Assembly: GCA_016198125.1 (NCBI GenBank)
Contig: JACQJG010000019.1
Location: forward strand, 1-61,911
From: Candidatus Iainarchaeum sp.
GTDB lineage: Archaea > Iainarchaeota > Iainarchaeia > Iainarchaeales > VGJJ01
Direction of reading: 5' to 3'
DNA length: 61,911 nucleotides
Shown here: piece after piece, positions 1 through 61,911 of the stretch
Numbering within the stretch: position 1 is the stretch's first letter
Layout: the number at the start of each line of letters is the position of its first letter
Notes under the pieces: model-generated
Seen by the model: only the letters and a program-made list of their open reading frames with translations
Told to the model about the DNA's origin: nothing
Databases searched by the model: none
Made by a program: the position numbers and the translations under genes

Positions 1-1836
1 ACGCGTTCCTGTAAACGCGCCGGTACTTGGATTGTAAGGGTATTTTTCAATGATTGGACAGGCTTTCCAATTCGTGTTGGTACCCGGGTCATGCAAAAAA
101 TAATCCGTGCCCCCCTTCCAATCATTAATTTCAACCGTGGTAGCTAATCCCTGAGGATAACTTCCTGCATAGTCGTCCTCCGCTTCTTCCATAAACGCTT
201 CATCTGTGCTGTTCGGCTTTCCGCGTTCCAGCCTCCTATTGCTGCACGTGTAGTCCTTCGGTCCGTTGCCGGGGACCGCCCATTCGCCGAAGTTAGCGGG
301 CAACAATCCCATAGTCTTTGTGTGCGCGGCCACAGAAGCATCTTGAACAGCATCCCATTTTAGAGTGCTGGCCAGATACGCGGGGTATTGAAGGTTTGTT
401 TGATCCGCTGCATGCCCCAGGTTAAGCGCATGCCCAACCTCGTGGGCAAATACCACTTTCCCTTTTACGTAATTGAATTCCCATACCTGGCTTGGGTTAA
501 AGTTAATAAAGCTGGAATAATTTATCAACATCGTTCCAGCAGTACTGAGATAACCCCCTAAAATTTCGGGATCGCCTGGGGGGACTTTTATAGCATCAAC
601 CACGATAATGGGAATTTTTGTTGGATCTGCTTTTTTTACAGAGAGTTCTTTGAAATAAAATGTATATACAGCCGTGGCATCCGTGGTGTCCCACACAATG
701 ATTTTCTTGGAAACTACTTTATTGCCGCCCACCTGCATGGAAATGACCTCAAGTTTTAACCCCCATTCATCCATGTTGTTTTCATTTAGAAATTGGGCAT
801 AGGGGAGCGTTCCTACAATGTTAGGTGCACTGTAGGGGTGGTCTTTTCCAGCGTCTTTGAGTACGTCAACAGACTGTGCCACCATGGACTGTATGTTGGC
901 TTCTTTGCCTGTCTTGGTCCACACATCCCCGGGAATATTGGTTGTATCTGAGTCTGCGTTGAAAATGTACAAGGGGCTAAACATGCCAATGCTTGTACCT
1001 GCAAGTTGGGTTTCAATGAAACCAGTGTTGTTTGCACCGGCATATTTTTTTCCATATTCCTGTATGATTTCCTCAAAAGGCCTTGAGTCATCCGGAATAA
1101 TGTGGGCAAGGTTTCCGTATTCATCCGAATAGCCGATTACGCGAAAATGTTTTTTGTCTTCGATCAAGGAACTGGTTTCATTCAGCGGAATGTCAAGGTT
1201 TGTTGCACCTCCTTTGTATGCTTTTAGGCGAACAGGGTCTTCAAGTCCGTCGTACCGGTACAGGTACATGGTTGCGCCTTCCAGTTTGTGGCTGTCTGAA
1301 ATAGCGAGGATGTTGTCTGCAACTTCTGTTGAGGGCAAAACCGTGTCAATAGAGACTGTTGTTTTTGCTTCAAAAACGCGATTGACTGTGGCAACTCTAA
1401 AAAACAGGTCATGGTCTCCATCGCTTAACCACATGGATACTGGGGCTGGTTTGTTCCACAAGGCGATGCGGGAAAATTCTTGACCCTGAGTTACAACTTC
1501 ATAATCTACAGTATCTTCTTTTTTCCCATCCACATACATTTCAAGGGATTGGATTCCCTGATTTGTTGGGATAACAAGCGACATGATTCCATAGTTATGA
1601 TGATCTGCCCTGCCCACCAGGTTAACCTTGCCTTCCTCAAGCTCTTCAATGTCCAAACCTTCCACTTCAATGGAAGGTTGTGCAACGCTTTCTGTACCCC
1701 CTGGCTGGCGCCCGGGAACAAGTCCGGTTGAACCGGACGGAATTGGAATAAGCCCCACAAGCACTATTGCAATGCTCACCACTGCAAGGCCAAGCAAAAC
1801 GACCTGCAACCATAAATTGTTAGAATAAGTAGGCAC
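1..1836 (-). CDS. Membrane-anchored metzincin-like zinc metalloprotease (3' end outside window)
   Basis: An open frame of 612 codons runs from a GTG at 1836 to the window edge without a stop. The start is supported by a TATA-like TTTTATAAT and a GGGGAT ribosome-binding-like stretch just upstream. Residues about 8-30 form one hydrophobic segment, so the protein is probably anchored by its N-terminus with the rest outside. A long beta-rich region follows, then the motif HEVGHALNLGH at residues 465-475, which fits the metzincin zinc site HExxHxxGxxH except for Asn where Gly is usual; some pappalysin-like peptidases tolerate this. Cysteines occur in the last 100 residues. Substrate is unknown. 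It lies downstream of, and on the same strand as, a small membrane protein. Confidence 0.75.
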   Translation of the reverse strand, partial: MPTYSNNLWLQVVLLGLAVVSIAIVLVGLIPIPSGSTGLVPGRQPGGTESVAQPSIEVEGLDIEELEEGKVNLVGRADHHNYGIMSLVIPTNQGIQSLEMYVDGKKEDTVDYEVVTQGQEFSRIALWNKPAPVSMWLSDGDHDLFFRVATVNRVFEAKTTVSIDTVLPSTEVADNILAISDSHKLEGATMYLYRYDGLEDPVRLKAYKGGATNLDIPLNETSSLIEDKKHFRVIGYSDEYGNLAHIIPDDSRPFEEIIQEYGKKYAGANNTGFIETQLAGTSIGMFSPLYIFNADSDTTNIPGDVWTKTGKEANIQSMVAQSVDVLKDAGKDHPYSAPNIVGTLPYAQFLNENNMDEWGLKLEVISMQVGGNKVVSKKIIVWDTTDATAVYTFYFKELSVKKADPTKIPIIVVDAIKVPPGDPEILGGYLSTAGTMLINYSSFINFNPSQVWEFNYVKGKVVFAHEVGHALNLGHAADQTNLQYPAYLASTLKWDAVQDASVAAHTKTMGLLPANFGEWAVPGNGPKDYTCSNRRLERGKPNSTDEAFMEEAEDDYAGSYPQGLATTVEINDWKGGTDYFLHDPGTNTNWKACPIIEKYPYNPSTGAFTGTR

Positions 1837-1873
1837 GAAACGCTTATCCCCTTCAATTATAAAAATCAAATGG

Positions 1874-2191
1874 TTAAACGCCGCACTTCTGCAACTCTTC
1901 TTTTGAAAGCGTGCTAGCTTCAATGACTTGAACCAGGCAGTCCACTTGACCATCATAGTACTGGTTGGCCAGCTTGTAGTCCTGCAAGTCCTTTTCCAGG
2001 CGCGCTTTTTCAGGAAACAAAAAGGGCTCAGCAGCCTGGGCAAGCACAAGGCCCAGGATAAGGCCTAAAACGAACACCACAACAAAGCCAAGGTTTTGGC
2101 CTAAAAAGGCAATAAAACCTGTTGAATGCGCGCGCCCCTTGGACTTCCTGAATTTGGGGCCTGAAAGTTCCTCATCATCATAGTCTGCCAT
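1874..2191 (-). CDS. Small single-span membrane protein with charged tail
   Basis: This 105-residue protein has an acidic then basic N-terminus, one strong hydrophobic segment (about residues 27-53, rich in Phe, Val, Leu and Gly) and a charged C-terminal part that may be helical. A cysteine pair lies near the end (CLVQ, KCGV). I do not recognise a family. It is divergent from the glycosyltransferase at 2267 and precedes the metzincin gene, whose own TATA-like box falls between the two, so co-transcription is not certain. Confidence 0.6.
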   Translation of the reverse strand: MADYDDEELSGPKFRKSKGRAHSTGFIAFLGQNLGFVVVFVLGLILGLVLAQAAEPFLFPEKARLEKDLQDYKLANQYYDGQVDCLVQVIEASTLSKEELQKCGV

Positions 2192-2266
2192 TCTATCTCC
2201 TTATTGTGCATTAAACCGCATACGACTATTTTAAACCTTTTGGGCAACGGTTTCAAGGGATGGGCC

Positions 2267-3238
2267 ATGCAGGAAAACGCGCGTTCACAGGGCCGTGAAA
2301 GGGAAAAAGAGGTAAGCGTAGTCATTCCCTTGTACAATGAAGAAAGAAACGTGGAAGCCCTGCTCGCGGAATTGAATGAAGTGCTGCAAAAATCGTTCAA
2401 GGAATGGGAAGTGCTGGCAGTGGACGACGGCTCCCATGACACGTCTTTTGAATTGCTTGTGCACGCGCAAAAAAAATACCCGGAGCTGCGCATTGTAAAA
2501 TTCAAACGCAATTACGGCCAAACCGCGGCCATGAACGCGGGCTTTAAACTTTCCCGTGGAAAAGTAGTGGTGGCCATGGACGCAGACCTGCAAAATGATC
2601 CCGCGGACATTCCAAAACTTGTAAAAGAAATTGCACGCTTTGATGTGGTGAGCGGCTGGCGGTTCAACCGCAAGGACAGCGCTTTCAAGCGCTTGTGGTC
2701 GCGCATTTCCAATGGCCTGGCTGCACGCCTGACAGGAGTGGACATTCACGATTTTGGGTGCACGCTCAAAGCCTATAAGTTGGAAACTGTGAAAGACCTG
2801 CAGTTGTTTGGGCAAATGCACCGCTACCTTCCCGCCCTCCTGGCCGCGCAAGGGTATTCTGTTGGAGAAATGAAAGTGAATCACCGCGAGCGCGCGAATG
2901 GAATGTCAAAGTACAATTGGAAGCGTTTATTCAACGGAGTGCTGGATTTAGTGTTCATCAAGTTTTGGACGGATTATTCAAAAAGGCCCCTGCATTTTTT
3001 TGGAGGAATTGGAATTGCGTTTCTTCTTGCAAGCCTTTTGATTGCCGTGTACAAAGTAGTCATTCAATTAATGGTACGGCACATTCCATTGGAAGCCGGG
3101 CCCTTGCTTTTGCTGTCCATCATGCTGTTCATTACCGGCGTACTGCTCCTCATGTTCGGGTTTTTGAGCGAAATCCAGGTGCGCATGTACTATGCCTTAA
3201 AAAACAGGGAAAACTACGAAATTGAAAAAATATACTAG
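2267..3238 (+). CDS. GT2 glycosyltransferase, dolichol-phosphate sugar synthase type, with membrane tail
   Basis: A family 2 glycosyltransferase of about 323 residues. The N-terminal catalytic domain shows VVIPLYNEE, the nucleotide-binding VDDGS and the metal-binding AMDADLQNDP (DxD-like). Two hydrophobic segments near the C-terminus (FFGGIGIAFLLAS and GPLLLLSIMLFITGVLLL) place it in the DPM1/GtrB group, which moves a sugar from a nucleotide to a polyprenyl phosphate at the inner face of the membrane. I use the ATG at 2267 because the longer frame from 2204 adds a non-conserved stretch crossing the TTTTAAACC box. AsnB follows 18 bases later, so they are probably one operon. Together with the GT-C enzyme at 5106 it suggests a lipid-linked glycan pathway. 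Confidence 0.85.
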   Translation: MQENARSQGREREKEVSVVIPLYNEERNVEALLAELNEVLQKSFKEWEVLAVDDGSHDTSFELLVHAQKKYPELRIVKFKRNYGQTAAMNAGFKLSRGKVVVAMDADLQNDPADIPKLVKEIARFDVVSGWRFNRKDSAFKRLWSRISNGLAARLTGVDIHDFGCTLKAYKLETVKDLQLFGQMHRYLPALLAAQGYSVGEMKVNHRERANGMSKYNWKRLFNGVLDLVFIKFWTDYSKRPLHFFGGIGIAFLLASLLIAVYKVVIQLMVRHIPLEAGPLLLLSIMLFITGVLLLMFGFLSEIQVRMYYALKNRENYEIEKIY

Positions 3239-3256
3239 AAAAAGCGTTGTTTTTGC

Positions 3257-5113
3257 ATGTGCGGCATTGCAGGAGTCAGTGGAAATGAAAAAGGGCTTGT
3301 AATGAAGATGGCGCGCGCGCTTTCCCACCGCGGGCCTGACAACGAAGGATTTTACACGGATTCCTTTTTTTCCCTGGGACATCGAAGATTGAGCATCATC
3401 GACCTTTCTGAAAAAGGAAAACAGCCCATGCCAAACGAGGACCAAAGTATATGGGTTGATTTCAACGGCGAAATATACAATTTTTTGGAACTGCGCAAGG
3501 ACCTGGAGCAAAAAGGCCACTCGTTTTACTCGAATACCGATAGTGAAGTGCTGGTGCATGGCTATGAAGAGTATGGCCCAAAATTTGTGGAACAACTTGA
3601 AGGCATGTTCGCGTATGCCATTTACGATACGGCCAGGAAAAAAGTTTTTTTGTTCCGCGATCACACGGGAATCAAGCCCTTGTTTTATTACTGGGACCAA
3701 TCCCTTTTTGGGTTTGCATCCGAACTTGGAGCGTTAATGGAACTGCCTGTTCCGCGCACATTGAATCGCGCAAGTTTAAGCCATTACTGGGAGTTACGCT
3801 TTGTGCCCGGGCCGTTGACCTTGTTTGAAAACATGTTCAAGCTTCCCCCGGCACACTGGCTGGAGTTTGACGGTAAAAAGGTTTCATTGCACGCGTATTG
3901 GCAGGCCCCTTATGAACACGAAAAGCCGTTGAATGAATATGTGCATGCACTCCGCATGACTCTTGAAAGGTCTGTTTCGCACTCGCTCATCAGCGATGTT
4001 CCAATAGGAATTTTTCTTTCCGGAGGCCTGGATTCAAGCATTCTTGCAGGGCTCATGGCCCAACAGGGAGAGGTGCGCACGTTTTCAGTGGGATTTGAAG
4101 GCTCCAGCCATTCCGAAGCTGCCCATGCAGAGCACGTGGCCACGCACATTGGAAGCATTCACACTGAATTGAGCGTCTCGATGAACGCGCTGGACGCATT
4201 GCCGAAAATTGTGAAACATTTTGGAGAACCCCTTGCAGACCCAACAGCAATTCCCACCTATTTCATGGCCGAGCAGGCGCGCAAAAAGGTTAAAGTGGTA
4301 TTGACCGGGGAAGGCGCGGATGAATGGTTTGGGGGGTATGAACAGGTGCGCCTTGCACAGGCACTGGAAGGGTTTTCAAAAACGCCTTCCGCGGTCAGGA
4401 AAGGCCTGGTGCTTGGAGCCAAAAAAATGCCTGCCCCGGTAATGAAAGCCTTGTTTGAGTACGCGCCCTTGCTGGGCGAAGAAGGAATAAACCGCTTGGA
4501 CGACTTCCTGCACGCGCAATCCAATGTTGAAAAATACCTGGCGTTGGTGGGCATTTTTTCTGAACGCGAAAAACGCGAAGCGTTTGGAAACAGTCACGCA
4601 AACGCAAAAGAATTGTTCCAACCCTTCTTTGAAAAAAATAACTTGGTGCATGGAATTGTGGAGTGCGAAATTGCAGGGGCGTTGCCTGACAATTTGTCTG
4701 CAAAAGTGGACCGCATGACCATGGCCTTTGGACTGGAGGCGCGCGTGCCCTATTTGAATCCTTCCGTGATTAACCTGGCTGCCGCCATTCCATTGCAGTA
4801 CAAAGTACACAATGGAATTGAAAAGTTCATTTTGCGCAAAACGTTTTCAAACCTGCTTCCAAAAGCCATTGTTCAAAGGAAAAAGCACAGGTTTTTTGTT
4901 CCATTGCACGAATGGATGCAGGAAGCCTTGGGCGACCAGGCATGGAACGCGTGCAATGAGCTGGTGCGCGAGTGCGTCATGCAAAAAGATTTCGTGGAAA
5001 AAATGAAGCGCAATTATTCAAAGTCCCCCTTGTATTATGCCCGGCAATTGTGGTGCGTGCTCAACTTTGCAGAGTGGAAGGACTTGTTTGACGTGAATTG
5101 TGCTGTTAAGTAA
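3257..5113 (+). CDS. asnB: Asparagine synthetase, glutamine-hydrolysing
   Basis: This 618-residue protein makes asparagine from aspartate, glutamine and ATP. It begins MCGIAGVSG, where Cys2 is the glutaminase nucleophile, followed by the class II glutamine amidotransferase motifs RGPDNEG and FNGEIYNF. The synthetase half carries the pyrophosphatase loop LSGGLDSS and the conserved TGEGADEWFGGYEQ. Length is normal. In a setting between two glycosyltransferases an AsnB paralogue can instead amidate a surface sugar; the sequence cannot decide this. Its last codons overlap by 8 bases the end of the convergent gene at 5106-6761. Confidence 0.92.
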   Translation: MCGIAGVSGNEKGLVMKMARALSHRGPDNEGFYTDSFFSLGHRRLSIIDLSEKGKQPMPNEDQSIWVDFNGEIYNFLELRKDLEQKGHSFYSNTDSEVLVHGYEEYGPKFVEQLEGMFAYAIYDTARKKVFLFRDHTGIKPLFYYWDQSLFGFASELGALMELPVPRTLNRASLSHYWELRFVPGPLTLFENMFKLPPAHWLEFDGKKVSLHAYWQAPYEHEKPLNEYVHALRMTLERSVSHSLISDVPIGIFLSGGLDSSILAGLMAQQGEVRTFSVGFEGSSHSEAAHAEHVATHIGSIHTELSVSMNALDALPKIVKHFGEPLADPTAIPTYFMAEQARKKVKVVLTGEGADEWFGGYEQVRLAQALEGFSKTPSAVRKGLVLGAKKMPAPVMKALFEYAPLLGEEGINRLDDFLHAQSNVEKYLALVGIFSEREKREAFGNSHANAKELFQPFFEKNNLVHGIVECEIAGALPDNLSAKVDRMTMAFGLEARVPYLNPSVINLAAAIPLQYKVHNGIEKFILRKTFSNLLPKAIVQRKKHRFFVPLHEWMQEALGDQAWNACNELVRECVMQKDFVEKMKRNYSKSPLYYARQLWCVLNFAEWKDLFDVNCAVK

Positions 5114-6761
5114 ACCATGAAGGCTGTTTGTATGCAGTTAAATTGACTTGCGTCCAATCCACTTTGTACACGCGGATGAGCGCATTGTTTTCATACGCCA
5201 ATGCAAAGCCGGGAATGCCTTGCGCAGTGTTAAGGACATCGAACTGCGTACTCAACCGGTCTTTACGGTTTTCCTGCAGCACAAGGTAAGTGACATTGTA
5301 CTTGCGCATCAGGTAAATGGTTTCATCCAGCGGTGCATCGGGCGTTAAGACCGTTGAACGGTCTGCATGAAAGCCTGTGGCTGCGGTCGTGCGGCTCATC
5401 ATCACAGCCCCTTGGGGGGTGTTGGACTCAATCCATTCCATGGCTTCCACGTACTTTGCTTCAAATGCACGCCCATTGGAGTCAAATGTTTTTTGCATGG
5501 CCGAAGAAAAAGGCCCGGTTAAATAAAACCCTGCAAGGATAAGCACTACTGTTAAGAGCGCAATGCGGGGCCATTGAATGTTGAAACCCTGCCGCTCGCG
5601 GGTTTCAATTTTTTCCCAAAGGCGCGTGAGTGCAAGGCCTGCGAGCACGCACATGACAGGGTAAAACATGAGCATGTACCTGAACTCGTAATGCCCAAAC
5701 ACAATGAGCAATGCGCACGCGAGAATAAAATGCAGGGCGCCAAGTTTGTAGAGCAGGCGCTGCCTGCCTGGCAGAAGAAAAAAGGACAGGGCAGCCAGCA
5801 CAAACACTATGAATGGGCCGGAGTTGCCGCGCATGAAATCCAATGGAATTAAGAGTGCTTGTATAACTGTGCGTTGCACGCGCTCCATGAAAGAGGCTTT
5901 TTGGGCAATGGAATCCAAGTCATCAAAGTAAATGGCGTTGACCCCGGAGTTGGCGAATAAAACCAGCGTATTGGAATACTGCTGCGTGTTCACATACCCG
6001 TACGCGGAGTAGGAGGCAATCCACGGGGGCAGCACAAACAGGGCCACAATGAATGCAAAAATCCCAAGGTGGGCAAGCCCTTCTTTCAAATACGCTTTCC
6101 CGTTTTTTTTATTCCAAAAAAAGGCTGCAAGTAAAAAAACAAGGGCAAGGCTTGCTCCTGTAATGCGAATGCTTGAAGTTAATCCAACAAGCACGCCTGC
6201 AACCGCGTAATGCACAAAGGAATGCCTATCAGTGGAAAGCATCCAGTAAAAGTAGGCCAGTGTGGCAAGGTTGAACAATGCAAAGTTCACGTCTGCCATG
6301 GGAATAATGGACTGCGTGAAAACAAGGTAATTGATGCCAAGGAAAAAAATTGCAATCAATCCTGCGGTTTTGTTTTTTAGCGCACTTGCAAAGGCGTATA
6401 CTGACAGAAAGGCAAGTGCAAGGAAAAGCAGGTTTGGAATTTTTGTGGCATGCGCGCTCACGCCAAAGACAAGAAAAGAAGCTGCCAGGAAAAGAGGCTG
6501 AAGCGGAGGCCACGTGTCTTCTGTGTGGGACACGTTTTCATACGGGTAAAAATAATATCCAATGGTGTCCGTTGAAAAACCCAACCCGGTTGCCAGGGCA
6601 CGCGCGGTCACTGCATAACTTGCACTATCCGCTCCTCCAATGAACGGGTTTGAAAGTGCTGTAAATCCTGCAAAAACCAGGTATCCAACCACAAATACCA
6701 GCATGCCCAAGTCCTGCCATGCCAGGCTTTTGAAGGCGTCTGCCGGGTTTTTTGCGTGCAT
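5106..6761 (-). CDS. Polytopic GT-C glycosyltransferase, dolichyl-phosphate-mannose protein mannosyltransferase type
   Basis: A 551-residue protein with roughly ten or more hydrophobic segments across the first 420 residues and a soluble C-terminal domain. The first external loop has GGADSASYAVTARALATG, an acidic-residue position typical of GT39/ArnT-like enzymes, followed by a loop with HTEDTWPPLQP. The later GHYEFRYMLMFYP resembles the conserved motif of this superfamily. Such enzymes transfer a sugar from a polyprenyl phosphate to protein or lipid on the outer face of the membrane. It fits with the GT2 polyprenyl-phosphate enzyme encoded at 2267. Convergent overlap with asnB by 8 bases. 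Confidence 0.8.
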   Translation of the reverse strand: MHAKNPADAFKSLAWQDLGMLVFVVGYLVFAGFTALSNPFIGGADSASYAVTARALATGLGFSTDTIGYYFYPYENVSHTEDTWPPLQPLFLAASFLVFGVSAHATKIPNLLFLALAFLSVYAFASALKNKTAGLIAIFFLGINYLVFTQSIIPMADVNFALFNLATLAYFYWMLSTDRHSFVHYAVAGVLVGLTSSIRITGASLALVFLLAAFFWNKKNGKAYLKEGLAHLGIFAFIVALFVLPPWIASYSAYGYVNTQQYSNTLVLFANSGVNAIYFDDLDSIAQKASFMERVQRTVIQALLIPLDFMRGNSGPFIVFVLAALSFFLLPGRQRLLYKLGALHFILACALLIVFGHYEFRYMLMFYPVMCVLAGLALTRLWEKIETRERQGFNIQWPRIALLTVVLILAGFYLTGPFSSAMQKTFDSNGRAFEAKYVEAMEWIESNTPQGAVMMSRTTAATGFHADRSTVLTPDAPLDETIYLMRKYNVTYLVLQENRKDRLSTQFDVLNTAQGIPGFALAYENNALIRVYKVDWTQVNLTAYKQPSWFT

Positions 6762-6814
6762 TTATTACGTTGTAGAATGAAGGCTTAAAAACAGTGAAGG
6801 AGGGCCATTGAGTT

Positions 6815-7189
6815 ATGCGCATACGCTGGTTTGCCCCACTGCTCGAAAAGCCGCTTGGAACCACGCAGTTTGTCAGGAAAATATTTCCAGACGCGCAGTT
6901 CAGGCTCGTGCACCAAACCATTCATCCAACAAAAATCGTGCGCACAATCCAATTTGAGTTGAACGGCCAGGTCATTGCACGCGGCAGATCAGAAGTGGAT
7001 GTCCTTCCTACTGCCCCCCAGGCATTGGGCGCGATAAGAACAGGAAAACTGCCCCTGGGCATTATCGCCCAACGCTTTAAAGTAAAGCGCTCGCGCATGC
7101 ACACCACCACAAGGACACGGTCATTCAAGATGACAGGAGACATTCACGCAAAAATATGGGAACGGTTCTACCTGGCGCGTGCGAAATGA
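6815..7189 (+). CDS. Chorismate-lyase-like (UbiC fold) small protein
   Basis: A 124-residue protein. The stretch from residue 41 to 120 lines up by eye with the core of UbiC chorismate lyase: IVRTIQFELNGQVIARG against the UbiC strand holding its substrate arginine (here R43), TGKLPLGIIAQ (residues 77-86) against the GKTPLG loop, and WERFYLA near the end with E116 in the place of the UbiC catalytic glutamate. It is shorter than UbiC (about 165 residues) at the N-terminus. If active it would release pyruvate from chorismate to give 4-hydroxybenzoate. A UTRA-type ligand-binding domain has the same fold and is the main alternative. A good GAAGGAGGG site precedes the ATG. Confidence 0.55.
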   Translation: MRIRWFAPLLEKPLGTTQFVRKIFPDAQFRLVHQTIHPTKIVRTIQFELNGQVIARGRSEVDVLPTAPQALGAIRTGKLPLGIIAQRFKVKRSRMHTTTRTRSFKMTGDIHAKIWERFYLARAK

Positions 7190-7231
7190 ACAACAAGGTA
7201 GATTAAAATACAAAAAAGCCCCAAGAGAAGC

Positions 7232-8119
7232 ATGCCAAAGCCGCATTCACGGAAACCGCGTAAAAGGTATTCCAGGCGAACGCTGAAATTATTTACCATT
7301 TCGAAAGGACTTGAAGACATAAGAATGAAGGGGATTAACAAGGATTATCTTGCAGAACTCGAACCCAAGCACGCGCGAAAAAAACCAAAACGGTTGGCGT
7401 GGAAACCGTTTTGGAAAACCTTCCGCGACATTCGCGAGCAACATTGGTGGGAGCAGGCTAACAGAACCAAACGGTCACTGCGCGAATACAAGCTTGAATT
7501 CTTTTTGCAACAGAAAAAAATTCCCTCTCCGTTGCTCAATAAAAATTTGATTGCCTGCGCAGCAAAACGGTACAGGCGCTTGCACAATGCAACACGCTCC
7601 AGGCCTCTTGAAACAAAAATGATTGGCGGGCCTGAGTTTATTCAAGACTGGGTAGTACCTCAACGGTATGATGTGGCTGCACATGTGTTGCAGTGGATTA
7701 AAGACGAACGTTTGTTGAATGAAAGAGAAGCAACTGTTGAGGAAAGCCAGCGGTTTCATGGAAGAGTAGTACGGCAACTTTATCCAGCCTTTTCCAGGAG
7801 CCCTCCAAAAGAAATGCTGCTCCACCAGATGGGCCGGGCTGAACAACATACCAATTGGGGGTATTACACGTACAACTGCCGCGTGCTTTTGGATCCTGCA
7901 TCGTTTGTAAACCGACAACAATTTAGCCACAAAAAGTGGGGGTACATTGAAGACGCAAAAGAAGGAACTGTGCTGGCCATTCAATTGTTTGACCCGAACC
8001 CCAAAGCACTGCTTGCGTTTACCAAAGCAATGGCCCACAAGCGACCGAATGACCCCATCCCCATCTTGGATATGTACGGAGACTTGTTTTACCCGCCACG
8101 GACAAAAGACCGGCGCTAG
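7232..8119 (+). CDS. Unrecognised basic protein, 295 residues
   Basis: No family recognised. The first 40 residues are dense in Arg and Lys (RKPRKRYSRRTLK), the rest is mixed alpha/beta with many Arg, Trp and Tyr residues and no membrane segment. The style resembles other unrecognised proteins in this window (10801-11817, 11895-12677, 47457-48080): a basic start, aromatic-rich body and no known motif. A TATA-like AGATTAAAATAC lies 20-30 bases before the ATG, suggesting its own promoter. Nucleic-acid binding is possible from charge alone. Confidence 0.6.
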   Translation: MPKPHSRKPRKRYSRRTLKLFTISKGLEDIRMKGINKDYLAELEPKHARKKPKRLAWKPFWKTFRDIREQHWWEQANRTKRSLREYKLEFFLQQKKIPSPLLNKNLIACAAKRYRRLHNATRSRPLETKMIGGPEFIQDWVVPQRYDVAAHVLQWIKDERLLNEREATVEESQRFHGRVVRQLYPAFSRSPPKEMLLHQMGRAEQHTNWGYYTYNCRVLLDPASFVNRQQFSHKKWGYIEDAKEGTVLAIQLFDPNPKALLAFTKAMAHKRPNDPIPILDMYGDLFYPPRTKDRR

Positions 8120-8137
8120 CGTTTATTTGAAAGCAGG

Positions 8138-9280
8138 TTATTGCACAACCCCAAAGTCTTTTGCGCTTTCGGGCACGGGTTTTGTGGCTGTGGAATAATC
8201 CATGGCGTCCAAGTTGCCGGGCGGGTTTTCAACGTTCATGCGTTCAAAAAACTGTTCAAAGTCAATCCATGTTTTCTTGTTGTATTTTTTCTTGGCCAGC
8301 AGGATGACATCCGAGGGAACGTGCTCGGACACGAATTCGTATTCATCTTTCAAATGGTCCAGCACGCGCAGGCCGAATGCTTTTACGTATGCAAAATCAG
8401 GCATGGCTTCGCGTGAAAGGCGCTGCCTGCTCTCCCCCACGTGCATGTACCCTTTTACTTCTACAAAGTCAAAATCCCCTTTTTGGATGAGCGCGGCATA
8501 CTTTTCGGGTTCAACATCGTTAAGGCCTTTGACAAGGGTAAGGCGCGCGGTTTTACGGAATCTTTTTTTAGAGGCATTTTCAATGGACTGCATGTACCGT
8601 TCCCAGTAATCATTGAAAAGCGGCACGTCCACTTTTTTCAGCAATTCCTTGTTGGGCGCATCCAAACTCAGGTAAAGCTGGGTGACTGTGTGCAGGTTTT
8701 CAATGGCTTCCGGGTATTGGGCGTTTGTTACCAAAAAAGTTGAAATGCGTTTGGAATGAAATTTCTGGCACAATTCATTTATTTTGGGGTAGGCAATGGG
8801 CTCCCCTGTCAAGGACAAGGCCACGTGGCCCACGCGCTTGGATTGTTCGTACGCGGCTTTTGAAGTGTAGGGGTTGCCTCCAAATCCTTGAAGTAATTGG
8901 GCATGCATGCGAAGGCTTTCTTCGATGATGAAATCAGGTTCGTCCACTTCCCAATTCCATTCCCTTGAAACCGGGGCTTTGTAGCCCCGCCAGCAGAACG
9001 TGCAGCGATTCGCGCAACTCAAATTTACAGTCATTTGCATGCACTGGTGGGAGCGAATGCCGTAGAACTTGAACTTGTAACATCCCCCTTCCCCACGGAG
9101 CATGTTCTTGGTCCACCCGCACACCTTTACGGCAGAGTGATGGCCGATTATGCGATAATGCTGGTGTTCCAATTCTTCCTTGTATTTCAGAGGCACTTGA
9201 TCCCCCTGCGGGGTAGTGGAAGTTTGAGGTTTTTTTTGAACTTCCATTACTCCGTTGGGAGAAAGAATGGGAAAGGACAT
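8138..9280 (-). CDS. taw1: tRNA 4-demethylwyosine synthase, radical SAM (TYW1/Taw1)
   Basis: This enzyme condenses pyruvate with N1-methylguanosine-37 of tRNA-Phe to form the tricyclic base of wyosine. The radical-SAM cluster motif is CANRCTFCW (Cys89, 93 and 96 counted from the ATG at 9280), and three further cysteines (KVCGW, GGCYKF, SHQC; about 54, 67 and 80) match the second iron-sulfur cluster that distinguishes TYW1. Other family signatures are ALSLTGEPIAYP, QLYLSLDAPNKE and VEVKGYMHVGESRQRL. The frame extends upstream to 9370 but the added part looks non-coding; ATG 9280 or ATG 9247 are the likely starts. Found in archaea and eukaryotes. Confidence 0.92.
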   Translation of the reverse strand: MSFPILSPNGVMEVQKKPQTSTTPQGDQVPLKYKEELEHQHYRIIGHHSAVKVCGWTKNMLRGEGGCYKFKFYGIRSHQCMQMTVNLSCANRCTFCWRGYKAPVSREWNWEVDEPDFIIEESLRMHAQLLQGFGGNPYTSKAAYEQSKRVGHVALSLTGEPIAYPKINELCQKFHSKRISTFLVTNAQYPEAIENLHTVTQLYLSLDAPNKELLKKVDVPLFNDYWERYMQSIENASKKRFRKTARLTLVKGLNDVEPEKYAALIQKGDFDFVEVKGYMHVGESRQRLSREAMPDFAYVKAFGLRVLDHLKDEYEFVSEHVPSDVILLAKKKYNKKTWIDFEQFFERMNVENPPGNLDAMDYSTATKPVPESAKDFGVVQ

Positions 9281-9370
9281 AAAGGTTCTTTTTGGGGAGA
9301 ACAAGTTAAAAAGAAGAAAGGGTTTTGTTGAGGAACAAGGAAAAGTCAAACCAACTACACATATATACAT

Positions 9371-9539
9371 AATTGAAGGGAAGGGGTTTTAACCGTTTTT
9401 TAAGGCAACCAATGCCCCTAAATTATGTAGGGCAAAGCAGAACCTTTAAAAATAAGTTATACGTGTATAGTAGCGCTGTTCCTTGGCGTTTTGTTAAGGA
9501 CAGGGAGTTTTTGGATCATAGATGAAAGGGGTGTAACAA
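9371..9539. promoter_or_regulatory. Divergent intergenic region with TATA-like boxes
   Basis: About 170 bases without a gene between taw1 (leftward) and the PRC-barrel gene (rightward). It contains a palindrome GGTTTTAACC at 9385-9394 and, further right, an A/T-rich TTTAAAAATAAGTTATA stretch (about 9446-9462) that could be the TATA region for the rightward gene. No tRNA or other structured RNA was recognised. Confidence 0.4.
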
Positions 9540-9815
9540 ATGTACAAATACACTATTGCACGACAACTGGCCACCAAAAAAGTCATCACCAACCGCGGCG
9601 ATGAAGTGGGCCGTCTTACGGATCTCATGGTGGATGAAGTCAAAGGCGACATTGAGGCGTTGCTGGTTGAAATCGACCGCGAGAGCAAGCTCATGCGCAA
9701 ACTCAGTTTCAAGGAACGCATGATCTCCATTCCATATTCTGCTGTCACCGCAGTTTCAGACGTGTTCATTGTGGATGAACGCGAGCTCACACAAGCCGTT
9801 GCCACTGAAGAATAA
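9540..9815 (+). CDS. PRC-barrel domain protein
   Basis: A 91-residue single-domain protein. The pattern ARQLATKKVITNRGDEVGRLTDLMVDEVKGDIEALLVEID followed by SIPYSAVTAVSDVFIVDE is a typical PRC-barrel, a small beta-barrel also found in RimM and at the N-terminus of CdvA. Archaea often carry several stand-alone copies; their roles are mostly unproven. There is a spacer of about 80 bases to the next gene. Confidence 0.8.
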   Translation: MYKYTIARQLATKKVITNRGDEVGRLTDLMVDEVKGDIEALLVEIDRESKLMRKLSFKERMISIPYSAVTAVSDVFIVDERELTQAVATEE

Positions 9816-9896
9816 AGCAAACAAAGAGCAAAAATTCCCAGTACTCCTTTCATGGTATGCTGTGAGGTTTCTCTCACTGAACAAGGATGCCCGTGC

Positions 9897-10793
9897 ATGA
9901 CTCCAGTGACTGTTAAAACATTTTTCATTGCACTTGTAAGTACGCTTTTTCTTACAGGGTGCGTACAGCAAACCCCTGTAACCCCGACTCCCACAGTACC
10001 ACTTGGCATTGCAGTTGAATTTACGAGCATTCCAAGCGAAGTTGATTTTGGCGAAAGCGCAAGCGTTTCATGGAAAGTGAGTGGTAACCCTGGGAGTATT
10101 AGCGAAACAAGAATTTTGTTTGACAAACAGCCCGGGCAGGCGGTTTTAACCGCGTATTCCACTACCACAAGTGCTCAAACAGGAACCATTCCGCAAACCT
10201 TTACCGCCAGCGTCCAGCCCACGGCAGTGGGTTTTGTGTTCATGCGCGCATACGCGAAAATTGATGGAAAAGACTATTTTTCCGGCGAAGAAAAAGTGGA
10301 AGTAGAGGCCTATGAAGAAGGCACAGAAGAACAGGAAGAAGAAGTGAAAACGTGTCCTGCATGCCTGGCCCCCTCAGATTGGAGTGCATGCGAAAATGGA
10401 ACGCAGGCAAGGGAAAATTTCAAGTGCTCGGCTGAAACGAATTTTTTATGCCAGCCCTTCCAGGAAACGCAGGCTTGCGAAGAGCCAGTGGAGCCTCAAC
10501 CCCCCATACCAGCGAACGTTGAATTCACAATTGAATTTGATGATGCCGGGTTTTACCCCAATGAAGTGCAGGCAAGTGAAGGGGACACCGTTAAAATTAC
10601 GTTCCAGCAACGCACCACCAACATTGGATTTGGCGGAGGCGATTTAATCAGCGAATTGTTCAACTCTGGAACCATTCCTCCTGGCGGGACATATGTGGCG
10701 CAATTTGCAATGCCTGGCACGGATGTGAAAGTGGACAACTGGTGGCCCAACAAAGCCGTGTACAAGGCGAGTTTCTTTGTACGCGTGAAGTGA
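9897..10793 (+). CDS. Lipoprotein with C-terminal cupredoxin-like domain
   Basis: The ATG at 9897 (298 residues) places a lipobox LFLTGCVQQ near residue 20, so the protein is probably lipid-anchored outside the cell; an AAGGATG stretch precedes it. A beta-sandwich region follows, then an acidic linker (EEGTEEQEEEVKTCPAC), a short cysteine-rich module (about residues 145-185), and a C-terminal domain EFTIEFDDAGFYPNEVQASEGDTVKITFQ with FAMPGTDVKVDNWWPNKAVYKASFFVRVK that looks like a cupredoxin fold. The usual copper-binding His and Cys are not where expected, so I would not call it a copper protein. Convergent with the next gene, 7 bases apart. Confidence 0.7.
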   Translation: MTPVTVKTFFIALVSTLFLTGCVQQTPVTPTPTVPLGIAVEFTSIPSEVDFGESASVSWKVSGNPGSISETRILFDKQPGQAVLTAYSTTTSAQTGTIPQTFTASVQPTAVGFVFMRAYAKIDGKDYFSGEEKVEVEAYEEGTEEQEEEVKTCPACLAPSDWSACENGTQARENFKCSAETNFLCQPFQETQACEEPVEPQPPIPANVEFTIEFDDAGFYPNEVQASEGDTVKITFQQRTTNIGFGGGDLISELFNSGTIPPGGTYVAQFAMPGTDVKVDNWWPNKAVYKASFFVRVK

Positions 10794-10800
10794 ATGAAGG

Positions 10801-11817
10801 TCAGGGCCTGCGGTGAAGTTTTTTTGCTGCGCGTTGGGCACGCACAACCAAATGTTCTTTTGTCCGAAAAAAACGGCTTTTTGAAAGCCTGAACCCTGCT
10901 TTTTTGAATGCGGCCTTGTGCATGCCTGTTGCCTCGCGGGGAATGCGTTCCATTTCTTCTTTTACCAGTAAGGCCACTTCCTTGTTTCTTTTTTCATACG
11001 CTGGGATTTCCTGCGCCGGGATTGCAATGCCAAACTGTGCTGTAAAATACCTATTTATAACATCTGCATCTCCAGGGTGACGTTCTATACGTTCTATAAA
11101 ATCTCTACTTATAAAATATCTAGCATCTATTTCTGATATTTTACCTGCTCCCACCATACTTAAAGCAACAGTGTACAGGTTTAAGGGTTTACGGTAATTA
11201 TGAAAACGCGGGTTGAGCACCACGCGCTGGGAAGGATTTTGGAATGCACGCGTAAAGCGGGACAGAAAATAGTCCAACGGGGAAGCCCCCATTCTTTCCC
11301 TGAAATCATCAATGGATTTTTTGTGGTGCCCTTGAAAGTTTCCAAGCACCACGCTCGGTTGTTTGTTTTTATTGAAATAAAAGTCGAAGTTAAACGATGC
11401 AAAGAACGCACCTCGTTTTGCGGATACTTCCTGAAGTTCCACCCCTGAAGAAAAAGGTGCATCGCCGCCTGTCGTGTAAACAAGCTGATAGCCTGCACGG
11501 GCCAGTAGGGGGTCTGAAAAGAGTGTTCTAAGCCTGGGAATAAACTGCCGCAGAAAGCTAAACAAGACATTCGATCGCCCCCCGAACCGTTTTTGCTGCC
11601 GCGCCAACTGGCGATAAGCCGAATAGGAATGCATTCGATCAATCAAATCGTAAAAAGACGCTCCTAGCAACGAATACCCTTTTCGGATTAATTCCATGTC
11701 GCTTTCCGAGAAACGATTCTTACTCCGTAGGATTATTCCAAGCGCTGTTGACCTTGGGGAGATGCCCATGGCCATGAGTTGATTTGCGGCTTGCCTTTGC
11801 GTGAATGTTTTTGGCAT
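10801..11817 (-). CDS. Unrecognised basic protein, 338 residues
   Basis: No family recognised. The protein is rich in Arg, Phe and Tyr with no clear membrane segment. Its TATA-like box CTATAAATAGG (about 11838-11848) lies some 25 bases before the ATG, indicating a leaderless transcript. The part at 11040-11170 uses strikingly A/T-rich codons (ATA, AGA, TTT, TAT), unlike the rest of the gene, so this block (about residues 215-260) may have a different history. The last 60 residues are strongly basic (KAAFKKAGFRLSKSRFFRTKE). Confidence 0.65.
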   Translation of the reverse strand: MPKTFTQRQAANQLMAMGISPRSTALGIILRSKNRFSESDMELIRKGYSLLGASFYDLIDRMHSYSAYRQLARQQKRFGGRSNVLFSFLRQFIPRLRTLFSDPLLARAGYQLVYTTGGDAPFSSGVELQEVSAKRGAFFASFNFDFYFNKNKQPSVVLGNFQGHHKKSIDDFRERMGASPLDYFLSRFTRAFQNPSQRVVLNPRFHNYRKPLNLYTVALSMVGAGKISEIDARYFISRDFIERIERHPGDADVINRYFTAQFGIAIPAQEIPAYEKRNKEVALLVKEEMERIPREATGMHKAAFKKAGFRLSKSRFFRTKEHLVVRAQRAAKKLHRRP

Positions 11818-11837
11818 GAGAAGAAGAGCCTGGAAGC

Positions 11838-11848
11838 CTATTTATAGG
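11838..11848 (-). promoter_or_regulatory. TATA-like box for the gene ending at 10801
   Basis: Read on the minus strand this is CCTATAAATAG, centred about 26 bases before the ATG at 11817. The spacing is that of an archaeal TATA box serving a leaderless or nearly leaderless mRNA. Confidence 0.6.
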
Positions 11849-11866
11849 TAGCCTTCAATTTCAATC

Positions 11867-11883
11867 CGCTTGTAATTCAAGCG
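11867..11883 (-). terminator. Hairpin after the gene at 11895-12677
   Basis: The stretch reads CGCTTG, a 5-base loop, then CAAGCG, a perfect 6-bp stem, lying just 3' of the stop at 11895 on the minus strand and next to an A/T-rich run. It could end transcription of the rqcH-11895 pair. Archaeal termination usually depends on T-runs rather than hairpins, so the role is uncertain. Confidence 0.3.
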
Positions 11884-11894
11884 CCTTTTTTCGC

Positions 11895-12677
11895 TTATTT
11901 GTTTGCCTTGGTGCGCAGTCTTTTCATGATTTGGAGTTGCCTGAAAATCTCGCCAGAGTCTATTTTTTCGCGCACGTGTTTCAGTCCTGCTCTTGTAAAA
12001 CCGCTGTTCGGAAAAAGGTAGCCGCGTTGAACCATTTCTTTTTCCCATTCCCGCAAGGGTTTGATTAGCCGCCCATTTGGGTCAATGGGGGAATCTGCCC
12101 ACAGCAAAATAGCGCCGTCTTCGCCGTGCTTTTTGAAAATGGATTGGGTATGCCTTGCAATCCTGTACTCTGAAAAAAAGAACACGGTGAAAGGAAAGAA
12201 AAGCGCCAAGAGGAGTTTGTTGGGGGAAGCCTGCAATGCATTAAATGCCATTCCATGTGCGCCTTTTTTTGAAACCAATGGATTCGTGAGTTCTCTAAAC
12301 TTTCTATGCCGGCCCGCTCGTCGTAGGATTGGTGGAAACAAGGGGTACGCCTTGTAAAAGTCCTTTGTACCTGCCTTTGCATAGGCCATTCTAAAGTAGC
12401 GTATTAAGAGTTTTTGGCGTGGCGGACTTAAGAGGTTTTGGAGGGCATGGCGGTATTCGTGGGGTTTGAAAATAGGCTCTAACCACCCCACAAGCGGGTG
12501 AAAACGATAGGAATGTTCTGTGTTAGAGTATGCCGGGTTTACGTCTCCAAAGGATTTGTGCCTTATCTTTACTGGGTGCAATGCCTGCACGGGCACTCCG
12601 GTAATTTGAGACACGCGCTTGAATAGCTTTTTGTTGTCTATTCCGCTGTACTTCTTGCGGGAACGCTGGGGAGGCAT
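11895..12677 (-). CDS. Unrecognised basic protein, 260 residues, with one hydrophobic stretch
   Basis: No family recognised. The N-terminus is basic (PPQRSRKKYSG). A single hydrophobic stretch (LLLALFFPFTVFFFSEY, near residue 150-170) could be a membrane segment or a buried core. The C-terminal half is highly charged. It starts 5 bases after the stop of the NFACT-type gene on the same strand, so the two are likely one transcript; it does not look like the missing C-terminal domain of that protein. Confidence 0.6.
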   Translation of the reverse strand: MPPQRSRKKYSGIDNKKLFKRVSQITGVPVQALHPVKIRHKSFGDVNPAYSNTEHSYRFHPLVGWLEPIFKPHEYRHALQNLLSPPRQKLLIRYFRMAYAKAGTKDFYKAYPLFPPILRRAGRHRKFRELTNPLVSKKGAHGMAFNALQASPNKLLLALFFPFTVFFFSEYRIARHTQSIFKKHGEDGAILLWADSPIDPNGRLIKPLREWEKEMVQRGYLFPNSGFTRAGLKHVREKIDSGEIFRQLQIMKRLRTKANK

Positions 12678-12682
12678 TCATA

Positions 12683-13816
12683 TCACTCGGTTTCTACCAC
12701 TATTTTCTTGTGCTTTAAATCCATGCTGTTTACAAATGGAAACTCTTTTTTCAGTGTTTCAAGGGCTTTTTTGTCCGGCATTTTTTGCGCGTGCAGGTCT
12801 TTGGTGCGTTCCATGGCCGCATGCAATTCCGCGAGATGGCTTTGAATATACTGGGCTTTTTCCTTGTTTTCTTTTTCAAGGGTTTCAAATTTTTTTAATG
12901 CCTCTTCTTGCTGAGCCATGCTTTTCTGCAAGGCCAAAACCTTTGCGTTTGGTTTTTCAATGGATTCTTTTGTCCCTGGCAGGGGTTGGGCGTTAAGGAG
13001 CGGCGTAAGGTGCAGGTCAAGCGCCTCGTTGAGCGTTGAAAAGTTTTTTTGCGAAAGAGTTGAACCCCTGTTCAAAGGAAAGGGAAGCAGTACTGTTTTG
13101 CCCCGGTCCTCTACAAGGGTTGCGTTCATGCGCGTTGGATTTGGAAGCGCATAATAGAATTGAATGCGCTCGTGCAATGCGCGAACGCTGGCGTCTGACA
13201 ACGCACCTGCAGGGCTGTTTTTTGGAAGATTGCAGTCCATGCATATTTGTTCGGCGACAAATGGAATGACATTCATGTCATGAATGAGGCTGTGCACTAA
13301 ATCGTTGGAAGTCGCGGAGAAAATGCTTTTCAACTGCATGAGTGTAACGTTAAAGGGATTGCACAACCCGGCTTTTGGAAACGCGTAGGGTTTGTTGCGC
13401 TCTATGATTCTGGAACCCCACTCCTGTCTTTCAAAGGGCTGGAGAATGTTCCACTTCTTATCGCATAAAATCATGTTGCCTTTGGAGAAAAGTTCTGCAA
13501 TTAAGTAGTACTCGTTGAATGCGAATACAACCACGCGTTCAGCTTCATGCTGGTGGAATGCATGGACGCGCTGGTTGAGCAGGCGTTTTTTCAGGAATTC
13601 AACAAAATTGGATGGTTTTTCAAGTGCTTGGATTTTGTACTGGGTGAAATAAATGGCTTCTTTGGTGATGAGCATGTCGTGTGCGCCCTGCTTGGAGTGG
13701 AGTTTGAGGCGTAATGCTTTGGGGCCCACCTGCTGGATTTTGTTTACAAAGGCGCCTTCGATAAAGGGTTGGAGGTACGCAACCTGGTAGGCAAGGGAAA
13801 GGTTGTTGAGGTCCAT
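12683..13816 (-). CDS. rqcH: NFACT-family protein (RqcH/NEMF-like), lacking the NFACT-R domain
   Basis: Starting from the ATG at 13816 (377 residues) the protein opens MDLNNLSLAYQVAYL, matching the NFACT-N domain; further family features are VNKIQQVGPKALRLKL, AELFSKGNMILCD and a pair near VRALHERIQFYYA. A long charged coiled coil follows (about residues 295-360). RqcH binds stalled 60S/50S-peptidyl-tRNA complexes and recruits tRNA for C-terminal tailing. Full family members are about 550-700 residues and continue into an NFACT-R domain; here the protein stops right after the coiled coil. The frame extends upstream to 14092 but overlaps the divergent gene there, so the later ATG is chosen. Confidence 0.82.
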   Translation of the reverse strand: MDLNNLSLAYQVAYLQPFIEGAFVNKIQQVGPKALRLKLHSKQGAHDMLITKEAIYFTQYKIQALEKPSNFVEFLKKRLLNQRVHAFHQHEAERVVVFAFNEYYLIAELFSKGNMILCDKKWNILQPFERQEWGSRIIERNKPYAFPKAGLCNPFNVTLMQLKSIFSATSNDLVHSLIHDMNVIPFVAEQICMDCNLPKNSPAGALSDASVRALHERIQFYYALPNPTRMNATLVEDRGKTVLLPFPLNRGSTLSQKNFSTLNEALDLHLTPLLNAQPLPGTKESIEKPNAKVLALQKSMAQQEEALKKFETLEKENKEKAQYIQSHLAELHAAMERTKDLHAQKMPDKKALETLKKEFPFVNSMDLKHKKIVVETE

Positions 13817-13873
13817 GAAAACATGTATGGGTAGAAAACGTATTTTAAGGCGCAGGCTGTTAGTGGGACCATC

Positions 13874-14578
13874 ATGAAAGGCGTTGGACGCAGTATTAAG
13901 CGTGCGTGGAAGCGCATTCCTTTGGCGCGCAGGAAAAGAATGCATGCACTGCGCGCGTACAAGGCGCTTACGGGGTATCGTTCCCCTGAAGAAGTGCGCA
14001 GGGCTTTTTTGCCTGAAATGGGGTTGCGGGCTCAAACGTATTACCGTGAAATGCTGCATGAAAACATTCCCCTTTTGAGAGGGCTTTTGCACGAACCGCG
14101 TTTAATGCCCCATCCGCGTTTAAGGGTGCTGGTTGAGGATGCCTTGAAAGTGGCGGATGGATTTCACCACCTTCACCGGGCGGATCCTTTGTATAACCTA
14201 ATCCTAGTGCAGTATCAGTACCGAATCATGGAATTGCATGACCGGTTGGGAAGCCTTGAACGGGCAAAAAAACTTCGGACGCCGGAACAGGCGCACGGCA
14301 TTGGAGAACTCAGGGTTGCCGTGGAACTGGCTTACCTGCAATTGGGGGTTAAAGAAAACGTTCAGTTGAAAGAAAAGCAGGAAGTTTTAAACATCCTTTT
14401 GACCACTCTTTCACATGTTCCTTGGAAAGAGGTTGGAAAAAAGTTGGATGTTTTTTTGAAGGGCCGGGCAAAGTCTTTTTTAAAATATTATTGGAAAAAT
14501 AATCAGGAACTCCAAAAACTGGACACGCACGTGTTTTATCTCCAGGATTTAAGGAAAAAATACCCCGGTGGCAATTGA
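13874..14578 (+). CDS. Unrecognised helical, basic protein, 234 residues
   Basis: No family recognised. It starts with a strongly basic segment (SIKRAWKRIPLARRKRMHALRAYKAL) and is otherwise predicted helical with many Leu, Arg and His residues and no membrane segment. It is divergent from the rqcH homologue 57 bases away, and its stop codon abuts directly the stop of the convergent VapC gene with no spacer. Confidence 0.6.
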   Translation: MKGVGRSIKRAWKRIPLARRKRMHALRAYKALTGYRSPEEVRRAFLPEMGLRAQTYYREMLHENIPLLRGLLHEPRLMPHPRLRVLVEDALKVADGFHHLHRADPLYNLILVQYQYRIMELHDRLGSLERAKKLRTPEQAHGIGELRVAVELAYLQLGVKENVQLKEKQEVLNILLTTLSHVPWKEVGKKLDVFLKGRAKSFLKYYWKNNQELQKLDTHVFYLQDLRKKYPGGN

Positions 14579-14947
14579 TTAAAGGGGCATCGTGTTTTCG
14601 CCTTCAAAATGCGGGTCCCCGGTGACAACAGGGAGTTGGTGTTGCCGGCTGGCGGCAAGTATGATGGCGTCCACCAGCCCAAAATCTTTGTGCATAACGC
14701 GTTTTTTTACCTTCAAAATGCCTGCCAATTCCATTGTTTGAACATCGGCTTCCAGAACGGTTGAAAAGGCTTTAACGTACCCTAACAGTCTTTTTCGGTC
14801 AAGGCCTTCGCGTTCAATCCACTCGCTCAATTCGGCAAGAGAGATCACGCTTGTAAAACACGCATTTGCGCGCAATAACGCCGCTGCTTTTTGCCCTTTG
14901 GCCGTGTTTTTGAAGAATTCAACCCAGGCATACGTGTCAAACAGCAT
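14579..14947 (-). CDS. vapC: PIN-domain ribonuclease toxin VapC
   Basis: A 122-residue PIN domain. The acidic catalytic residues expected for a metal-dependent RNase are in place: D4 (MLFDTYAW), E40 (AELSEW), D98 (FGLVDAII) and D116 (VTGDPHF). Toxins of this family cut tRNA or rRNA when free of antitoxin. The start ATG follows directly on the TGA of the antitoxin gene, so both are translated from one mRNA. Confidence 0.88.
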   Translation of the reverse strand: MLFDTYAWVEFFKNTAKGQKAAALLRANACFTSVISLAELSEWIEREGLDRKRLLGYVKAFSTVLEADVQTMELAGILKVKKRVMHKDFGLVDAIILAASRQHQLPVVTGDPHFEGENTMPL

Positions 14948-15157
14948 TCAAATTACCCTGTCATGATGGTCCCGTACAAAGGGCCTTGCCCCTTTGGCTG
15001 CACCCAAAGCCTCGGCAATCGCTTTTAGGTTCTTCTTCAAAATGACCACGCGCACGGTCTCGTTCTTCTTCAATTTCTCTTCCAAAACAACGGTCTGCGG
15101 GATTAAAATGCCCAAAGACGAGCCAACTTGGCGGACTTTGCCTTCAAATGATTCCAT
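14948..15157 (-). CDS. vapB: AbrB-type antitoxin VapB
   Basis: A 69-residue protein with a swapped-hairpin AbrB DNA-binding domain: EGKVRQVGSSLGILIPQTVVLEEKLKKNETVRVVILKK. The C-terminal tail (GARPFVRDHHDRVI) should wrap the VapC active site. It is the first gene of the pair. Upstream, an A/T-rich stretch on the minus strand (ATACAAAGTTATAACATATTATAA, about 15170-15195) holds TATA-like sequence where the complex may also repress its own promoter. Confidence 0.85.
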   Translation of the reverse strand: MESFEGKVRQVGSSLGILIPQTVVLEEKLKKNETVRVVILKKNLKAIAEALGAAKGARPFVRDHHDRVI

Positions 15158-15223
15158 AAAATCACCGATTATAATATGTTATAACTTTGTATAAAAGCTT
15201 TTGCCTGCCTGGACGCCGGTGAA

Positions 15224-15868
15224 TCATTGCAAAAATTGCTCGTAGTTACTGCGGTTGAACTTGTACAGGAAGCGTTTGATTTTGTTTCCGTTAAATGAGT
15301 ATGCTTCCAGGACTTTTACTTTGTCGCCCAGGAATGCATTGAATGGATGGGTTTGACACGGGTCTAAAAGCAGGAATTCTTTTGTGAGTCCGTTTGAGAG
15401 TTCAGTCATTACAAAGGCGTGGGGGGTTAAATTGGAGAGCTCGGCTACCACCACATGGGAATTGGAGTCGCCAAGCGCGTGCATGATGGCGCAAAGGAAA
15501 ATGGCAAGGTCTTCGTCATCGGATACTTTGGATGAAAGAATTTCTTTGGGGGTCAGCCAGCAGTTGAGTTCTACTTCCAATGGAACGTAGCTGATTTCCT
15601 TGGAAAGGAATTCAAATGCAGTGGAAAGCGCCTGTGCATAATGGTCGGAAAACACGTAAGGAACTGGTTTGAACTCGGCCACAATGGATTGAATGGTGAG
15701 GTCGTCCGGGTTTACAAGGGCTTTGACTTCTCCAACGGTTTTGCGTTCAAAGCTGTTGATGAGGTCCGCATACTTGTACGCAAGGAGTTTGTAGAACAGG
15801 AGTTGTTTGTGTTCATCCGCGTGTTGGGTTGTGTTGGTTGACCCCATGGCCTTCACCCAAAAATCCAT
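15224..15868 (-). CDS. Transglutaminase-like protein with the catalytic cysteine replaced
   Basis: This 214-residue protein ends its middle part with WLTPKEILSSKVSDDEDLAIFLCAIMHALG, HVVVAELSNLTPHAFV and EFLLLDPCQ, which follow the Cys-His-Asp order of archaeal transglutaminase-like domains (usually GDCEDLAxLL...HAWV...LLDP). The catalytic Cys position is Asp118 here; His150 and Asp169 remain. A Cys at 126 is on the following helix. It is therefore probably not a cysteine peptidase; it may be a binding domain. No signal peptide. ATG at 15847 is an alternative start. Confidence 0.6.
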   Translation of the reverse strand: MDFWVKAMGSTNTTQHADEHKQLLFYKLLAYKYADLINSFERKTVGEVKALVNPDDLTIQSIVAEFKPVPYVFSDHYAQALSTAFEFLSKEISYVPLEVELNCWLTPKEILSSKVSDDEDLAIFLCAIMHALGDSNSHVVVAELSNLTPHAFVMTELSNGLTKEFLLLDPCQTHPFNAFLGDKVKVLEAYSFNGNKIKRFLYKFNRSNYEQFLQ

Positions 15869-15886
15869 TTTTATACATAACCTGTT
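15869..15886 (+). promoter_or_regulatory. TATA-containing element shared with the tpiA promoter
   Basis: The 18 bases TTTTATACATAACCTGTT occur here and again, identically, at 58292-58309 in front of the triosephosphate isomerase gene. Here the element lies about 50 bases before the aCPSF2 start and overlaps the 5' end of the divergent gene. The TTTTATAC part is a plausible TATA box; the TAACCTGTT part could be a common initiator or regulator site. Confidence 0.4.
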
Positions 15887-15923
15887 GGGGGGTTAGGCTT
15901 TTAATGAACTCGTTTGGATTGTA

Positions 15924-17279
15924 ATGGAAATGACAAAAGTGCGGTTCTTGGGAGCATGCAGAGGCGTTGGTCGGAGTTCGTTCTGGTTTTTCCATGGAAA
16001 TTTGAATGTGCTGTTGGACGCGGGCATGGATGTGGGGGCTGAAGGGGAAAGCAGGTACCCCTTGTTGGACGACCAAGACATTCCGCGTTTGGATTTTTTA
16101 ATTGTAAGTCACGCCCACTTGGACCATTCCGGGTACATTCCGTATATGGTCAAACACGGGTTTAAGGGCATTATTTTATGCACGCGCGGAACAAGGGATG
16201 TAATGGAATTGCTGTGGTTGGATGCGGCGCGCATTGGAAAAGAAAACAAGGATGCCTTGTACGGGGAAAAGGACGTGACAAAGACGCTAAAACGCATTCG
16301 GGCAGTGGAGTATCATCAGCATGTGCGTTTGGGCAAAGGGGTTGGACTGGAATTCCTGAATGCAGGCCATATTTTGGGAAGCGCGTTGGTGGTATTGGAA
16401 TTTGACGGAAAAAAATTTGTGTACACCGGGGATTTTTCCGGAAAGGAAACGCATTTGTTTCACCGCTTTGAACGCCCGCCAAAAACGGATTTTCTCATGA
16501 TGGAGTGCACGTATGCAGGCACCGACCAGGTGCTTCCCTCTACTCCAAACGCAAGCCATGAGCTTGCAAAACAGGTAAAAAAGGCTTTGGAGCGCAAAGG
16601 GTCTGTGTTGATCCCAGTGTTTGCTGTTGGAAGAGGACAGGAAATCATGCTGGCATTGGCCCAGGCCATGGAATCAGGTTTTCTCCCGCGAGTGCCTATT
16701 TGGCTGGATGGGATGATCAACAAGGCCACGGATGCGCACGTGCGAAACGTGCTCCAATTAAGAGAAAGCATTGCCAAGCGCATTTTGCTTGCAAAATCCA
16801 ACCCGTTCAAGGCAAAATTCTTTCGCGTGCCCAGTTCCAAGGAAAAAAGGGAGGTATTCGCTCAGCAGGGAATCGTGCTCGCGACTTCAGGCATGCTTAC
16901 TGGGGGGCCTGCACGGTTGTACTTGGAGCGCTTTGCGCCGGATGCGCGCAACATGCTCATACTTGTTGGATACCAGGCCCATGGAAGTTTGGGCCGCACG
17001 CTTGCAGAGGGCGCGCGCATGGTTGAAATAAGGAAGCGCGTGGGGGTGAAGCGCGTACACGTGCGCATGGACGTGCAGAGCGTGCATTTTTCCGGGCATG
17101 CAGATTACCCGGGGTTGGTGAATTTCGTACGGGAAGCCCAGCCCAAAACCGTTTTCCTTGTTCATGGAGAGCATAAGAAAATGGAGGCATTCAAAGGAGT
17201 GGTGGAGAAAAAGTTTAAGGCCCGCGTGCTCATTCCTTATTTGGGGCAAACGGTTCCGTTGGAGGGAAAAGGGTTTTGA
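15924..17279 (+). CDS. Beta-CASP metallo-beta-lactamase RNase, aCPSF2-like
   Basis: A 451-residue RNA nuclease. The metallo-beta-lactamase core shows FLGACRGVGRS, the zinc motif SHAHLDHSG and later YTGDFS and MECTYAG; the beta-CASP part has VLIPVFAVGRGQE, LATSGMLTGGPA, FSGHADYPGL and the terminal VHGEHKKM. No KH domains precede the core, which separates it from aCPSF1 (the archaeal termination factor) and fits aCPSF2 or an archaeal RNase J-like enzyme. It probably acts in RNA turnover or 3'-end processing in the cytoplasm. The stop overlaps the TTG start of the first pilin gene (TTGA), an unexpected coupling to the pilus operon. Confidence 0.88.
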   Translation: MEMTKVRFLGACRGVGRSSFWFFHGNLNVLLDAGMDVGAEGESRYPLLDDQDIPRLDFLIVSHAHLDHSGYIPYMVKHGFKGIILCTRGTRDVMELLWLDAARIGKENKDALYGEKDVTKTLKRIRAVEYHQHVRLGKGVGLEFLNAGHILGSALVVLEFDGKKFVYTGDFSGKETHLFHRFERPPKTDFLMMECTYAGTDQVLPSTPNASHELAKQVKKALERKGSVLIPVFAVGRGQEIMLALAQAMESGFLPRVPIWLDGMINKATDAHVRNVLQLRESIAKRILLAKSNPFKAKFFRVPSSKEKREVFAQQGIVLATSGMLTGGPARLYLERFAPDARNMLILVGYQAHGSLGRTLAEGARMVEIRKRVGVKRVHVRMDVQSVHFSGHADYPGLVNFVREAQPKTVFLVHGEHKKMEAFKGVVEKKFKARVLIPYLGQTVPLEGKGF

Positions 17280-17680
17280 ATGCAAAAGGCCAAATTGGTT
17301 TTGAGTACCTGGTTTTGACCGGGTTTTTGCTGCTGATCATTGCATTGGTGTTTGCGTATTCATTTGTTTCGTATTCGCAGGCCATTCAAAGCCAGAAGGC
17401 AGAGGCTTCGTTAAATGCAATTGTGGGGGCAAGCGATTACGTGTATGGGCGCGGCAATGGAAACACGTTGCTCGTGGATATTGAAGTTCCGGAAGGCGTT
17501 TCATCGTTTCAGGTTCTGGACAACATTGTTTCCATGCGCGTGAGTGGCGCATTTGGTTCTTCGGATTATTTGAGAACCTCCAAAGCCGCTTTTGTGCCTG
17601 CTTCTTTGTCCACTTCCAGCGGGCCGCGCACCCTTAAAGTGGAAGCCGTGGATGCAAACGTGCGCGTGACCGGGGTGTAA
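17276..17680 (+). CDS. Type IV pilin-like protein, class III signal peptide
   Basis: A 134-residue protein starting at a TTG behind a GGAGGG site. The N-terminus NAKGQIGFEYLVLTGFLLLIIALVFAYSFV has the class III signal: short basic leader, G|Q cleavage site with FEY following, and a hydrophobic helix that would form the filament core. The rest is a small Ser/Gly/Val-rich beta domain. It is the first gene of the pilus locus and overlaps the aCPSF2 stop. Confidence 0.8.
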   Translation: MNAKGQIGFEYLVLTGFLLLIIALVFAYSFVSYSQAIQSQKAEASLNAIVGASDYVYGRGNGNTLLVDIEVPEGVSSFQVLDNIVSMRVSGAFGSSDYLRTSKAAFVPASLSTSSGPRTLKVEAVDANVRVTGV

Positions 17681-17684
17681 AGCC

Positions 17685-18041
17685 ATGCGTGCCCAACTCG
17701 TGCTTGAGATTGTGGTGGGGGTCGTAGTAATCCTGCTTGTTTTTGTGGGCGTGCTCCTGGTGGTAGGCCAACAGGGAGAAAGCTTGCGCCGCACGGAGAC
17801 AAGCACGCTTGAAAGTCAAACGTGCCGGGGACTTGCGCACGCCATTGAAAGCGTGTATGAAGGCGGGCCTACCAGCGAAGTGCGTGTACAACTTTCGTTG
17901 GATGCGAACATTCAGACTGGTTTTATTCTCGTAGGGGAAACGTTTTGCACGGCGCATGCCCAAGTAAGCAATGCCAGTCTTTCTGCCGGCCAGGTGCGCG
18001 TGCGCAATGCAAGCAGTGTTGTTGAGGTGTCCAACACGTGA
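17685..18041 (+). CDS. Pilin-like protein, minor
   Basis: A 118-residue protein beginning MRAQLVLEIVVGVVVILLVFVGVLLVVG, a short leader followed by a hydrophobic helix with the E at position +5-like spacing typical of prepilins. The small extracellular domain has two cysteines (TCRG, TFCTA) that could pair. It starts 4 bases after the previous stop, and its stop overlaps the next start (GTGA). Confidence 0.72.
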   Translation: MRAQLVLEIVVGVVVILLVFVGVLLVVGQQGESLRRTETSTLESQTCRGLAHAIESVYEGGPTSEVRVQLSLDANIQTGFILVGETFCTAHAQVSNASLSAGQVRVRNASSVVEVSNT

Positions 18042-18517
18042 AAGGCAGGGGGCAGGTCAGCCTGGTAGATGCATTGGCTGCGTTTTTTGTATTCCTTTTG
18101 GTGTTTGCAGGGTTAATGGGCATTACCGCCCAGTTAAACCATTCAAGGTATGCACAAAATGTTCAAGCCGACCTTGAGTTTTATGCCGTGCAGGGCCTTG
18201 CAAGGCTTACCCAAACACCGGGACTTCCATTAAGTTGGGACTCAAATACTATGACTGTTTCAACCCTTGGACTGGCGTTCAAGCCAGGGGTTTTAAGCAT
18301 GTCCAAAGTCAATGCGTTTGCGTCCATGGATTACAATACGGCGCGCACCGCTTTGGGAGTTAACGGGTATGATTTTTTCTTTTCCTTGGATGGCGTGCAG
18401 GATTATAATGTTGGACTGCCGTTGTATGCCACGGGCCAGCAGGCTTCGGCACAAACAAGTGTAAGCATGAATGGGGGAATCGGCATTGCACGGCTTTACG
18501 TGTACCAAGTCAAGTAG
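18038..18517 (+). CDS. Pilin-like protein, minor
   Basis: A 159-residue protein from a GTG overlapping the preceding stop. The N-terminus KGRGQVSLVDALAAFFVFLLVFAGLMGITA has an RG|Q junction before a hydrophobic helix with an Asp in place of the usual Glu. The outer domain is rich in Asn, Thr, Ala and Tyr. Its 3' end overlaps the beginning of the large VWA gene by up to 47 bases. Confidence 0.72.
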   Translation: MKGRGQVSLVDALAAFFVFLLVFAGLMGITAQLNHSRYAQNVQADLEFYAVQGLARLTQTPGLPLSWDSNTMTVSTLGLAFKPGVLSMSKVNAFASMDYNTARTALGVNGYDFFFSLDGVQDYNVGLPLYATGQQASAQTSVSMNGGIGIARLYVYQVK

Positions 18518-21263
18518 GGGTTTGGCGTTCAGCGTGGATGTTCTCCTTGCCCTTGTTTTGGTGGTGAGCGTGCTTGTTTTTGTTTCAGCTCCCAAGCCAT
18601 TGGAATCAGCCTATCAAGGGAATCTTCAAACCGCGGGAGAGGTGGACAGCGTTTTTTCCACGCTGAATGCAGGCGGCTTGCTTGCATCCCAAGTGGATGC
18701 AAACGCTTTTACGCAGCTTGCATTGGACAACATTTACGCGCAGGCGCGTACGCTCATTCCAAGCGGATTGGACTTTAATTTAGGCATGCGTGAATACCTG
18801 TTGGACGTGAATGCGTGCAGGCAGTTTCAAACGTTTTCCGGGTGTTTTCCGGATGCCAACTCTTCCCTGTTAACCAAAACGGTTTCTCTGGCTTCTCCTG
18901 TAAAAGACTTGGTGCATGGAAAAAAGTTTTTCCTTGTACAAGAAGACCAGAGCGCGTGCACTTCCATTCCGCAGTTTAGGGGCGTGCTTCCAACGTGGTG
19001 GCATTCCGTATCTTACTACACGCCCGGCAAGGCCTTGCTGGCCAGCGACGTTAACATTACTTTTGACGTGAATGTGTCCCCTTCTCCTCCATTGGAGTGT
19101 GATCAAAATATTACAGTTACATTGTCTGTGGATGTCCCCCCGGGAAGCCGAAAACCAGTGGACATTGTAATGGTGCTGGACAGGAGCGGAAGCATGAGTT
19201 GGAATGGCCAACTGTCAACGACCAATGCACAAGGGGTTTTCGTTCAAGCCCCTTACACGTATCTTGCAGACGGTAGTGCAGGCCTGCGCATCATTGACAC
19301 GACTGCTCCTGAGCTTCCAAGCCTTTTATCAACGTTTAACACTCCTGGTTCTGCCACTGGAGTGTATGTGGACGGAAGCTATGCGTATGTTGCAGATTAT
19401 GACCAGGACCTGCGCATTGTGAATATTTCAAACAAATCCGCGCCCACTTCTACCGGGGCTTGGACTATTGGGGGCAGTGGGCGTGCGTATGATGTGTTTG
19501 TGCGAGGAAATTATGCGTACGTTGCCCATGGAACGGATGGATTGCGTGTCATCAACATCACCAATAAATCCAGCCCCACGCTTTCTGGCACGTATAACTC
19601 GCCCGGAACTGCGCGCGGGGTGTGGGTGGATGAAAACAGCACGTATGCGTATGTTGCAGACGGTGGAAGCGGCCTGCGCATGGTGAATATTTCAAACAAA
19701 TCCGCGCCCACAAGCGCAGGCGTGTGCTACAATTCCGGGGGATGCAATATCAGTGCGGGAACGGATTACAAGGTCACCGTGCAGGGAAACTATGCCTTTA
19801 TGGCAGACGGCACCAGCGGACTGCGCATCATTGACGTGTCCAACGTTGCCAGTCCAGCCCTTACAGCCACTTACAATACGCCTGGCGAAGCATTTGATGT
19901 GAACATTGTGGGAAACACCGTGTATGTAGCCGATGACACGTCCCTGCAGGCCATTAACGTGGCCAACAAAGCCAGCCCGGCGCTTACAAAGTCTTATCCC
20001 AATCCGTATGCGTATTTTGGCGTGTCCATTGCGGGAAGTTATGCGCACATTGCAGGCGATTCCATTGGAGGCATTCCCGGGCTTTTTACCGTTGACCTGG
20101 TAAACGGCCAGAAACTGGCCCAGGCCAAGAATGCAGCGGTTACATTTGTGGATTTCAATGGCTGGAATCCAATCCAAGACCAAATGGGGTTGGTGTCTTA
20201 TTCAAGTTCGGCCACTTTAGACCACCCACTGGATAATGATTTCAACGGCGTAAAAGCGGATATCAACGCGCTGGTAAGCAGTGGGGGAACTGCCACTGGA
20301 ACTGCCATCAACACTGCTACTACAGAGTTGAATGGCCCCAACCATAATCTAAATTCGCTTAAGTTTCAAGTGCTTTTGTCGGATGGTCAAACCAACACCG
20401 GGGCATCCTCTTCCGCGGCAGCCACCACGGCGGCAAACAGCGGGATTGTGATTTACACGATTGGGTTTGGAGCGGATGCAGATGAAGATGAATTGCAGAC
20501 CATTGCAACCCTTACGGGGGGAAAATACTATTCGGCAACGGATGCAAATGTTTTGGAAGAAGTGTATGCCCTTATCGCACAAGAAATACAGGTCATTGCC
20601 AATGACGCCAACATCCTAACGCCCATACCCAGTGGAACCGTGGTAGTGGATATTAATGGCGGAACGCTTGTAGACGGGCAAATCATATTCGATGTTAATA
20701 ACCTGGCTAATTTGGATCCGTGGATTGTAAATTACACGTTCAACATTCCCTGCAGTTCCCCTTTGGCATGCCAATCAAGTGTCATTTCGGTGCCTGGGAG
20801 TGGGACGACTTTTACTTACATAGATGGGAATGGAGTAACCCAAGTCGTGGACTGGAATGTGTTTGAGGTTGGAACATTCAAGTACAGGGACTTGAATGTG
20901 GACGTTTACTCTGGAACCATTCTTTCGCAGGACAGTGTGATATTGGATGTAAACGTGTCCAACATTGGTTCGCTTGACTCCAATTCCACCACCGTAAATT
21001 TTTACTTGAACGACCCGGACGCAAACGGAACGCTTCTCGCCAGTGCAAGCGTTCCTGCCTTGTGCGCGGGATTGGACGCGAATTGCCTGGACTCAACGCA
21101 CAAGTTTTCCCAGAGTCTTTCCACGCAGGGAACGTTGTGGGCCAAGGTAAACCCCAATGCAGCGATCAACGAGTGCCCGTCCAACAACAAGGACTTCATT
21201 TACTGCTATGACACGCCCAGAACAAAGTATTACATACTGGAATACTGGGCATGGAAAAGGTGA
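18471..21263 (+). CDS. Large pilin-like adhesin: VWA domain interrupted by an LVIVD beta-propeller
   Basis: Up to 930 residues. The start is uncertain: ATG 18471, or TTG 18486 behind GGGGGA. Either way KSSRG|LAFSVDVLLALVLVVSVLVFV is a prepilin-like signal and helix. A von Willebrand A domain begins at residue 231 with VDIVMVLDRSGSMS (metal site DxSxS at D237). It is then broken by about seven repeats of the form YAYVADxxxGLRIxNISNKSAP (about 19225-20100), an LVIVD-type beta-propeller, and resumes at NGQKLAQAKNAAVTFVDF with the remaining metal ligands GGTATGT and LLSDGQTN. A CARDB-like domain and paired cysteines follow. Position in the pilus operon suggests a tip adhesin. Confidence 0.8.
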   Translation: MGESALHGFTCTKSSRGLAFSVDVLLALVLVVSVLVFVSAPKPLESAYQGNLQTAGEVDSVFSTLNAGGLLASQVDANAFTQLALDNIYAQARTLIPSGLDFNLGMREYLLDVNACRQFQTFSGCFPDANSSLLTKTVSLASPVKDLVHGKKFFLVQEDQSACTSIPQFRGVLPTWWHSVSYYTPGKALLASDVNITFDVNVSPSPPLECDQNITVTLSVDVPPGSRKPVDIVMVLDRSGSMSWNGQLSTTNAQGVFVQAPYTYLADGSAGLRIIDTTAPELPSLLSTFNTPGSATGVYVDGSYAYVADYDQDLRIVNISNKSAPTSTGAWTIGGSGRAYDVFVRGNYAYVAHGTDGLRVINITNKSSPTLSGTYNSPGTARGVWVDENSTYAYVADGGSGLRMVNISNKSAPTSAGVCYNSGGCNISAGTDYKVTVQGNYAFMADGTSGLRIIDVSNVASPALTATYNTPGEAFDVNIVGNTVYVADDTSLQAINVANKASPALTKSYPNPYAYFGVSIAGSYAHIAGDSIGGIPGLFTVDLVNGQKLAQAKNAAVTFVDFNGWNPIQDQMGLVSYSSSATLDHPLDNDFNGVKADINALVSSGGTATGTAINTATTELNGPNHNLNSLKFQVLLSDGQTNTGASSSAAATTAANSGIVIYTIGFGADADEDELQTIATLTGGKYYSATDANVLEEVYALIAQEIQVIANDANILTPIPSGTVVVDINGGTLVDGQIIFDVNNLANLDPWIVNYTFNIPCSSPLACQSSVISVPGSGTTFTYIDGNGVTQVVDWNVFEVGTFKYRDLNVDVYSGTILSQDSVILDVNVSNIGSLDSNSTTVNFYLNDPDANGTLLASASVPALCAGLDANCLDSTHKFSQSLSTQGTLWAKVNPNAAINECPSNNKDFIYCYDTPRTKYYILEYWAWKR

Positions 21264-21270
21264 AGAACAT

Positions 21271-22275
21271 ATGGACAGGGGCATTCAAAGGTTAAACCAG
21301 CGCGGATTGTTTTTCACGCTCATGGCATTCCTGCTGATTGGAATTATACTGGCATACACTGCGTTAAATACACAGTCAGGATTTCAATCCAGTCAAAACA
21401 TTGCAGGAATTTCCGGTTTGGAAGGAGTAAAAGACTTGTTTGAAAACATTAAAAATACGGGTCTTGCCTTTGACACCAATGGAAGCCCTGACCTTGTAAG
21501 ACAGCGCGTGCTGCCGTTCAACTATTATTTCAGGGAAAACAGGGTGGGCCTGCAGCAAACCCTGCCCATTCCAAATGGGAAAATGGAATTGTATGTGGAT
21601 GTATTAAACGCATTGCGCGTACTGGCAGAGGACACTAATACTCTTCATGCATTCGATGGAAGCATCACCGATGTAAACGTTCCGGCCAACGCGCTTTGGG
21701 GTGGAAGCGCGAATCAACTTGTTTTTGATGTACTGCCCCAGTGCCTGCAGTATTTTGTACTGGACTCCAATGCCGCAGGGTTTTCGTTTTTATCCGCAAA
21801 ACACTGCACAGCAGATTACAACACAGTGTCATTAAAACGCGTGGACATCAATGTAAGCGTGTCAAATCCCGCAGGTGACTTCAATGCCATTGCATGTTCT
21901 ATGGATGGAAATTCTACGTGCCCTAAAAATGATTTCAATGCGCTCAACACATTGCCTTACTTTGATGCGAACATGGTTTTGGACGCGTGCCAAAAATGCG
22001 CGTTGGACCAAAGCATGCGCACTGTAAAAGGGCACTTTGACCCCGCAAAGACCAACACCATTACTCTTTCCTGTGCAGGAGCTTCTTGTGTAAGCCTCCC
22101 CTTGACCATCTCCCTGGCAAGCGGTCCCGGGTTCACGCACAACGGGGTTCCAGTAGACCTGTCGTTTAACCTTGTGTTTGACCAACAAGTGAACGGCTTT
22201 TATTTTCATGATGCAAATGTTTTGGTGAAAAAACCCGGGCTTGGAGTTTTAAAAGCCACGCAGGGGGACGCGTAA
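21271..22275 (+). CDS. Pilus-associated protein with prepilin-type N-terminus
   Basis: A 334-residue protein from ATG 21271, 7 bases after the VWA gene stop. The leader MDRGIQRLNQRG|LFFTLMAFLLIGIILAYTAL repeats the basic-RG-hydrophobic plan of its neighbours. The outer part is beta-rich with several cysteines (SMDGNSTCPKND, DACQKCALDQ, LSCAGASCVS) that should form disulfides outside the cell, and many Asn/Asp. Function within the pilus is unknown; a large minor subunit is likely. Confidence 0.7.
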   Translation: MDRGIQRLNQRGLFFTLMAFLLIGIILAYTALNTQSGFQSSQNIAGISGLEGVKDLFENIKNTGLAFDTNGSPDLVRQRVLPFNYYFRENRVGLQQTLPIPNGKMELYVDVLNALRVLAEDTNTLHAFDGSITDVNVPANALWGGSANQLVFDVLPQCLQYFVLDSNAAGFSFLSAKHCTADYNTVSLKRVDINVSVSNPAGDFNAIACSMDGNSTCPKNDFNALNTLPYFDANMVLDACQKCALDQSMRTVKGHFDPAKTNTITLSCAGASCVSLPLTISLASGPGFTHNGVPVDLSFNLVFDQQVNGFYFHDANVLVKKPGLGVLKATQGDA

Positions 22276-23432
22276 TGGAAGGAAAGGAAACCTGGGTGGC
22301 AGTAGCAGGAATCCTTCTTGCGGTTGGAATAGCATGGGCGGCGTTTCAATGGTACAATCCATTAAATGCCCAACCTTCACTGGAGAGTGGAAGCGTTGAA
22401 CTCCAAATCCCAGCGCACGCGTTTGTTGGAAGCCCTGTTCAGGCCCGCATGACTGCTTCCGGTGAGCGTGTAATGGGAATGGAACTTTCAACCAAGGGCT
22501 TTACACAGGGAATTGAGTGCAAGAACATGACAACATGCACGCACACGTTTGAATGGGCGTTCAGCGCGCCCGGAGTGTATGAAGTGATTGCACGAGGCGT
22601 TTTCTTAAACGATTCAAAGACTGCCACGCAGACCATTGTGGTGGAAGACACCACTCAACGGTGTGCAGACCAAACGGTGTACGCTTTTTGCTCCCAAAAA
22701 AAGCCTTTGTACTGCGATGAAGGCGCGCTGGTTGAATCCTGTGAAAAATGCGGGTGCCCCGCTGGGTTTGAATGCAGTGCAAGCGGGGCATGCAACCCCC
22801 AACCTTTTGCATTGGAAATATCAACGTTGGATGCTCCTGTTCAAGTAAAAACCGACGAACCTTTTGTCATTTCATTTATGCTTGTTCCCGCACGCGCTAT
22901 TGAACCCGGGACCACTTTTTTTTGGCGCACGCGAATAAATGGCGCCGCCCTGGAAAAAGAGGGCTCACTGGAGTGGAGTCAAGCATTCAATTCAACTGGT
23001 TTCGCTCAAAAAGTGGAATTCAATGGCATTGGAAAGGAAGGAGCGTATGACCTTACCGTGCAAGTATTTTATGCAGCTCCTTCTGAAGCCCAGGGCCTTC
23101 CTTTTGCGGAAAAAACCGCTCAAGGACCGCTCACCGTGGTGGCTGACCACACGCCGCCTGGGCCTCTTTCCAACGTGCACGCCGTCTTTCAGAATGGCAC
23201 CATTCTGGTGTCCTGGGCTCCAAGTTTGGAAGCGGATGTTAAACAGTACAAGGTGTATGAGAGCACGGCAGATGAGCCTGGGTTTACTTTGTACGGGTTC
23301 AAAGTATCTGTAAATGCGCCTTCAACCTCAATTGAACTTCCAAGCAGTCTTGGAGGGGGAGTGTTTGTTGTTTCTGCCGTGGACTGGTCTGGAAACGAGT
23401 CTGCATACTCAGCGCCTGCAAAAGCCCAGTAA
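22275..23432 (+). CDS. Membrane-anchored beta-sandwich protein of the pilus locus, with fibronectin III-like end
   Basis: A 385-residue protein whose ATG overlaps the previous stop (TAATG). One N-terminal hydrophobic segment (WVAVAGILLAVGIAWAAF) anchors it. Then come an Ig-like domain, a small cysteine-rich module (CSQKKPLYCDEGALVESC, about residues 135-175) and a C-terminal fibronectin III-like domain (PGPLSNVHAVFQNGTILVSW ... VSAVDWSGNESAYS). These are extracellular binding folds. It lacks a clear RG prepilin site, unlike its neighbours. Confidence 0.7.
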   Translation: MEGKETWVAVAGILLAVGIAWAAFQWYNPLNAQPSLESGSVELQIPAHAFVGSPVQARMTASGERVMGMELSTKGFTQGIECKNMTTCTHTFEWAFSAPGVYEVIARGVFLNDSKTATQTIVVEDTTQRCADQTVYAFCSQKKPLYCDEGALVESCEKCGCPAGFECSASGACNPQPFALEISTLDAPVQVKTDEPFVISFMLVPARAIEPGTTFFWRTRINGAALEKEGSLEWSQAFNSTGFAQKVEFNGIGKEGAYDLTVQVFYAAPSEAQGLPFAEKTAQGPLTVVADHTPPGPLSNVHAVFQNGTILVSWAPSLEADVKQYKVYESTADEPGFTLYGFKVSVNAPSTSIELPSSLGGGVFVVSAVDWSGNESAYSAPAKAQ

Positions 23433-23483
23433 AAACCATTTATTAGGAAAAGGAATTAAAAGCATAGAAGTGCTAGTGTTGGC

Positions 23484-24113
23484 ATGAAAAAGCACAAAAA
23501 GGCACGCGCACGTTCTGCCCATAAACGGCCGCATGCAACAAAAGGTTCTTCCATGAACGCGCACAGGCGTGCCAAAGTCAAACCATCAAAGCCCCTCCCC
23601 CCGCCAAAACTTTCCGTTAAAAAAAAGCATGGGAAATCGTTTTTATCTGCACTCCTGCCTAAACCGCGCGCTTCGCGCGGCCTTGAGCACGCGCCCATTA
23701 AAAAAAAGCCCTTGCGTTTGCACTTTCCCTCTTTTTTGCTCCACCCCAAAAAAACGCATGGGCATGGAAAAGCACTCCAACCTCCTGCCGTTCCTTTGAG
23801 GAATTTTCCTTCCGCTCCAAAAAGGGAAGGACCTTCCGGCAAAACAGTTAAAACAGGCCCGGCAGTATGGCATGAACAAAACGTTTCAAAGAGTTCCGGG
23901 GCTGGAGCCATTGTAACGGTGTATGACAACGTTCTTGACCTGGTGCGCCAAAAAAACGGCATTGCATTGAACGAACTCGCAAAACGAGTAAAACTCAAAG
24001 AAGACAAGCTCGTAGAAGAACTTCAAACCCTGGAAGACAATGGGCTTTTGGAAGTGCGCTATCCCCCGCTGGGCGAACCCAGGGTGTACGTGAAGGAAAA
24101 AAGTGAAGCGTGA
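23484..24113 (+). CDS. Basic-tailed winged-helix-like protein upstream of the pilus ATPase
   Basis: A 209-residue cytoplasmic protein. The first 120 residues are Lys/Arg/Pro/His-rich and of low complexity; the last 70 form a winged helix: GAIVTVYDNVLDLVRQKNGIALNELAKRVKLKEDKLVEELQTLEDNGLLEVRYPP. It may be a regulator, or an adapter of the pilus ATPase with which it overlaps or abuts. A TATA-like GAATTAAAAG about 25-30 bases before the ATG suggests a second promoter for the downstream half of the locus. Confidence 0.65.
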   Translation: MKKHKKARARSAHKRPHATKGSSMNAHRRAKVKPSKPLPPPKLSVKKKHGKSFLSALLPKPRASRGLEHAPIKKKPLRLHFPSFLLHPKKTHGHGKALQPPAVPLRNFPSAPKREGPSGKTVKTGPAVWHEQNVSKSSGAGAIVTVYDNVLDLVRQKNGIALNELAKRVKLKEDKLVEELQTLEDNGLLEVRYPPLGEPRVYVKEKSEA

Positions 24114-24117
24114 AACC

Positions 24118-27100
24118 ATGGCAGGCGAAAAAGGAAAAGTCATTGAAAAATACACCGTGCAGGCAGAAATTCCCCTGGAAGTGGAAATTCATGAGTCGGG
24201 GGAAGAATTCGTGCGCGTGTACGCATTAAAGTATCCTTCTTTTGGCCCTGGAACCAGGGCTCTATTGAATGAACTGCGCACCAAAATCATAACTGATACT
24301 TCCATCAGCGCGGAAAAAATGCTTGACTTGAAGTTTGTTGAAACCCTGAAAGCCCAGTTCATGGAAAAAGCAAATGCCTTGCTTAAAAAAGAATTGCCGG
24401 AGGCAAGTGAAGATGTACGAAACAAGATTCGCGTCATTCTCATTCATGACATGCTGGGCCTGGGGCACATTGAATTCTTATTGAATGACGGGAACCTGGA
24501 AGAAATTGTGGTGAACACTGCAAGCGAACCCGTGTGGGTGTACCATAAAAAGCATGGCTGGCTGAAAACCAACGTGTTCATTGGAAACGAAGCAGAAACT
24601 GTAAATTATTCAAGCATTATTGCGCGCAGGGTGGGAAAGCAGATCACCATTTTAACCCCTTTGCTGGACGCGCACCTGGTCACAGGCGACCGCGCCAATG
24701 CAACGCTGTTTCCCATTTCAAGCAAGGGCAACACCATTACCATTCGCCGTTTCAGGAGAGACCCTTGGACGGTTACTGATTTCATCAAGGCCAGCACGGC
24801 TTCCGTGGATGTCATGGCCCTTGTATGGCTGGCCATGCAGTATGAAAGCAACATCATTGTGTCTGGAGGCACTGGAAGCGGCAAAACGTCTTTGTTGAAC
24901 GTGCTCATGCCGTTCATTCCACCCAATCACCGCATTGTAACTATCGAGGACAGCGTTTCAGGGGAAGCAGAAATACTGTACGAATACCGTGGAAAAGTCT
25001 TCAAGTCCACCGTTGGAGAACTTGTTGATGGCCTCGCGGAAGACGATTCAATTGAGGACTGCATGCTGGAAAATGAGAATGACATCCGCATTCCAAGCAT
25101 GAACCCCCAGGGCCGCATTGAATGGAGTAAGCCAAGCCATTTCATCCGCCATCGGGTAAAAAAAGACCTGTTAAAGATTACCCTCAAAAGCGGTAAAACC
25201 ATTGAAGTCACCCCCGACCATTCTCTTTTTACTTTGAATACAGAAGGGCACATTTCGAGTGTGAGTGGGTTGGAGGTAAAAGAAGGCACGTGGCTGGCCA
25301 CTCCTAGAAAAGTGGAATGGAAGGGAACCAACGTGGCCTTCGACTTGCGCCCTCACCTCAACGACCTTGAAACATTCAAAGGGTGTTTTGTTAAAAGCCT
25401 TGAAATCAGGCCCATTTTGCAGGCATGCAAGGCCCCGCTTCTAAGGAGATTTCCAAAAGCCACGCTTAATAATGCTATTAGGAAAAATTTGGCTTCCGTT
25501 GAAATGCTCCAATTAGCCGATTATACGCCTCAAAGCGGGTGGATTTGTTCGCGGTTGGGCACGAAAATTCCATTGGATATTGAAGTGGATGAAGACCTTG
25601 CCACATTTGCAGGGCTTTGGCTTGCAGACGGATGTTATGACAAGAACAGCACCCTCGTTTCCATCGTCGAACCGGAAGCAAGAGTATTTGTTGAGCGGGT
25701 CGCCGAACGTTTTGGGGTAAGAACAAAAATGCATTCTGACGGCATCACATTAATGATAAATTCCAAGCCATTGAAACAGTTTTTCCAAGGCGTTATGGGC
25801 TTGGATGGAAACGCGTACACGAAGAAAATGCCTTCGTGGGTTTTCAGGCTTGAAAAACCCCTTATTGCAGCGGTCTTGTGTGGGTACTTTTCAGGAGACG
25901 GGTGGGTAAGAAAAAATGACATTGCCATCCGTTCGAGTTCAAAGCAATTGCTCAAAGACGTTCAAACCCTGTTGCTTCCGTTTGGAATTCCCTTGCGCGT
26001 AAAATGGAAATTATTGAAAGACAGAACATTTGAAGCGCACATTTCCACGGCCAAGTTTTTGCGCGAGTTTGCGAATCAAGTCGGGTTTGTCATAAACAAA
26101 AAGACGCTTGCATGCGCCAAGTGGGAGAATGCGCAAAGCCATGATGTATCTGATGTAATTCCATTGCCGAAAAAACTGTATGTGCCGTTGAAGAAAGTGA
26201 TAAAGAACGAAATTGGCAGAACAAGGTCCTACTACTCATGGAAATCCTATTTGGGGACGTACTCCTTGAGCAACATCGGCCGAAAAACCCTTCAAAATCT
26301 TGCAGTCAGGTACGTAAACGAGTTGCCGCCGATCTATGGCGAATTGGCTTTCAACGACCTTTTATGGGACTCCGTTGTTTCTGTTGAACGAGTGCCCTTC
26401 CACGGCTTTGTATATGATTTTAGCGTACCCGGAAACGAGAGCTTTGTATGCGATAACGTGGTGTGTCATAATACGAGGGAAATCCAAATTCCGGAGTTCC
26501 TGCACTGGGTTCCATTAACAACACGCGAACCCAACGCGGAAGGGAAGGGGGGGGTAAACATGCTCGATTTATTGGTGAACAGTTTGCGCATGCGTCCTGA
26601 CAGGATTGTGGTGGGGGAAATCAGAAGGCAGCGCGAGGCAGAAGTCATGTTTGAGGCCATGCACACCGGGCATTCAACGTATACTACGGTGCACGCGAAT
26701 ACCGCAGAGGAAACCATTCGCCGTTTGATTAGCCCGCCCATTGAAGTGCCCGTGAGCATGCTGGAAGCCGTGCACTTGAATGTGGTCATGTACAGAAACA
26801 GGCGCATGGGCATGCGGCGCATCCTTCAAGTGGCTGAATTCATTCCTGAAAAAAGCGGAAGCGAATCCAATTACCAGCTTAAACCCAACATTTTGTACAG
26901 GTGGAAAGCCAATGGAGACCGCATTGAAAAATATTCTGAAAGCATCCGGTTGAATGATGAACTGAACCTGCATACGGGGTTGAATGCTTCTGAAATCGCT
27001 GAAGACCTTGCGGACAGGCGCCGCGTACTGGAGTGGATGGTGAAGAATGACATTCGCAGCATTGGCGATGTAGGCCGTGTCATGGCCCAATACTACCATG

Positions 27101-27153
27101 CCCCGGATGAAGTCATAAAAATGGCGCGAAGCAATGCAAAGCTGCCCAGGTGA
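24118..27153 (+). CDS. tadA: Type II/IV secretion (pilus assembly) ATPase, GspE/TadA type, containing an intein
   Basis: The host protein, about 500 residues after splicing, powers pilus assembly at the inner membrane face. The N-terminal domain has GDGNLEEIVVN; the ATPase has Walker A SGGTGSGKTSLLN, the Asp box RIVTIED plus TREIQIP, the second half VGEIRRQREAEVMFEAMHTGH and the His box TTVHANTAEETIRRL. An intein of 507 residues interrupts IED|TREIQ (see 24952-26472). The preceding gene stops at 24113; GTG 24103 and ATG 24118 are both possible starts. TadC-type membrane partners follow at once. Confidence 0.92.
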   Translation: MAGEKGKVIEKYTVQAEIPLEVEIHESGEEFVRVYALKYPSFGPGTRALLNELRTKIITDTSISAEKMLDLKFVETLKAQFMEKANALLKKELPEASEDVRNKIRVILIHDMLGLGHIEFLLNDGNLEEIVVNTASEPVWVYHKKHGWLKTNVFIGNEAETVNYSSIIARRVGKQITILTPLLDAHLVTGDRANATLFPISSKGNTITIRRFRRDPWTVTDFIKASTASVDVMALVWLAMQYESNIIVSGGTGSGKTSLLNVLMPFIPPNHRIVTIEDSVSGEAEILYEYRGKVFKSTVGELVDGLAEDDSIEDCMLENENDIRIPSMNPQGRIEWSKPSHFIRHRVKKDLLKITLKSGKTIEVTPDHSLFTLNTEGHISSVSGLEVKEGTWLATPRKVEWKGTNVAFDLRPHLNDLETFKGCFVKSLEIRPILQACKAPLLRRFPKATLNNAIRKNLASVEMLQLADYTPQSGWICSRLGTKIPLDIEVDEDLATFAGLWLADGCYDKNSTLVSIVEPEARVFVERVAERFGVRTKMHSDGITLMINSKPLKQFFQGVMGLDGNAYTKKMPSWVFRLEKPLIAAVLCGYFSGDGWVRKNDIAIRSSSKQLLKDVQTLLLPFGIPLRVKWKLLKDRTFEAHISTAKFLREFANQVGFVINKKTLACAKWENAQSHDVSDVIPLPKKLYVPLKKVIKNEIGRTRSYYSWKSYLGTYSLSNIGRKTLQNLAVRYVNELPPIYGELAFNDLLWDSVVSVERVPFHGFVYDFSVPGNESFVCDNVVCHNTREIQIPEFLHWVPLTTREPNAEGKGGVNMLDLLVNSLRMRPDRIVVGEIRRQREAEVMFEAMHTGHSTYTTVHANTAEETIRRLISPPIEVPVSMLEAVHLNVVMYRNRRMGMRRILQVAEFIPEKSGSESNYQLKPNILYRWKANGDRIEKYSESIRLNDELNLHTGLNASEIAEDLADRRRVLEWMVKNDIRSIGDVGRVMAQYYHAPDEVIKMARSNAKLPR
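24952..26472 (+). other. Intein with LAGLIDADG homing endonuclease inside the pilus ATPase
   Basis: The insert starts with Ser (SVSGEAEILYEYRG, block A) directly after IED and ends VVCHN before a Thr that resumes the ATPase motif TREIQ. Block B is EVTPDHSLF with the Thr and His needed for the first acyl shift; block F is VYDFSVPGNESFVCDN. Two LAGLIDADG-type helices (FAGLWLADG and LCGYFSGDG) mark the homing endonuclease. All splice residues (Ser1, TxxH, terminal His-Asn, Thr+1) are present, so splicing is likely. Base composition is close to the host gene, which suggests long residence. Confidence 0.9.
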
Positions 27154-27157
27154 GTTC

Positions 27158-28096
27158 ATGCCATTCCCCCAGCCCAAAAACATTGAACCAAGGCCCCGTG
27201 CAAGGCATGCGAGGGAAATGCCGTTCAGCTTTATTCCAACGCCTTTGCTTTTTGCAATGGCCAAACCCCTTCGGGGAGTGGGGGGGGCATTAAGTCATGC
27301 CGTGGGGTTGACGCCTGCAGAGTTCCGTCAAGCGGGATTGGAGTGGACGCCGGAAGAATATGGAAGCGCAACTGCAATCCTGGTCGCATTATATTTTGTT
27401 TTTGGAGCAACCCTTTTCTTCGTTGTTTCTTTGCGCGCATTTTCAAATCCAAACTTCCTGCTTTCCATGGCCCTGGGGCTCATAGGAGGGCTACTTGTGT
27501 TTGCCCAACTGGCGGTGTACCCGCGCATTTTAATCAAGAAAAGAGTGCGTGAACTTGACAGGAACCTTGTTTTCGCGCTGCGCACCATTCTTGTGCAACT
27601 GCGTTCCGGGGTAAGCCTGTTTGACTCGCTTAAAGTGGTCGCGGATGGAAACTTTGGACTGTTAAGCAGGCAGTTCAAGCGTGCAGTAGATGAAATTGGA
27701 ACCGGAGTCATTGAACAGCATGCACTGGAAAAGCTGGCAGAGAACAATCCCAGCCTGTTCTTTCGGCGCACCATTTGGCAAATCGTGAATGGAATGCGTG
27801 CAGGCGCTGATGTGAGCGTTGTGTTAAGCGAATCCGTGGATGCGCTTACACGAGAACAAGGCATTCAAATTCGAAAGTATGAAAGCGACATGCGATTGCT
27901 TTCCTTGGTGTACATGATGCTGGGAGTCATTATTCCAGCACTTGGAATTACGTTCCTCATTGTTTTGTCCTCATTCCCGCAAATACAAATCACAGAATTC
28001 TTTTTCTGGTCCCTGCTGGGGTTTGTGGGGGTCATGCAATTCATGTACTTGGGGATCGTTAAATCCAAGCGCCCGCAGCTTTTGGGGGATTCTTAA
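27158..28096 (+). CDS. Pilus assembly membrane protein, TadB/TadC (T2SF) type
   Basis: From ATG 27158, four bases after the ATPase stop, about 312 residues. Two hydrophobic segments (SATAILVALYFVFGATLFFVVSL and LLSMALGLIGGLLVFAQLAV) precede the cytoplasmic T2SF domain (LRTILVQLRSGVSLFDSLKVVADGNFG ... RRTIWQIVNGMRAGADVS), and two more segments end the protein. This is the membrane platform that couples ATPase rotation to pilin insertion. Archaeal pili of this type often have two such proteins in tandem, as here. Confidence 0.85.
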   Translation: MPFPQPKNIEPRPRARHAREMPFSFIPTPLLFAMAKPLRGVGGALSHAVGLTPAEFRQAGLEWTPEEYGSATAILVALYFVFGATLFFVVSLRAFSNPNFLLSMALGLIGGLLVFAQLAVYPRILIKKRVRELDRNLVFALRTILVQLRSGVSLFDSLKVVADGNFGLLSRQFKRAVDEIGTGVIEQHALEKLAENNPSLFFRRTIWQIVNGMRAGADVSVVLSESVDALTREQGIQIRKYESDMRLLSLVYMMLGVIIPALGITFLIVLSSFPQIQITEFFFWSLLGFVGVMQFMYLGIVKSKRPQLLGDS

Positions 28097-29103
28097 TGGA
28101 CGTGCACACGGCATTGATTCCAAAAACGGTTTCACGTGCCTTTGAGGACCGTTTAAGGTACTTGGACATGAAAGGCAATCCCCATCGTTTTGTGCGCATG
28201 ACTTTTTTGAAGGCTTTGATTGTAGGAATGGCACTTGGGGCCCTGTCATTTGTTTACTTTGATTTCAGTTCCTTGCACGGCGTGGCTGGCCTGGTAGTGG
28301 GATTTATTGGAATGCTCGGATTGACTTTTCTTCAACTGGACTTGGCTGCGGATTCCAAAGGCAAGTGGGTGGAGAGCGTGCTGCCGGATGCTTTGCAGCT
28401 CATTTCTTCCAACATCCGTTCAGGCCTCACTACAGAACGCGCCTTGCTTGTGAGTGCGCGTCCGGAGTTCGGACCGTTGGAAAAAGAATTAAAACGTGCA
28501 AGCACCAGGGTGTTGTCCGGTTCAACGGTTGAAGAGGCTTTGCTGGACATTCCAAAACGCATAAAATCCAGCGTAGTGGAGCGCACGGTCTGGCTGATCT
28601 CCAAGGGCGTGCGTGCTGGCGGGGAAATGGCGGATTTGCTTGCACAGCTTTCCAATAATTTGCGTGAACAGTTAACTCTCCAGGCAGAGGCGCGCGCAAG
28701 CGTAAGCATTTACGTCATGCTCATCTTTTTTTCCGCGGCCATTGGAGGCCCTGCGTTGTACGCGGTAAGCAGTTTCATTGTGGAGGTCATGGCCGCGCAA
28801 AGTTCCACGGCTCCTGCAGTGGACCCTTCCCAACTGGCTGCTGCCGGGTCGCGCGCACAGGGATTAAGCGGTTTTTTGGGCGGGAAAACAAACATCATCG
28901 ACCCGGACTTTGTGGTATTCTTTACCATGGTCATGCTCCTGGTAGGGGGTTTCTTTGCCTCGCTTATTTTAGGCGCGATTGCAACCGGGAAAGAAAAAAA
29001 TGGATTCAAATACCTGCCTTTTGTGCTGGGCCTGTCATTCCTTGTGTTCTTTGCCATTCGATATGTACTGGTAGGCGCGTTTGGAAGTTTGTTGTTAAGA
29101 TAA
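28096..29103 (+). CDS. Second pilus assembly membrane protein, TadC (T2SF) type
   Basis: A 335-residue protein whose ATG overlaps the preceding stop (TAATG). The same plan is seen: two N-terminal membrane segments, a T2SF domain (LPDALQLISSNIRSGLTTERALLVSARPEFG ... RTVWLISKGVRAGGEMADLLAQL) and C-terminal membrane segments. It ends the rightward pilus operon; a hairpin with T-runs follows. Confidence 0.85.
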   Translation: MDVHTALIPKTVSRAFEDRLRYLDMKGNPHRFVRMTFLKALIVGMALGALSFVYFDFSSLHGVAGLVVGFIGMLGLTFLQLDLAADSKGKWVESVLPDALQLISSNIRSGLTTERALLVSARPEFGPLEKELKRASTRVLSGSTVEEALLDIPKRIKSSVVERTVWLISKGVRAGGEMADLLAQLSNNLREQLTLQAEARASVSIYVMLIFFSAAIGGPALYAVSSFIVEVMAAQSSTAPAVDPSQLAAAGSRAQGLSGFLGGKTNIIDPDFVVFFTMVMLLVGGFFASLILGAIATGKEKNGFKYLPFVLGLSFLVFFAIRYVLVGAFGSLLLR

Positions 29104-29124
29104 TTAAAAAAAAATAAAAAAGAG

Positions 29125-29142
29125 GAAAGGCACGTACCTTTC
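29125..29142 (+). terminator. Hairpin between convergent pilus genes
   Basis: GAAAGG, a 6-base loop CACGTA, then CCTTTC forms a perfect 6-bp stem set in a very A/T-rich spacer with A-runs and T-runs on both sides. It lies between the end of the TadC gene and the end of the convergent pilin gene, so it could serve both directions. Confidence 0.45.
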
Positions 29143-29170
29143 TTGTATTTTAAAAAAATTATTAAATGAC

Positions 29171-29626
29171 TTAGATTGTTCCCCTGCAAGACCCAGTTGC
29201 AGTGAGGTTTGTTAACGACCCTGCATCGTAGGTGAGCGTGTACGTAAGCGAATACGCCCCTGAACTCAGGTCATTGGCTGGGTTTACAACCAAAGTTCCT
29301 GTTTGATTGGGCGAATAATTTTGGTCTCCGCCGAACGCAATTGCCCCCGAAGTATAGGTCGTACTGCCACCATGGGTTCCAGTCACTGTGGCAGCTGTGA
29401 AGTTAACGGCTTGACCTGTTTGGTTGACCAATACAAGTTCCGCTTGTCCAGCCACTACATTGCTTTGCGTCACCGTGAACTGGCCAAACTTAGCATCACA
29501 CTGATCGCCTTGAATGGTGCTCGGGTTAATGAGAATCACCAACGCGGCAACTGCAATGACAATGACTACCAGCGCCCACCCATAAGTCATGAGGTATTCC
29601 AGCGCGGATTGTCCTTTTCGATTCAT
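29171..29626 (-). CDS. Major pilin candidate, class III signal peptide
   Basis: From ATG 29626, behind a strong AAAGGAGGG site, 151 residues. MNRKG|QSALEYLMTYGWALVVIVIAVAALVIL is a textbook archaeal class III signal: basic leader, KG|Q cleavage, Glu at +5 and a hydrophobic helix. The globular part is Thr/Ser/Asn/Gly-rich with two cysteines (DQCDAKF, GSCRG) and several NxS/T sequons, so it may be glycosylated. Its own promoter and strong ribosome site, separate from the operon, fit the most abundant subunit. Confidence 0.88.
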   Translation of the reverse strand: MNRKGQSALEYLMTYGWALVVIVIAVAALVILINPSTIQGDQCDAKFGQFTVTQSNVVAGQAELVLVNQTGQAVNFTAATVTGTHGGSTTYTSGAIAFGGDQNYSPNQTGTLVVNPANDLSSGAYSLTYTLTYDAGSLTNLTATGSCRGTI

Positions 29627-29862
29627 GTATTCCCTCCTTTTATCCAAAACTTTTCATTTTTGCTTAAAACATTAAACGCGCATTGTATTGGGAGTCTAAT
29701 GTTTTTCGTCTTGAAACAGGAAAGCGCTTGTTTTATTTAAACCTTTGCGGGTTAAAACCCGAATGGCCTTTTAAAGAACGCCTGAATGGAGGGCAGGAAG
29801 GTTCAATGCGGAATGGTTTATTTAAAGGGGTTGGACCTTTTCATAAAACGGGTTTGAAGGCC
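29627..29862. promoter_or_regulatory. Divergent control region between pilin and KaiC-like gene
   Basis: Contains the pilin ribosome site, A/T-rich stretches and a 14-bp palindrome CGGGTTAAAACCCG at 29748-29761. A TATA-like GGTTTATTTAAAGG at about 29816-29829 lies some 35-45 bases before the KaiC-like ATG at 29863. No RNA gene recognised. Confidence 0.45.
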
Positions 29863-30555
29863 ATGCAAGTGGAGCGCATTAAAACAGGCATTCCCGGGTT
29901 GGATGAACTCCTGGATGGAGGCATTCCCAAGGGAAGCCTGGTGGTGTTGTCAGGAGACCCTGGAAGCGGTAAAACCATTTTTTCCCTTCAATTCCTTTAC
30001 ACGGGGGCCATGCAGCACGATGAAAAGGGCGTGCTCATTTCCTTGGAGGAAAAACCCGACCAGCTCATTGAAACTGCAAGCGTTTTCGGCTGGGACTTCA
30101 AAAAACTCGTGCAGGAAAAAAAAATCATCATTCAATCGTTTGAATTGTATGACTTTGACAAGTTGCGGGACAGCATTGAAGACCTTGTAACAAAAGCCAA
30201 GGCCAAGCGCCTGGTCATTGACCCCGGGGTTATTTTCAGGTTATACTTTGAACGCGAATTGGACGCGCGCAAGCGCATTGTAGTACTGGGAAAAATGCTC
30301 AAGCAGTTGGGGGTTACAACCCTTGTAACCAATGAAGCAACGCACGGGCAAACCGATGGATTGTTTGGATTGGAAGAATATGTTGCAGACGGCGTCATTT
30401 TGTTGTACCACAAAAAACTGAAGAATGAGTTCATTCGAAGCGTTGGCGTGCTTAAAATGCGCAACACGAAAATAGCTGAAAAACTCAGGCCGGTGCGCAT
30501 TGACTCCAAGGGAATTGAAGTGCTTGCACGCACGGAATTGTTCCACGAAATTTGA
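29863..30555 (+). CDS. KaiC-like (RadA-related) ATPase, single domain
   Basis: From ATG 29863, 230 residues. The start MQVERIKTGIPGLDELLDGGIPKGSLVVLSGDPGSGKTIFSLQFLY is the classical archaeal KaiC pattern with Walker A GDPGSGKT; ISLEEKPDQLIETASVFGWD follows, and AKRLVIDPGVIF is the Walker B strand with the Asp. Such single-domain KaiC-like proteins include ArlH of the archaellum; a role with the neighbouring pilus is possible but not shown. A degenerate relative follows 13 bases later. The longer frame from 29683 is not supported by family length. Confidence 0.85.
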   Translation: MQVERIKTGIPGLDELLDGGIPKGSLVVLSGDPGSGKTIFSLQFLYTGAMQHDEKGVLISLEEKPDQLIETASVFGWDFKKLVQEKKIIIQSFELYDFDKLRDSIEDLVTKAKAKRLVIDPGVIFRLYFERELDARKRIVVLGKMLKQLGVTTLVTNEATHGQTDGLFGLEEYVADGVILLYHKKLKNEFIRSVGVLKMRNTKIAEKLRPVRIDSKGIEVLARTELFHEI

Positions 30556-30568
30556 CCAGGGGATTTGA

Positions 30569-31315
30569 TTGGGCAAGAAGAAGGCAGGAGAAAAAAAGCA
30601 AAAGGTTTCTAAGGCACACGTTAAAGCCTTGAAAAAAGTTAAACCCTTCAAACCGCGTTCAGCGCGCAAAACAATGGTTGTTCAACGTCCAGCCAAAAAA
30701 GATTCAAAGGTGGGTTCAAAAGTGCTTTCAACGGAGGAGCTCATTGCGCTTTTAAAACCCGGGCGTGAACTTGAAGCCAAGGCCGAGGCCTGGTTAAAGG
30801 ACTTGAAGGGCGGGATGGTCACTTTGTGGGTGGCGGATTTAAAGAATTACGCGGACTTGAACAGGTTTCTCATCCAGTATTTTTTGAAAAAGGAAATGCA
30901 AGGCGTTTACGTTACTATTAACCGGCCGTTTGAGGACCTCGTAAAAGGAGTTCAACTCCAGGGCGCGAAAGGCATTCAATTCGTGGACATGATTACCTTG
31001 TCCAGTGGGGGGCAGGCCGTGAAAGCGGATAATTGCATGTACTTGGAGTCTCCTGTGAACTTGTTTGAATTAAACGAGGCTGTTGAAAAAGGCCTTGCAC
31101 GCGTGCAGGGCGAGCACAGGTTTTTGGTGGTGGATGCTGTTTCAACCCTGCTCATTTACAATAAGCCGGATGAAGTGGAAAAACTGGTGCACACGCTTGC
31201 AAGCAAGGCCCGAAGCATGAACGCGTTCACCGCCCTTTTAATGGTGGAAAACCAGGAAAACAAGGGCGTGCTTGAAACCCTGAGCCAGTTCGTGGACAAA
31301 GTGGCATGGTTTTGA
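30569..31315 (+). CDS. Degenerate RecA/KaiC-like protein without Walker A
   Basis: A 248-residue protein from a TTG behind CCAGGGGATT. The first 50 residues are Lys-rich. The remainder keeps a RecA-like order of strands (GGMVTLWVADLKNYADLNRFLIQYF, GVYVTINRPFEDLVKGVQ, HRFLVVDAVSTLL as Walker B position, TALLMVENQENKGVLETLSQFVDKVAWF) but has no GxxxxGKT loop. It looks like a non-hydrolysing partner of the KaiC-like ATPase just upstream, with which it is surely co-transcribed. Confidence 0.65.
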   Translation: MGKKKAGEKKQKVSKAHVKALKKVKPFKPRSARKTMVVQRPAKKDSKVGSKVLSTEELIALLKPGRELEAKAEAWLKDLKGGMVTLWVADLKNYADLNRFLIQYFLKKEMQGVYVTINRPFEDLVKGVQLQGAKGIQFVDMITLSSGGQAVKADNCMYLESPVNLFELNEAVEKGLARVQGEHRFLVVDAVSTLLIYNKPDEVEKLVHTLASKARSMNAFTALLMVENQENKGVLETLSQFVDKVAWF

Positions 31316-31361
31316 CTTTGGTTTGCCAAAAGGCGAAAACTTATAATATCCGGCATGCATA

Positions 31362-31715
31362 ATGAATGGTTTTATGCGTGCACGCGGAAAACCAGGGAAA
31401 CTGCCGGGAACCCAAAAAAAGGCCGGAAGGCCCCGGTTGTTAGCGAAAAGGAATGCGAACATGCGTGAGCGCGCTGCACGCGCTGTACGGAAAATACTTG
31501 TCTCACGTGCGCGCACCGTTCAACCCAAGCCGTCTGAGCGTCCAAAACCCTTGCAGGCTCCTTCCTTGCGTTCGCGCGTGCGCCTGCTGAGAACCACGGA
31601 TATCCCGCCTGGAGTGACTTCTTTCATGGACCGCATGTTTCAGAACGCTTCAAACCCGCCCACGACCAACCCCGAAAAACAAAGTAAAAGAAAATCTCTT
31701 GTCAAGGAGAGATGA
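31362..31715 (+). CDS. Unrecognised small, very basic protein
   Basis: A 117-residue protein with about a quarter Arg plus Lys (KPGKLPGTQKKAGRPRLLAK, ERAARAVRKILVSRAR) and many Pro; probably disordered and perhaps nucleic-acid binding. A TATA-like CTTATAATATC at about 31339-31349 is 15-25 bases before the ATG. Its 3' end overlaps by 14 bases the 3' end of the convergent coiled-coil gene. No family recognised. Confidence 0.5.
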   Translation: MNGFMRARGKPGKLPGTQKKAGRPRLLAKRNANMRERAARAVRKILVSRARTVQPKPSERPKPLQAPSLRSRVRLLRTTDIPPGVTSFMDRMFQNASNPPTTNPEKQSKRKSLVKER

Positions 31716-33003
31716 CCACTTCTCTTCCCAACAACTCAGATGCCTGGGATTGAAGGGATTGCAGGGTTTCCTGGTATTCCATTGAAAGCTGGGCGTGCTG
31801 GGTTTTCACGCTTGCACGTTCGTGTTCGCGTTCTTTTAACTGGCGTTCAACCGATGCAAGCCTGGATTGGACTTCCTCCACTCTGCGCGAAACCTGGAGT
31901 TCTTCCAGGCGTTTTGCTATTTCCATGGCTTGGGCCTGCAGTTCGTTGGACTTCCAAAAAACCTCATCAAAAAAGTTGAATGCCAGAATGGCATTTAATG
32001 CCTTAACCCGCTTGTTTTTTTCCTTTTCCTTTAATGCAATGATTCCATTTTCCACGCATTGAATGCATTTGCCTGCGAGTTCTTTTAACGCGCTTGCCTT
32101 CAGGTCGCGCTTGCTTGCCTCCAAGGGATCCGACAAGTATAATGCCAGGAGGCTTTTTTCTTCTTCATTCAATGGAAATTTGGAATTTTTCAAAAACTTT
32201 TTAAGAGGCTTTTCCGCGCCTGCAAGCAATTGAAGGGTGCGTGCGCGCAGGCTTTCACGCGCGTCCTCTGTTTTTTTGAGTTCGGCCTGCAACAGCGAAA
32301 ATTCCTGGTAGGCTGTCCCCTTTTGAATGAATTCAAATTCTTTTTCCCCTGCAGCCTTGGCCTTGGATAATTCATATACGCGGTCTTCAGCAAAACGCGC
32401 ATGATTCTCTATTTCCGTGCACCGCGCTTTAAGTTGAACCGCCTTTTCGTACAAGGGGGCCAGGCGTGCCTGTGCAGGGGCGCTGGCCGCGTTTGATGCA
32501 AAATCTTTTAACTCTCCCAGCACGCGGTCCAATTCCTGTACGTGCGCTCCAACGGATTTGACCTCGGATTTCATGATGATTCCCGTGTAGGCAATGTTTT
32601 TGCGCAGGGACTCAATTTCACGGCGCAAAACGGGCTGGGCGTTCAAACAGTATTCCTGCAGTGCCCCAAAGGTTGCCTGAGTGGGGGGAGTGAGTTTTTC
32701 AACCAGAACTTGCATACGCTGGACCAGCGCGTTTTTGGATGTTGAAACAATGCGCCGCAGGCGCTTGTGGCCTTCCTCTGCATTCAAATCCCTTTCATTG
32801 AATTCAGACACGCTTACGTACAATTCTTTCAACAGGTATTTTACTTCCGCGAACCGCACGCGGGCATTTTCTTCGAATTCTTGCGCAGAGGGCCTAAAAT
32901 ACGTTTCCAATTGCACGCCCAATTCGCCGAGCGGAATGTTTATGCGTGGAAGGGTCGTGCGTTCCTGTGGGGGTTTTCCAAAAAGCGTGTCCAGCCAGCC
33001 CAT
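31702..33003 (-). CDS. Long coiled-coil cytoplasmic protein, 433 residues
   Basis: No signal or membrane segment. Long heptad-like stretches rich in Glu, Lys, Ala and Leu occupy most of the protein, notably ALREIESLRKN, KARCTEIENHARFAEDRVYELSKAKAAGEKEFEFIQKG and the terminal RRVEEVQSRLASVERQLKEREHERASV. The N-terminal 90 residues (MGWLDTLFGKPP ... TLPRINIPLGELGVQLETYF) look folded. Could be structural or chromosome-related; I do not recognise a family. Confidence 0.65.
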   Translation of the reverse strand: MGWLDTLFGKPPQERTTLPRINIPLGELGVQLETYFRPSAQEFEENARVRFAEVKYLLKELYVSVSEFNERDLNAEEGHKRLRRIVSTSKNALVQRMQVLVEKLTPPTQATFGALQEYCLNAQPVLRREIESLRKNIAYTGIIMKSEVKSVGAHVQELDRVLGELKDFASNAASAPAQARLAPLYEKAVQLKARCTEIENHARFAEDRVYELSKAKAAGEKEFEFIQKGTAYQEFSLLQAELKKTEDARESLRARTLQLLAGAEKPLKKFLKNSKFPLNEEEKSLLALYLSDPLEASKRDLKASALKELAGKCIQCVENGIIALKEKEKNKRVKALNAILAFNFFDEVFWKSNELQAQAMEIAKRLEELQVSRRVEEVQSRLASVERQLKEREHERASVKTQHAQLSMEYQETLQSLQSQASELLGREVVISP

Positions 33004-33111
33004 TCAAAAAAACCTGCATTGTATTAGGGAAAAAGCGTTTTAAAAACCCGTGTTACGCATGCAAAAAAACCGCCACGTATTTAAGGATTCCATGCGTTTA
33101 AAAAGCCGTTT

Positions 33112-36100
33112 ATGGCACATAACCTTGTTTTCTGGCGGGCAGTTTTGAGCGTATTCCTTCTCGTGTTTTTTTTAAACCCCCACGCATACGACTTGCACGC
33201 CCCGCTTTCCTGGGAAAATCAAAAAAGCAGGGAAGGCATTCCGCTCAAAATTTTATTTCAGGAAAGCCTTGACCGTTCTCCTGAGGAACGTTCTTCTGAA
33301 ACCGCCCTGGACCGGCCAGATGTTCTTCCGCCTCCCTCCAGACCTGCTGAAACCAGACCGCAAAAGGCTCTTGTGCTTGGGTCGAACGCGTTTCATTTCA
33401 TGGGCATTCGCACGCAGGAAGGTTCTGTTATTGCCAGCGGAAGCAGGCCCTTGCAGGTCGTGCCTGGATTTTATGATATAGACGTTGTCTTAATGGAGGC
33501 ATGGGTTAAAAGTGCGCGTGGAAAAAACGTGTTGTTGAACAAGGATGCAATGGTGTTAGAATACCATGAAGACCCCGAATGGATTCCTACCTACCCTGAA
33601 GGGGATTCCAATTTCAACACGGAATGGGTGAAAACAGTTGGGTTAAACCTCGCCGGGGAAGCTGGGGAATGGGCCTTTGAATGGGCGCCTGTGCCGGGAG
33701 CCAATGAGGCATGGGCGTGCACTGCCTGGTCTTCCACTGAGCGCACGTGCAGGGAATGGAAGCAAGTCGCGCGCATAACCATTGACGTTATGGACACCAA
33801 CACGTTTGCGTTTACCACGCGTGAAAGGAAAGTGTTTGTTGGTTTTTTGCACCGCAGGCCATTGGAAGAACTTCCACTCTCACGAGATTCCAAGGAAAGC
33901 GTGCTAAGCATGGAATTAAATCCAGTGGAACCCGTGGATGTAAATCAGTCCTTCAGGGTGAATGCCTTGATTGGATGCGCGGAAGCAGACTGCAATTACG
34001 TGTATGCAGAAGCACAGTACTGTTCTCAAACGCGACGAGAGTACTGCCGGCCGTTTGAATGGAAGCCCTTGGAAAGCGAAGGGTTGTTCCAGTCTTTGAC
34101 TGAAAATCCTGTAGAGTTAACCCTTGAAAAAGGCCAGTCGCGCACGGTTTCATGGAATGCCAAAATCCTGCAAAGTGGAGTGTACTGGGCGCGTGTGAAC
34201 GCGCGCGCGCCCAACGCTGAACGCATTGAATCCGAATGGCAGCGCATAGAAGTCAAGCCAAAAATACCGGGTGCAAACACCTTGGGGATTGGGGAAGAAG
34301 TAGCGCTTGCCTTGCACCGGGACAAGGACGTTTTTACGGTTGGAGAAAACCCTTCGTTTACCTTGCGCATTTTGTCCAGGCAGGAAGGCCGGTTATTGGA
34401 AGCGCGCAGGAAAGCAGGGTTGGAAAATGCAGCGTACTTTCAGGGCCTGCCGTTTCAATGGCCAGCGTTTCCAAATCCTTTTGAAAGGGCGGAAGACCGC
34501 ATATACAGGGAAATTGTTGAACGCAAGGAATTGGCTTTGGACATTGAATTAGTCGATGCTTCCGGTACAAAGACGCAGTTAATGCCTGCAGATTATAACA
34601 TACAAGACTTAAACGCGCGCATGATTAAGCTGAGTTTGAATGCGTTGCGCAGCCTGCGGGGGGGCGCGTACACGTTAAACGTCAGTCTTCCTTCAGGCCC
34701 CCTTGGCCAGCGTGCAACCACTGCCAGCGAAAACTTTGCATGGGGCGTTGTGGCAGTAAACACCAACAAGCCCACCTATCACCCGGGAGAACGTGCGGAA
34801 TTCACTATTGTAGTATTGGATTATGGCAGTTTTGGCGTGAAAGGCGCAGCCGTTGAAATGACGCTTGAAACTCCAAACGGAAAAAAAGAAATGTTTTCAA
34901 CCCAAGACCGCACCATTCTTGAAACCACTACCCCTGGAATTTACATGGCATATTATTCTCCGCGCGTGGAAGGAACTTTTCATGTGAGCGTGCATGCAGC
35001 TGGAACGAATGTGAATGCAGGCATTACAACGACCTTTGATGTTCGTTCAAGGTACGCGTTTGACATTGAGCGTTTTACTCCGACCATGATTAATCCTGAA
35101 GTGCAGCCCATTCAAATGGACATTAAAATTACTCCGCTCATGCGCGGGTTTGACGGGCTTACCGTGAAAGAATTTCTGCCCGCGGACCTGAATGTGGTTG
35201 AAGCCAGTGAAGCCGCTCAGGTAGAGGACCGCAATGGGGTCAAGGTAATCACATGGAACTTTCACAACCGGAATGTGTTGGACCCTGTGCGCATTCACTA
35301 CCAGTACACGGTTCCAAAGGACAAAAAGCCCTGGCTGTATTACCTGGGGCCGTTGCTTATTGAATGGGATCGAAACAAGGCATTTGAGGAGGCGCGCACA
35401 TGGATGATTGCCATTGACGCCAATGCCCTGGCCATTAGATTTTTTTACCGAAAGCCCACTTCGCCTGACTTTGCGGACTACAATTTTTACTTCAACGAAC
35501 CCAAACCCAACGATGCCAATGCGGCTACAAGCGATACAAATGGCGACCCCCTGCCCTTCATCGACGCCAATGTAAACGACATTAACGTGGCTCACTCCCA
35601 AAGCGGAAATAACACCCTTGCACGTACTTACCTGCTGGGAGCGAGCCCGATTGGAATGTACAAAGGCATTTCGTTCGTGTCCCCTCCTTTGGTGGCGCAA
35701 ACCGTGGCCAGTGGGACGTGGGAATTGGCCATCAACTGCCTGGTAAACACAAACCGCGCGCGCCCCAAGCTTGCAGCATATGGATGGAAGACCACGGATA
35801 CAAACAGCACGCGCATTGTTACCCCTCTTTCTCCTACAGTCGCGTGCCCCACCACCATTGGAGGGGGGCGGTCCATTACCAGCACGGGGAATGCAATTAC
35901 ATTTAGCCGGGGAGACAAAATAGTCTTCGAAGCCGACCTCAATAAAACAGCAGCAGCCGCGGTGGATATTACACTCAACTACAATGCCCTTGACACGAAT
36001 TCCGGGGCGAGAGCAGACTCCAATTCCCTTGCGCCCGCGCACATCCGCATTGCAGGTGATTTAAATGGAACGATTTCCAACCCCGCAAGCGATGCAAACA

Positions 36101-37890
36101 CGTACACGCGGGGCGTTGCGTTCATCGTGGATGGAAACACGGAATGCAGGAACTTCAACTGTGATTCCGTGGACACAAACCTGCAATGGTGCACTGGAGC
36201 GGCGTGCACCGGATTTGCGGACATTAACACGAGCACGAGCGCGCCCTTGTACATTACTGCTGGCACCATTCCTGACACCAACGTGAACGTGACCGATGGA
36301 AACAAGGACATTGTGACCTGGACGGTGGTGGCTAGCCAAAGTGGCACCTATGAATTGCGTTTGCGCATGGACGCCAATGCCTCCGGGGACTTTAACACCA
36401 CTTTGGGAACTGACCGCACAATTACTGTAAACGCGGGAAACCTGGACATTAATGTCACGTATTGCCAGGGGTCTCCTGCCCCCAGTTCAACGTGTTCCAG
36501 TGCAGACAATTATGATGTCAACCATCAAATGGACTTCAATGTGAATGCGCGCATCCATTGCCGGGACACGAGTTCTACAAACTGTGGAAGCGTAGATGCA
36601 AACATTCAATGGTGTTCAAGCATTGGGTGTTCAGGTTTTGCGGACATGAATGCGGGTTCTGGCGCATTGAGAATCGTAACAGGGTCTAATCCGGACCAAA
36701 ATTCTTCTTTGAATATCGGCCAAGGGTACGATGCCAATTGGGTAATACGCGCGTACACGGATGGAAACTATGAACTGAGAGTGCGCGTGACAGGAACCAC
36801 TTCGGATACCAACACCACAAACGGAACAGGCAACACCATCAATGCAAAAACAGCCGCTGTTCCGGCCATTGCAAAGCTTCGCGTTTTCCAGGGCGGGAGC
36901 CTGGATTTGAACACTGGAATCATTGTGTGTGATATGACTGAAAGCGCGTTCGGCGAACAGCCCCCTGGGAAAACCTGTGATTACAATATTGTAAAGGACG
37001 CGCGTCCTTACCGAATAGAAATGCGCGTGTGCAACGATGTTTCAACCGTTGGAAGCTGGACGGAAATCAAAGATGTAAATCAGGCTCAAACCTCCACCTT
37101 TATCAAGCCCGCGAATCTCACCCAGTGCGCCCATGGGGACAGTGGAACGCTGACAGCCATTGGCTCGTGCTCGGCCACCACCAGCCCGTCCAAAGTAATC
37201 ATTGACGGAAATGGAGTCATGCTGGGCCCACCAGTGGTGGCAGGCACGCGGGACAATGGAAGCTGTGAATGGTTTGCGTATACTTTCAATGCGGATGGGG
37301 CCATTGCAGGGGCAAATGCCAATACTACTGTGCGCACAACCACTGACACGAATGTCGCGGTAAGCGGAACCATAAACATTAACAGTCAAGGAAGCGCGGA
37401 TACCACGTTTGTTTTAACCCTGCCCAATGCGTGCTCGGAAGGAAAAGGATGCACTACCGGGGGTTGCACGCAGTGTACACGGTGCTACTTTGACTTGAAT
37501 GCAAATACTGGCACAAAAATAAGCTGTGAAGGCCAAACGTCCTTAACTCCATTCTTCCAGTTTGACAATCAGAGCAACGCCAATGTGGATTTGAATTGGC
37601 TGGCGGACGTGAATGGAACCATTAATTCTTCCATTTCAAAGTTCAGGTTGAAGGCCAGCCAGAAAGACACAGGGTATGAAAGCACGTGCACAGACACGCA
37701 ACCCCCTACTACCACGTGCGTGTATGTTGAAAGCCCCACCGATGTAAATATTGCGGTAAACATCCGTAACTTGAGTCCGACTTCAACGCCTTCCACGGTG
37801 GACGCAAATGCATGGTTTTGGACGGATGCAACAAACTTTTACAATGCGGACAACAATTCATTGGACATAAACAGTTATGCCACGGGATGA
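33112..37890 (+). CDS. Giant secreted cell-surface protein (1592 residues)
   Basis: An N-terminal hydrophobic signal (NLVFWRAVLSVFLLVFFLNP) precedes a wholly extracellular protein. The middle (about residues 545-640) has VVAVNTNKPTYHPGERAEFTIVV and KGAAVEMTLETPNGKKE, like an alpha-2-macroglobulin MG2 domain, followed by a DUF11-like repeat (MDIKITPLMRGFDGLTVKEFLPADLNV). The second half is very rich in Asp, Asn and Thr with many NxS/T sites. Two tandem copies of a four-cysteine module of about 115 residues lie near 36115-36440 and 36535-36845. No C-terminal membrane span is visible. TATA-like GTTTAAAAAGCC sits just before the ATG. A surface-layer or adhesin role is likely. Confidence 0.75.
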   Translation: MAHNLVFWRAVLSVFLLVFFLNPHAYDLHAPLSWENQKSREGIPLKILFQESLDRSPEERSSETALDRPDVLPPPSRPAETRPQKALVLGSNAFHFMGIRTQEGSVIASGSRPLQVVPGFYDIDVVLMEAWVKSARGKNVLLNKDAMVLEYHEDPEWIPTYPEGDSNFNTEWVKTVGLNLAGEAGEWAFEWAPVPGANEAWACTAWSSTERTCREWKQVARITIDVMDTNTFAFTTRERKVFVGFLHRRPLEELPLSRDSKESVLSMELNPVEPVDVNQSFRVNALIGCAEADCNYVYAEAQYCSQTRREYCRPFEWKPLESEGLFQSLTENPVELTLEKGQSRTVSWNAKILQSGVYWARVNARAPNAERIESEWQRIEVKPKIPGANTLGIGEEVALALHRDKDVFTVGENPSFTLRILSRQEGRLLEARRKAGLENAAYFQGLPFQWPAFPNPFERAEDRIYREIVERKELALDIELVDASGTKTQLMPADYNIQDLNARMIKLSLNALRSLRGGAYTLNVSLPSGPLGQRATTASENFAWGVVAVNTNKPTYHPGERAEFTIVVLDYGSFGVKGAAVEMTLETPNGKKEMFSTQDRTILETTTPGIYMAYYSPRVEGTFHVSVHAAGTNVNAGITTTFDVRSRYAFDIERFTPTMINPEVQPIQMDIKITPLMRGFDGLTVKEFLPADLNVVEASEAAQVEDRNGVKVITWNFHNRNVLDPVRIHYQYTVPKDKKPWLYYLGPLLIEWDRNKAFEEARTWMIAIDANALAIRFFYRKPTSPDFADYNFYFNEPKPNDANAATSDTNGDPLPFIDANVNDINVAHSQSGNNTLARTYLLGASPIGMYKGISFVSPPLVAQTVASGTWELAINCLVNTNRARPKLAAYGWKTTDTNSTRIVTPLSPTVACPTTIGGGRSITSTGNAITFSRGDKIVFEADLNKTAAAAVDITLNYNALDTNSGARADSNSLAPAHIRIAGDLNGTISNPASDANTYTRGVAFIVDGNTECRNFNCDSVDTNLQWCTGAACTGFADINTSTSAPLYITAGTIPDTNVNVTDGNKDIVTWTVVASQSGTYELRLRMDANASGDFNTTLGTDRTITVNAGNLDINVTYCQGSPAPSSTCSSADNYDVNHQMDFNVNARIHCRDTSSTNCGSVDANIQWCSSIGCSGFADMNAGSGALRIVTGSNPDQNSSLNIGQGYDANWVIRAYTDGNYELRVRVTGTTSDTNTTNGTGNTINAKTAAVPAIAKLRVFQGGSLDLNTGIIVCDMTESAFGEQPPGKTCDYNIVKDARPYRIEMRVCNDVSTVGSWTEIKDVNQAQTSTFIKPANLTQCAHGDSGTLTAIGSCSATTSPSKVIIDGNGVMLGPPVVAGTRDNGSCEWFAYTFNADGAIAGANANTTVRTTTDTNVAVSGTININSQGSADTTFVLTLPNACSEGKGCTTGGCTQCTRCYFDLNANTGTKISCEGQTSLTPFFQFDNQSNANVDLNWLADVNGTINSSISKFRLKASQKDTGYESTCTDTQPPTTTCVYVESPTDVNIAVNIRNLSPTSTPSTVDANAWFWTDATNFYNADNNSLDINSYATG
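36115..36845 (+). repeat. Two tandem four-cysteine modules in the giant surface protein
   Basis: The first module (about 36115-36440) includes CRNFNCDSVDTNLQWC and CTGFADIN then SGTYELRLRMDA. The second (about 36535-36845) includes CRDTSSTNCGSVDANIQWC and CSGFADMN then DGNYELRVRVTG. Cysteine spacing and the flanking strands match, so they arose by duplication. The cysteines probably form disulfides outside the cell. Confidence 0.7.
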
Positions 37891-37894
37891 TGGA

Positions 37895-38773
37895 ATGAAG
37901 CAACTCTCTGCACTTCATTTCCCCCATGGTCCGCGCGCTATTTTCATTATTTTAATTTTAATTGCTGTTTTTTTCATAATCGTACTGGCAGGCCTTGTAT
38001 TTTTTTTTGATTTTGACACGCCTTCAAAAAATGAAGGCATTCCGGCCCCTGCATTGAATGAAGAACCCCCCCAATCCTTGTTGCCTGCATCGTGGCCCAA
38101 GGAATTGGAAGAGCAATGGCGTCCAGACCGTTCATCCTATGGAGTGCCCCTGCAAACATTTGCAATGCTTTCGCCTTTGCCGGAAGACTTTGGAATTGCA
38201 TTGTACCTTGTTGCAAGTGGAAAAATTGAGGACTTGGACGTGTTCACGGAAGCATATTACACGCAGCCCGAGTTCTATCCTTCGTTTGTGTCCAATGGAA
38301 TGGTGTATTATTCCAATCATCCTCCTGACAGGTATGGCGCGCTGGGGTTTGGGTTTTACCCTTCGCCCACGTTTGCACGCGCAGAGCCCGGAGGCACTGG
38401 AATTGCAACGGTTTTCTTGCACAGCGGTTTTGGGGTTGAAACCTGGCAGGGATTACACGTGCAAGTGGAGGTAAGCGATGAACTCAAACCCTTTTTTTCA
38501 TTCAAATCCGAACAGGATGCATATTTGGTGTGCCCTTCGTATCCTTTATTTGAACCCTGTTGGGCGCAAAAAGTGCGCATTCCATTTAGTGTAAACCCAC
38601 AAACGCCTTCAGGGACTTACACGTTTTCCATTAAAACGCGCCAGCCCCCCCAAGCAATGCAAGAAGAATGGGAAAAAGAATTTGGAGAACGGTATGCGCA
38701 AAATGCATTCAAAGTGACGAATGACGGGGTATTGGTGGTAAATGTTTACTCTACCCCCAAAGCGCACGTTTAA
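37895..38773 (+). CDS. Membrane-anchored surface protein, paralogue 1 of 3
   Basis: From ATG 37895 about 292 residues; the frame begins at 37877 but that overlaps the previous stop. One N-terminal membrane segment (IFIILILIAVFFIIVLAGLVFFF) is followed by an extracellular domain shared with the genes at 39498 and 40534: YYTQPEFYPSF, FGVETWQGLHVQV, LVCPSYPLFEPCWAQKVRIPF and GTYTFSIKTRQPP. The family is not known to me. This copy has a cysteine pair near CPSYPLFEPC that the others lack. Confidence 0.7.
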   Translation: MKQLSALHFPHGPRAIFIILILIAVFFIIVLAGLVFFFDFDTPSKNEGIPAPALNEEPPQSLLPASWPKELEEQWRPDRSSYGVPLQTFAMLSPLPEDFGIALYLVASGKIEDLDVFTEAYYTQPEFYPSFVSNGMVYYSNHPPDRYGALGFGFYPSPTFARAEPGGTGIATVFLHSGFGVETWQGLHVQVEVSDELKPFFSFKSEQDAYLVCPSYPLFEPCWAQKVRIPFSVNPQTPSGTYTFSIKTRQPPQAMQEEWEKEFGERYAQNAFKVTNDGVLVVNVYSTPKAHV

Positions 38774-38798
38774 AAAGGTTGAAGGCGTATCTTAGGGC

Positions 38799-39497
38799 AT
38801 GGTTCTCCGGGCGGTTCAGCACCAACGCATTGCAGGCATTGGAGTGCTTTTACTGTTGGCCTTGCTGCCTTTGGCAAGCGCAACGCTTTCAACCACCACC
38901 ATGACCTGGGTGGCTGGAACCAACAAAAGTTTTACTACTACCTATGGAGCGGCGTGCTCGGGTACAAGCTTTTTTTTCGTGGAAACCGATGCCAACGTGA
39001 ACTTTGGAGACGCGGACTCGGATGGAAACTGGGCCATGGTGCGCCCTAATTCAAGTTCTGGAGGTGGCACGACCACTTTTTGCCAAAGCACGGCGCTCAG
39101 GCCCATCGTGCTCACCAACAACGGGAATTCCACTTTGAACATTGATGGAAACTTTTTAGTGGACTTGAATAGCACAGACGTAAACATTCAATTAAAAGTG
39201 TGGATGGCCACTGCAACCGGGTGCGGAGTAGGACCCGATGGAAACGGCTTTGGAGGATGGGAAAAACCCTGCAGCGTGGTTTCAACGACGGGCGCGGTCA
39301 CCATTTCAACGTGCAAGGATTTTAACTCGTCTGTGGACACGGTTGCAAGCAGGCTCATCAGTTCACTTCCAATCGGGGACAGCAATGGATTGTGTTTTAG
39401 CGGGGAAACCCTCCAAGGCCCCCAAACACCTGGAGGAGCTGGCGGAAACATTAGCTCTGGAAACCATCCCCTGCAATTCCAGATTGGAAACAGTTAA
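38799..39497 (+). CDS. Secreted Thr/Ser/Asn-rich protein
   Basis: A 232-residue protein with a cleavable-type signal (IAGIGVLLLLALLPLASATLS). The mature part is rich in Thr, Ser, Gly and Asn with several sequons and scattered cysteines (ACSGTS, TFCQST, GCGVGP, PCSVV, TCKDF, LCFSG). It resembles in composition the other surface proteins here. A TATA-like GTTTAAAAAGG overlaps the end of the preceding gene, 20-30 bases before the ATG, so it may have its own promoter. The next gene starts immediately after its stop. Confidence 0.65.
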   Translation: MVLRAVQHQRIAGIGVLLLLALLPLASATLSTTTMTWVAGTNKSFTTTYGAACSGTSFFFVETDANVNFGDADSDGNWAMVRPNSSSGGGTTTFCQSTALRPIVLTNNGNSTLNIDGNFLVDLNSTDVNIQLKVWMATATGCGVGPDGNGFGGWEKPCSVVSTTGAVTISTCKDFNSSVDTVASRLISSLPIGDSNGLCFSGETLQGPQTPGGAGGNISSGNHPLQFQIGNS

Positions 39498-40505
39498 ATG
39501 CACGTGCAGTGTAATAGTCGCATGCAAGCGCAAGTCGAACCTGGAACTCCAATCCAAGCGCCAATCTCTAAAGCCCCGATCAACCTCAAACGCCTGAGCG
39601 TGTTTGCGGGCATAATTGTAGTGTTGGGAGCGCTGATCATTCTATTTGCGCAACAACAAGGAAATCCCATTGGATACGCGACGCTGACTGAAACCCCGGA
39701 CAATGAACCAGCAGCCTCTGACACGCAAGACGGCACTGCAAGCCTGGGGTCTCCGCTGAGGAAAACGTATTTTAAAGAAGCATTTCAACCCAAGCGCGAC
39801 CAGTATAACTTACTTGAAACTGCAGCCAAAAACAAAGGCGTTGCAGTAGCAGACATTGAACGCGTGCTTGAGTTAAAGAACGAAGAAGACATTTACTCAG
39901 ACCTGCCTTCCTTGCCAGGAGACTTTGGAGAAGTTGCGTACGGCATTTTTAACGGCCAATACCTTTCCATTGGATTGCTGGGTGCCGAATACTACAAGCA
40001 ACCGGAATTCTATCCAGGTTTCAAGGACAATGGTTTCAAAGCGTGGACGGACTTTGACCCCCAGTATTGGACTCCACAGGGATATGGAAGTTACCCGGCT
40101 CTTCAGGAAGATGTTTTGGTATTGGGAAAACGTGAAACCGCTACCGGAATTGTATTCGTGCACACGGATTGGGGCGTGCAGGCCTGGCAGGGCGCGCGCA
40201 TTACAAGCACAGCAAAAACAAGAGAATGCTTTGATGTTACGATTACGCCGGACGCGTTTTTGCTTGACCCGTCCTGGCCCAGGTTTGGAAGCAATTGGGG
40301 GCAACGTATAGAAGTGATTGCCCAACTCAAACCTGCATGCAGAAAACAAGGAACGTATCAGGTTGAATTGGAAATGGTGCACCCTCCAAAAGACCTGGCC
40401 GCGCAATGGGCCTTGGAGCACAAGAACTTGTACTTTAGCGCGGCCGGCATGTTTTCAGCAGGAAGCCTGCTGGAAGTCAACGTAAAAGTAGAAGAACCCA
40501 ACTAG
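39498..40505 (+). CDS. Membrane-anchored surface protein, paralogue 2 of 3
   Basis: 335 residues (or 327 from ATG 39522). One membrane segment (RLSVFAGIIVVLGALIILFA) then the shared domain: RKTYFKEAFQPKRDQYNLLE, YYKQPEFYPGF, WGVQAWQGARITS, LLDPSWPRFGSNWGQRIEV and GTYQVELEMVHPPKDLAAQW. It is closest to the copy at 40534, with which it also shares the N-terminal FKExxQPKRxxYxLLE segment. Secreted domain faces outside. Confidence 0.7.
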   Translation: MHVQCNSRMQAQVEPGTPIQAPISKAPINLKRLSVFAGIIVVLGALIILFAQQQGNPIGYATLTETPDNEPAASDTQDGTASLGSPLRKTYFKEAFQPKRDQYNLLETAAKNKGVAVADIERVLELKNEEDIYSDLPSLPGDFGEVAYGIFNGQYLSIGLLGAEYYKQPEFYPGFKDNGFKAWTDFDPQYWTPQGYGSYPALQEDVLVLGKRETATGIVFVHTDWGVQAWQGARITSTAKTRECFDVTITPDAFLLDPSWPRFGSNWGQRIEVIAQLKPACRKQGTYQVELEMVHPPKDLAAQWALEHKNLYFSAAGMFSAGSLLEVNVKVEEPN

Positions 40506-40533
40506 AAAACTGCGCTTTCTTTAATAACCCCTT

Positions 40534-41532
40534 ATGCATTATTTGGGGTCAACGCAAATGGTGACAGCGTGGAGTTCAGGCGTTAAACTGGGAATTTTTG
40601 CGCTTGCACTTGGACTGCTGGTGGTAGCCATTAAAGTCCAGCAGTTGAATGCAGGGGAATCCAGCCCTTCTATGCACTGGCAACAAGGCATTCTTGCGCA
40701 AAACCCCGCAGTTTCACTTAAAGTCAATGAGGGGGCAAGCCAAGACTTTCCAAGCCACGTGCTCAGAAAGTATTATTTCAAAGAAGTACTCCAGCCCAAA
40801 AGAAACGAATACCAGTTGCTTGAACGCGCAAGCGAGTTTCTCAAAGTCCCCATTTCAACGCTTAAAAAAGAGTGGGGCATTGAAAGCGAGGAAGGCCTTT
40901 TTTCACGCTTGCCCGGGATTCCTATTGATTTCAGCGAGACCGTGTACGCGCTGCGCAGTACAGCCACGTATGCAAGCATTTCAGAAAGTTATTACGAGCA
41001 ACCCGAATTTTATCCTTCTTTTTTACTGGAAGGCATTCTGCGCTGGGCGTATCCAAGCCCTTCAGAAAACCCTCTAAATGGGTATGAAGGATATGCCATT
41101 GAAGAAGAAATTCCGCTTGAAGTGAACGCAGGGAAATCTTTTTCTGTGGACACGTACTGGCATGCCGCGTATGGCGTGAAAGCATACCAAGGATTTTCCC
41201 TTGTACGGGCTCCGAATGCGCCGTCTGAGATAAAAGTTCAATTTGAGTCTTCTGCCACGTTGCTGGCCCCGGCGTGGCCTGTATTTGAAAAAGGCTGGGC
41301 GCAAAAAGTGCGCGTAAAAGGCAGTATTCATCCGTCTGCTTTGCCAGGGCTTTACACCCTTGAACTGCAAGCCGTAAAACCTGCCGAACAAGAAATTAAA
41401 AACTGGAAAATACTTTACGGGATTGGATTGCCTGGAAAACAGTACACGGATGCAGCAACCCAGATTCCGCCTGCGCAGAACAGTTTAAAGGTGCTAGTAC
41501 GCGTACGTAACAAAGAAGGCGGTTCTTCATGA
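40534..41532 (+). CDS. Membrane-anchored surface protein, paralogue 3 of 3
   Basis: 332 residues with a single N-terminal span (VKLGIFALALGLLVVAIKV). The shared domain shows RKYYFKEVLQPKRNEYQLLE, YYEQPEFYPSF, YGVKAYQGFSLV, LLAPAWPVFEKGWAQKVRV and GLYTLELQAVKP. ATG 40534 sits just after a TATA-like CTTTAATAACC; ATG 40558 is an alternative. The stop overlaps the next gene's ATG (ATGA). Confidence 0.7.
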   Translation: MHYLGSTQMVTAWSSGVKLGIFALALGLLVVAIKVQQLNAGESSPSMHWQQGILAQNPAVSLKVNEGASQDFPSHVLRKYYFKEVLQPKRNEYQLLERASEFLKVPISTLKKEWGIESEEGLFSRLPGIPIDFSETVYALRSTATYASISESYYEQPEFYPSFLLEGILRWAYPSPSENPLNGYEGYAIEEEIPLEVNAGKSFSVDTYWHAAYGVKAYQGFSLVRAPNAPSEIKVQFESSATLLAPAWPVFEKGWAQKVRVKGSIHPSALPGLYTLELQAVKPAEQEIKNWKILYGIGLPGKQYTDAATQIPPAQNSLKVLVRVRNKEGGSS

Positions 41533-43562
41533 AACGCAGGGCTTTCACGAATAAAAATTTGTTATTCACCTCCTTTCTCTATTTCACGGCCTTTTTTTGG
41601 CTGAGTGGAACTGCATATGCCACACTTGCCACTACCACAACCACGTTTGCCACCGGGCCGTTTACTTCCCTTTCCCTTGTATTGGACGCCAATCAAACAT
41701 GCTATAACACGCCCAATTTCACGACCACGCTCACAGTTACAGTAAAAAAACAGCCCAGCAACCTGCTTGAAGAAGATGCCAATGTCACTGCCACTGTGAC
41801 TGTTCCAAGTGCAAGCAGTGCGAGTACAAGCATTTCGTTCACAGACCAAAACAATGGAACCTATACCAAGTCCTATCTCTTTGACGTGAATGGAACGTAC
41901 AAGTTCAACGTGCATGCAGTCCAGGATGCAAATTCAAGTGTTACTGGAGACGTGAATGCGTACATTTACGTGGGAGACTTTAACATGGACATCAATTTCA
42001 CGAACAACAATGTTTCCTATACTGCTGGAGACAGTGGGTCTATTCAAAACCATGTAAACAATTCGGATGGAAATCATTTCGCGGGATTGACTGCCACCAC
42101 CACCCTTTACTATCCGGGCGGAAGCACGTTTGTAAGCGGGCAGTCCATGACCGATCAGACAAATGGAGACTATGTGTACGCGTTCACAGTTCCAAGCACG
42201 ACTGGCACGTATGCGGCTACTTCCACGTTTACCTGCGGGTCCAATACAGATTCCAATTCCGGTGGAGCATTTACTGTAAGCGCTTCCTCCAGCGGCAGTA
42301 CTGGAAGCACGGGCGGTGGAGCCGGGGGCGGTGGGGGGGGTGGAGGCGGCGGAGGGGGCGCAGGACTCAACGTAGATGTGAATGATATTATGGTGAGCCC
42401 CCTGGAAGTTGGAGTGCCTGCCACCATTCAAGTGGTTTTGTACAACAAGGGATTCTTTGACCATGACGTGTGGCTGGTTACCAGCATCCAACAAGAAGGA
42501 AAAGAAGTATTCAACTCCGAAGACCGCGTGTACAACCTTCCCCTGGCAAAAAAAACCACGTTCACTGTACCCAAAACATGGATTCCTGAAACCGCAGGGC
42601 CCTTTCTTGTATCTGTAGAGGCCTTAAGCCCTTCCAAACAATCCACGCTGGACAATTTGGTTGAAACCCTTGACATTACAGGGGTTTACAATTACACGCT
42701 CAATGTAGAATGCGCAACCCCCACGGTTGCCCAAGGAAGCCTGGGAACATTCCATGTCACGGTAACCAACACTGGAACCTATGGAAGCGCGCTCAACCTT
42801 GAATACTCCATTCTTGGAAGCACTGGAAACACCATTAAACTTGGAACTGTCCCAGTACAGGTTTTGCCCAGCCAGCAAACGCTGCTTACATTTGATGAAA
42901 TCATTCCTGAAGGCGAACCCCCTGGACTGCACACGTTCAAGGCAACGCTTAAATTCAATGGAACCTCCAACGAAGGCCAGTGCACGTTCACTGTAAAAGA
43001 ACCGTTTGACTATTACTCCGAATTAGTGGAAAACCTGCAAGAGCAATTGGATGAGTTAAAAGAAGAAACAATGGAAAAAGGAGAGCAGGGGTATGTTACT
43101 ACCTTCATTGAGCAACAGCTTGAAGAATTGAATGAAAAATTGGCTGATGCAAGGAAGCGCGTGCAATCCCAAAAATTTGAAGGACTGCAAAAAGACTTGT
43201 CTGAAATTCAAAAGGATTCAAGCGCACTCAAAGCATTATTGGCAGGGGTTACTGAACGCGCATTTTTAAGAACCCAAACCCTTGCAAATATTTTACTGGC
43301 ATTGTTGCTCCTCTTACTGTTGTTGTCTGTTTATTATGGTGCAAGCAGACCTGAACGCGAAAGCCATGCCGAGGGCGTGCGCACGCATATAGATGCATTC
43401 CTGGGCCTGCGACCCCCTTTAACAGGAACTGAATTGGATTTGGAGAAGAAAAAAGAAAGGAAGCATGCCGAAAAAAATAAAAAGAAGGTCCGTGAAAGTC
43501 TATTGAACTTCTTGGGAATCAAAAACGGGAACGGGTTTAAAGAAAAAGGAAAAGGGGCATGA
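41529..43562 (+). CDS. Secreted/membrane protein with Ig-like domains, polyglycine linker, coiled coil and C-terminal span
   Basis: 677 residues. A signal peptide (FTSFLYFTAFFWLSGTAYA) is followed by Thr/Asn-rich Ig-like domains, a run of Gly residues (encoded at about 42316-42366), a CARDB-like pair of domains (about residues 280-490), a coiled coil (LVENLQEQLDELKEETMEKG ... ), a strong membrane span (ILLALLLLLLLLSVYYG) and a Lys-rich cytoplasmic tail. Such a plan suggests a surface anchor linking the envelope to a cytoplasmic partner, possibly the coiled-coil protein encoded next, with an overlapping start. Confidence 0.72.
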   Translation: MKRRAFTNKNLLFTSFLYFTAFFWLSGTAYATLATTTTTFATGPFTSLSLVLDANQTCYNTPNFTTTLTVTVKKQPSNLLEEDANVTATVTVPSASSASTSISFTDQNNGTYTKSYLFDVNGTYKFNVHAVQDANSSVTGDVNAYIYVGDFNMDINFTNNNVSYTAGDSGSIQNHVNNSDGNHFAGLTATTTLYYPGGSTFVSGQSMTDQTNGDYVYAFTVPSTTGTYAATSTFTCGSNTDSNSGGAFTVSASSSGSTGSTGGGAGGGGGGGGGGGGAGLNVDVNDIMVSPLEVGVPATIQVVLYNKGFFDHDVWLVTSIQQEGKEVFNSEDRVYNLPLAKKTTFTVPKTWIPETAGPFLVSVEALSPSKQSTLDNLVETLDITGVYNYTLNVECATPTVAQGSLGTFHVTVTNTGTYGSALNLEYSILGSTGNTIKLGTVPVQVLPSQQTLLTFDEIIPEGEPPGLHTFKATLKFNGTSNEGQCTFTVKEPFDYYSELVENLQEQLDELKEETMEKGEQGYVTTFIEQQLEELNEKLADARKRVQSQKFEGLQKDLSEIQKDSSALKALLAGVTERAFLRTQTLANILLALLLLLLLLSVYYGASRPERESHAEGVRTHIDAFLGLRPPLTGTELDLEKKKERKHAEKNKKKVRESLLNFLGIKNGNGFKEKGKGA

Positions 43563-43882
43563 TCATGGCAGGAATTGAATTGGTGTACTTTGTTGGACTG
43601 GTCATACTTTCAACCCTTGTGTTTGTGTGGTTGTTGCGGCACTCCAATCAAACCCTCCTGCGGCGCATGCGGGAATTGGAGCACAAGGTGCGGGCATTGG
43701 AAGGGGAACTTGGACGCTTAAATGCCAAAGGTGCGGCCAAGGCCGGAAAGGAATTGCAAAAGACTGAACGCAAGCTTGAACACAAGCTTTCAGAATTGGA
43801 TGCAGAAAAAGAAAAACTCGAGCTCGCGGAAAAAGAGTTGCTTGCAGAAATTAGAAGCCAGAAACAAAAGCACGTCAAATGA
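43559..43882 (+). CDS. Small membrane protein with cytoplasmic coiled coil
   Basis: 107 residues: one N-terminal span (LVYFVGLVILSTLVFVWLL) and a charged helical region (MRRELEHKVRALEGELGRL ... LELAEKELLAEIRSQKQ) with clear heptads. Its ATG overlaps the previous stop (ATGA), so it is translationally coupled to the large surface protein. It may pair with that protein's coiled coil or with the long coiled-coil protein of 31702-33003. Confidence 0.65.
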   Translation: MIMAGIELVYFVGLVILSTLVFVWLLRHSNQTLLRRMRELEHKVRALEGELGRLNAKGAAKAGKELQKTERKLEHKLSELDAEKEKLELAEKELLAEIRSQKQKHVK

Positions 43883-43895
43883 GGCGTGCAAGGAC

Positions 43896-44210
43896 TCACT
43901 TACCGGTCTTGTACACGGGCACCTCGTACAAGCACACTTTTAGGTTCAACAAAATCCACACAAGCATGGCCAGTACTTGAACGAAGACAGCAACACTTTC
44001 ATACACTTCTTCTCCTTGTTGAAAACAGCACACGCTCAACAGCTCACTTGGGTTGGACAAGTTAATGGTCAACTGGGCCGTGTACGGGATAAATATAAGG
44101 TGAATAAGTTCATGCGCCAAACCCCCCAAGACAATGGATGCGAGAAAAACGTTCAAGAAAACAGTCCAGCGGAAGCGTAGCTGGGTTTTTGCAGGTTCAT
44201 TGCTTGCCAT
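43896..44210 (-). CDS. Small membrane protein with an HExxH motif
   Basis: 104 residues. The first hydrophobic segment ends in GGLAHELIHLIFIPY, placing an HExxH zinc-peptidase-like motif at the membrane edge; a second segment (VAVFVQVLAMLVWILLNLKVCLY) follows. A further acidic cluster EEVYE lies between the segments. It is far smaller than known membrane metalloproteases of the M50 or DUF3267 kind, so activity is doubtful. On the opposite strand, ending 13 bases after the coiled-coil gene. Confidence 0.55.
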   Translation of the reverse strand: MASNEPAKTQLRFRWTVFLNVFLASIVLGGLAHELIHLIFIPYTAQLTINLSNPSELLSVCCFQQGEEVYESVAVFVQVLAMLVWILLNLKVCLYEVPVYKTGK

Positions 44211-44295
44211 GGCCTGTACAAGCAGTTTACAGTTTTAAAGGATTTGGCTTTACTCCACGTGTTCACTGGAACCCCCCCTTCAAATGGGTTTTTAA

Positions 44296-44309
44296 CGGGT
44301 TTTAACCCG
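44296..44309. promoter_or_regulatory. 14-bp palindrome directly before the RecJ-like gene
   Basis: CGGGTTTTAACCCG is a perfect inverted repeat ending 5 bases before the ATG at 44315. A very similar palindrome lies at 29748-29761. It would cover the start region of a leaderless mRNA, where an operator could act; function unknown. Confidence 0.35.
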
Positions 44310-44314
44310 CTAGT

Positions 44315-47275
44315 ATGCGCATGCATGCTGAATTTTTGGCCAAAGTACGCGATACCGCGTCTTACTTGAAAGAACACAGTGATTGGGTAGTGTGCCATCA
44401 TTATGACTGCGACGGCATTACCTCTGGAAGCATTATTACGCAAGCGTTGCGCAGGAATGGCGCGCAGGTAAAGCCTTTTGCCATCAAACAATTGTATTCA
44501 GACACCATTCAGCAAATCAGGCAGGCAGGAAGCCATTTGATTTTCACGGATTTTGGAAGCAGTTTCATTCCTGAATTGCGCGAAGCATTTGGAAGCGATT
44601 TTGTAGTGATTGACCACCACCAGCATGGAACTGGAAAACACGAATGGCACGTGAACCCCATGGAATATGGATTGGAGGGCAGTAGGGAAATTAGCGCCGC
44701 GGGCATTTCTTATCTGGTGGCACAGGAAATGAACGCAAAGAACAGGGACTTTGCAGGGCTTGCAGTGGTGGGGGCCGTGGGAGACATGCAGGACTATGAA
44801 ACGCCTGAAGGAAAGCTGATGGGATTGAATGAAAAGATTATTGAAGATGGAATGGAAGAAGGAGTGCTGGAAAAGAAAGTGGACCTGCGGTTGTATGGAC
44901 GCATTTCAAGGCCTTTAACCCAATTTTTAATGTATTCAACGTCTCCCATTCTGCCCTTTTTGACTGCGCAAAAGGAAAACTGCACGGCATTCTTGGAACG
45001 CAACGGCATTCCCTTGCAAGAGAATGGACGCTGGCTGGCTTATGAGGATTTAAATGCAGAGAAAAAAAAGGCGCTGAGCACCGCGATTATCCTGCACTTG
45101 AACGAAAACAATGTCCCTGAATGGAAGGTTCGCGAGCTGATTGGCGAAGTGTATACATTGAAACGCGAAGACCCGCATTCTGCGCTGAGGGATGCAAAGG
45201 AATTTTCAACCGTATTAAATGCATGCATGACCCCCGGTACAGAGGTATATTTGAATGGAAAGCCAACTCCTATTGAAGAGGTAGTAGACCAAACAGCTAT
45301 TTTCTCAGTTAAAAATGGTCAGATTGTACGGGACTCAATGATGCAATTACACCAAATTCCATTACCAGAAGGCATTCCAGTTCTCGAAATAACGACAAAG
45401 ACGGGCCGAAGAGTTTCTTTGACCGCTAACCATGAACTGATGACGCTTAAAGATGGGGAAGTAAGCTGGGCCCCTGCCGAGTCGCTTTCTATTGGAAACT
45501 ATATTGCCATTTCAAAATTGATACCCGAGGTTGGAAAACCAATTGATTTTTGGGATTTTTTTTCGATGGGCGATTTCGAACATAAAAACGAGCATGTTCG
45601 CGGCCCACTTTCAATAAAATACGTAAAAATCCCTCTTTTTGATAAAGACCTGGGATTCCTGTTAGGGTACATTGCAGGAGATGGCCATGTTAAAAAAACT
45701 GGTTCAGGGATTGATATCGCATTTTCAAAAAAACCGCGGGACAAGTATTCTTTCGAAAAAATAAGGGAAATAATGAAGTATAAATTTGGAATTGGCAGTT
45801 GTTACATCTCAGAAAAACCAACTTATTTCAATGCCATATGGCACAGCACCACTCTTTCAAAAATAATTCAAGGATTTGGAATCCCAATAGGAAAAAAAGG
45901 GAATATTGTAAGCTTCAACAAACGGTTTTTGGAGGCTGAAAAGCCAGTTATCTCCGGTATTCTGAGCGGGTTGTTCTCAAGTGATGGCAACATTTACAAA
46001 GGAGGAGTTGAGTTCTCAAGCCATTCAAAAAGTCTCGTAAATCAAATGAGTTACCTTCTACAGCGGTTTGGAATAACCCCCCATATTACACATAGAAAAT
46101 GCCCTGATTGCCCAGGAGAAAAATATCGTTTGCTCGTGTGCGGAAGGACAAATATTCAGAAGTTTGTCCAAGATATTGGGTTTCCCTACCAAGAGACAAA
46201 TTCAAAACTTATTGAAACAACAAGACAAATGAGCACAGTTAATTCGCGAGAGCTTTACCTCCCTGTTAGAGAAAAGCTTTTACGGCTGTTTGAACTATTC
46301 GGCGCCCCGAAAAACTGGTCAGCCCACTTCACGTATTATGGCAAAGGCAAACAGCCCAGCATAGAAAATGTAAGAAAGTACCTTGATTATTTCAGTCGGT
46401 GCATAGAGAAATGTGAAAAGAGCTTAAAAGAGAGAGATTTCAGTCAAATGCCAAAAAACATTCGATTCAGTCAAACCAAAATAGCGAAAGCATGTGGAAT
46501 TTCATCCGCTTGGCTTATGAAAATTCGACGAGGAAAGGCCCCGGGGAAAAATGCAAATAAAAAACTCGAAAATGGATTTAATTTCTATGCTGAAAAAATG
46601 CAAGTGGCTAAAAAAATTATTCTGGAAATCCAGCAATTTGTAGACTCTGATATTTATTGGGATAAAATAGAAATGATTAATGAGTGCAAAGATAGGCCCG
46701 CCTTCGTCTATGACTTAACGATTGAAAAAAACCACAATTATTTAGCAAATGGCATAGTAGTACACAACTGTGGACGCCACGGGCTTGCAACTGTGGGCTT
46801 GCACGTGTGCCTGGGCGACCGCAATGAATACTATCAGCGCGCCCTTGCATTGCTGGCAGAGCACCGAAAACAATTGGCAGAAGGAATCAATTTAATGCTC
46901 ACTCAGGGCTTGCAGGAATTTGAAACATTTTACTTTTTTGATGCACGCGAAAAAATAAAGGAAAGCATTGTGGGAATCGTGGCAGGAATGTTATATGGTT
47001 CTGGTGCCGTGGCAGGAAACAAGCCCATTATTGCATTTGCACACAGCGAAGACGGAAACATTAAGGTAAGCGGTCGGGGGAATTCTGAACTGGTGCGCAG
47101 GGGATTGAACCTGGGAAAGGCATTGAAGGAAACGTGCAACGAGCTAAGCACGTATGCAGAAGGCGGTGGCCACAAACCAGCTGCTGGGTGCAGGATTCTT
47201 GCAGGCGAAAAAGATGATTTTTTGCGCGTGTTGAACGAGAAAATAAGGCAGGGGTATGCGCGCGTACAGGCTTAA
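44315..47275 (+). CDS. recJ: RecJ-like DHH-family single-strand exonuclease containing an intein
   Basis: The spliced protein is about 471 residues. The DHH domain shows WVVCHHYDCDGITSG (motif I, DxD), LIFTDFGSS, VVIDHHQHG (the DHH motif) and VVGAVGDMQDYE; the C-terminal DHHA1 half shows GRGNSELVRRGLNLGKAL and YAEGGGHKPAAGCRI. Archaeal RecJ-like proteins (including GAN) associate with the replisome. The intein (45224-46768) splits the conserved LNACGRHG. ATG 44315 is the only good start, with ATG 44321 next. Confidence 0.9.
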   Translation: MRMHAEFLAKVRDTASYLKEHSDWVVCHHYDCDGITSGSIITQALRRNGAQVKPFAIKQLYSDTIQQIRQAGSHLIFTDFGSSFIPELREAFGSDFVVIDHHQHGTGKHEWHVNPMEYGLEGSREISAAGISYLVAQEMNAKNRDFAGLAVVGAVGDMQDYETPEGKLMGLNEKIIEDGMEEGVLEKKVDLRLYGRISRPLTQFLMYSTSPILPFLTAQKENCTAFLERNGIPLQENGRWLAYEDLNAEKKKALSTAIILHLNENNVPEWKVRELIGEVYTLKREDPHSALRDAKEFSTVLNACMTPGTEVYLNGKPTPIEEVVDQTAIFSVKNGQIVRDSMMQLHQIPLPEGIPVLEITTKTGRRVSLTANHELMTLKDGEVSWAPAESLSIGNYIAISKLIPEVGKPIDFWDFFSMGDFEHKNEHVRGPLSIKYVKIPLFDKDLGFLLGYIAGDGHVKKTGSGIDIAFSKKPRDKYSFEKIREIMKYKFGIGSCYISEKPTYFNAIWHSTTLSKIIQGFGIPIGKKGNIVSFNKRFLEAEKPVISGILSGLFSSDGNIYKGGVEFSSHSKSLVNQMSYLLQRFGITPHITHRKCPDCPGEKYRLLVCGRTNIQKFVQDIGFPYQETNSKLIETTRQMSTVNSRELYLPVREKLLRLFELFGAPKNWSAHFTYYGKGKQPSIENVRKYLDYFSRCIEKCEKSLKERDFSQMPKNIRFSQTKIAKACGISSAWLMKIRRGKAPGKNANKKLENGFNFYAEKMQVAKKIILEIQQFVDSDIYWDKIEMINECKDRPAFVYDLTIEKNHNYLANGIVVHNCGRHGLATVGLHVCLGDRNEYYQRALALLAEHRKQLAEGINLMLTQGLQEFETFYFFDAREKIKESIVGIVAGMLYGSGAVAGNKPIIAFAHSEDGNIKVSGRGNSELVRRGLNLGKALKETCNELSTYAEGGGHKPAAGCRILAGEKDDFLRVLNEKIRQGYARVQA
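45224..46768 (+). other. A/T-rich intein with homing endonuclease and HTH insert in the RecJ-like protein
   Basis: Begins with Cys (CMTPGTEVYLNGKP, block A) and ends VVHN followed by Cys+1 of CGRHG. Block B is RVSLTANHELMTL (Thr and His present) and block F VYDLTIEKNHNYLANG. LAGLIDADG-type helices are FLLGYIAGDG and ILSGLFSSDG. Near the C-terminal part of the endonuclease is IRFSQTKIAKACGISSAWLMKIRRG, a helix-turn-helix likely used for DNA recognition. The DNA is visibly richer in A/T than the flanking exteins (codons AAA, ATA, AGA common), pointing to recent arrival. All splice residues are present. Confidence 0.9.
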
Positions 47276-47279
47276 CACC

Positions 47280-47290
47280 TAATTAAATAC
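47280..47290 (+). promoter_or_regulatory. TATA-like box upstream of 47312
   Basis: TAATTAAATAC lies about 25-30 bases before the ATG at 47312, the right place for a leaderless transcript starting at that ATG rather than at the GTG 47457. Confidence 0.5.
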
Positions 47291-47311
47291 TCTGCAAGCT
47301 TTTGAAATGGC

Positions 47312-47479
47312 ATGGGGAAAGTCAAAGACTTTTTTCGCCGAACGATCGGGCGCTGGGCCCAGATAAAGGGAACAACACGCGGTCCAGCCAAGACAACCCC
47401 CTGCAACGTCTCAAAACCGGCCTCCAAAGGAAAAGAATGTTTCCATTGTCAAACTCGTGTCATTCTGGCGGGACTATGA
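47312..47479 (+). other. Probable 5' part of the gene at 47457, in another frame
   Basis: An ATG frame of 55 codons (MGKVKDFFRRTIGRWAQIKG ...) starts just behind a TATA-like box and runs into the next gene, ending in its beginning. Skipping one A in the AAAA run at 47431-47434 would join it smoothly to NVSIVKLVSFWRDYDKG of the downstream frame. Either a sequencing or assembly slip, a real frameshift mutation, or an independent small protein. I favour a single gene of about 255 residues. Confidence 0.45.
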
Positions 47480-48080
47480 CAAGGGCTTGCGCAGAAGCAA
47501 AAATCGAAAGCCCGGAAATGCACCAGGAAAACAACCTTGGTTTGACCAGTTGGGAGTAAAGAAAACCGCGCAGCCTGTGGCCGTAACAAGGACCCTTATT
47601 GGAAACGTTCGAACGTTTAAGCAAAAACGGGATTTAATAGCCCACCTTGTCCTTGTAAGGCGAATAAATGACATTGGAAGGAACGCCCATTTTAGGTATT
47701 TTGAATTCCAGCCCGCGCGCATTCTTTCCATCGACGTTCCAAGGCATCGAATCCTTGAAAGAGCGTACCGCGCGCCAAGCCTTTATGATATCACTAAAAG
47801 TGCAGAACGTGACGAGCCATTGCAACAATACTCGCTGTATGGAGATTATTTCCTTCAACGGATGAAGAGGAGGGGAATTCCAATGCCAGCAGTGGTGCGC
47901 GCCCTGTATGACATGGAAGGAGAGGTTGAACAATGGTTTAGGGACATCCCAAGATTTGACTGGCATACCTCAAACGTCCTTGTACTGGACGTTGATCCAA
48001 TAACCAAAAAACCGTTGGTTGCGTTTGTGGATCACGGCCCCCGGCCAAAAAAGTCACTAAAACAAGTGTTCGGCACTTGA
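47457..48080 (+). CDS. Unrecognised basic protein (possibly 5'-frameshifted)
   Basis: 207 residues from a GTG. No family recognised; the body is rich in Arg, Tyr and Phe with a well-formed C-terminus (SNVLVLDVDPITKKPLVAFVDHGPRPKK). The DWHTSNVLVLD and VDHGP elements recall a kinase-like or nucleotidyl-transferase-like fold but this is weak. The frame remains open upstream to 47367 without a better start, and the promoter-like box points to 47312, so the true start probably lies there. Confidence 0.55.
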   Translation: MSFWRDYDKGLRRSKNRKPGNAPGKQPWFDQLGVKKTAQPVAVTRTLIGNVRTFKQKRDLIAHLVLVRRINDIGRNAHFRYFEFQPARILSIDVPRHRILERAYRAPSLYDITKSAERDEPLQQYSLYGDYFLQRMKRRGIPMPAVVRALYDMEGEVEQWFRDIPRFDWHTSNVLVLDVDPITKKPLVAFVDHGPRPKKSLKQVFGT

Positions 48081-48101
48081 AACTCAAACAAGCCCCTAGT
48101 C

Positions 48102-48989
48102 TCATGCGGTTCTAGTAGCAAACGCCTTCCAGCTTTTTTCCGTGTAGGAATGAACAAGTTTTTGCGCTATGATTTGGCTTTCGCATACCGCGCAAATGGT
48201 GGGCCCTGCGCCCGCAAGAATGGCATTCAAAACGCCTGGAACGCGTTTTATTTTTTCAATTTCCTGGAAAACGGGAAGGTATTCGGGTAATTTCAAGAAC
48301 TCGAATGCGTTGCCCATTTCACGCGCAACGGATTCCATGGAATGGGAATGAATGGCCGCACGCATGCGCTCCACTGAAGGATGCATGGAAACGTTTTCAA
48401 CGCGGAAGTGGGAGTAAATCCACTTGGTTTTGTCCGCAGGCACGTGAATGGGCGGCACTACAAACGCCAAAAACAAAGCCGGGCACGGTTCAATGGGGGT
48501 TATTTTTTCGCCTCTTCCCTGCGCCCTGCACGTGCCCCCATAAATGAAGAATGGAGCATCGCTGCCCAATACTGCGGCTTTTTCCGCCAATGCCTGTTTT
48601 GAAAGGTTCAACGCCCATGCCGCATTCAAAGCCTTTAAAACAGTGCCTGCATTGGAACTGCCTCCTCCAAGTCCTCCTGCGCTTGGAATTTTCTTGTCCA
48701 AAACGATTTCAATGCCCGGGGCTTTTTTTCCAGGGTTTTTTTGCACAAAGACTTCTTGCATTACTTGAACGGCCTTGAAGGCAAGGTTTTTTTCATCCGT
48801 TGGAATACTTGAGTCACTGCATTGAATGCGAATGGAAGCGGGCTCTCCACGTGGGTGAATGATAATGGTGTCATGCAATTCCAGTTCTTGCATGACAAAG
48901 TCCACTTCGTGAAAGCCATCTGAACGTTTGAATAAAATGTCGAGGATTAAATTGACTTTGGCTGGAGAGTTTAAAAGTTGCATGGGCAT
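48102..48989 (-). CDS. ispE: 4-diphosphocytidyl-2-C-methyl-D-erythritol kinase
   Basis: MEP pathway step 4: ATP-dependent phosphorylation of the 2-hydroxyl of CDP-methylerythritol. A GHMP kinase of 295 residues from ATG 48989 (TGATG overlap with the upstream gene). Motifs: LLNSPAKVNLILDILFKRSDGFHEVDF (motif with substrate Lys and His), the ATP loop PSAGGLGGGSSNAG and GSDAPFF with the catalytic Asp. The C-terminal AILAGAGPTICAVC is the third GHMP motif. Full-length and intact. Forms a leftward pair with the SnoaL-like gene, with ispH behind. Confidence 0.93.
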   Translation of the reverse strand: MPMQLLNSPAKVNLILDILFKRSDGFHEVDFVMQELELHDTIIIHPRGEPASIRIQCSDSSIPTDEKNLAFKAVQVMQEVFVQKNPGKKAPGIEIVLDKKIPSAGGLGGGSSNAGTVLKALNAAWALNLSKQALAEKAAVLGSDAPFFIYGGTCRAQGRGEKITPIEPCPALFLAFVVPPIHVPADKTKWIYSHFRVENVSMHPSVERMRAAIHSHSMESVAREMGNAFEFLKLPEYLPVFQEIEKIKRVPGVLNAILAGAGPTICAVCESQIIAQKLVHSYTEKSWKAFATRTA

Positions 48990-49381
48990 CAGGCAGTTGT
49001 TTTTGTTCTCCAATACTCATTCAAATAGGAAATTTTATTTCCTTTCATTTTTAGTATCATAATCCCAGCCATGCGGCCTTTTCTCCATTTTTGGTCGTGC
49101 GCCCATTTATGGGTGCTTTTGCATTCCCACTCTGCAAAACCCGTTTTACCGTCCAAAGAAATGTATGCTTTTTTCAGGCGAAATTGAATGCTCTTTGTAT
49201 TTTTTGCAACTACGCGTTCCCAAAAAGCCTTTATTTTTTTATGGCCCTGTAAGGGCGCGGCTAATGGACTTTCCTGATACACTGCATTTTTTATAAAACA
49301 GTCCAAAATCAGCTTTGAATCCCTTTGTTCCCAGGCTTTGCCATATAGTTCCATGACTTGTTTTACTTGGCGTGCATTCAT
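48989..49381 (-). CDS. NTF2/SnoaL-like protein
   Basis: 130 residues with the alpha+beta cone pattern: VMELYGKAWEQRDSKLILDCFIKNAVYQESPLAAPLQGHKKIKAFWERVV, later AEWECKS and ISYLNEYWRTKT. This fold can be an enzyme pocket (ketosteroid isomerase, SnoaL) or just a binding domain. Its stop overlaps the ispE start (TGATG), so it is translationally coupled to the MEP pathway kinase, which is unusual company. Its own start follows the end of ispH by about 20 bases on the same strand. Confidence 0.72.
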   Translation of the reverse strand: MNARQVKQVMELYGKAWEQRDSKLILDCFIKNAVYQESPLAAPLQGHKKIKAFWERVVAKNTKSIQFRLKKAYISLDGKTGFAEWECKSTHKWAHDQKWRKGRMAGIMILKMKGNKISYLNEYWRTKTTA

Positions 49382-49401
49382 GTACAGTACCTTTTTCTGT
49401 T

Positions 49402-50415
49402 TCAGTGCACGACATACGCAGGCCTGATAATTTCAGGCGTTGCATGATTTGCGCGGTGGTCGTATTCAATCAGCCAGTTCACCACGTCTTCAATGTCTTC
49501 GTCTGGAGTGGAAGCGCCGGCACCGATTCCAACGTGCTTTTTTCCTTTAAACCAGTCGTCTTTCAGTTCTTCCCTGCTTTCCACCCACTTCGTGTCAGTA
49601 ATTTTTGAGCATAATTCGTATTGGCGTTTGGTGTTCCCTGAATTCTTCCCCCCAATGATGATCATGCAGTCTGCTTTGTGCGCCAATTCTACTGCGCCGG
49701 GTTGCATTTCGTGCATGGCATTGCAAATCGTGTTGTACACGCGCACTTCCCGCGCCTTGTTTTGCAAAACCGAAACAATGGCTTCCACGTTGTCATTGGA
49801 TTGCGTGGTTTGGCTTACAATTCCAAGCTTTGGAATGGTGGGGTAATACAATTTCTCAACGATTTGGCCTGACTCGGTTTCGCGCATGATTTCATCCGTT
49901 GTAAAGTACTGTTTTTTGTCCAAAAAAAGTTTTTTGGCCTCTTCCGGGGTTTCAACGACAAGGGCGTTGGGCGCATAAGACTTAATGCCTTCCACTTCCG
50001 GGTGGCCGTGTTCTCCGATGACAATGACCTGGTACTTTGCATCGTACAATTCTTTTGCGGTTTTGTGCACCATGGTTACAAAAGGGCACGTGGTGTCAAC
50101 TACATTGAATCCTTTTTCCCTGGCTTTTTCCAATGCCTGGACTGGGACTCCGTGGGCGCGCATGAGCACAGTAGAACCGGAAGGAACTTCATCCATGGAC
50201 GTTAAGTGGGGCAATTTGGAGATCTTGCTTGCAGCATAGGGATTGTCTTCCACCAGTTTTCCACCCCTATTCACAATGTCTTGTACAACCCGTTGATTGT
50301 GCACGGGCATGCCATACAAGTACGCAGAACCTTTGGCAAGGGTTTCTTTGGACAGTTTAACGGAACGCTTAACGCCAAAACAGAAGCCTGCGGCTTTGGC
50401 CAGTTCAATCTTCAT
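49402..50415 (-). CDS. ispH: 4-hydroxy-3-methylbut-2-enyl diphosphate reductase
   Basis: Last MEP step: reduces HMBPP to a mixture of IPP and DMAPP using a [4Fe-4S] cluster. Three cluster cysteines are visible: GFCFGVKR (12), TTCPFV (near 97) and NTICNAM (near 200). Substrate-binding YGMPVHNQ, RAHGV, GEHGHPEV with the proton-donor Glu, and GGKNSGNT are also present. 337 residues, slightly longer than typical owing to a short C-terminal extension. It heads the leftward operon ispH-SnoaL-ispE and is divergent from dxr. Confidence 0.95.
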   Translation of the reverse strand: MKIELAKAAGFCFGVKRSVKLSKETLAKGSAYLYGMPVHNQRVVQDIVNRGGKLVEDNPYAASKISKLPHLTSMDEVPSGSTVLMRAHGVPVQALEKAREKGFNVVDTTCPFVTMVHKTAKELYDAKYQVIVIGEHGHPEVEGIKSYAPNALVVETPEEAKKLFLDKKQYFTTDEIMRETESGQIVEKLYYPTIPKLGIVSQTTQSNDNVEAIVSVLQNKAREVRVYNTICNAMHEMQPGAVELAHKADCMIIIGGKNSGNTKRQYELCSKITDTKWVESREELKDDWFKGKKHVGIGAGASTPDEDIEDVVNWLIEYDHRANHATPEIIRPAYVVH

Positions 50416-50485
50416 ATACTAAACCCCCACCCACGTGGTCTTAAACATTGGCCAAAAAGCATTTAAACCCTTCACGGTGATTGTC

Positions 50486-50506
50486 TAAGTGGGGTTCGAC
50501 CACTTA
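50486..50506. promoter_or_regulatory. Perfect inverted repeat in the ispH-dxr divergent region
   Basis: TAAGTGG, a 7-base spacer GGTTCGA, then CCACTTA: a perfect 7-bp inverted repeat. It sits about 20-40 bases after a CATTTAAACC TATA-like box (about 50458-50467) that could serve dxr, so it would lie at the transcription start or in a short leader. A candidate operator or leader hairpin controlling the MEP genes. It is not a tRNA: there is no acceptor or anticodon arm around it. Confidence 0.5.
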
Positions 50507-50549
50507 CATTTAATGCCAGGTAAACCCCTGCCTTTGAAGGAAATTGCCC

Positions 50550-51740
50550 ATGTCAGTCCAAAAACAATATCCAAAATGCCTGGCCTTGCTGGGCAGCACG
50601 GGAAGCGTTGGAACGCAAACCCTTGACTGCGTGCGCATGCACCCAAACGAATTCAAAGTTTTGGCATTAACGGCGCAAAACAACATTGACTTATTGGAAA
50701 AGCAGGCACGCGAGTTCAGCGTGGAAACTGTGGGTATTGCCAACCTGGAAAAAGCAGAAGAGTTTAGGCGGCGCGTGAAAGGAAAAATTCACGTGGAAGA
50801 AGGATTGGAAGGCATTTTGAAAATTTGTGCATATGAGGAAGCAGACACCGTGTTAAATGCCCTGGTGGGAAACATTGGGCTGCGCCCTACGCTCCATGCC
50901 ATGAAGCATAAAAAAAACGTGGCGTTGGCCAACAAGGAAACCATGGTAAGCGGCGGAGAACTTGTCATGGAAGCCGCGCGCAGGAACAAGGTCCATTTGG
51001 TCCCCATTGACTCCGAGCACTCGGCGATCTTTCAATGTTTAAATGGGGAAAACAAGGGTGAAATAAGCAAAATCATTCTCACGTGCTCGGGCGGGCCTTT
51101 TCGCGGAAAAAAGTTAAATGAATTGAAAGGGGTAACAAAAGAGCAGGCGTTAAACCATCCCACGTGGAAAATGGGGGGCAAAATAACAATTGACTCTGCG
51201 ACCCTCATGAACAAGGGTTTTGAAGTCGTGGAAGCCATGTGGTTGTATGGGGTGGAGCCTGAACGCATTGAAGTAGTCGTTCACCCGCAAAGCCTCATTC
51301 ATTCCATGGTGGAATTCGTGGATGCAAGCATTATTGCACAACTTGGCACGCACGACATGAGAACGCCCATTCAATATGCGCTCACGTATCCAAGGCGCAT
51401 GAAATGCCCTGCGACGCGCCTCAATTTGTTGGAAGCAAAACAGTTTACGTTTGAAAAACCAGACATGGAAACCTTTCAGTGCCTTGCACGTGGCTATGAA
51501 GCGGCACGCAGGAAGGGAACGACTGCCACGGCCATCAATGCAGTTAACGATGAATGCGTGGGCGCATTCCTTGATGGAAAAATAGAGTTTTTGGACATTC
51601 AGCGCACCATTCAAAAAGTGGCTGAAAAAAACAGGCATGTAACCCACCCCGTATTGGAAGACATTTTGAACGCAGATGAGTGGGCGCGCAGGGAAACAAG
51701 AAAAGAGCTTGGAATAGAACTTTCCATTCCTGTCAGGTAA
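50550..51740 (+). CDS. dxr: 1-deoxy-D-xylulose 5-phosphate reductoisomerase
   Basis: MEP step 2: NADPH-dependent rearrangement and reduction of DXP to methylerythritol 4-phosphate. From ATG 50550 (396 residues), behind GAAGGAAA. The Rossmann motif is LLGSTGSVGTQTLDC; the metal and substrate site is VPIDSEHSAIFQ; the flexible loop GGPFRG and ATLMNKGFEVVEAMWL follow; MRTPIQYALTYPRR is the C-terminal family signature. Complete. Single rightward gene, stop 10 bases from the end of the convergent FG-GAP gene. Confidence 0.95.
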   Translation: MSVQKQYPKCLALLGSTGSVGTQTLDCVRMHPNEFKVLALTAQNNIDLLEKQAREFSVETVGIANLEKAEEFRRRVKGKIHVEEGLEGILKICAYEEADTVLNALVGNIGLRPTLHAMKHKKNVALANKETMVSGGELVMEAARRNKVHLVPIDSEHSAIFQCLNGENKGEISKIILTCSGGPFRGKKLNELKGVTKEQALNHPTWKMGGKITIDSATLMNKGFEVVEAMWLYGVEPERIEVVVHPQSLIHSMVEFVDASIIAQLGTHDMRTPIQYALTYPRRMKCPATRLNLLEAKQFTFEKPDMETFQCLARGYEAARRKGTTATAINAVNDECVGAFLDGKIEFLDIQRTIQKVAEKNRHVTHPVLEDILNADEWARRETRKELGIELSIPVR

Positions 51741-51750
51741 GGCCTGCAAC

Positions 51751-53325
51751 TCATTTTAACACGATTTCATAGGGTTGCGTGGCTTCTAATTTTGAACCGC
51801 TTCCAAGAAAAGCCTGCACATACAAGGGCACAGAGGAAACTAGACTTGGAATGGAAACTGGAATCCAGGTGTTGGTGGGCAGGGAAATAACGGTAAGGGG
51901 GGTTCCAACGAAATTCGTGCACGTGTTTCCACTGGGTTGCCCTGCCTGGCTTGTTCCAATCAACAGCGTAGATGACGCGTAATTGGCCGACGTTATTTGA
52001 ACGTTAACAGTTTCTCCCGGTGAAGGAATGCCTTGAATGTGCAATGCAGGCGTATCATTGACCCCGCAGGCAAGACCATACGGTTTTAGGGTTCCATTGA
52101 AAAAAGTCCATGCCTGCAGGAGGCCGTTTTTATTTGCGGTTGCAATAAAAAAGTCATCGACTCCATTTCCCTCCACGTCTATATTTCCACTCACGGCTTC
52201 TCCAAACTCTGAATTGGATTGCGGGCCCTCAAGGCTTGCTAAAACAGCCCCATTCTTTCCGGATAACACGCGTGCCATGCCCTTAAATTGATTGGCCAGG
52301 GGCGCGCCTGCAAGGACATCCGAGAAACCATCGTTGTCTGCATCCCCTGCATCTGCAACTGCCTTGCCAAACCAGGAAGCAAAAGGCCCATCGGCTTTCC
52401 AAACAAGGGTTTTTGAAACGCCATCATACACGTATACGCGGCCGTTGTTGGAACTGTTAAAAAAAGGGGCTCCAACCACCAAATCTTCCACGTGGTCTCC
52501 GGTGGCATCTTCAATTTGCGCAATTGCCCACCCAAACCAGTCTTGTGCGGCCTCGCCATAAAAAGTGTGCAGGGGCAGAAACGTTTTCCCGGAAAAAACA
52601 AGGACCTTGCCTTCCGGGTTTTGATTGTATAACCCATACGGGGCTCCTGCTGCAAAGTCAGGAACGGCATCGCCATCAAAGTCTGAGAATGCCGTGAGCG
52701 AATACCCTAATTGGCTGGGAGTCAGCCCATTTATTTTTTTCACCAATGCATTTGTTTTTGGGGAAAAAATGTGCACGCTTCCTTCGTTAAAGGCAAGTAC
52801 ATCATGATAGGGGCTGCCAACCAGTATTTCTGGAAAACCGTCTCCTGTTAAATCGCCCATTCCTGCAACACTCCACCCAAAAATGTCTCCTGAATTTTCT
52901 CCGGAAGCGGAGAAAAGAACGCTTCCATTGGCCCCGGACAAAACGCGAACATACCCGGGACCGCTGGGCAGTCCGTCATTCCATTGGGGGGCTCCTACAA
53001 TGAGTTCAGGAACACTGTCCCCGCTGATGTCGGGTATTTTTCCCAATGCGTGCCCAAACCAGTCTCCATTGTTTTGGCCAAACCTTTCCCAAATGACTTG
53101 GCCGTTTTTTCCGGAAAAAAGAACGACTTTATTGGACGCAATGGACCCGGATGCAAGGTCAACAAACCCGTCAAGGTCAACGTCTGCCAAGGGCATCACA
53201 GAACGGCCAATGAATTCTCCGGGGGTTCCATTAACTTCCAGCAACATGCTGGGGGCTGGAAGCGACCACGCAGAAGAGAGTAAGAACAAAAACCCTGCCA
53301 TGCCAAGAAAATGCGCGAATTTCAT
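51751..53325 (-). CDS. Secreted FG-GAP (integrin-alpha-like) propeller protein
   Basis: 524 residues with a signal peptide (FLGMAGFLFLLSSAWSLPAP). About six repeats of the form FGxSVAGMGDLTGDGFPEILVGSP and GDADNDGFSDVLAGAP follow; each holds a DxDxDG-like calcium loop and together they form a seven-bladed-type integrin-alpha propeller. The last 110 residues are a separate beta-domain. An outer-surface or secreted adhesin. It splits the rightward MEP genes dxr and ispD but is on the other strand and has no evident tie to that pathway. Confidence 0.85.
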   Translation of the reverse strand: MKFAHFLGMAGFLFLLSSAWSLPAPSMLLEVNGTPGEFIGRSVMPLADVDLDGFVDLASGSIASNKVVLFSGKNGQVIWERFGQNNGDWFGHALGKIPDISGDSVPELIVGAPQWNDGLPSGPGYVRVLSGANGSVLFSASGENSGDIFGWSVAGMGDLTGDGFPEILVGSPYHDVLAFNEGSVHIFSPKTNALVKKINGLTPSQLGYSLTAFSDFDGDAVPDFAAGAPYGLYNQNPEGKVLVFSGKTFLPLHTFYGEAAQDWFGWAIAQIEDATGDHVEDLVVGAPFFNSSNNGRVYVYDGVSKTLVWKADGPFASWFGKAVADAGDADNDGFSDVLAGAPLANQFKGMARVLSGKNGAVLASLEGPQSNSEFGEAVSGNIDVEGNGVDDFFIATANKNGLLQAWTFFNGTLKPYGLACGVNDTPALHIQGIPSPGETVNVQITSANYASSTLLIGTSQAGQPSGNTCTNFVGTPLTVISLPTNTWIPVSIPSLVSSVPLYVQAFLGSGSKLEATQPYEIVLK

Positions 53326-53389
53326 GAAAAGCTTGCCTTTCCAAAATAATAAAAGGTTTTACCCAAATGGGCTTCCTTTCCTCACAGCG

Positions 53390-53401
53390 CTTTTAAAGAC
53401 C
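53390..53401 (+). promoter_or_regulatory. TATA-like box for the ispD operon
   Basis: CTTTTAAAGACC-like sequence lies about 30-40 bases before the ispD ATG at 53432, which itself is preceded by CCGGGGAAGC. It would drive ispD, yjbQ, the RuBisCO-like gene and ispF as one transcript. Confidence 0.45.
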
Positions 53402-53431
53402 TCGCAGAGAGTACAATAACCGGGGAAGCAT

Positions 53432-54136
53432 ATGACGGTGTGGGCCATTGTGGGAGCAGGAGGCATTGGAAAGCGCATGGGCGCTGGCAAGAACAAAGTG
53501 CTTTTGAAAGTGGCGGGAAAAGAAGTGCTTGCGCATACGTTACAGGTGTTCGAAGGCACGCGGGTAGTAGACAAAGTCCTTTTAGTCATTCACCCGGACA
53601 ATGCAATGGAAGCCCAAAAACTTGTGAAAAAGTACGCGTTCAAAAAAGTGCACGCCATTGTGCAAGGAGGAAGGGAAAGACAGGATTCTGTGTGGAACGG
53701 CCTTCAAAAGGCCAGGGAATTGGGCGCAGAAAAAGGAGACTTTCTTTGCATTCATAACGGGGCCAATCCGCTGGTTCAACCTGCAGAAATTAAAGCGTGT
53801 TTGGATGCTGCACGCGAAACCAAGGCGGCGGTGCTGGGTTTTAAGGTCAAAGACACTCTTCGAAGGGTAAGTGAAAACCTTGTGAGCCTTGGCACGGTGG
53901 ACCGCAAAGGATTGTGGGCCATGCAAACCCCGCAGTGCATTGAATTTTCTCTTGCATGGAACGCGTTTGAAAACGCAATGAAAGAAGGGTTTTATGGCAC
54001 GGATGATGTCCAACTGGTTGAACGAATGGGGCACCCCGTACGGGTGGTGGAATGCGGGTATGAAAACATAAAACTCACAACGCCGGAAGATTTGCGCATC
54101 GCGGAAGGCATTTTTAAACAACGCGCTAAAAAATAA
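53432..54136 (+). CDS. ispD: 2-C-methyl-D-erythritol 4-phosphate cytidylyltransferase
   Basis: MEP step 3: joins methylerythritol 4-phosphate to CTP. 234 residues. The nucleotide loop is IVGAGGIGKRMGAGKNKVLL (family AAGxGxRMG...K), followed by GGRERQDSVWNGL and the C-terminal QTPQCIEF, GTDDVQLVERMG and ENIKLTTPEDL, all expected. One region departs: where most family members read HDAARP, this has HNGANP, so the usual Asp and Arg of the metal/substrate site are changed. The rest is intact. Its stop overlaps the next frame (TAATG), starting the ispD-yjbQ-RLP-ispF operon. Confidence 0.88.
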   Translation: MTVWAIVGAGGIGKRMGAGKNKVLLKVAGKEVLAHTLQVFEGTRVVDKVLLVIHPDNAMEAQKLVKKYAFKKVHAIVQGGRERQDSVWNGLQKARELGAEKGDFLCIHNGANPLVQPAEIKACLDAARETKAAVLGFKVKDTLRRVSENLVSLGTVDRKGLWAMQTPQCIEFSLAWNAFENAMKEGFYGTDDVQLVERMGHPVRVVECGYENIKLTTPEDLRIAEGIFKQRAKK

Positions 54137-54147
54137 TGGAGGGCTTT

Positions 54148-54573
54148 ATGAAAAATGTTGTTTCATTCATTGAAATGCAAACCCGACAGGTAATGGAATT
54201 TCATGACATTACAGAAAAGGTCAGAGAAGCCGTAAAGAAAAGCAATGTAAAAGAGGGCCTTGTCAACGTGTTCACGCAGCACACCACGTGCTGTGTTAAA
54301 ATTAATGAATTTGAAGAAAAGTTAATGCAGGATTTTTACCAGTTTCTTGAAAAGCGCGTTCCCCAGTTTGAAAAATACGGCCACGACATTAACCCTGTTG
54401 ACGGAAGAAAGAATGCGCACTCGCACTTGAAATCCCTTATTTTGAACACGTCTGAATGCATTCCCCTGCAAAAAGGAGAATTGCTGTTAGGCACATGGCA
54501 ACGCGTTTTCTTTGTGGAATTGGACGGGCCAAGAGAAAAAAGAAAAGTCATTGTGCAAGTGCTTGGCGAATAG
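54148..54573 (+). CDS. yjbQ: YjbQ/UPF0047 family protein
   Basis: From ATG 54148, which has GGAGGG 4-9 bases before it (an ATG at 54136 overlaps the ispD stop). About 141 residues: VFTQHTTCCVKINEFE, KYGHDINPVDGRKNAHSHLKSLILNTSECIPLQKGELLLGTWQRVFFVELDGPR, the standard family signatures with conserved His residues that likely hold a metal. The in vivo role of this family is not settled; the E. coli protein has been reported to show thiamine-phosphate-synthase-like activity. Placement between ispD and a RuBisCO-like gene is notable, since DXP is also a thiamine precursor. Confidence 0.88.
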   Translation: MKNVVSFIEMQTRQVMEFHDITEKVREAVKKSNVKEGLVNVFTQHTTCCVKINEFEEKLMQDFYQFLEKRVPQFEKYGHDINPVDGRKNAHSHLKSLILNTSECIPLQKGELLLGTWQRVFFVELDGPREKRKVIVQVLGE

Positions 54574-54594
54574 GTTTTAAGGAAGTGAACGTGC

Positions 54595-55893
54595 ATGAAC
54601 AAAGAGGATATGAATGGCTTTCTTGCACTGGGAAAAGACCTGGGGCAGGAGTATGCCTTGTTTACTTATCTCATTGAAACCCCTATTGACCCTGTGACTG
54701 CAGGCGCGCATTTGTGCCAGGAGCAGAGCACGGCCCAATGGCACCGCGTGGGAGTGGAAGAGGATTTCCGGGAAAAATACGGCGCAAAAGTAGTGTCATG
54801 CAAAACACTGGAAGTGAATTCAAAGCCCAAGATTCAGGCATTTGTAGAAGGGGAAAAATACACGATTGCAGAAATAAAAATCGCGCACCCTACCATTAAT
54901 TTTGGCCCAAAAATCCCGAATCTTATCACGGCGGCTGCTGGGGAAGGGGCGTTTCACTGCCCGGCAGTGAACACCATCAAACTGGTCAACGTTGAATTGC
55001 CTGAAAAATACCTGCGCGCTTTTGAAGGCCCCAAATTTGGACTGAAAGGGCTGCGCCGGGTAATGAAAGTAAAAGACCGGCCTTTTTTCTTTGGGGTGGT
55101 AAAACCCAACATTGGATTGCCTCCAAAACCGTTTGCAGAACTTGCATACCAGGCATGGAAAGGCGGCTTGGACGCGTGCAAGGACGATGAACTGCTTTCC
55201 GATGTGGAATACTCGCCGCTCAAAAAAAGACTTGAACTGGTTTTGGAAAAAATGTTCAAGGCAGAACAGGAAACGGGCGAAAAGAAAATGTTTGTTGCCA
55301 ATATCACAGACGAAGTGGACCGCGTCCTGGAACTGCATGACTTGGTTGCAGGAATGGGGGGAAATGCAGTCATGGTTAATGCATTTCCTGTGGGGTTGAG
55401 CGGGGTGCGCATGCTGGCAAAAAAAACAAAAATACCCGTTGTGGCGCACTTTGATTTTATTGCGCCTTTCACGCGAATGCCATACTTTGGAGTTAAATCT
55501 GAACTTATCACACGACTGCAACGCCTGGCTGGATGCGATGCCATTATCATGCCCGGACTGGGAAAACGCATGCTGGTGGCAGAAGAAGAAGTCAAGGAAA
55601 ACGTGAAGGCGTGCTTGTATGACATGAAGAACATTCAGCCCTGCCTTCCAGTTCCCGGCGGCAGTGATTGGGCAGGGTCCCTGCCAAAAATGCATGAGGC
55701 TTTTCAAACGGTTGACTTTGGAATGGTGCCTGGAAGAGGCGTGTTTGGCCATCCTTTGGGGCCAGAAGGCGGGGCACGGAGTTTGCGCGAGGCGTGGGAA
55801 GCCCTGGAAAAAGGGGTTTCGCTGGAAAAGCATGCGGAAACGCATGAGGCTTTGCGCACGGCCATTGAGTGCTTTGGAAAAAAGAAGGAGTGA
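54595..55893 (+). CDS. RuBisCO-like protein (form IV), encoded within the MEP gene cluster
   Basis: 432 residues of RuBisCO large-subunit fold. Key positions: VVKPNIGL (Lys170 kept, but Asn172 where carboxylases have Lys), KDDE (Lys196, Asp198, Glu199: the carbamate and metal site kept), AHFDFIAPF (His285 kept, next residue Phe instead of Arg), AAGEGAF where the carboxylase Asn is expected, and no GKLEG loop 6 (MPGLGKRM instead). These changes, and the run EQSTAQWHRVGVEEDF, FGPKIPNLITA, ANITDEVD, VPGGSDWAGSLP and FVPGRG-like VPGRGVFGHP, match form IV RuBisCO-like proteins such as that of Chlorobium as I remember it, rather than archaeal form III. So carboxylation is not expected; enolisation/isomerisation of a sulfur sugar phosphate is. 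Overlapping operon context: 22 bases after yjbQ, 5 before ispF. Confidence 0.9.
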   Translation: MNKEDMNGFLALGKDLGQEYALFTYLIETPIDPVTAGAHLCQEQSTAQWHRVGVEEDFREKYGAKVVSCKTLEVNSKPKIQAFVEGEKYTIAEIKIAHPTINFGPKIPNLITAAAGEGAFHCPAVNTIKLVNVELPEKYLRAFEGPKFGLKGLRRVMKVKDRPFFFGVVKPNIGLPPKPFAELAYQAWKGGLDACKDDELLSDVEYSPLKKRLELVLEKMFKAEQETGEKKMFVANITDEVDRVLELHDLVAGMGGNAVMVNAFPVGLSGVRMLAKKTKIPVVAHFDFIAPFTRMPYFGVKSELITRLQRLAGCDAIIMPGLGKRMLVAEEEVKENVKACLYDMKNIQPCLPVPGGSDWAGSLPKMHEAFQTVDFGMVPGRGVFGHPLGPEGGARSLREAWEALEKGVSLEKHAETHEALRTAIECFGKKKE

Positions 55894-55898
55894 AAAGA

Positions 55899-56393
55899 GT
55901 GTACCGTATTGGGTTTGGAGTGGATTCTCACCGGTTTGAAGCTGTTTCAACGGGCAAAAAACTCATGCTGGGGGGCATTGAAATCCCCCATCCTGTTGGA
56001 ATGGAGTCGCATTCAGATGGCGATGTGATTTTACATGCCTTGTACAATGCGCTGGCCAGTGCCTTGGGAGAAGGAAGCATTGGCACGGCGTTTCCAGATT
56101 CGAAAGAAGAAAACCAGGGACGCGATTCCAAAGAATTCGTTGCACACATTCTACAAAAAACAAGACAAGAAGGCTACATAATTCAGAATGTGGGGGTTAG
56201 CTTGGAGTGCAAAACCCCGAAAATCAACCCGCATGAAAAGGCCTTCAAGGAGTCCATTGCACAGTTGCTGGGCATTAAAGTCGAACAGGTAGCCGTGCAC
56301 GCTACCACGGGAGAAAGCCTTACGGCTGTTGGAAAAGGAAAAGGCATTTACACCCAAGTCATTGTACTCTTGGAAAAACACCAAAAACGTTGA
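55899..56393 (+). CDS. ispF: 2-C-methyl-D-erythritol 2,4-cyclodiphosphate synthase
   Basis: MEP step 5: cyclises CDP-methylerythritol 2-phosphate with release of CMP. From GTG 55899 (164 residues), with AAGGAG 8 bases upstream; a GTG at 55890 overlapping the previous stop is possible. YRIGFGVDSHRF carries the zinc Asp and His, HSDGDVILHALYNALASALGEGSIGTAFPD the third His and catalytic loop, and ATTGESLTAVGKGKGI the C-terminal signature. Complete. Last gene of the ispD operon. Confidence 0.93.
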   Translation: MYRIGFGVDSHRFEAVSTGKKLMLGGIEIPHPVGMESHSDGDVILHALYNALASALGEGSIGTAFPDSKEENQGRDSKEFVAHILQKTRQEGYIIQNVGVSLECKTPKINPHEKAFKESIAQLLGIKVEQVAVHATTGESLTAVGKGKGIYTQVIVLLEKHQKR

Positions 56394-56447
56394 ATGACGT
56401 AAAATGATTTGGGGATTAACGTAAGGCTTTTAAATGGGGTCCGGTTG

Positions 56448-56460
56448 GAATATTTTATAC
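56448..56460 (+). promoter_or_regulatory. TATA-like box for dxs
   Basis: AATATTTTATACT lies about 25-38 bases before the dxs ATG at 56486, followed by GGGGGTGGGG. The 92-base gap after ispF is otherwise without features. It implies dxs has its own transcript. Confidence 0.55.
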
Positions 56461-56485
56461 TGTTTATTGGGGGTGGGGCCCTTCC

Positions 56486-58285
56486 ATGTATGAAACCAAA
56501 ATCACCACTAAACTATTGAGTAAAGTGAACAGCCCGCAGGACATCAAGCATTTTTCTTTCCCGAAACTCAATGAGCTTGCAGAGGAAGTGCGGGAAACGC
56601 TTATCTGCGTGTGCGCAAAAAATGGAGGGCACATTGGCACGAACCTGGGGGTCGTGGAGTTAACGATTGCACTGCATTACGCGTTTGATTCTCCAAAAGA
56701 CAAACTGGTGTTTGACACCACCCATCAAACGTACACGCACAAACTGCTCACTGGAAAACGGGAAAAGTTTGACACGATTTGCACGCCAAAAGGCATTCCG
56801 CGTTTTTCCGTGCGCTCAGACAATGTGCATGACTGCTGGGGCGCTGGACACGCGTCCACTGGTTTGAGTGCGGCCATGGGCATGGCCGAGGCAAGAAAGC
56901 GCAACAAAAAACAATACGAAGTAGTGGCCATCGTTGGAGACGGGGCCATGACAGGCGGCATGTGCTTTGAGGCTATGAACAACATTGGGTACAATCAAAC
57001 GGATTTACTCATTGTATTGAATGACAATAAAATGAGCATTTCTCCCAACGTGGGCGCTTTGTATGAGTACATGAAGCGCCTGTCCATGACCAGTGCCTCA
57101 GACAAGCCGCGCAGGGAAATTGGAACCATTTTTGAAAAACTGGGCATCAGGTATTATGGCCCGGTAGACGGACACGACATTGAAGGATTGGTGCAGGCGT
57201 TCAACGAATTAAAGCACATTCGCGGCCCCAAACTGTTGCATGTTCTAACAGAAAAAGGAAAGGGCATGCAGTACATGGAAAAAGACAAGGCCCGGTGGCA
57301 TGAACATGCAGCGTTTGACATTGAAACAGGGGATCCTGTAAAACCCAAAAGCCCTACCCTGGAAGGAGTGGCCGTGCAGGCGCTCATAGAACTTGCGGAA
57401 AAAGACGATTCCATTATTGGCATTACTGCGGCCATGCCGTCTGGAACTGCAATGGCCAAGTTTGGAGAAAAGTTTCCTGACCGGTTTTATGATGTGGGAA
57501 TCGCGGAAGAACATGCGACTACTTTTGCTGCCGGGCTTGCGTGCGAAGGCGTGAAACCATTTGTGTGCATTTACTCTCCTTTTTTACAGCGCGCATTTGA
57601 CCAAATCATGCATGATGTTTCATTGCAGGATTTGCCGGTGCGGTTCATGGTGCCCAAAGCCGCGATTACAGGCGATGGCCCCACCCAAGGAGGCATTTTG
57701 GATTTGAGTTATTTGCGCGTCATTCCTAACACCGTAGTGATGGCGCCAAAAGATGAGAATGAGTTGCGGCACATGATTAAAACCATGCAACTCTATGAAA
57801 AAGGGCCCATCAGCGTGCGCTACCCCAAAGGAAACATAAACTCAATTCCTGCTGAACCCTTAAAGGAAATTCCCATTGGCCAGGCAGAGGTTTTACGCGA
57901 AGGAAAAGACGTGGCGCTGATTGCCATTGGAAGCATGGTGGGGGACGCGTTAAAGGCTTCGGATCAATTAAAAGGAATGGGCATTGAGGCTGCTGTGGTA
58001 AACGCGCGCTTTGCCAAGCCCTTGGACGAAAAAACCATTATTCATGCGCTAAAAACGTGCGGTAAAGGCATTACCTTGGAAGAAAACACCCTTGTGGGCG
58101 GGTTTGGAAGCGCGGTGCTTGAACTCCTAGAAAGCAGGGGCTTGCAAGACATTCACGTGACGCGCATTGGCGCACCGGATGAGTACATTGGGTATGATGA
58201 TCCTAAGAACATTAAAGCCGGGTATGGAATGAATGTGGAAAGCATTGTGGCGCGCGCAAAGGAATGGGTTGCACGAACCAAGTAA
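56486..58285 (+). CDS. dxs: 1-deoxy-D-xylulose-5-phosphate synthase
   Basis: MEP step 1: thiamine-diphosphate-dependent condensation of pyruvate with glyceraldehyde 3-phosphate, releasing CO2. 599 residues. The ThDP motif is VAIVGDGAMTGG...NDNKMSIS; HIGTNLGVVELTIALHYAF and FDTTHQTYTHK are the N-terminal signatures; GHDIEGL follows; the second domain has the catalytic GIAEEHATTFAAGLA and PKAAITGDGPTQGG; the C-terminal domain is complete. Pyruvate and the TpiA product, encoded just downstream, are its substrates. Confidence 0.96.
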   Translation: MYETKITTKLLSKVNSPQDIKHFSFPKLNELAEEVRETLICVCAKNGGHIGTNLGVVELTIALHYAFDSPKDKLVFDTTHQTYTHKLLTGKREKFDTICTPKGIPRFSVRSDNVHDCWGAGHASTGLSAAMGMAEARKRNKKQYEVVAIVGDGAMTGGMCFEAMNNIGYNQTDLLIVLNDNKMSISPNVGALYEYMKRLSMTSASDKPRREIGTIFEKLGIRYYGPVDGHDIEGLVQAFNELKHIRGPKLLHVLTEKGKGMQYMEKDKARWHEHAAFDIETGDPVKPKSPTLEGVAVQALIELAEKDDSIIGITAAMPSGTAMAKFGEKFPDRFYDVGIAEEHATTFAAGLACEGVKPFVCIYSPFLQRAFDQIMHDVSLQDLPVRFMVPKAAITGDGPTQGGILDLSYLRVIPNTVVMAPKDENELRHMIKTMQLYEKGPISVRYPKGNINSIPAEPLKEIPIGQAEVLREGKDVALIAIGSMVGDALKASDQLKGMGIEAAVVNARFAKPLDEKTIIHALKTCGKGITLEENTLVGGFGSAVLELLESRGLQDIHVTRIGAPDEYIGYDDPKNIKAGYGMNVESIVARAKEWVARTK

Positions 58286-58291
58286 ACGTAA

Positions 58292-58309
58292 TTTTATACA
58301 TAACCTGTT
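58292..58309 (+). promoter_or_regulatory. tpiA promoter element, identical to one at 15869
   Basis: TTTTATACATAACCTGTT, with the TATA-like TTTTATAC about 25-30 bases before the tpiA ATG at 58324. The same 18 bases occur before the aCPSF2 gene. Confidence 0.5.
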
Positions 58310-58323
58310 TTTGGAGAAGCCTC

Positions 58324-59013
58324 ATGACTCACGAACGTTTTTTGTTTGTAAATTTTAAAGCCTATTTGGAAGCTTCTCACACCCGCGCCTTGGATTTGGT
58401 CAAAGCCATGGAAGACGTGCAGGAAACGCATGAAAAAATTACTTTGATTCCAGTAGTGCAAGCGTTAGACCTTGCCTGGTTGCAGGATAAAACATCCTTG
58501 CCCTTGTGGGGCCAGCACGCGGACTCCATTCAACCAGGAGCATTCACCGGGCACGTGCTGCCCGAGGCCCTGAAAATAGCGGGGGCAACAGGAACGTTGG
58601 TGAATCATGCAGAGCGCAAAGTCGATAATGCGGTGCTTGAAAGGACAATGGCCCGGTGCAGGGAAGCAACCCTTTTGATTCAGGCTTGCGCAGAAACTGT
58701 GGAACGCGCCATTCAAATCGCTTCCATGCCCGTTCAACCGAACTTCATTGCATTCGAGCCCCCGGAATTGATTGGAGGTACTGTCTCAGTGTCCAGTGCA
58801 CAACCGGAAATCGTGCAACGCTTCGTGGAAAAAGTAAGAGAACGCTCTCCAAATACCATTCCCATTTGCGGGGCCGGAGTTAAGAACGCCCAAGACGTGG
58901 CCAAGGCATTGGAATTGGGCACGCAAGGAATTTTAGTGGCCAGCGGCGTTGTGAAAGCACCCAATCAAAAAGAAGCATTGGAAGAATTGTGCAAGGGGTT
59001 CGGTCAACGTTAA
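58324..59013 (+). CDS. tpiA: Triosephosphate isomerase, archaeal short type
   Basis: Interconverts dihydroxyacetone phosphate and glyceraldehyde 3-phosphate; the latter is a substrate of Dxs. From ATG 58324, about 229 residues, the short archaeal length. VNFKAY has the catalytic Lys, LVNHAERK the catalytic His, and FIAFEPPELIGGT the catalytic Glu; GAGVKNAQDV and GTQGILVASGVVKA are the phosphate-binding loops. Placement directly after dxs suggests a substrate-supply role in isoprenoid synthesis besides glycolysis. Confidence 0.93.
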   Translation: MTHERFLFVNFKAYLEASHTRALDLVKAMEDVQETHEKITLIPVVQALDLAWLQDKTSLPLWGQHADSIQPGAFTGHVLPEALKIAGATGTLVNHAERKVDNAVLERTMARCREATLLIQACAETVERAIQIASMPVQPNFIAFEPPELIGGTVSVSSAQPEIVQRFVEKVRERSPNTIPICGAGVKNAQDVAKALELGTQGILVASGVVKAPNQKEALEELCKGFGQR

Positions 59014-59040
59014 GTGCAATTATATTTGTGGTGCCGGCAG

Positions 59041-59424
59041 TCACGCTTTTCGCTTGACCCATTCCACGTTTTTCATTTCGGCGAAGGCCTTATCCCCTGT
59101 AAGAAATTTTATTTTTTGCTTCAAGGAAATGGAATACCCAATGCAGTCCACGTATGAAAGATTCAGTTTAGGATTTTGCGCGCGCATTCTTGCCGCATTT
59201 TTGAATGCATTGTCGTCCATGTCAATTGTTTGGGGCAAAAAAGCGGCATAATACTTTTCGGCCAGGGCTTCATCAGCCTCCCTGAGGGTTGAATAATACA
59301 ATTCCATTAGATTGAGTTTTGTTGTGATAATCGTGTGCCGTTCAAAGTAGGAAAGGTAATCGGGATTGTCCTTGAGGTACTCTATAAGAGCAAATGTGTC
59401 GGCAAAATACTGCACTATCCCCAC
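59041..59424 (-). CDS. vapC: PIN-domain toxin VapC (second pair)
   Basis: 127 residues. The acidic sites are D9 (YFADTFAL), E42 (LMELYY), D93 (SYVDCIGY) and D115 (FLTGDKAF). Its start overlaps the end of the antitoxin gene by 10 bases. Clearly distinct in sequence from the pair at 14579. Convergent with tpiA. Confidence 0.85.
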   Translation of the reverse strand: MGIVQYFADTFALIEYLKDNPDYLSYFERHTIITTKLNLMELYYSTLREADEALAEKYYAAFLPQTIDMDDNAFKNAARMRAQNPKLNLSYVDCIGYSISLKQKIKFLTGDKAFAEMKNVEWVKRKA

Positions 59425-59630
59425 CCTTTCCGGATTTCATCCATGAGTTCCTGGGTGGGCTTTTTGCGCGGAAAGGTTCCGCGAAGGGTTTTAAGGGCGT
59501 CTATTTTTTGCACGGTGACAAGCAGTTTATCCAGGGGGTGAATTTTCTGCCGTTTTACGACCTCGTTATCAACAATTAAACTAATGGAATTGCCCCATTT
59601 CTTTGCTTCCACGGTTATTGTGTCACTCAT
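59415..59630 (-). CDS. vapB: AbrB-type antitoxin VapB (second pair)
   Basis: 71 residues: TITVEAKKWGNSISLIVDNEVVKRQKIHPLDKLLVTVQKI is the AbrB domain, and the tail TFPRKKPTQELMDEIRKGWG should bind the toxin. A 6-bp inverted repeat TATCATctaaATGATA lies right before the ATG, between it and a TATA-like stretch, where a VapBC complex could repress its own synthesis. Confidence 0.83.
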   Translation of the reverse strand: MSDTITVEAKKWGNSISLIVDNEVVKRQKIHPLDKLLVTVQKIDALKTLRGTFPRKKPTQELMDEIRKGWG

Positions 59631-59634
59631 AAAA

Positions 59635-59650
59635 TATCATCTAAATGATA
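59635..59650 (-). promoter_or_regulatory. Inverted repeat at the vapB start, candidate operator
   Basis: TATCAT, 4-base spacer, ATGATA, a perfect 6-bp inverted repeat 5 bases from the vapB ATG (59630). On the minus strand it follows a TATA-like TTATACTTATTG region at about 59652-59663. Confidence 0.5.
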
Positions 59651-59796
59651 CAATAAGTATAACTCGTATTTAAGTTTATGTGGGCATAAGCGCCGGTGAA
59701 TAAGCCAATCTCTTTTAACCCTCCACCCTGCGACCAAAAAGAAAACTCCTTTTCTGGCCCCCTCATAGAGGCAAGGATTTGAAGGGGGGTTTTAAT
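59651..59796. other. Intergenic region between vapB and the small membrane protein
   Basis: About 145 bases with no gene. The left part is A/T-rich promoter-like sequence for vapB; the right part ends with GAAGGGGGG, which precedes the TTG start at 59797. Nothing else recognised. Confidence 0.4.
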
Positions 59797-60024
59797 TTGG
59801 CGGATTCGGGTGAAAGCAACAAACGCTTATTTGAATTACTGGCACTCGCCATTGTAGGCGTGGCCATCATAGGAATCGCATTCGTGATAACAGGCAATCA
59901 AAGCCAGCAAAACAACAGTGCAGGGCAGGCCTTGGCCGGTGCCGTTGGTGGAACCAGCACAGCCCCCCACGAGAAGGCTTATAAGGGCACTGAACCCTGG
60001 AATCCAGCCGGAACACCGAAGTAA
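59797..60024 (+). CDS. Small single-span membrane protein
   Basis: From TTG 59797, 7 bases after a GAAGGGGGG site, 75 residues: ADSGESNKRLFELLALAIVGVAIIGIAFVITGNQSQQNNS. One N-terminal span and a short Asn/Gln/Gly/Thr-rich tail outside, ending EKAYKGTEPWNPAGTPK. No family recognised. Lies before fni with an 84-base gap. Confidence 0.55.
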   Translation: MADSGESNKRLFELLALAIVGVAIIGIAFVITGNQSQQNNSAGQALAGAVGGTSTAPHEKAYKGTEPWNPAGTPK

Positions 60025-60108
60025 AAACCTTGCGTGCCTCCTTTTTTTCTTTTTTGAGGCCATGCGCCTTAACAACGTTTTTTAACCTGGCCCTCTTTAA
60101 TTTAATGC

Positions 60109-61170
60109 ATGCCCGGCGAAAAAACCGAACAACGCAAAGCAGAGCATTTGAAGATTTGCGCGAAAGGGGATTTGGGCAAGATTACGTTTACAAACAAGAC
60201 AACAGGTTTTGAAGAAATTGATTTAATTCCAAGCGCGTTGCCTGAGATAAGCAAAGACGAAGTGGAATTGGAAACAGAATTCTTGGGCAAGCCCTTGGCA
60301 TTCCCGTTAATTGTAAGCAGCATGACTGGCGGTTGCAAGGAAGCGGGGGAAGTGAACAACGATATTGCGTCTGCGTGTGAAGAACTTGGAATTGGCATGG
60401 GCGTTGGAAGCATGCGCGCCATGATTGAAAACCCTGCACTGGCATACACCTACAAAGTGCGCGACGTGGCGCCAAACATTTTCCTGAATGGAAACATTGG
60501 GGTTTCACAGCTCAAAGGAATGGATTTGGAAAAACTCGCAGGGGCATTAAACGAAGTGGATGCAGACGCGCTGGCCATTCACCTGAACCCCGCCCAGGAA
60601 GCCGTGCAAAAAGAAGGCACTACAGACTTCAAAGGACTGGCAAAAGAAATTGAACGGACAGTGAAAAAACTGTCTGCCCCTGTTTTTGTAAAAGAAGTTG
60701 GAAATGGCATTTCACGTGAAACTGCACGGCTCCTTGTACAAACAGGAATTCAAGCCATTGACGTTTCCGGGGCAGGTGGAACGAACTGGGTGAAAATTGA
60801 TGCCATGCGCGGAAAAAATACAAATGCCGAATACTTGTATGAGTGGGGCGTGCCCACGGCGCTTGCGATCGTGGAAGCGCGTTCTGTATACAACCAAACC
60901 ATTCTTGCGTCCGGGGGGATTAGAAACGGCTTGGACATTGCCAAAGCCTTGATTTTGGGCGCGGATTTGTGCAGCATTGCACTCCCTGTGCTGCGTGCGC
61001 AAGCGGACGGAGGCAAGGAAGGCGTTGTAGAGTACCTGACCCGCATCCAAGGGGAACTGCGCACGGTCATGTTCCTTGTAGGGGCAAAGAACTTGAACGA
61101 GTTGAAAGACAAAAAAATCGTGGTGCACGGGAAAATGCGGGAATGGTTGAAGCAACGCGGAAAGGGTTGA
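60109..61170 (+). CDS. fni: Isopentenyl-diphosphate delta-isomerase, type II (FMN)
   Basis: Converts IPP to DMAPP using reduced FMN and Mg2+; needed to balance the two prenyl precursors. 353 residues. LIVSSMTGG is the FMN loop, ALAIHLNPAQEAVQKEG the conserved substrate and metal motif, VKEVGNGIS, IDVSGAGGTNW and LASGGIRNGLDIAKAL the barrel strands. This type is the normal one in archaea. Its closeness to the MEP genes gathers nearly all isoprenoid precursor steps in one region. Confidence 0.94.
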   Translation: MPGEKTEQRKAEHLKICAKGDLGKITFTNKTTGFEEIDLIPSALPEISKDEVELETEFLGKPLAFPLIVSSMTGGCKEAGEVNNDIASACEELGIGMGVGSMRAMIENPALAYTYKVRDVAPNIFLNGNIGVSQLKGMDLEKLAGALNEVDADALAIHLNPAQEAVQKEGTTDFKGLAKEIERTVKKLSAPVFVKEVGNGISRETARLLVQTGIQAIDVSGAGGTNWVKIDAMRGKNTNAEYLYEWGVPTALAIVEARSVYNQTILASGGIRNGLDIAKALILGADLCSIALPVLRAQADGGKEGVVEYLTRIQGELRTVMFLVGAKNLNELKDKKIVVHGKMREWLKQRGKG

Positions 61171-61181
61171 AAGAAAAAATG

Positions 61182-61685
61182 TCAGCCCGTATAACTTTCC
61201 TTCAAATGCCCCAGCACTTCTTCAATGCGCGTGCAATTCTGTTGAGCGGCTGCAGTAATGTAATGGCTGAACGCGGCTTGGATGTCGTCTTTTTCGTGCA
61301 CGGGAGAATGGTTGAAGTGGTAGCGTTGCTTGGTGCGTTTCAAGAAGTGCACGTCTATTAAGCGTTTCAAATGGTAGCGTAAAAGCTTGTCCGAGACTTT
61401 TTCCTGGGATTTTTCCAAAATGTAGGCTTGCAGGTCAATGGTAGAGGGGTTCATTTTCTTTGTAAATTGATAGTAAAACAATGCGTCTAAAACGTCCAAC
61501 ATGGTGGTGCGCGATTCTTTCTCAGAGATGAGGCCAAAACTTAACGCAAACCAGCGCAGCAGGGAACGCTTGGTCAACCGCACATTGGGAGGCAAGTCCA
61601 TTTCCTTGAAGGTAAACGTTCTGCGCACCAGCGCGCTTTCCGGAAAAGCCATTTTGAACACCAACAAAGTTTTAGTTTTTCTCAT
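61182..61685 (-). CDS. Winged-helix-type protein, probable DNA binding
   Basis: From ATG 61685 (167 residues); CTTTAAATAAGG lies about 15-30 bases upstream, giving a leaderless transcript. The middle LTKRSLLRWFALSFGLISEKESRTTMLDVLDALFYYQFTKKMNPSTIDLQAYILEKSQEKVSDKLLRYHLKRLIDVHFLKRTKQRYHF looks like two helical bundles with a winged helix at the end (ISEK..LRYHLKRLID..LKRTKQRYHF). Perhaps a regulator; family not recognised. It is convergent with fni. Confidence 0.6.
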   Translation of the reverse strand: MRKTKTLLVFKMAFPESALVRRTFTFKEMDLPPNVRLTKRSLLRWFALSFGLISEKESRTTMLDVLDALFYYQFTKKMNPSTIDLQAYILEKSQEKVSDKLLRYHLKRLIDVHFLKRTKQRYHFNHSPVHEKDDIQAAFSHYITAAAQQNCTRIEEVLGHLKESYTG

Positions 61686-61811
61686 AGAGTATTCTGAACC
61701 CTTATTTAAAGGTTTTGACCTGCATTCAAAAACTAGGTTTTTAAACACGGAACACATAGTATTAGCAATGCGTTAAACGCGTTTTTTCGCAGAGTGTCGG
61801 GGTGAATAACA

Positions 61812-61911
61812 ATGGTTTACGTGAAGACAAACTTGTTTCCTTATCGCATGAGCTTGAAAAAACGCGAGCCCGTGCAATTGGCGGTTGAAATCCGCAACGA
61901 CGCCCAAGAAG
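61812..61911 (+). CDS. Start of an unrecognised gene cut by the window edge
   Basis: An ATG at 61812 opens a frame without a stop to the end (33 codons): MVYVKTNLFPYRMSLKKREPV then QLAVEIRN. The VEIRND pattern is reminiscent of a CARDB-type beta-sandwich, but too little is present to judge. Confidence 0.45.
   Translation, partial: MVYVKTNLFPYRMSLKKREPVQLAVEIRNDAQE

What the first reader, a model, noticed from the sequence alone, without database searches (positions are those of the whole stretch)
54148..56393. RuBisCO-like protein embedded in an archaeal MEP-pathway operon
The gene at 54595 lies between yjbQ and ispF in one tight operon with ispD. Its residues (Asn instead of the second active-site Lys in KPNIGL, Phe after the conserved His, no GKLEG loop, retained KDDE) mark form IV, not carboxylating form III. 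Established knowledge: in Rhodospirillum rubrum a form IV protein isomerises 5-methylthioribulose 1-phosphate to 1-methylthioxylulose 5-phosphate, which a cupin enzyme converts to DXP, the first intermediate of the MEP pathway (methylthioadenosine-isoprenoid shunt). Inference: here gene order places an RLP beside the enzymes that consume DXP, pointing to a similar or new route in an archaeon. No cupin is in the window; YjbQ is an alternative candidate partner.
Basis: partly seen in the sequence, partly recalled or inferred. Interest (0 to 1): 0.92.

Follow-up and report, generated by a model that had tools for sequence, protein, structure and literature searches.

The report
Archaeal RuBisCO-like protein feeding isoprenoid synthesis
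A tiny archaeon carries, inside its gene cluster for making isoprenoid building blocks, a relative of the carbon-fixing enzyme RuBisCO that probably recycles a waste sugar of S-adenosylmethionine chemistry into an isoprenoid precursor, which suggests a testable job for a protein family of unknown function long linked to photosynthesis.

Summary
A 432-aa RuBisCO homologue (54595-55893) lies between yjbQ and ispF in an operon-like run ispD-yjbQ-RLP-ispF, inside a cluster with ispE, ispH, dxr, dxs, tpiA and idi-2. It is not a carboxylase by residues and not the R. rubrum-type (DeepYkr) RLP. It belongs to the form IV-Photo clade (50-52% identical to Chlorobium tepidum RLP and R. palustris RLP2; tree support 100/99), whose function is unsettled.

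The order ispD-yjbQ-RLP-ispF does not recur in relatives, but the yjbQ-RLP pair does: in 37 of 40 proteobacterial loci and in Micrarchaeota. In six of nine archaeal RLP loci MTA phosphorylase and/or MtnA genes lie within about 4 kb. Archaeal RLP genomes are enriched in dxr (7 of 11 against 25 of 377). No cupin methylsulfurylase was found.

Best explanation: RLP (with YjbQ) acts after MTAP and MtnA and moves the keto group of 5-deoxyribulose 1-phosphate, from 5'-deoxyadenosine, to give DXP directly; MTRu1P is the rival substrate. Substrate, YjbQ's role and the upstream genes in this organism (not found in a 71%-complete genome) are unproven.

The parts
48105..48989 (-). ispE (CDP-ME kinase, GHMP kinase)
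   Evidence: 50% identical to ispE of same-family genome G002; PF00288 5.6e-16
49402..50415 (-). ispH (HMBPP reductase, LytB)
   Evidence: PF02401 2e-82, TIGR00216 250 bits over cut-off 188
50544..51740 (+). dxr (DXP reductoisomerase)
   Evidence: TIGR00243 463 bits over cut-off 316
53432..54136 (+). ispD (MEP cytidylyltransferase), first gene of the tight run
   Evidence: TIGR00453 210 bits over cut-off 181
54148..54573 (+). yjbQ (UPF0047), conserved partner of Photo-clade RLPs; an alternative ATG lies at 54136
   Evidence: TIGR00149 134 bits over cut-off 68; directly upstream of RLP in 37/40 proteobacterial loci and in Micrarchaeota
54595..55893 (+). form IV-Photo RuBisCO-like protein, 432 aa
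   Evidence: PF00016 7e-53; best PDB relatives C. tepidum RLP 1tel/1ykw (500 bits) and R. palustris RLP2 2qyg (476 bits), next 198 bits; tree 100/99
55899..56393 (+). ispF (MEcPP synthase); start codon GTG inferred from an AAGGAG site
   Evidence: TIGR00151 172 bits over cut-off 116
56486..58285 (+). dxs (DXP synthase)
   Evidence: TIGR00204 691 bits over cut-off 466
58312..59013 (+). tpiA (archaeal-type triosephosphate isomerase); start approximate
   Evidence: NF003302 225 bits over cut-off 132
60109..61170 (+). idi-2 (type 2 IPP isomerase)
   Evidence: TIGR02151 390 bits over cut-off 281

Best explanation
The RLP, with YjbQ, is the last step of a salvage route that turns the sugar left over from S-adenosylmethionine chemistry into 1-deoxyxylulose 5-phosphate (DXP), the entry compound of the MEP pathway. 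MTA phosphorylase cleaves 5'-deoxyadenosine (the by-product of radical-SAM enzymes; also MTA) to 5-deoxyribose 1-phosphate; MtnA converts it to 5-deoxyribulose 1-phosphate; the Photo-clade RLP shifts the keto group along the chain (C2 to C4, the reaction the R. rubrum RLP performs on the methylthio analogue), which on the deoxy sugar gives DXP itself, so no cupin methylsulfurylase is needed. YjbQ probably assists, for example by epimerising or cleaning up the product mixture. Shown: family membership, gene neighbourhoods, absence of a cupin homologue, co-occurrence with dxr. Inferred: substrate, product, direction, YjbQ's role, and that the upstream enzymes exist in this particular organism.
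For: Archaeal RLP loci: G143 mtnA-yjbQ-RLP; G320 yjbQ-RLP-mtnA beside MTAP; G323 yjbQ-RLP, mtnA, MTAP; G341 yjbQ-RLP with mtnA and MTAP; G326 MTAP beside RLP-yjbQ; G044 mtnA ... RLP in one run. MtnA and MTAP confirmed by NCBIfam. Chance of mtnA or MTAP within 4 kb in 6 of 9 loci is about 1e-8 or less if loci were independent. All three archaeal RLP genomes first examined have dxr; over two phyla 7 of 11 RLP genomes against 25 of 377 others, Fisher 3.5e-6, kinship ignored. Window RLP sits between MEP genes. No cupin homologue in 8 of 9 archaeal genomes searched, a noise-level hit in G044. R. palustris RLP2 gave only traces of 1-methylthioxylulose 5-phosphate from MTRu1P after long incubation (PMC5893883), as expected if the methylthio sugar is a poor analogue of the true substrate. 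In Chlorobiaceae the RLP lies beside an LsrF-type thiolase (510 bits, cut-off 297), an SDR and an aldolase-SDR fusion; by my knowledge LsrF's substrate is the C4-oxidised form of both 5-deoxyribulose 1-phosphate and DXP. MTA phosphorylase (R. rubrum) and MtnA (M. jannaschii) are reported to act on the deoxy compounds too (PMC4958253, PMC6302742).
Against: mtnA and MTAP families were not found in G000 itself; it is 71% complete, and three same-family genomes (no RLP; 86-96% complete) also lack the mtnA family. Four of nine Micrarchaeota RLP genomes gave no dxr hit. The gene order in the MEP operon is found once. The RLP genomes of one phylum are related, so p-values are too small. dxs is present here, so DXP has another source. 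I found no published assay on 5-deoxyribulose 1-phosphate. Chloroflexi, spirochaete and Desulfobacterales members of the clade sit in other sugar-catabolic contexts.
Confidence: 0.42

Rival explanations
1. A true MTA-isoprenoid shunt with new parts: RLP isomerises 5-methylthioribulose 1-phosphate to 1-methylthioxylulose 5-phosphate, and YjbQ takes the place of the cupin, releasing methanethiol and DXP.
For: MTAP and MtnA neighbours; YjbQ conserved beside the RLP; no cupin homologue; dxr co-occurrence. RLP-linked YjbQs carry a D-x-R-x-N-x-H[S/A]H segment that the five solved YjbQs shown lack.
Against: R. palustris RLP2, which has yjbQ beside it (L109), has no detectable turnover with MTRu1P, and its deletion does not affect MTA metabolism (PMC5893883). 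No C-S chemistry is known to me for YjbQ.
Confidence: 0.2
2. The RLP works downstream of MtnA on deoxy- or methylthio-pentulose phosphates, but for disposal or catabolism (to C2 + C3 fragments), not for supplying isoprenoids; the place between ispD and ispF is incidental.
For: Chlorobi operon with aldolase and LsrF-type thiolase; class II aldolase beside the RLP in L059 and L132; dxr not found in four Micrarchaeota RLP genomes.
Against: Position inside the MEP run in the window (about 1.4% by random insertion into the 12-kb cluster); dxr enrichment; idi-1 next to RLP in Chromatiaceae L088 and dxs upstream in L116, although these may reflect the photosynthesis gene cluster.
Confidence: 0.18
3. 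The yjbQ-RLP pair acts on a different substrate (for example in thiamine or another DXP-using route, given the secondary thiamine-phosphate synthase label of YjbQ); MtnA/MTAP neighbours are a lineage habit.
For: YjbQ's only named activity is the NCBIfam title; window genome has no mtnA or MTAP hit.
Against: MtnA/MTAP lie beside the RLP in two archaeal phyla in different arrangements, hard to explain by one inherited arrangement.
Confidence: 0.17
4. A diverged form III carboxylase of the AMP pathway.
For: RuBisCO fold; KDDE and K175 kept; NCBIfam form III model scores 234 bits.
Against: Cut-off for form III is 497 bits; K177N, R295F, K334R, N123E changes; outside form III with support 100/99; no ribose-1,5-bisphosphate isomerase family member found in the genome.
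Confidence: 0.02

Closest known systems
Form IV-Photo RLPs (Chlorobium tepidum RLP 1ykw/1tel; R. palustris RLP2 2qyg)
   Same: 50-52% identity, same residues at the key active-site positions, one supported clade; yjbQ upstream in purple bacteria
   Different: Host is an archaeon without sign of phototrophy; sits with MEP genes; archaeal members branch at the base of the clade and several have mtnA/MTAP neighbours
MTA-isoprenoid shunt of Rhodospirillum rubrum / R. palustris (MtnP, MtnA, DeepYkr RLP, cupin methylsulfurylase)
   Same: In related archaea MTAP and MtnA with an RLP, and a DXP-using pathway in the same genomes
   Different: RLP of another clade (about 30% identity, KPQGL and KDDH in DeepYkr against KPNIGL and KDDE), no cupin, YjbQ instead
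5'-deoxyadenosine salvage / DHAP shunt (phosphorylase or kinase, MtnA-type isomerase, class II aldolase)
   Same: Same upstream enzymes and the intermediate 5-deoxyribulose 1-phosphate (PMC6302742, PMC10986504)
   Different: The proposed fate here is DXP through an RLP instead of DHAP and acetaldehyde; I found no report of that fate
Form III RuBisCO of DPANN archaea
   Same: Superfamily; RuBisCO homologues are common in relatives of this genome
   Different: Not in the same clade; catalytic residues replaced

Membership tests
Form IV-Photo RLP | Groups with C. tepidum RLP and R. palustris RLP2, outside forms I-III and DeepYkr | tested here: met
   phmmer 500/476 bits against 198 next; trees 100* and 100/99
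Form IV-Photo RLP | Carbamate/metal motif KDDE and K175 kept; K177N, R295F, no GKLEG | tested here: met
Form IV-Photo RLP | yjbQ directly upstream (found here as the commonest context) | tested here: met
MTA-isoprenoid shunt (R. rubrum type) | DeepYkr-clade RLP | tested here: not met
MTA-isoprenoid shunt (R. rubrum type) | Cupin MTXu5P methylsulfurylase | tested here: not met
   No hit in G000 (71% complete) or in seven other archaeal genomes; the query finds itself in R. palustris at 7e-109
MTA-isoprenoid shunt (R. rubrum type) | MTA phosphorylase and MtnA in the genome | tested here: inconclusive
   Absent from G000, 71% complete; present in G044 and several Micrarchaeota RLP genomes
MTA-isoprenoid shunt (R. 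rubrum type) | MEP pathway as sink for DXP | tested here: met
   dxr, ispD, E, F, H and dxs in the window; ispG not tested in G000
5-deoxyribulose-1-phosphate isomerase (proposed) | Converts 5-deoxyribulose 1-phosphate to DXP | not testable with these tools
   needs an assay
Form III RuBisCO | Carboxylase residues and clade | tested here: not met
   234 bits against cut-off 497

The most novel reading that the evidence does not exclude
Form IV-Photo RLPs are 5-deoxyribulose-1-phosphate isomerases that make DXP from radical-SAM waste without a sulfur step: a second, direct entry into the MEP pathway, with YjbQ as helper enzyme, that arose outside photosynthesis (possibly in small archaea) and was later kept by phototrophs, whose bacteriochlorophyll synthesis uses radical-SAM enzymes.
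Probability: 0.35. Interest if true: 0.93.

Novelty: new variant of a known kind. Interest (0 to 1): 0.8.

Why it matters
Photo-clade RLPs are known from phototrophs such as Chlorobium tepidum, have solved structures and mutants, but no accepted reaction. The archaeal neighbourhoods place them next to two known enzymes whose product would be the substrate, and in one genome inside the pathway that would take the product. That turns an open question into an assay with named compounds. If right, radical-SAM waste sugar is recycled into isoprenoids by a route not in the papers I could search, in archaea that, unusually, use the MEP pathway.

Tried and rejected
Rejected: form III carboxylase; plain R. 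rubrum-type shunt (RLP clade and cupin tests fail). The ispD-yjbQ-RLP-ispF order as a conserved unit: not found in G002, G032, G038 or any other RLP locus seen. idi-1 beside RLP in Chromatiaceae and dxs in Rhodomicrobium L116 were first read as independent support, then discounted because reaction-centre-like genes are near the RLP in several of these loci, so it may be the photosynthesis cluster. In the first tree the L152 row was a wrong-frame translation and L150 carried a spurious N-terminal extension; L152 was dropped and L150 trimmed in the second. Structure prediction was not used, because solved structures of the clade exist.

Full report
What is there. The window holds an operon-like run ispD-yjbQ-RLP-ispF (53432-56393) with gaps of at most 21 bases, followed by dxs and tpiA, with ispH, ispE and dxr just upstream and idi-2 just downstream. 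These genes are hit by curated models over their cut-offs, except that the RLP has no NCBIfam model of its own (only Pfam's RuBisCO models pass) and ispE was named from its 50% identity to the gene beside ispH in a same-family genome. The window is the whole contig C12 of an 846-kb, 71%-complete genome with one RuBisCO homologue. Same-family genomes have MEP genes but no RLP; in the one where the whole region was read (G002) the order is the same with a NUDIX gene between ispD and ispF. So the yjbQ-RLP pair looks like an insertion into, or replacement within, a conserved MEP operon rather than an assembly error.

Which RuBisCO. The best solved relatives are C. tepidum RLP (500 bits) and R. palustris RLP2 (476 bits); everything else is below 200 bits. 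Identity to these two is 50-52% and to the G044 protein 48%. A careful tree of 44 sequences puts the window with the Photo clade at 100/99 support, away from form III, forms I/II and the DeepYkr RLP of R. palustris; archaeal members (G424, G044, the window, Micrarchaeota) branch first and all bacterial members, phototrophic and not, nest inside with 99/98. The root is a drawing root, and the G424 and DeepYkr branches are long, so an archaeal origin is suggested, not shown. Residues: K175, K201, D203, E204 and H294 equivalents kept; K177N, R295F, N123E, K334R changed (spinach numbering assigned by eye).

Neighbours across the clade. One scan of GTDB genomes gave 80 loci. yjbQ is directly upstream of the RLP, with gaps mostly 0-30 bases, in 37 of 40 proteobacterial loci, in Myxococcota, Bdellovibrionota and a Chloroherpetonaceae MAG, and in every Micrarchaeota locus with enough sequence (in G323 the automatic count missed it because the RLP hit is split, but the coordinates show yjbQ 3 bases upstream). 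It is not there in Chlorobiaceae, Chloroflexota, Desulfobacterales and the spirochaete. RLP-linked YjbQs carry [VI]D-x-R-x-N-x-H[SA]H in nearly all of 48 sequences (the strict HSH version was counted in 31), while five solved YjbQs lack the D-x-R part.

Link to MTA and 5'-deoxyadenosine. In archaea the RLP has further neighbours: mtnA in G044, G143, G320, G323 and G341, and MTAP beside it in G320, G323, G326 and G341. MtnA models are over cut-off in all four proteins tested (414, 399, 309, 294 against 279); the MTAP model is over cut-off in two of three, the third just under. G044 has MTAP beside what reads as an adenine phosphoribosyltransferase on another contig, and G143 has MTAP on another contig. 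The arrangements differ between genomes, so this is not one copied block.

Link to DXP. dxr is rare in these archaea: 24 of 301 genomes of the Micrarchaeota phylum and 8 strong hits of 87 in the window's phylum. RLP genomes have it in 5 of 9 and 2 of 2. Fisher p = 2e-4, 0.007 and 3.5e-6 pooled; these ignore kinship and uneven completeness. G143 has a dxr-ispH-ispG run, named by reading the translations. A 2024 survey of archaea calls the MEP pathway almost absent in the domain (PMC11052028).

Mechanism. In R. rubrum the DeepYkr RLP converts 5-methylthioribulose 1-phosphate to 1-methylthioxylulose 5-phosphate and a cupin releases DXP and methanethiol (PMC4958253). R. palustris RLP2, the Photo-clade protein, shows no measurable rate on that substrate and no role in MTA metabolism, though traces of the same product were reported after long incubation (PMC5893883). 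No credible cupin relative was found in the archaeal genomes searched. The simplest reading is the same chemistry on the analogue that lacks the methylthio group: moving the keto group of 5-deoxyribulose 1-phosphate gives DXP itself. R. rubrum MTA phosphorylase acts on both MTA and 5'-deoxyadenosine, and M. jannaschii MtnA is reported to serve both routes (PMC4958253, PMC6302742). The Chlorobiaceae operon (aldolase-SDR fusion, LsrF-type thiolase, RLP, SDR) fits a 5-deoxypentulose phosphate as the common substrate, because LsrF acts on the diketone obtained by oxidising either 5-deoxyribulose 1-phosphate or DXP (my knowledge of the LsrF reaction; the family name was assigned by model, not by assay). 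Known fates of 5'-deoxyadenosine listed in a 2024 paper do not include DXP (PMC10986504), and text searches found no such proposal; most subscription papers were not searchable.

Limits. G000 has no hit for the mtnA or MTAP families. With 71% completeness this is weak evidence of absence, but for this organism the upstream half is not shown. Its same-family relatives, without RLP, also lack mtnA. The taxon of G000 was not disclosed; archaeal identity rests on the kinship ranks and on archaeal-type genes in the window. YjbQ's role is a guess.

Verdict. New variant of a known kind, with a sharp test.

Noticed in passing
window 48105-61170; L052, L053, L056, L159: A near-complete MEP pathway in archaea: dxr in 8 of 87 genomes of the window's phylum and 24 of 301 of the Micrarchaeota phylum, in operons where read, although the pathway is described as almost absent in archaea (PMC11052028).
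   Followed up: partly
L045:14445-19491 (G044): The RLP of G044 ends a tight run mtnA - malic enzyme - two fumarase subunits - RLP (named by reading the translations), an unexplained mix of C4-acid and salvage genes.
   Followed up: no
L075:6831-12152 and other Chlorobiaceae loci: The C. tepidum-type RLP lies between an LsrF-type thiolase gene and an SDR, after an aldolase-SDR fusion, in 15-20 loci; this looks like a deoxypentose-phosphate breakdown operon.
   Followed up: partly
L059, L132, L060, L065-L068: Photo-clade RLPs of Chloroflexota, Spirochaetota and Desulfobacterales sit with class II aldolase, RpiB-type isomerase, UPF0261-like, SorC-like regulator or sugar transporter genes, possibly a third function in the clade.
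   Followed up: no
L047, L048 (G100, G142), L049 (G138): A separate archaeal RuBisCO-like branch (KPCTGF, no GKLEG), in G100 and G142 beside a saccharopine-dehydrogenase-like gene, outside both form III and the Photo clade.
   Followed up: no
window 44315-47275 and 24103-27153: Two inteins with LAGLIDADG domains, in a DHH phosphoesterase and in a type II/IV secretion ATPase.
   Followed up: no
window 33112-43562: A run of large + strand ORFs (1592, 298, 335, 332, 677 aa) with no Pfam match at 1e-5.
   Followed up: no
window 54148-54573: yjbQ has lower G+C (41%) than the RLP (50%) and the MEP genes around it (47-50%).
   Followed up: no
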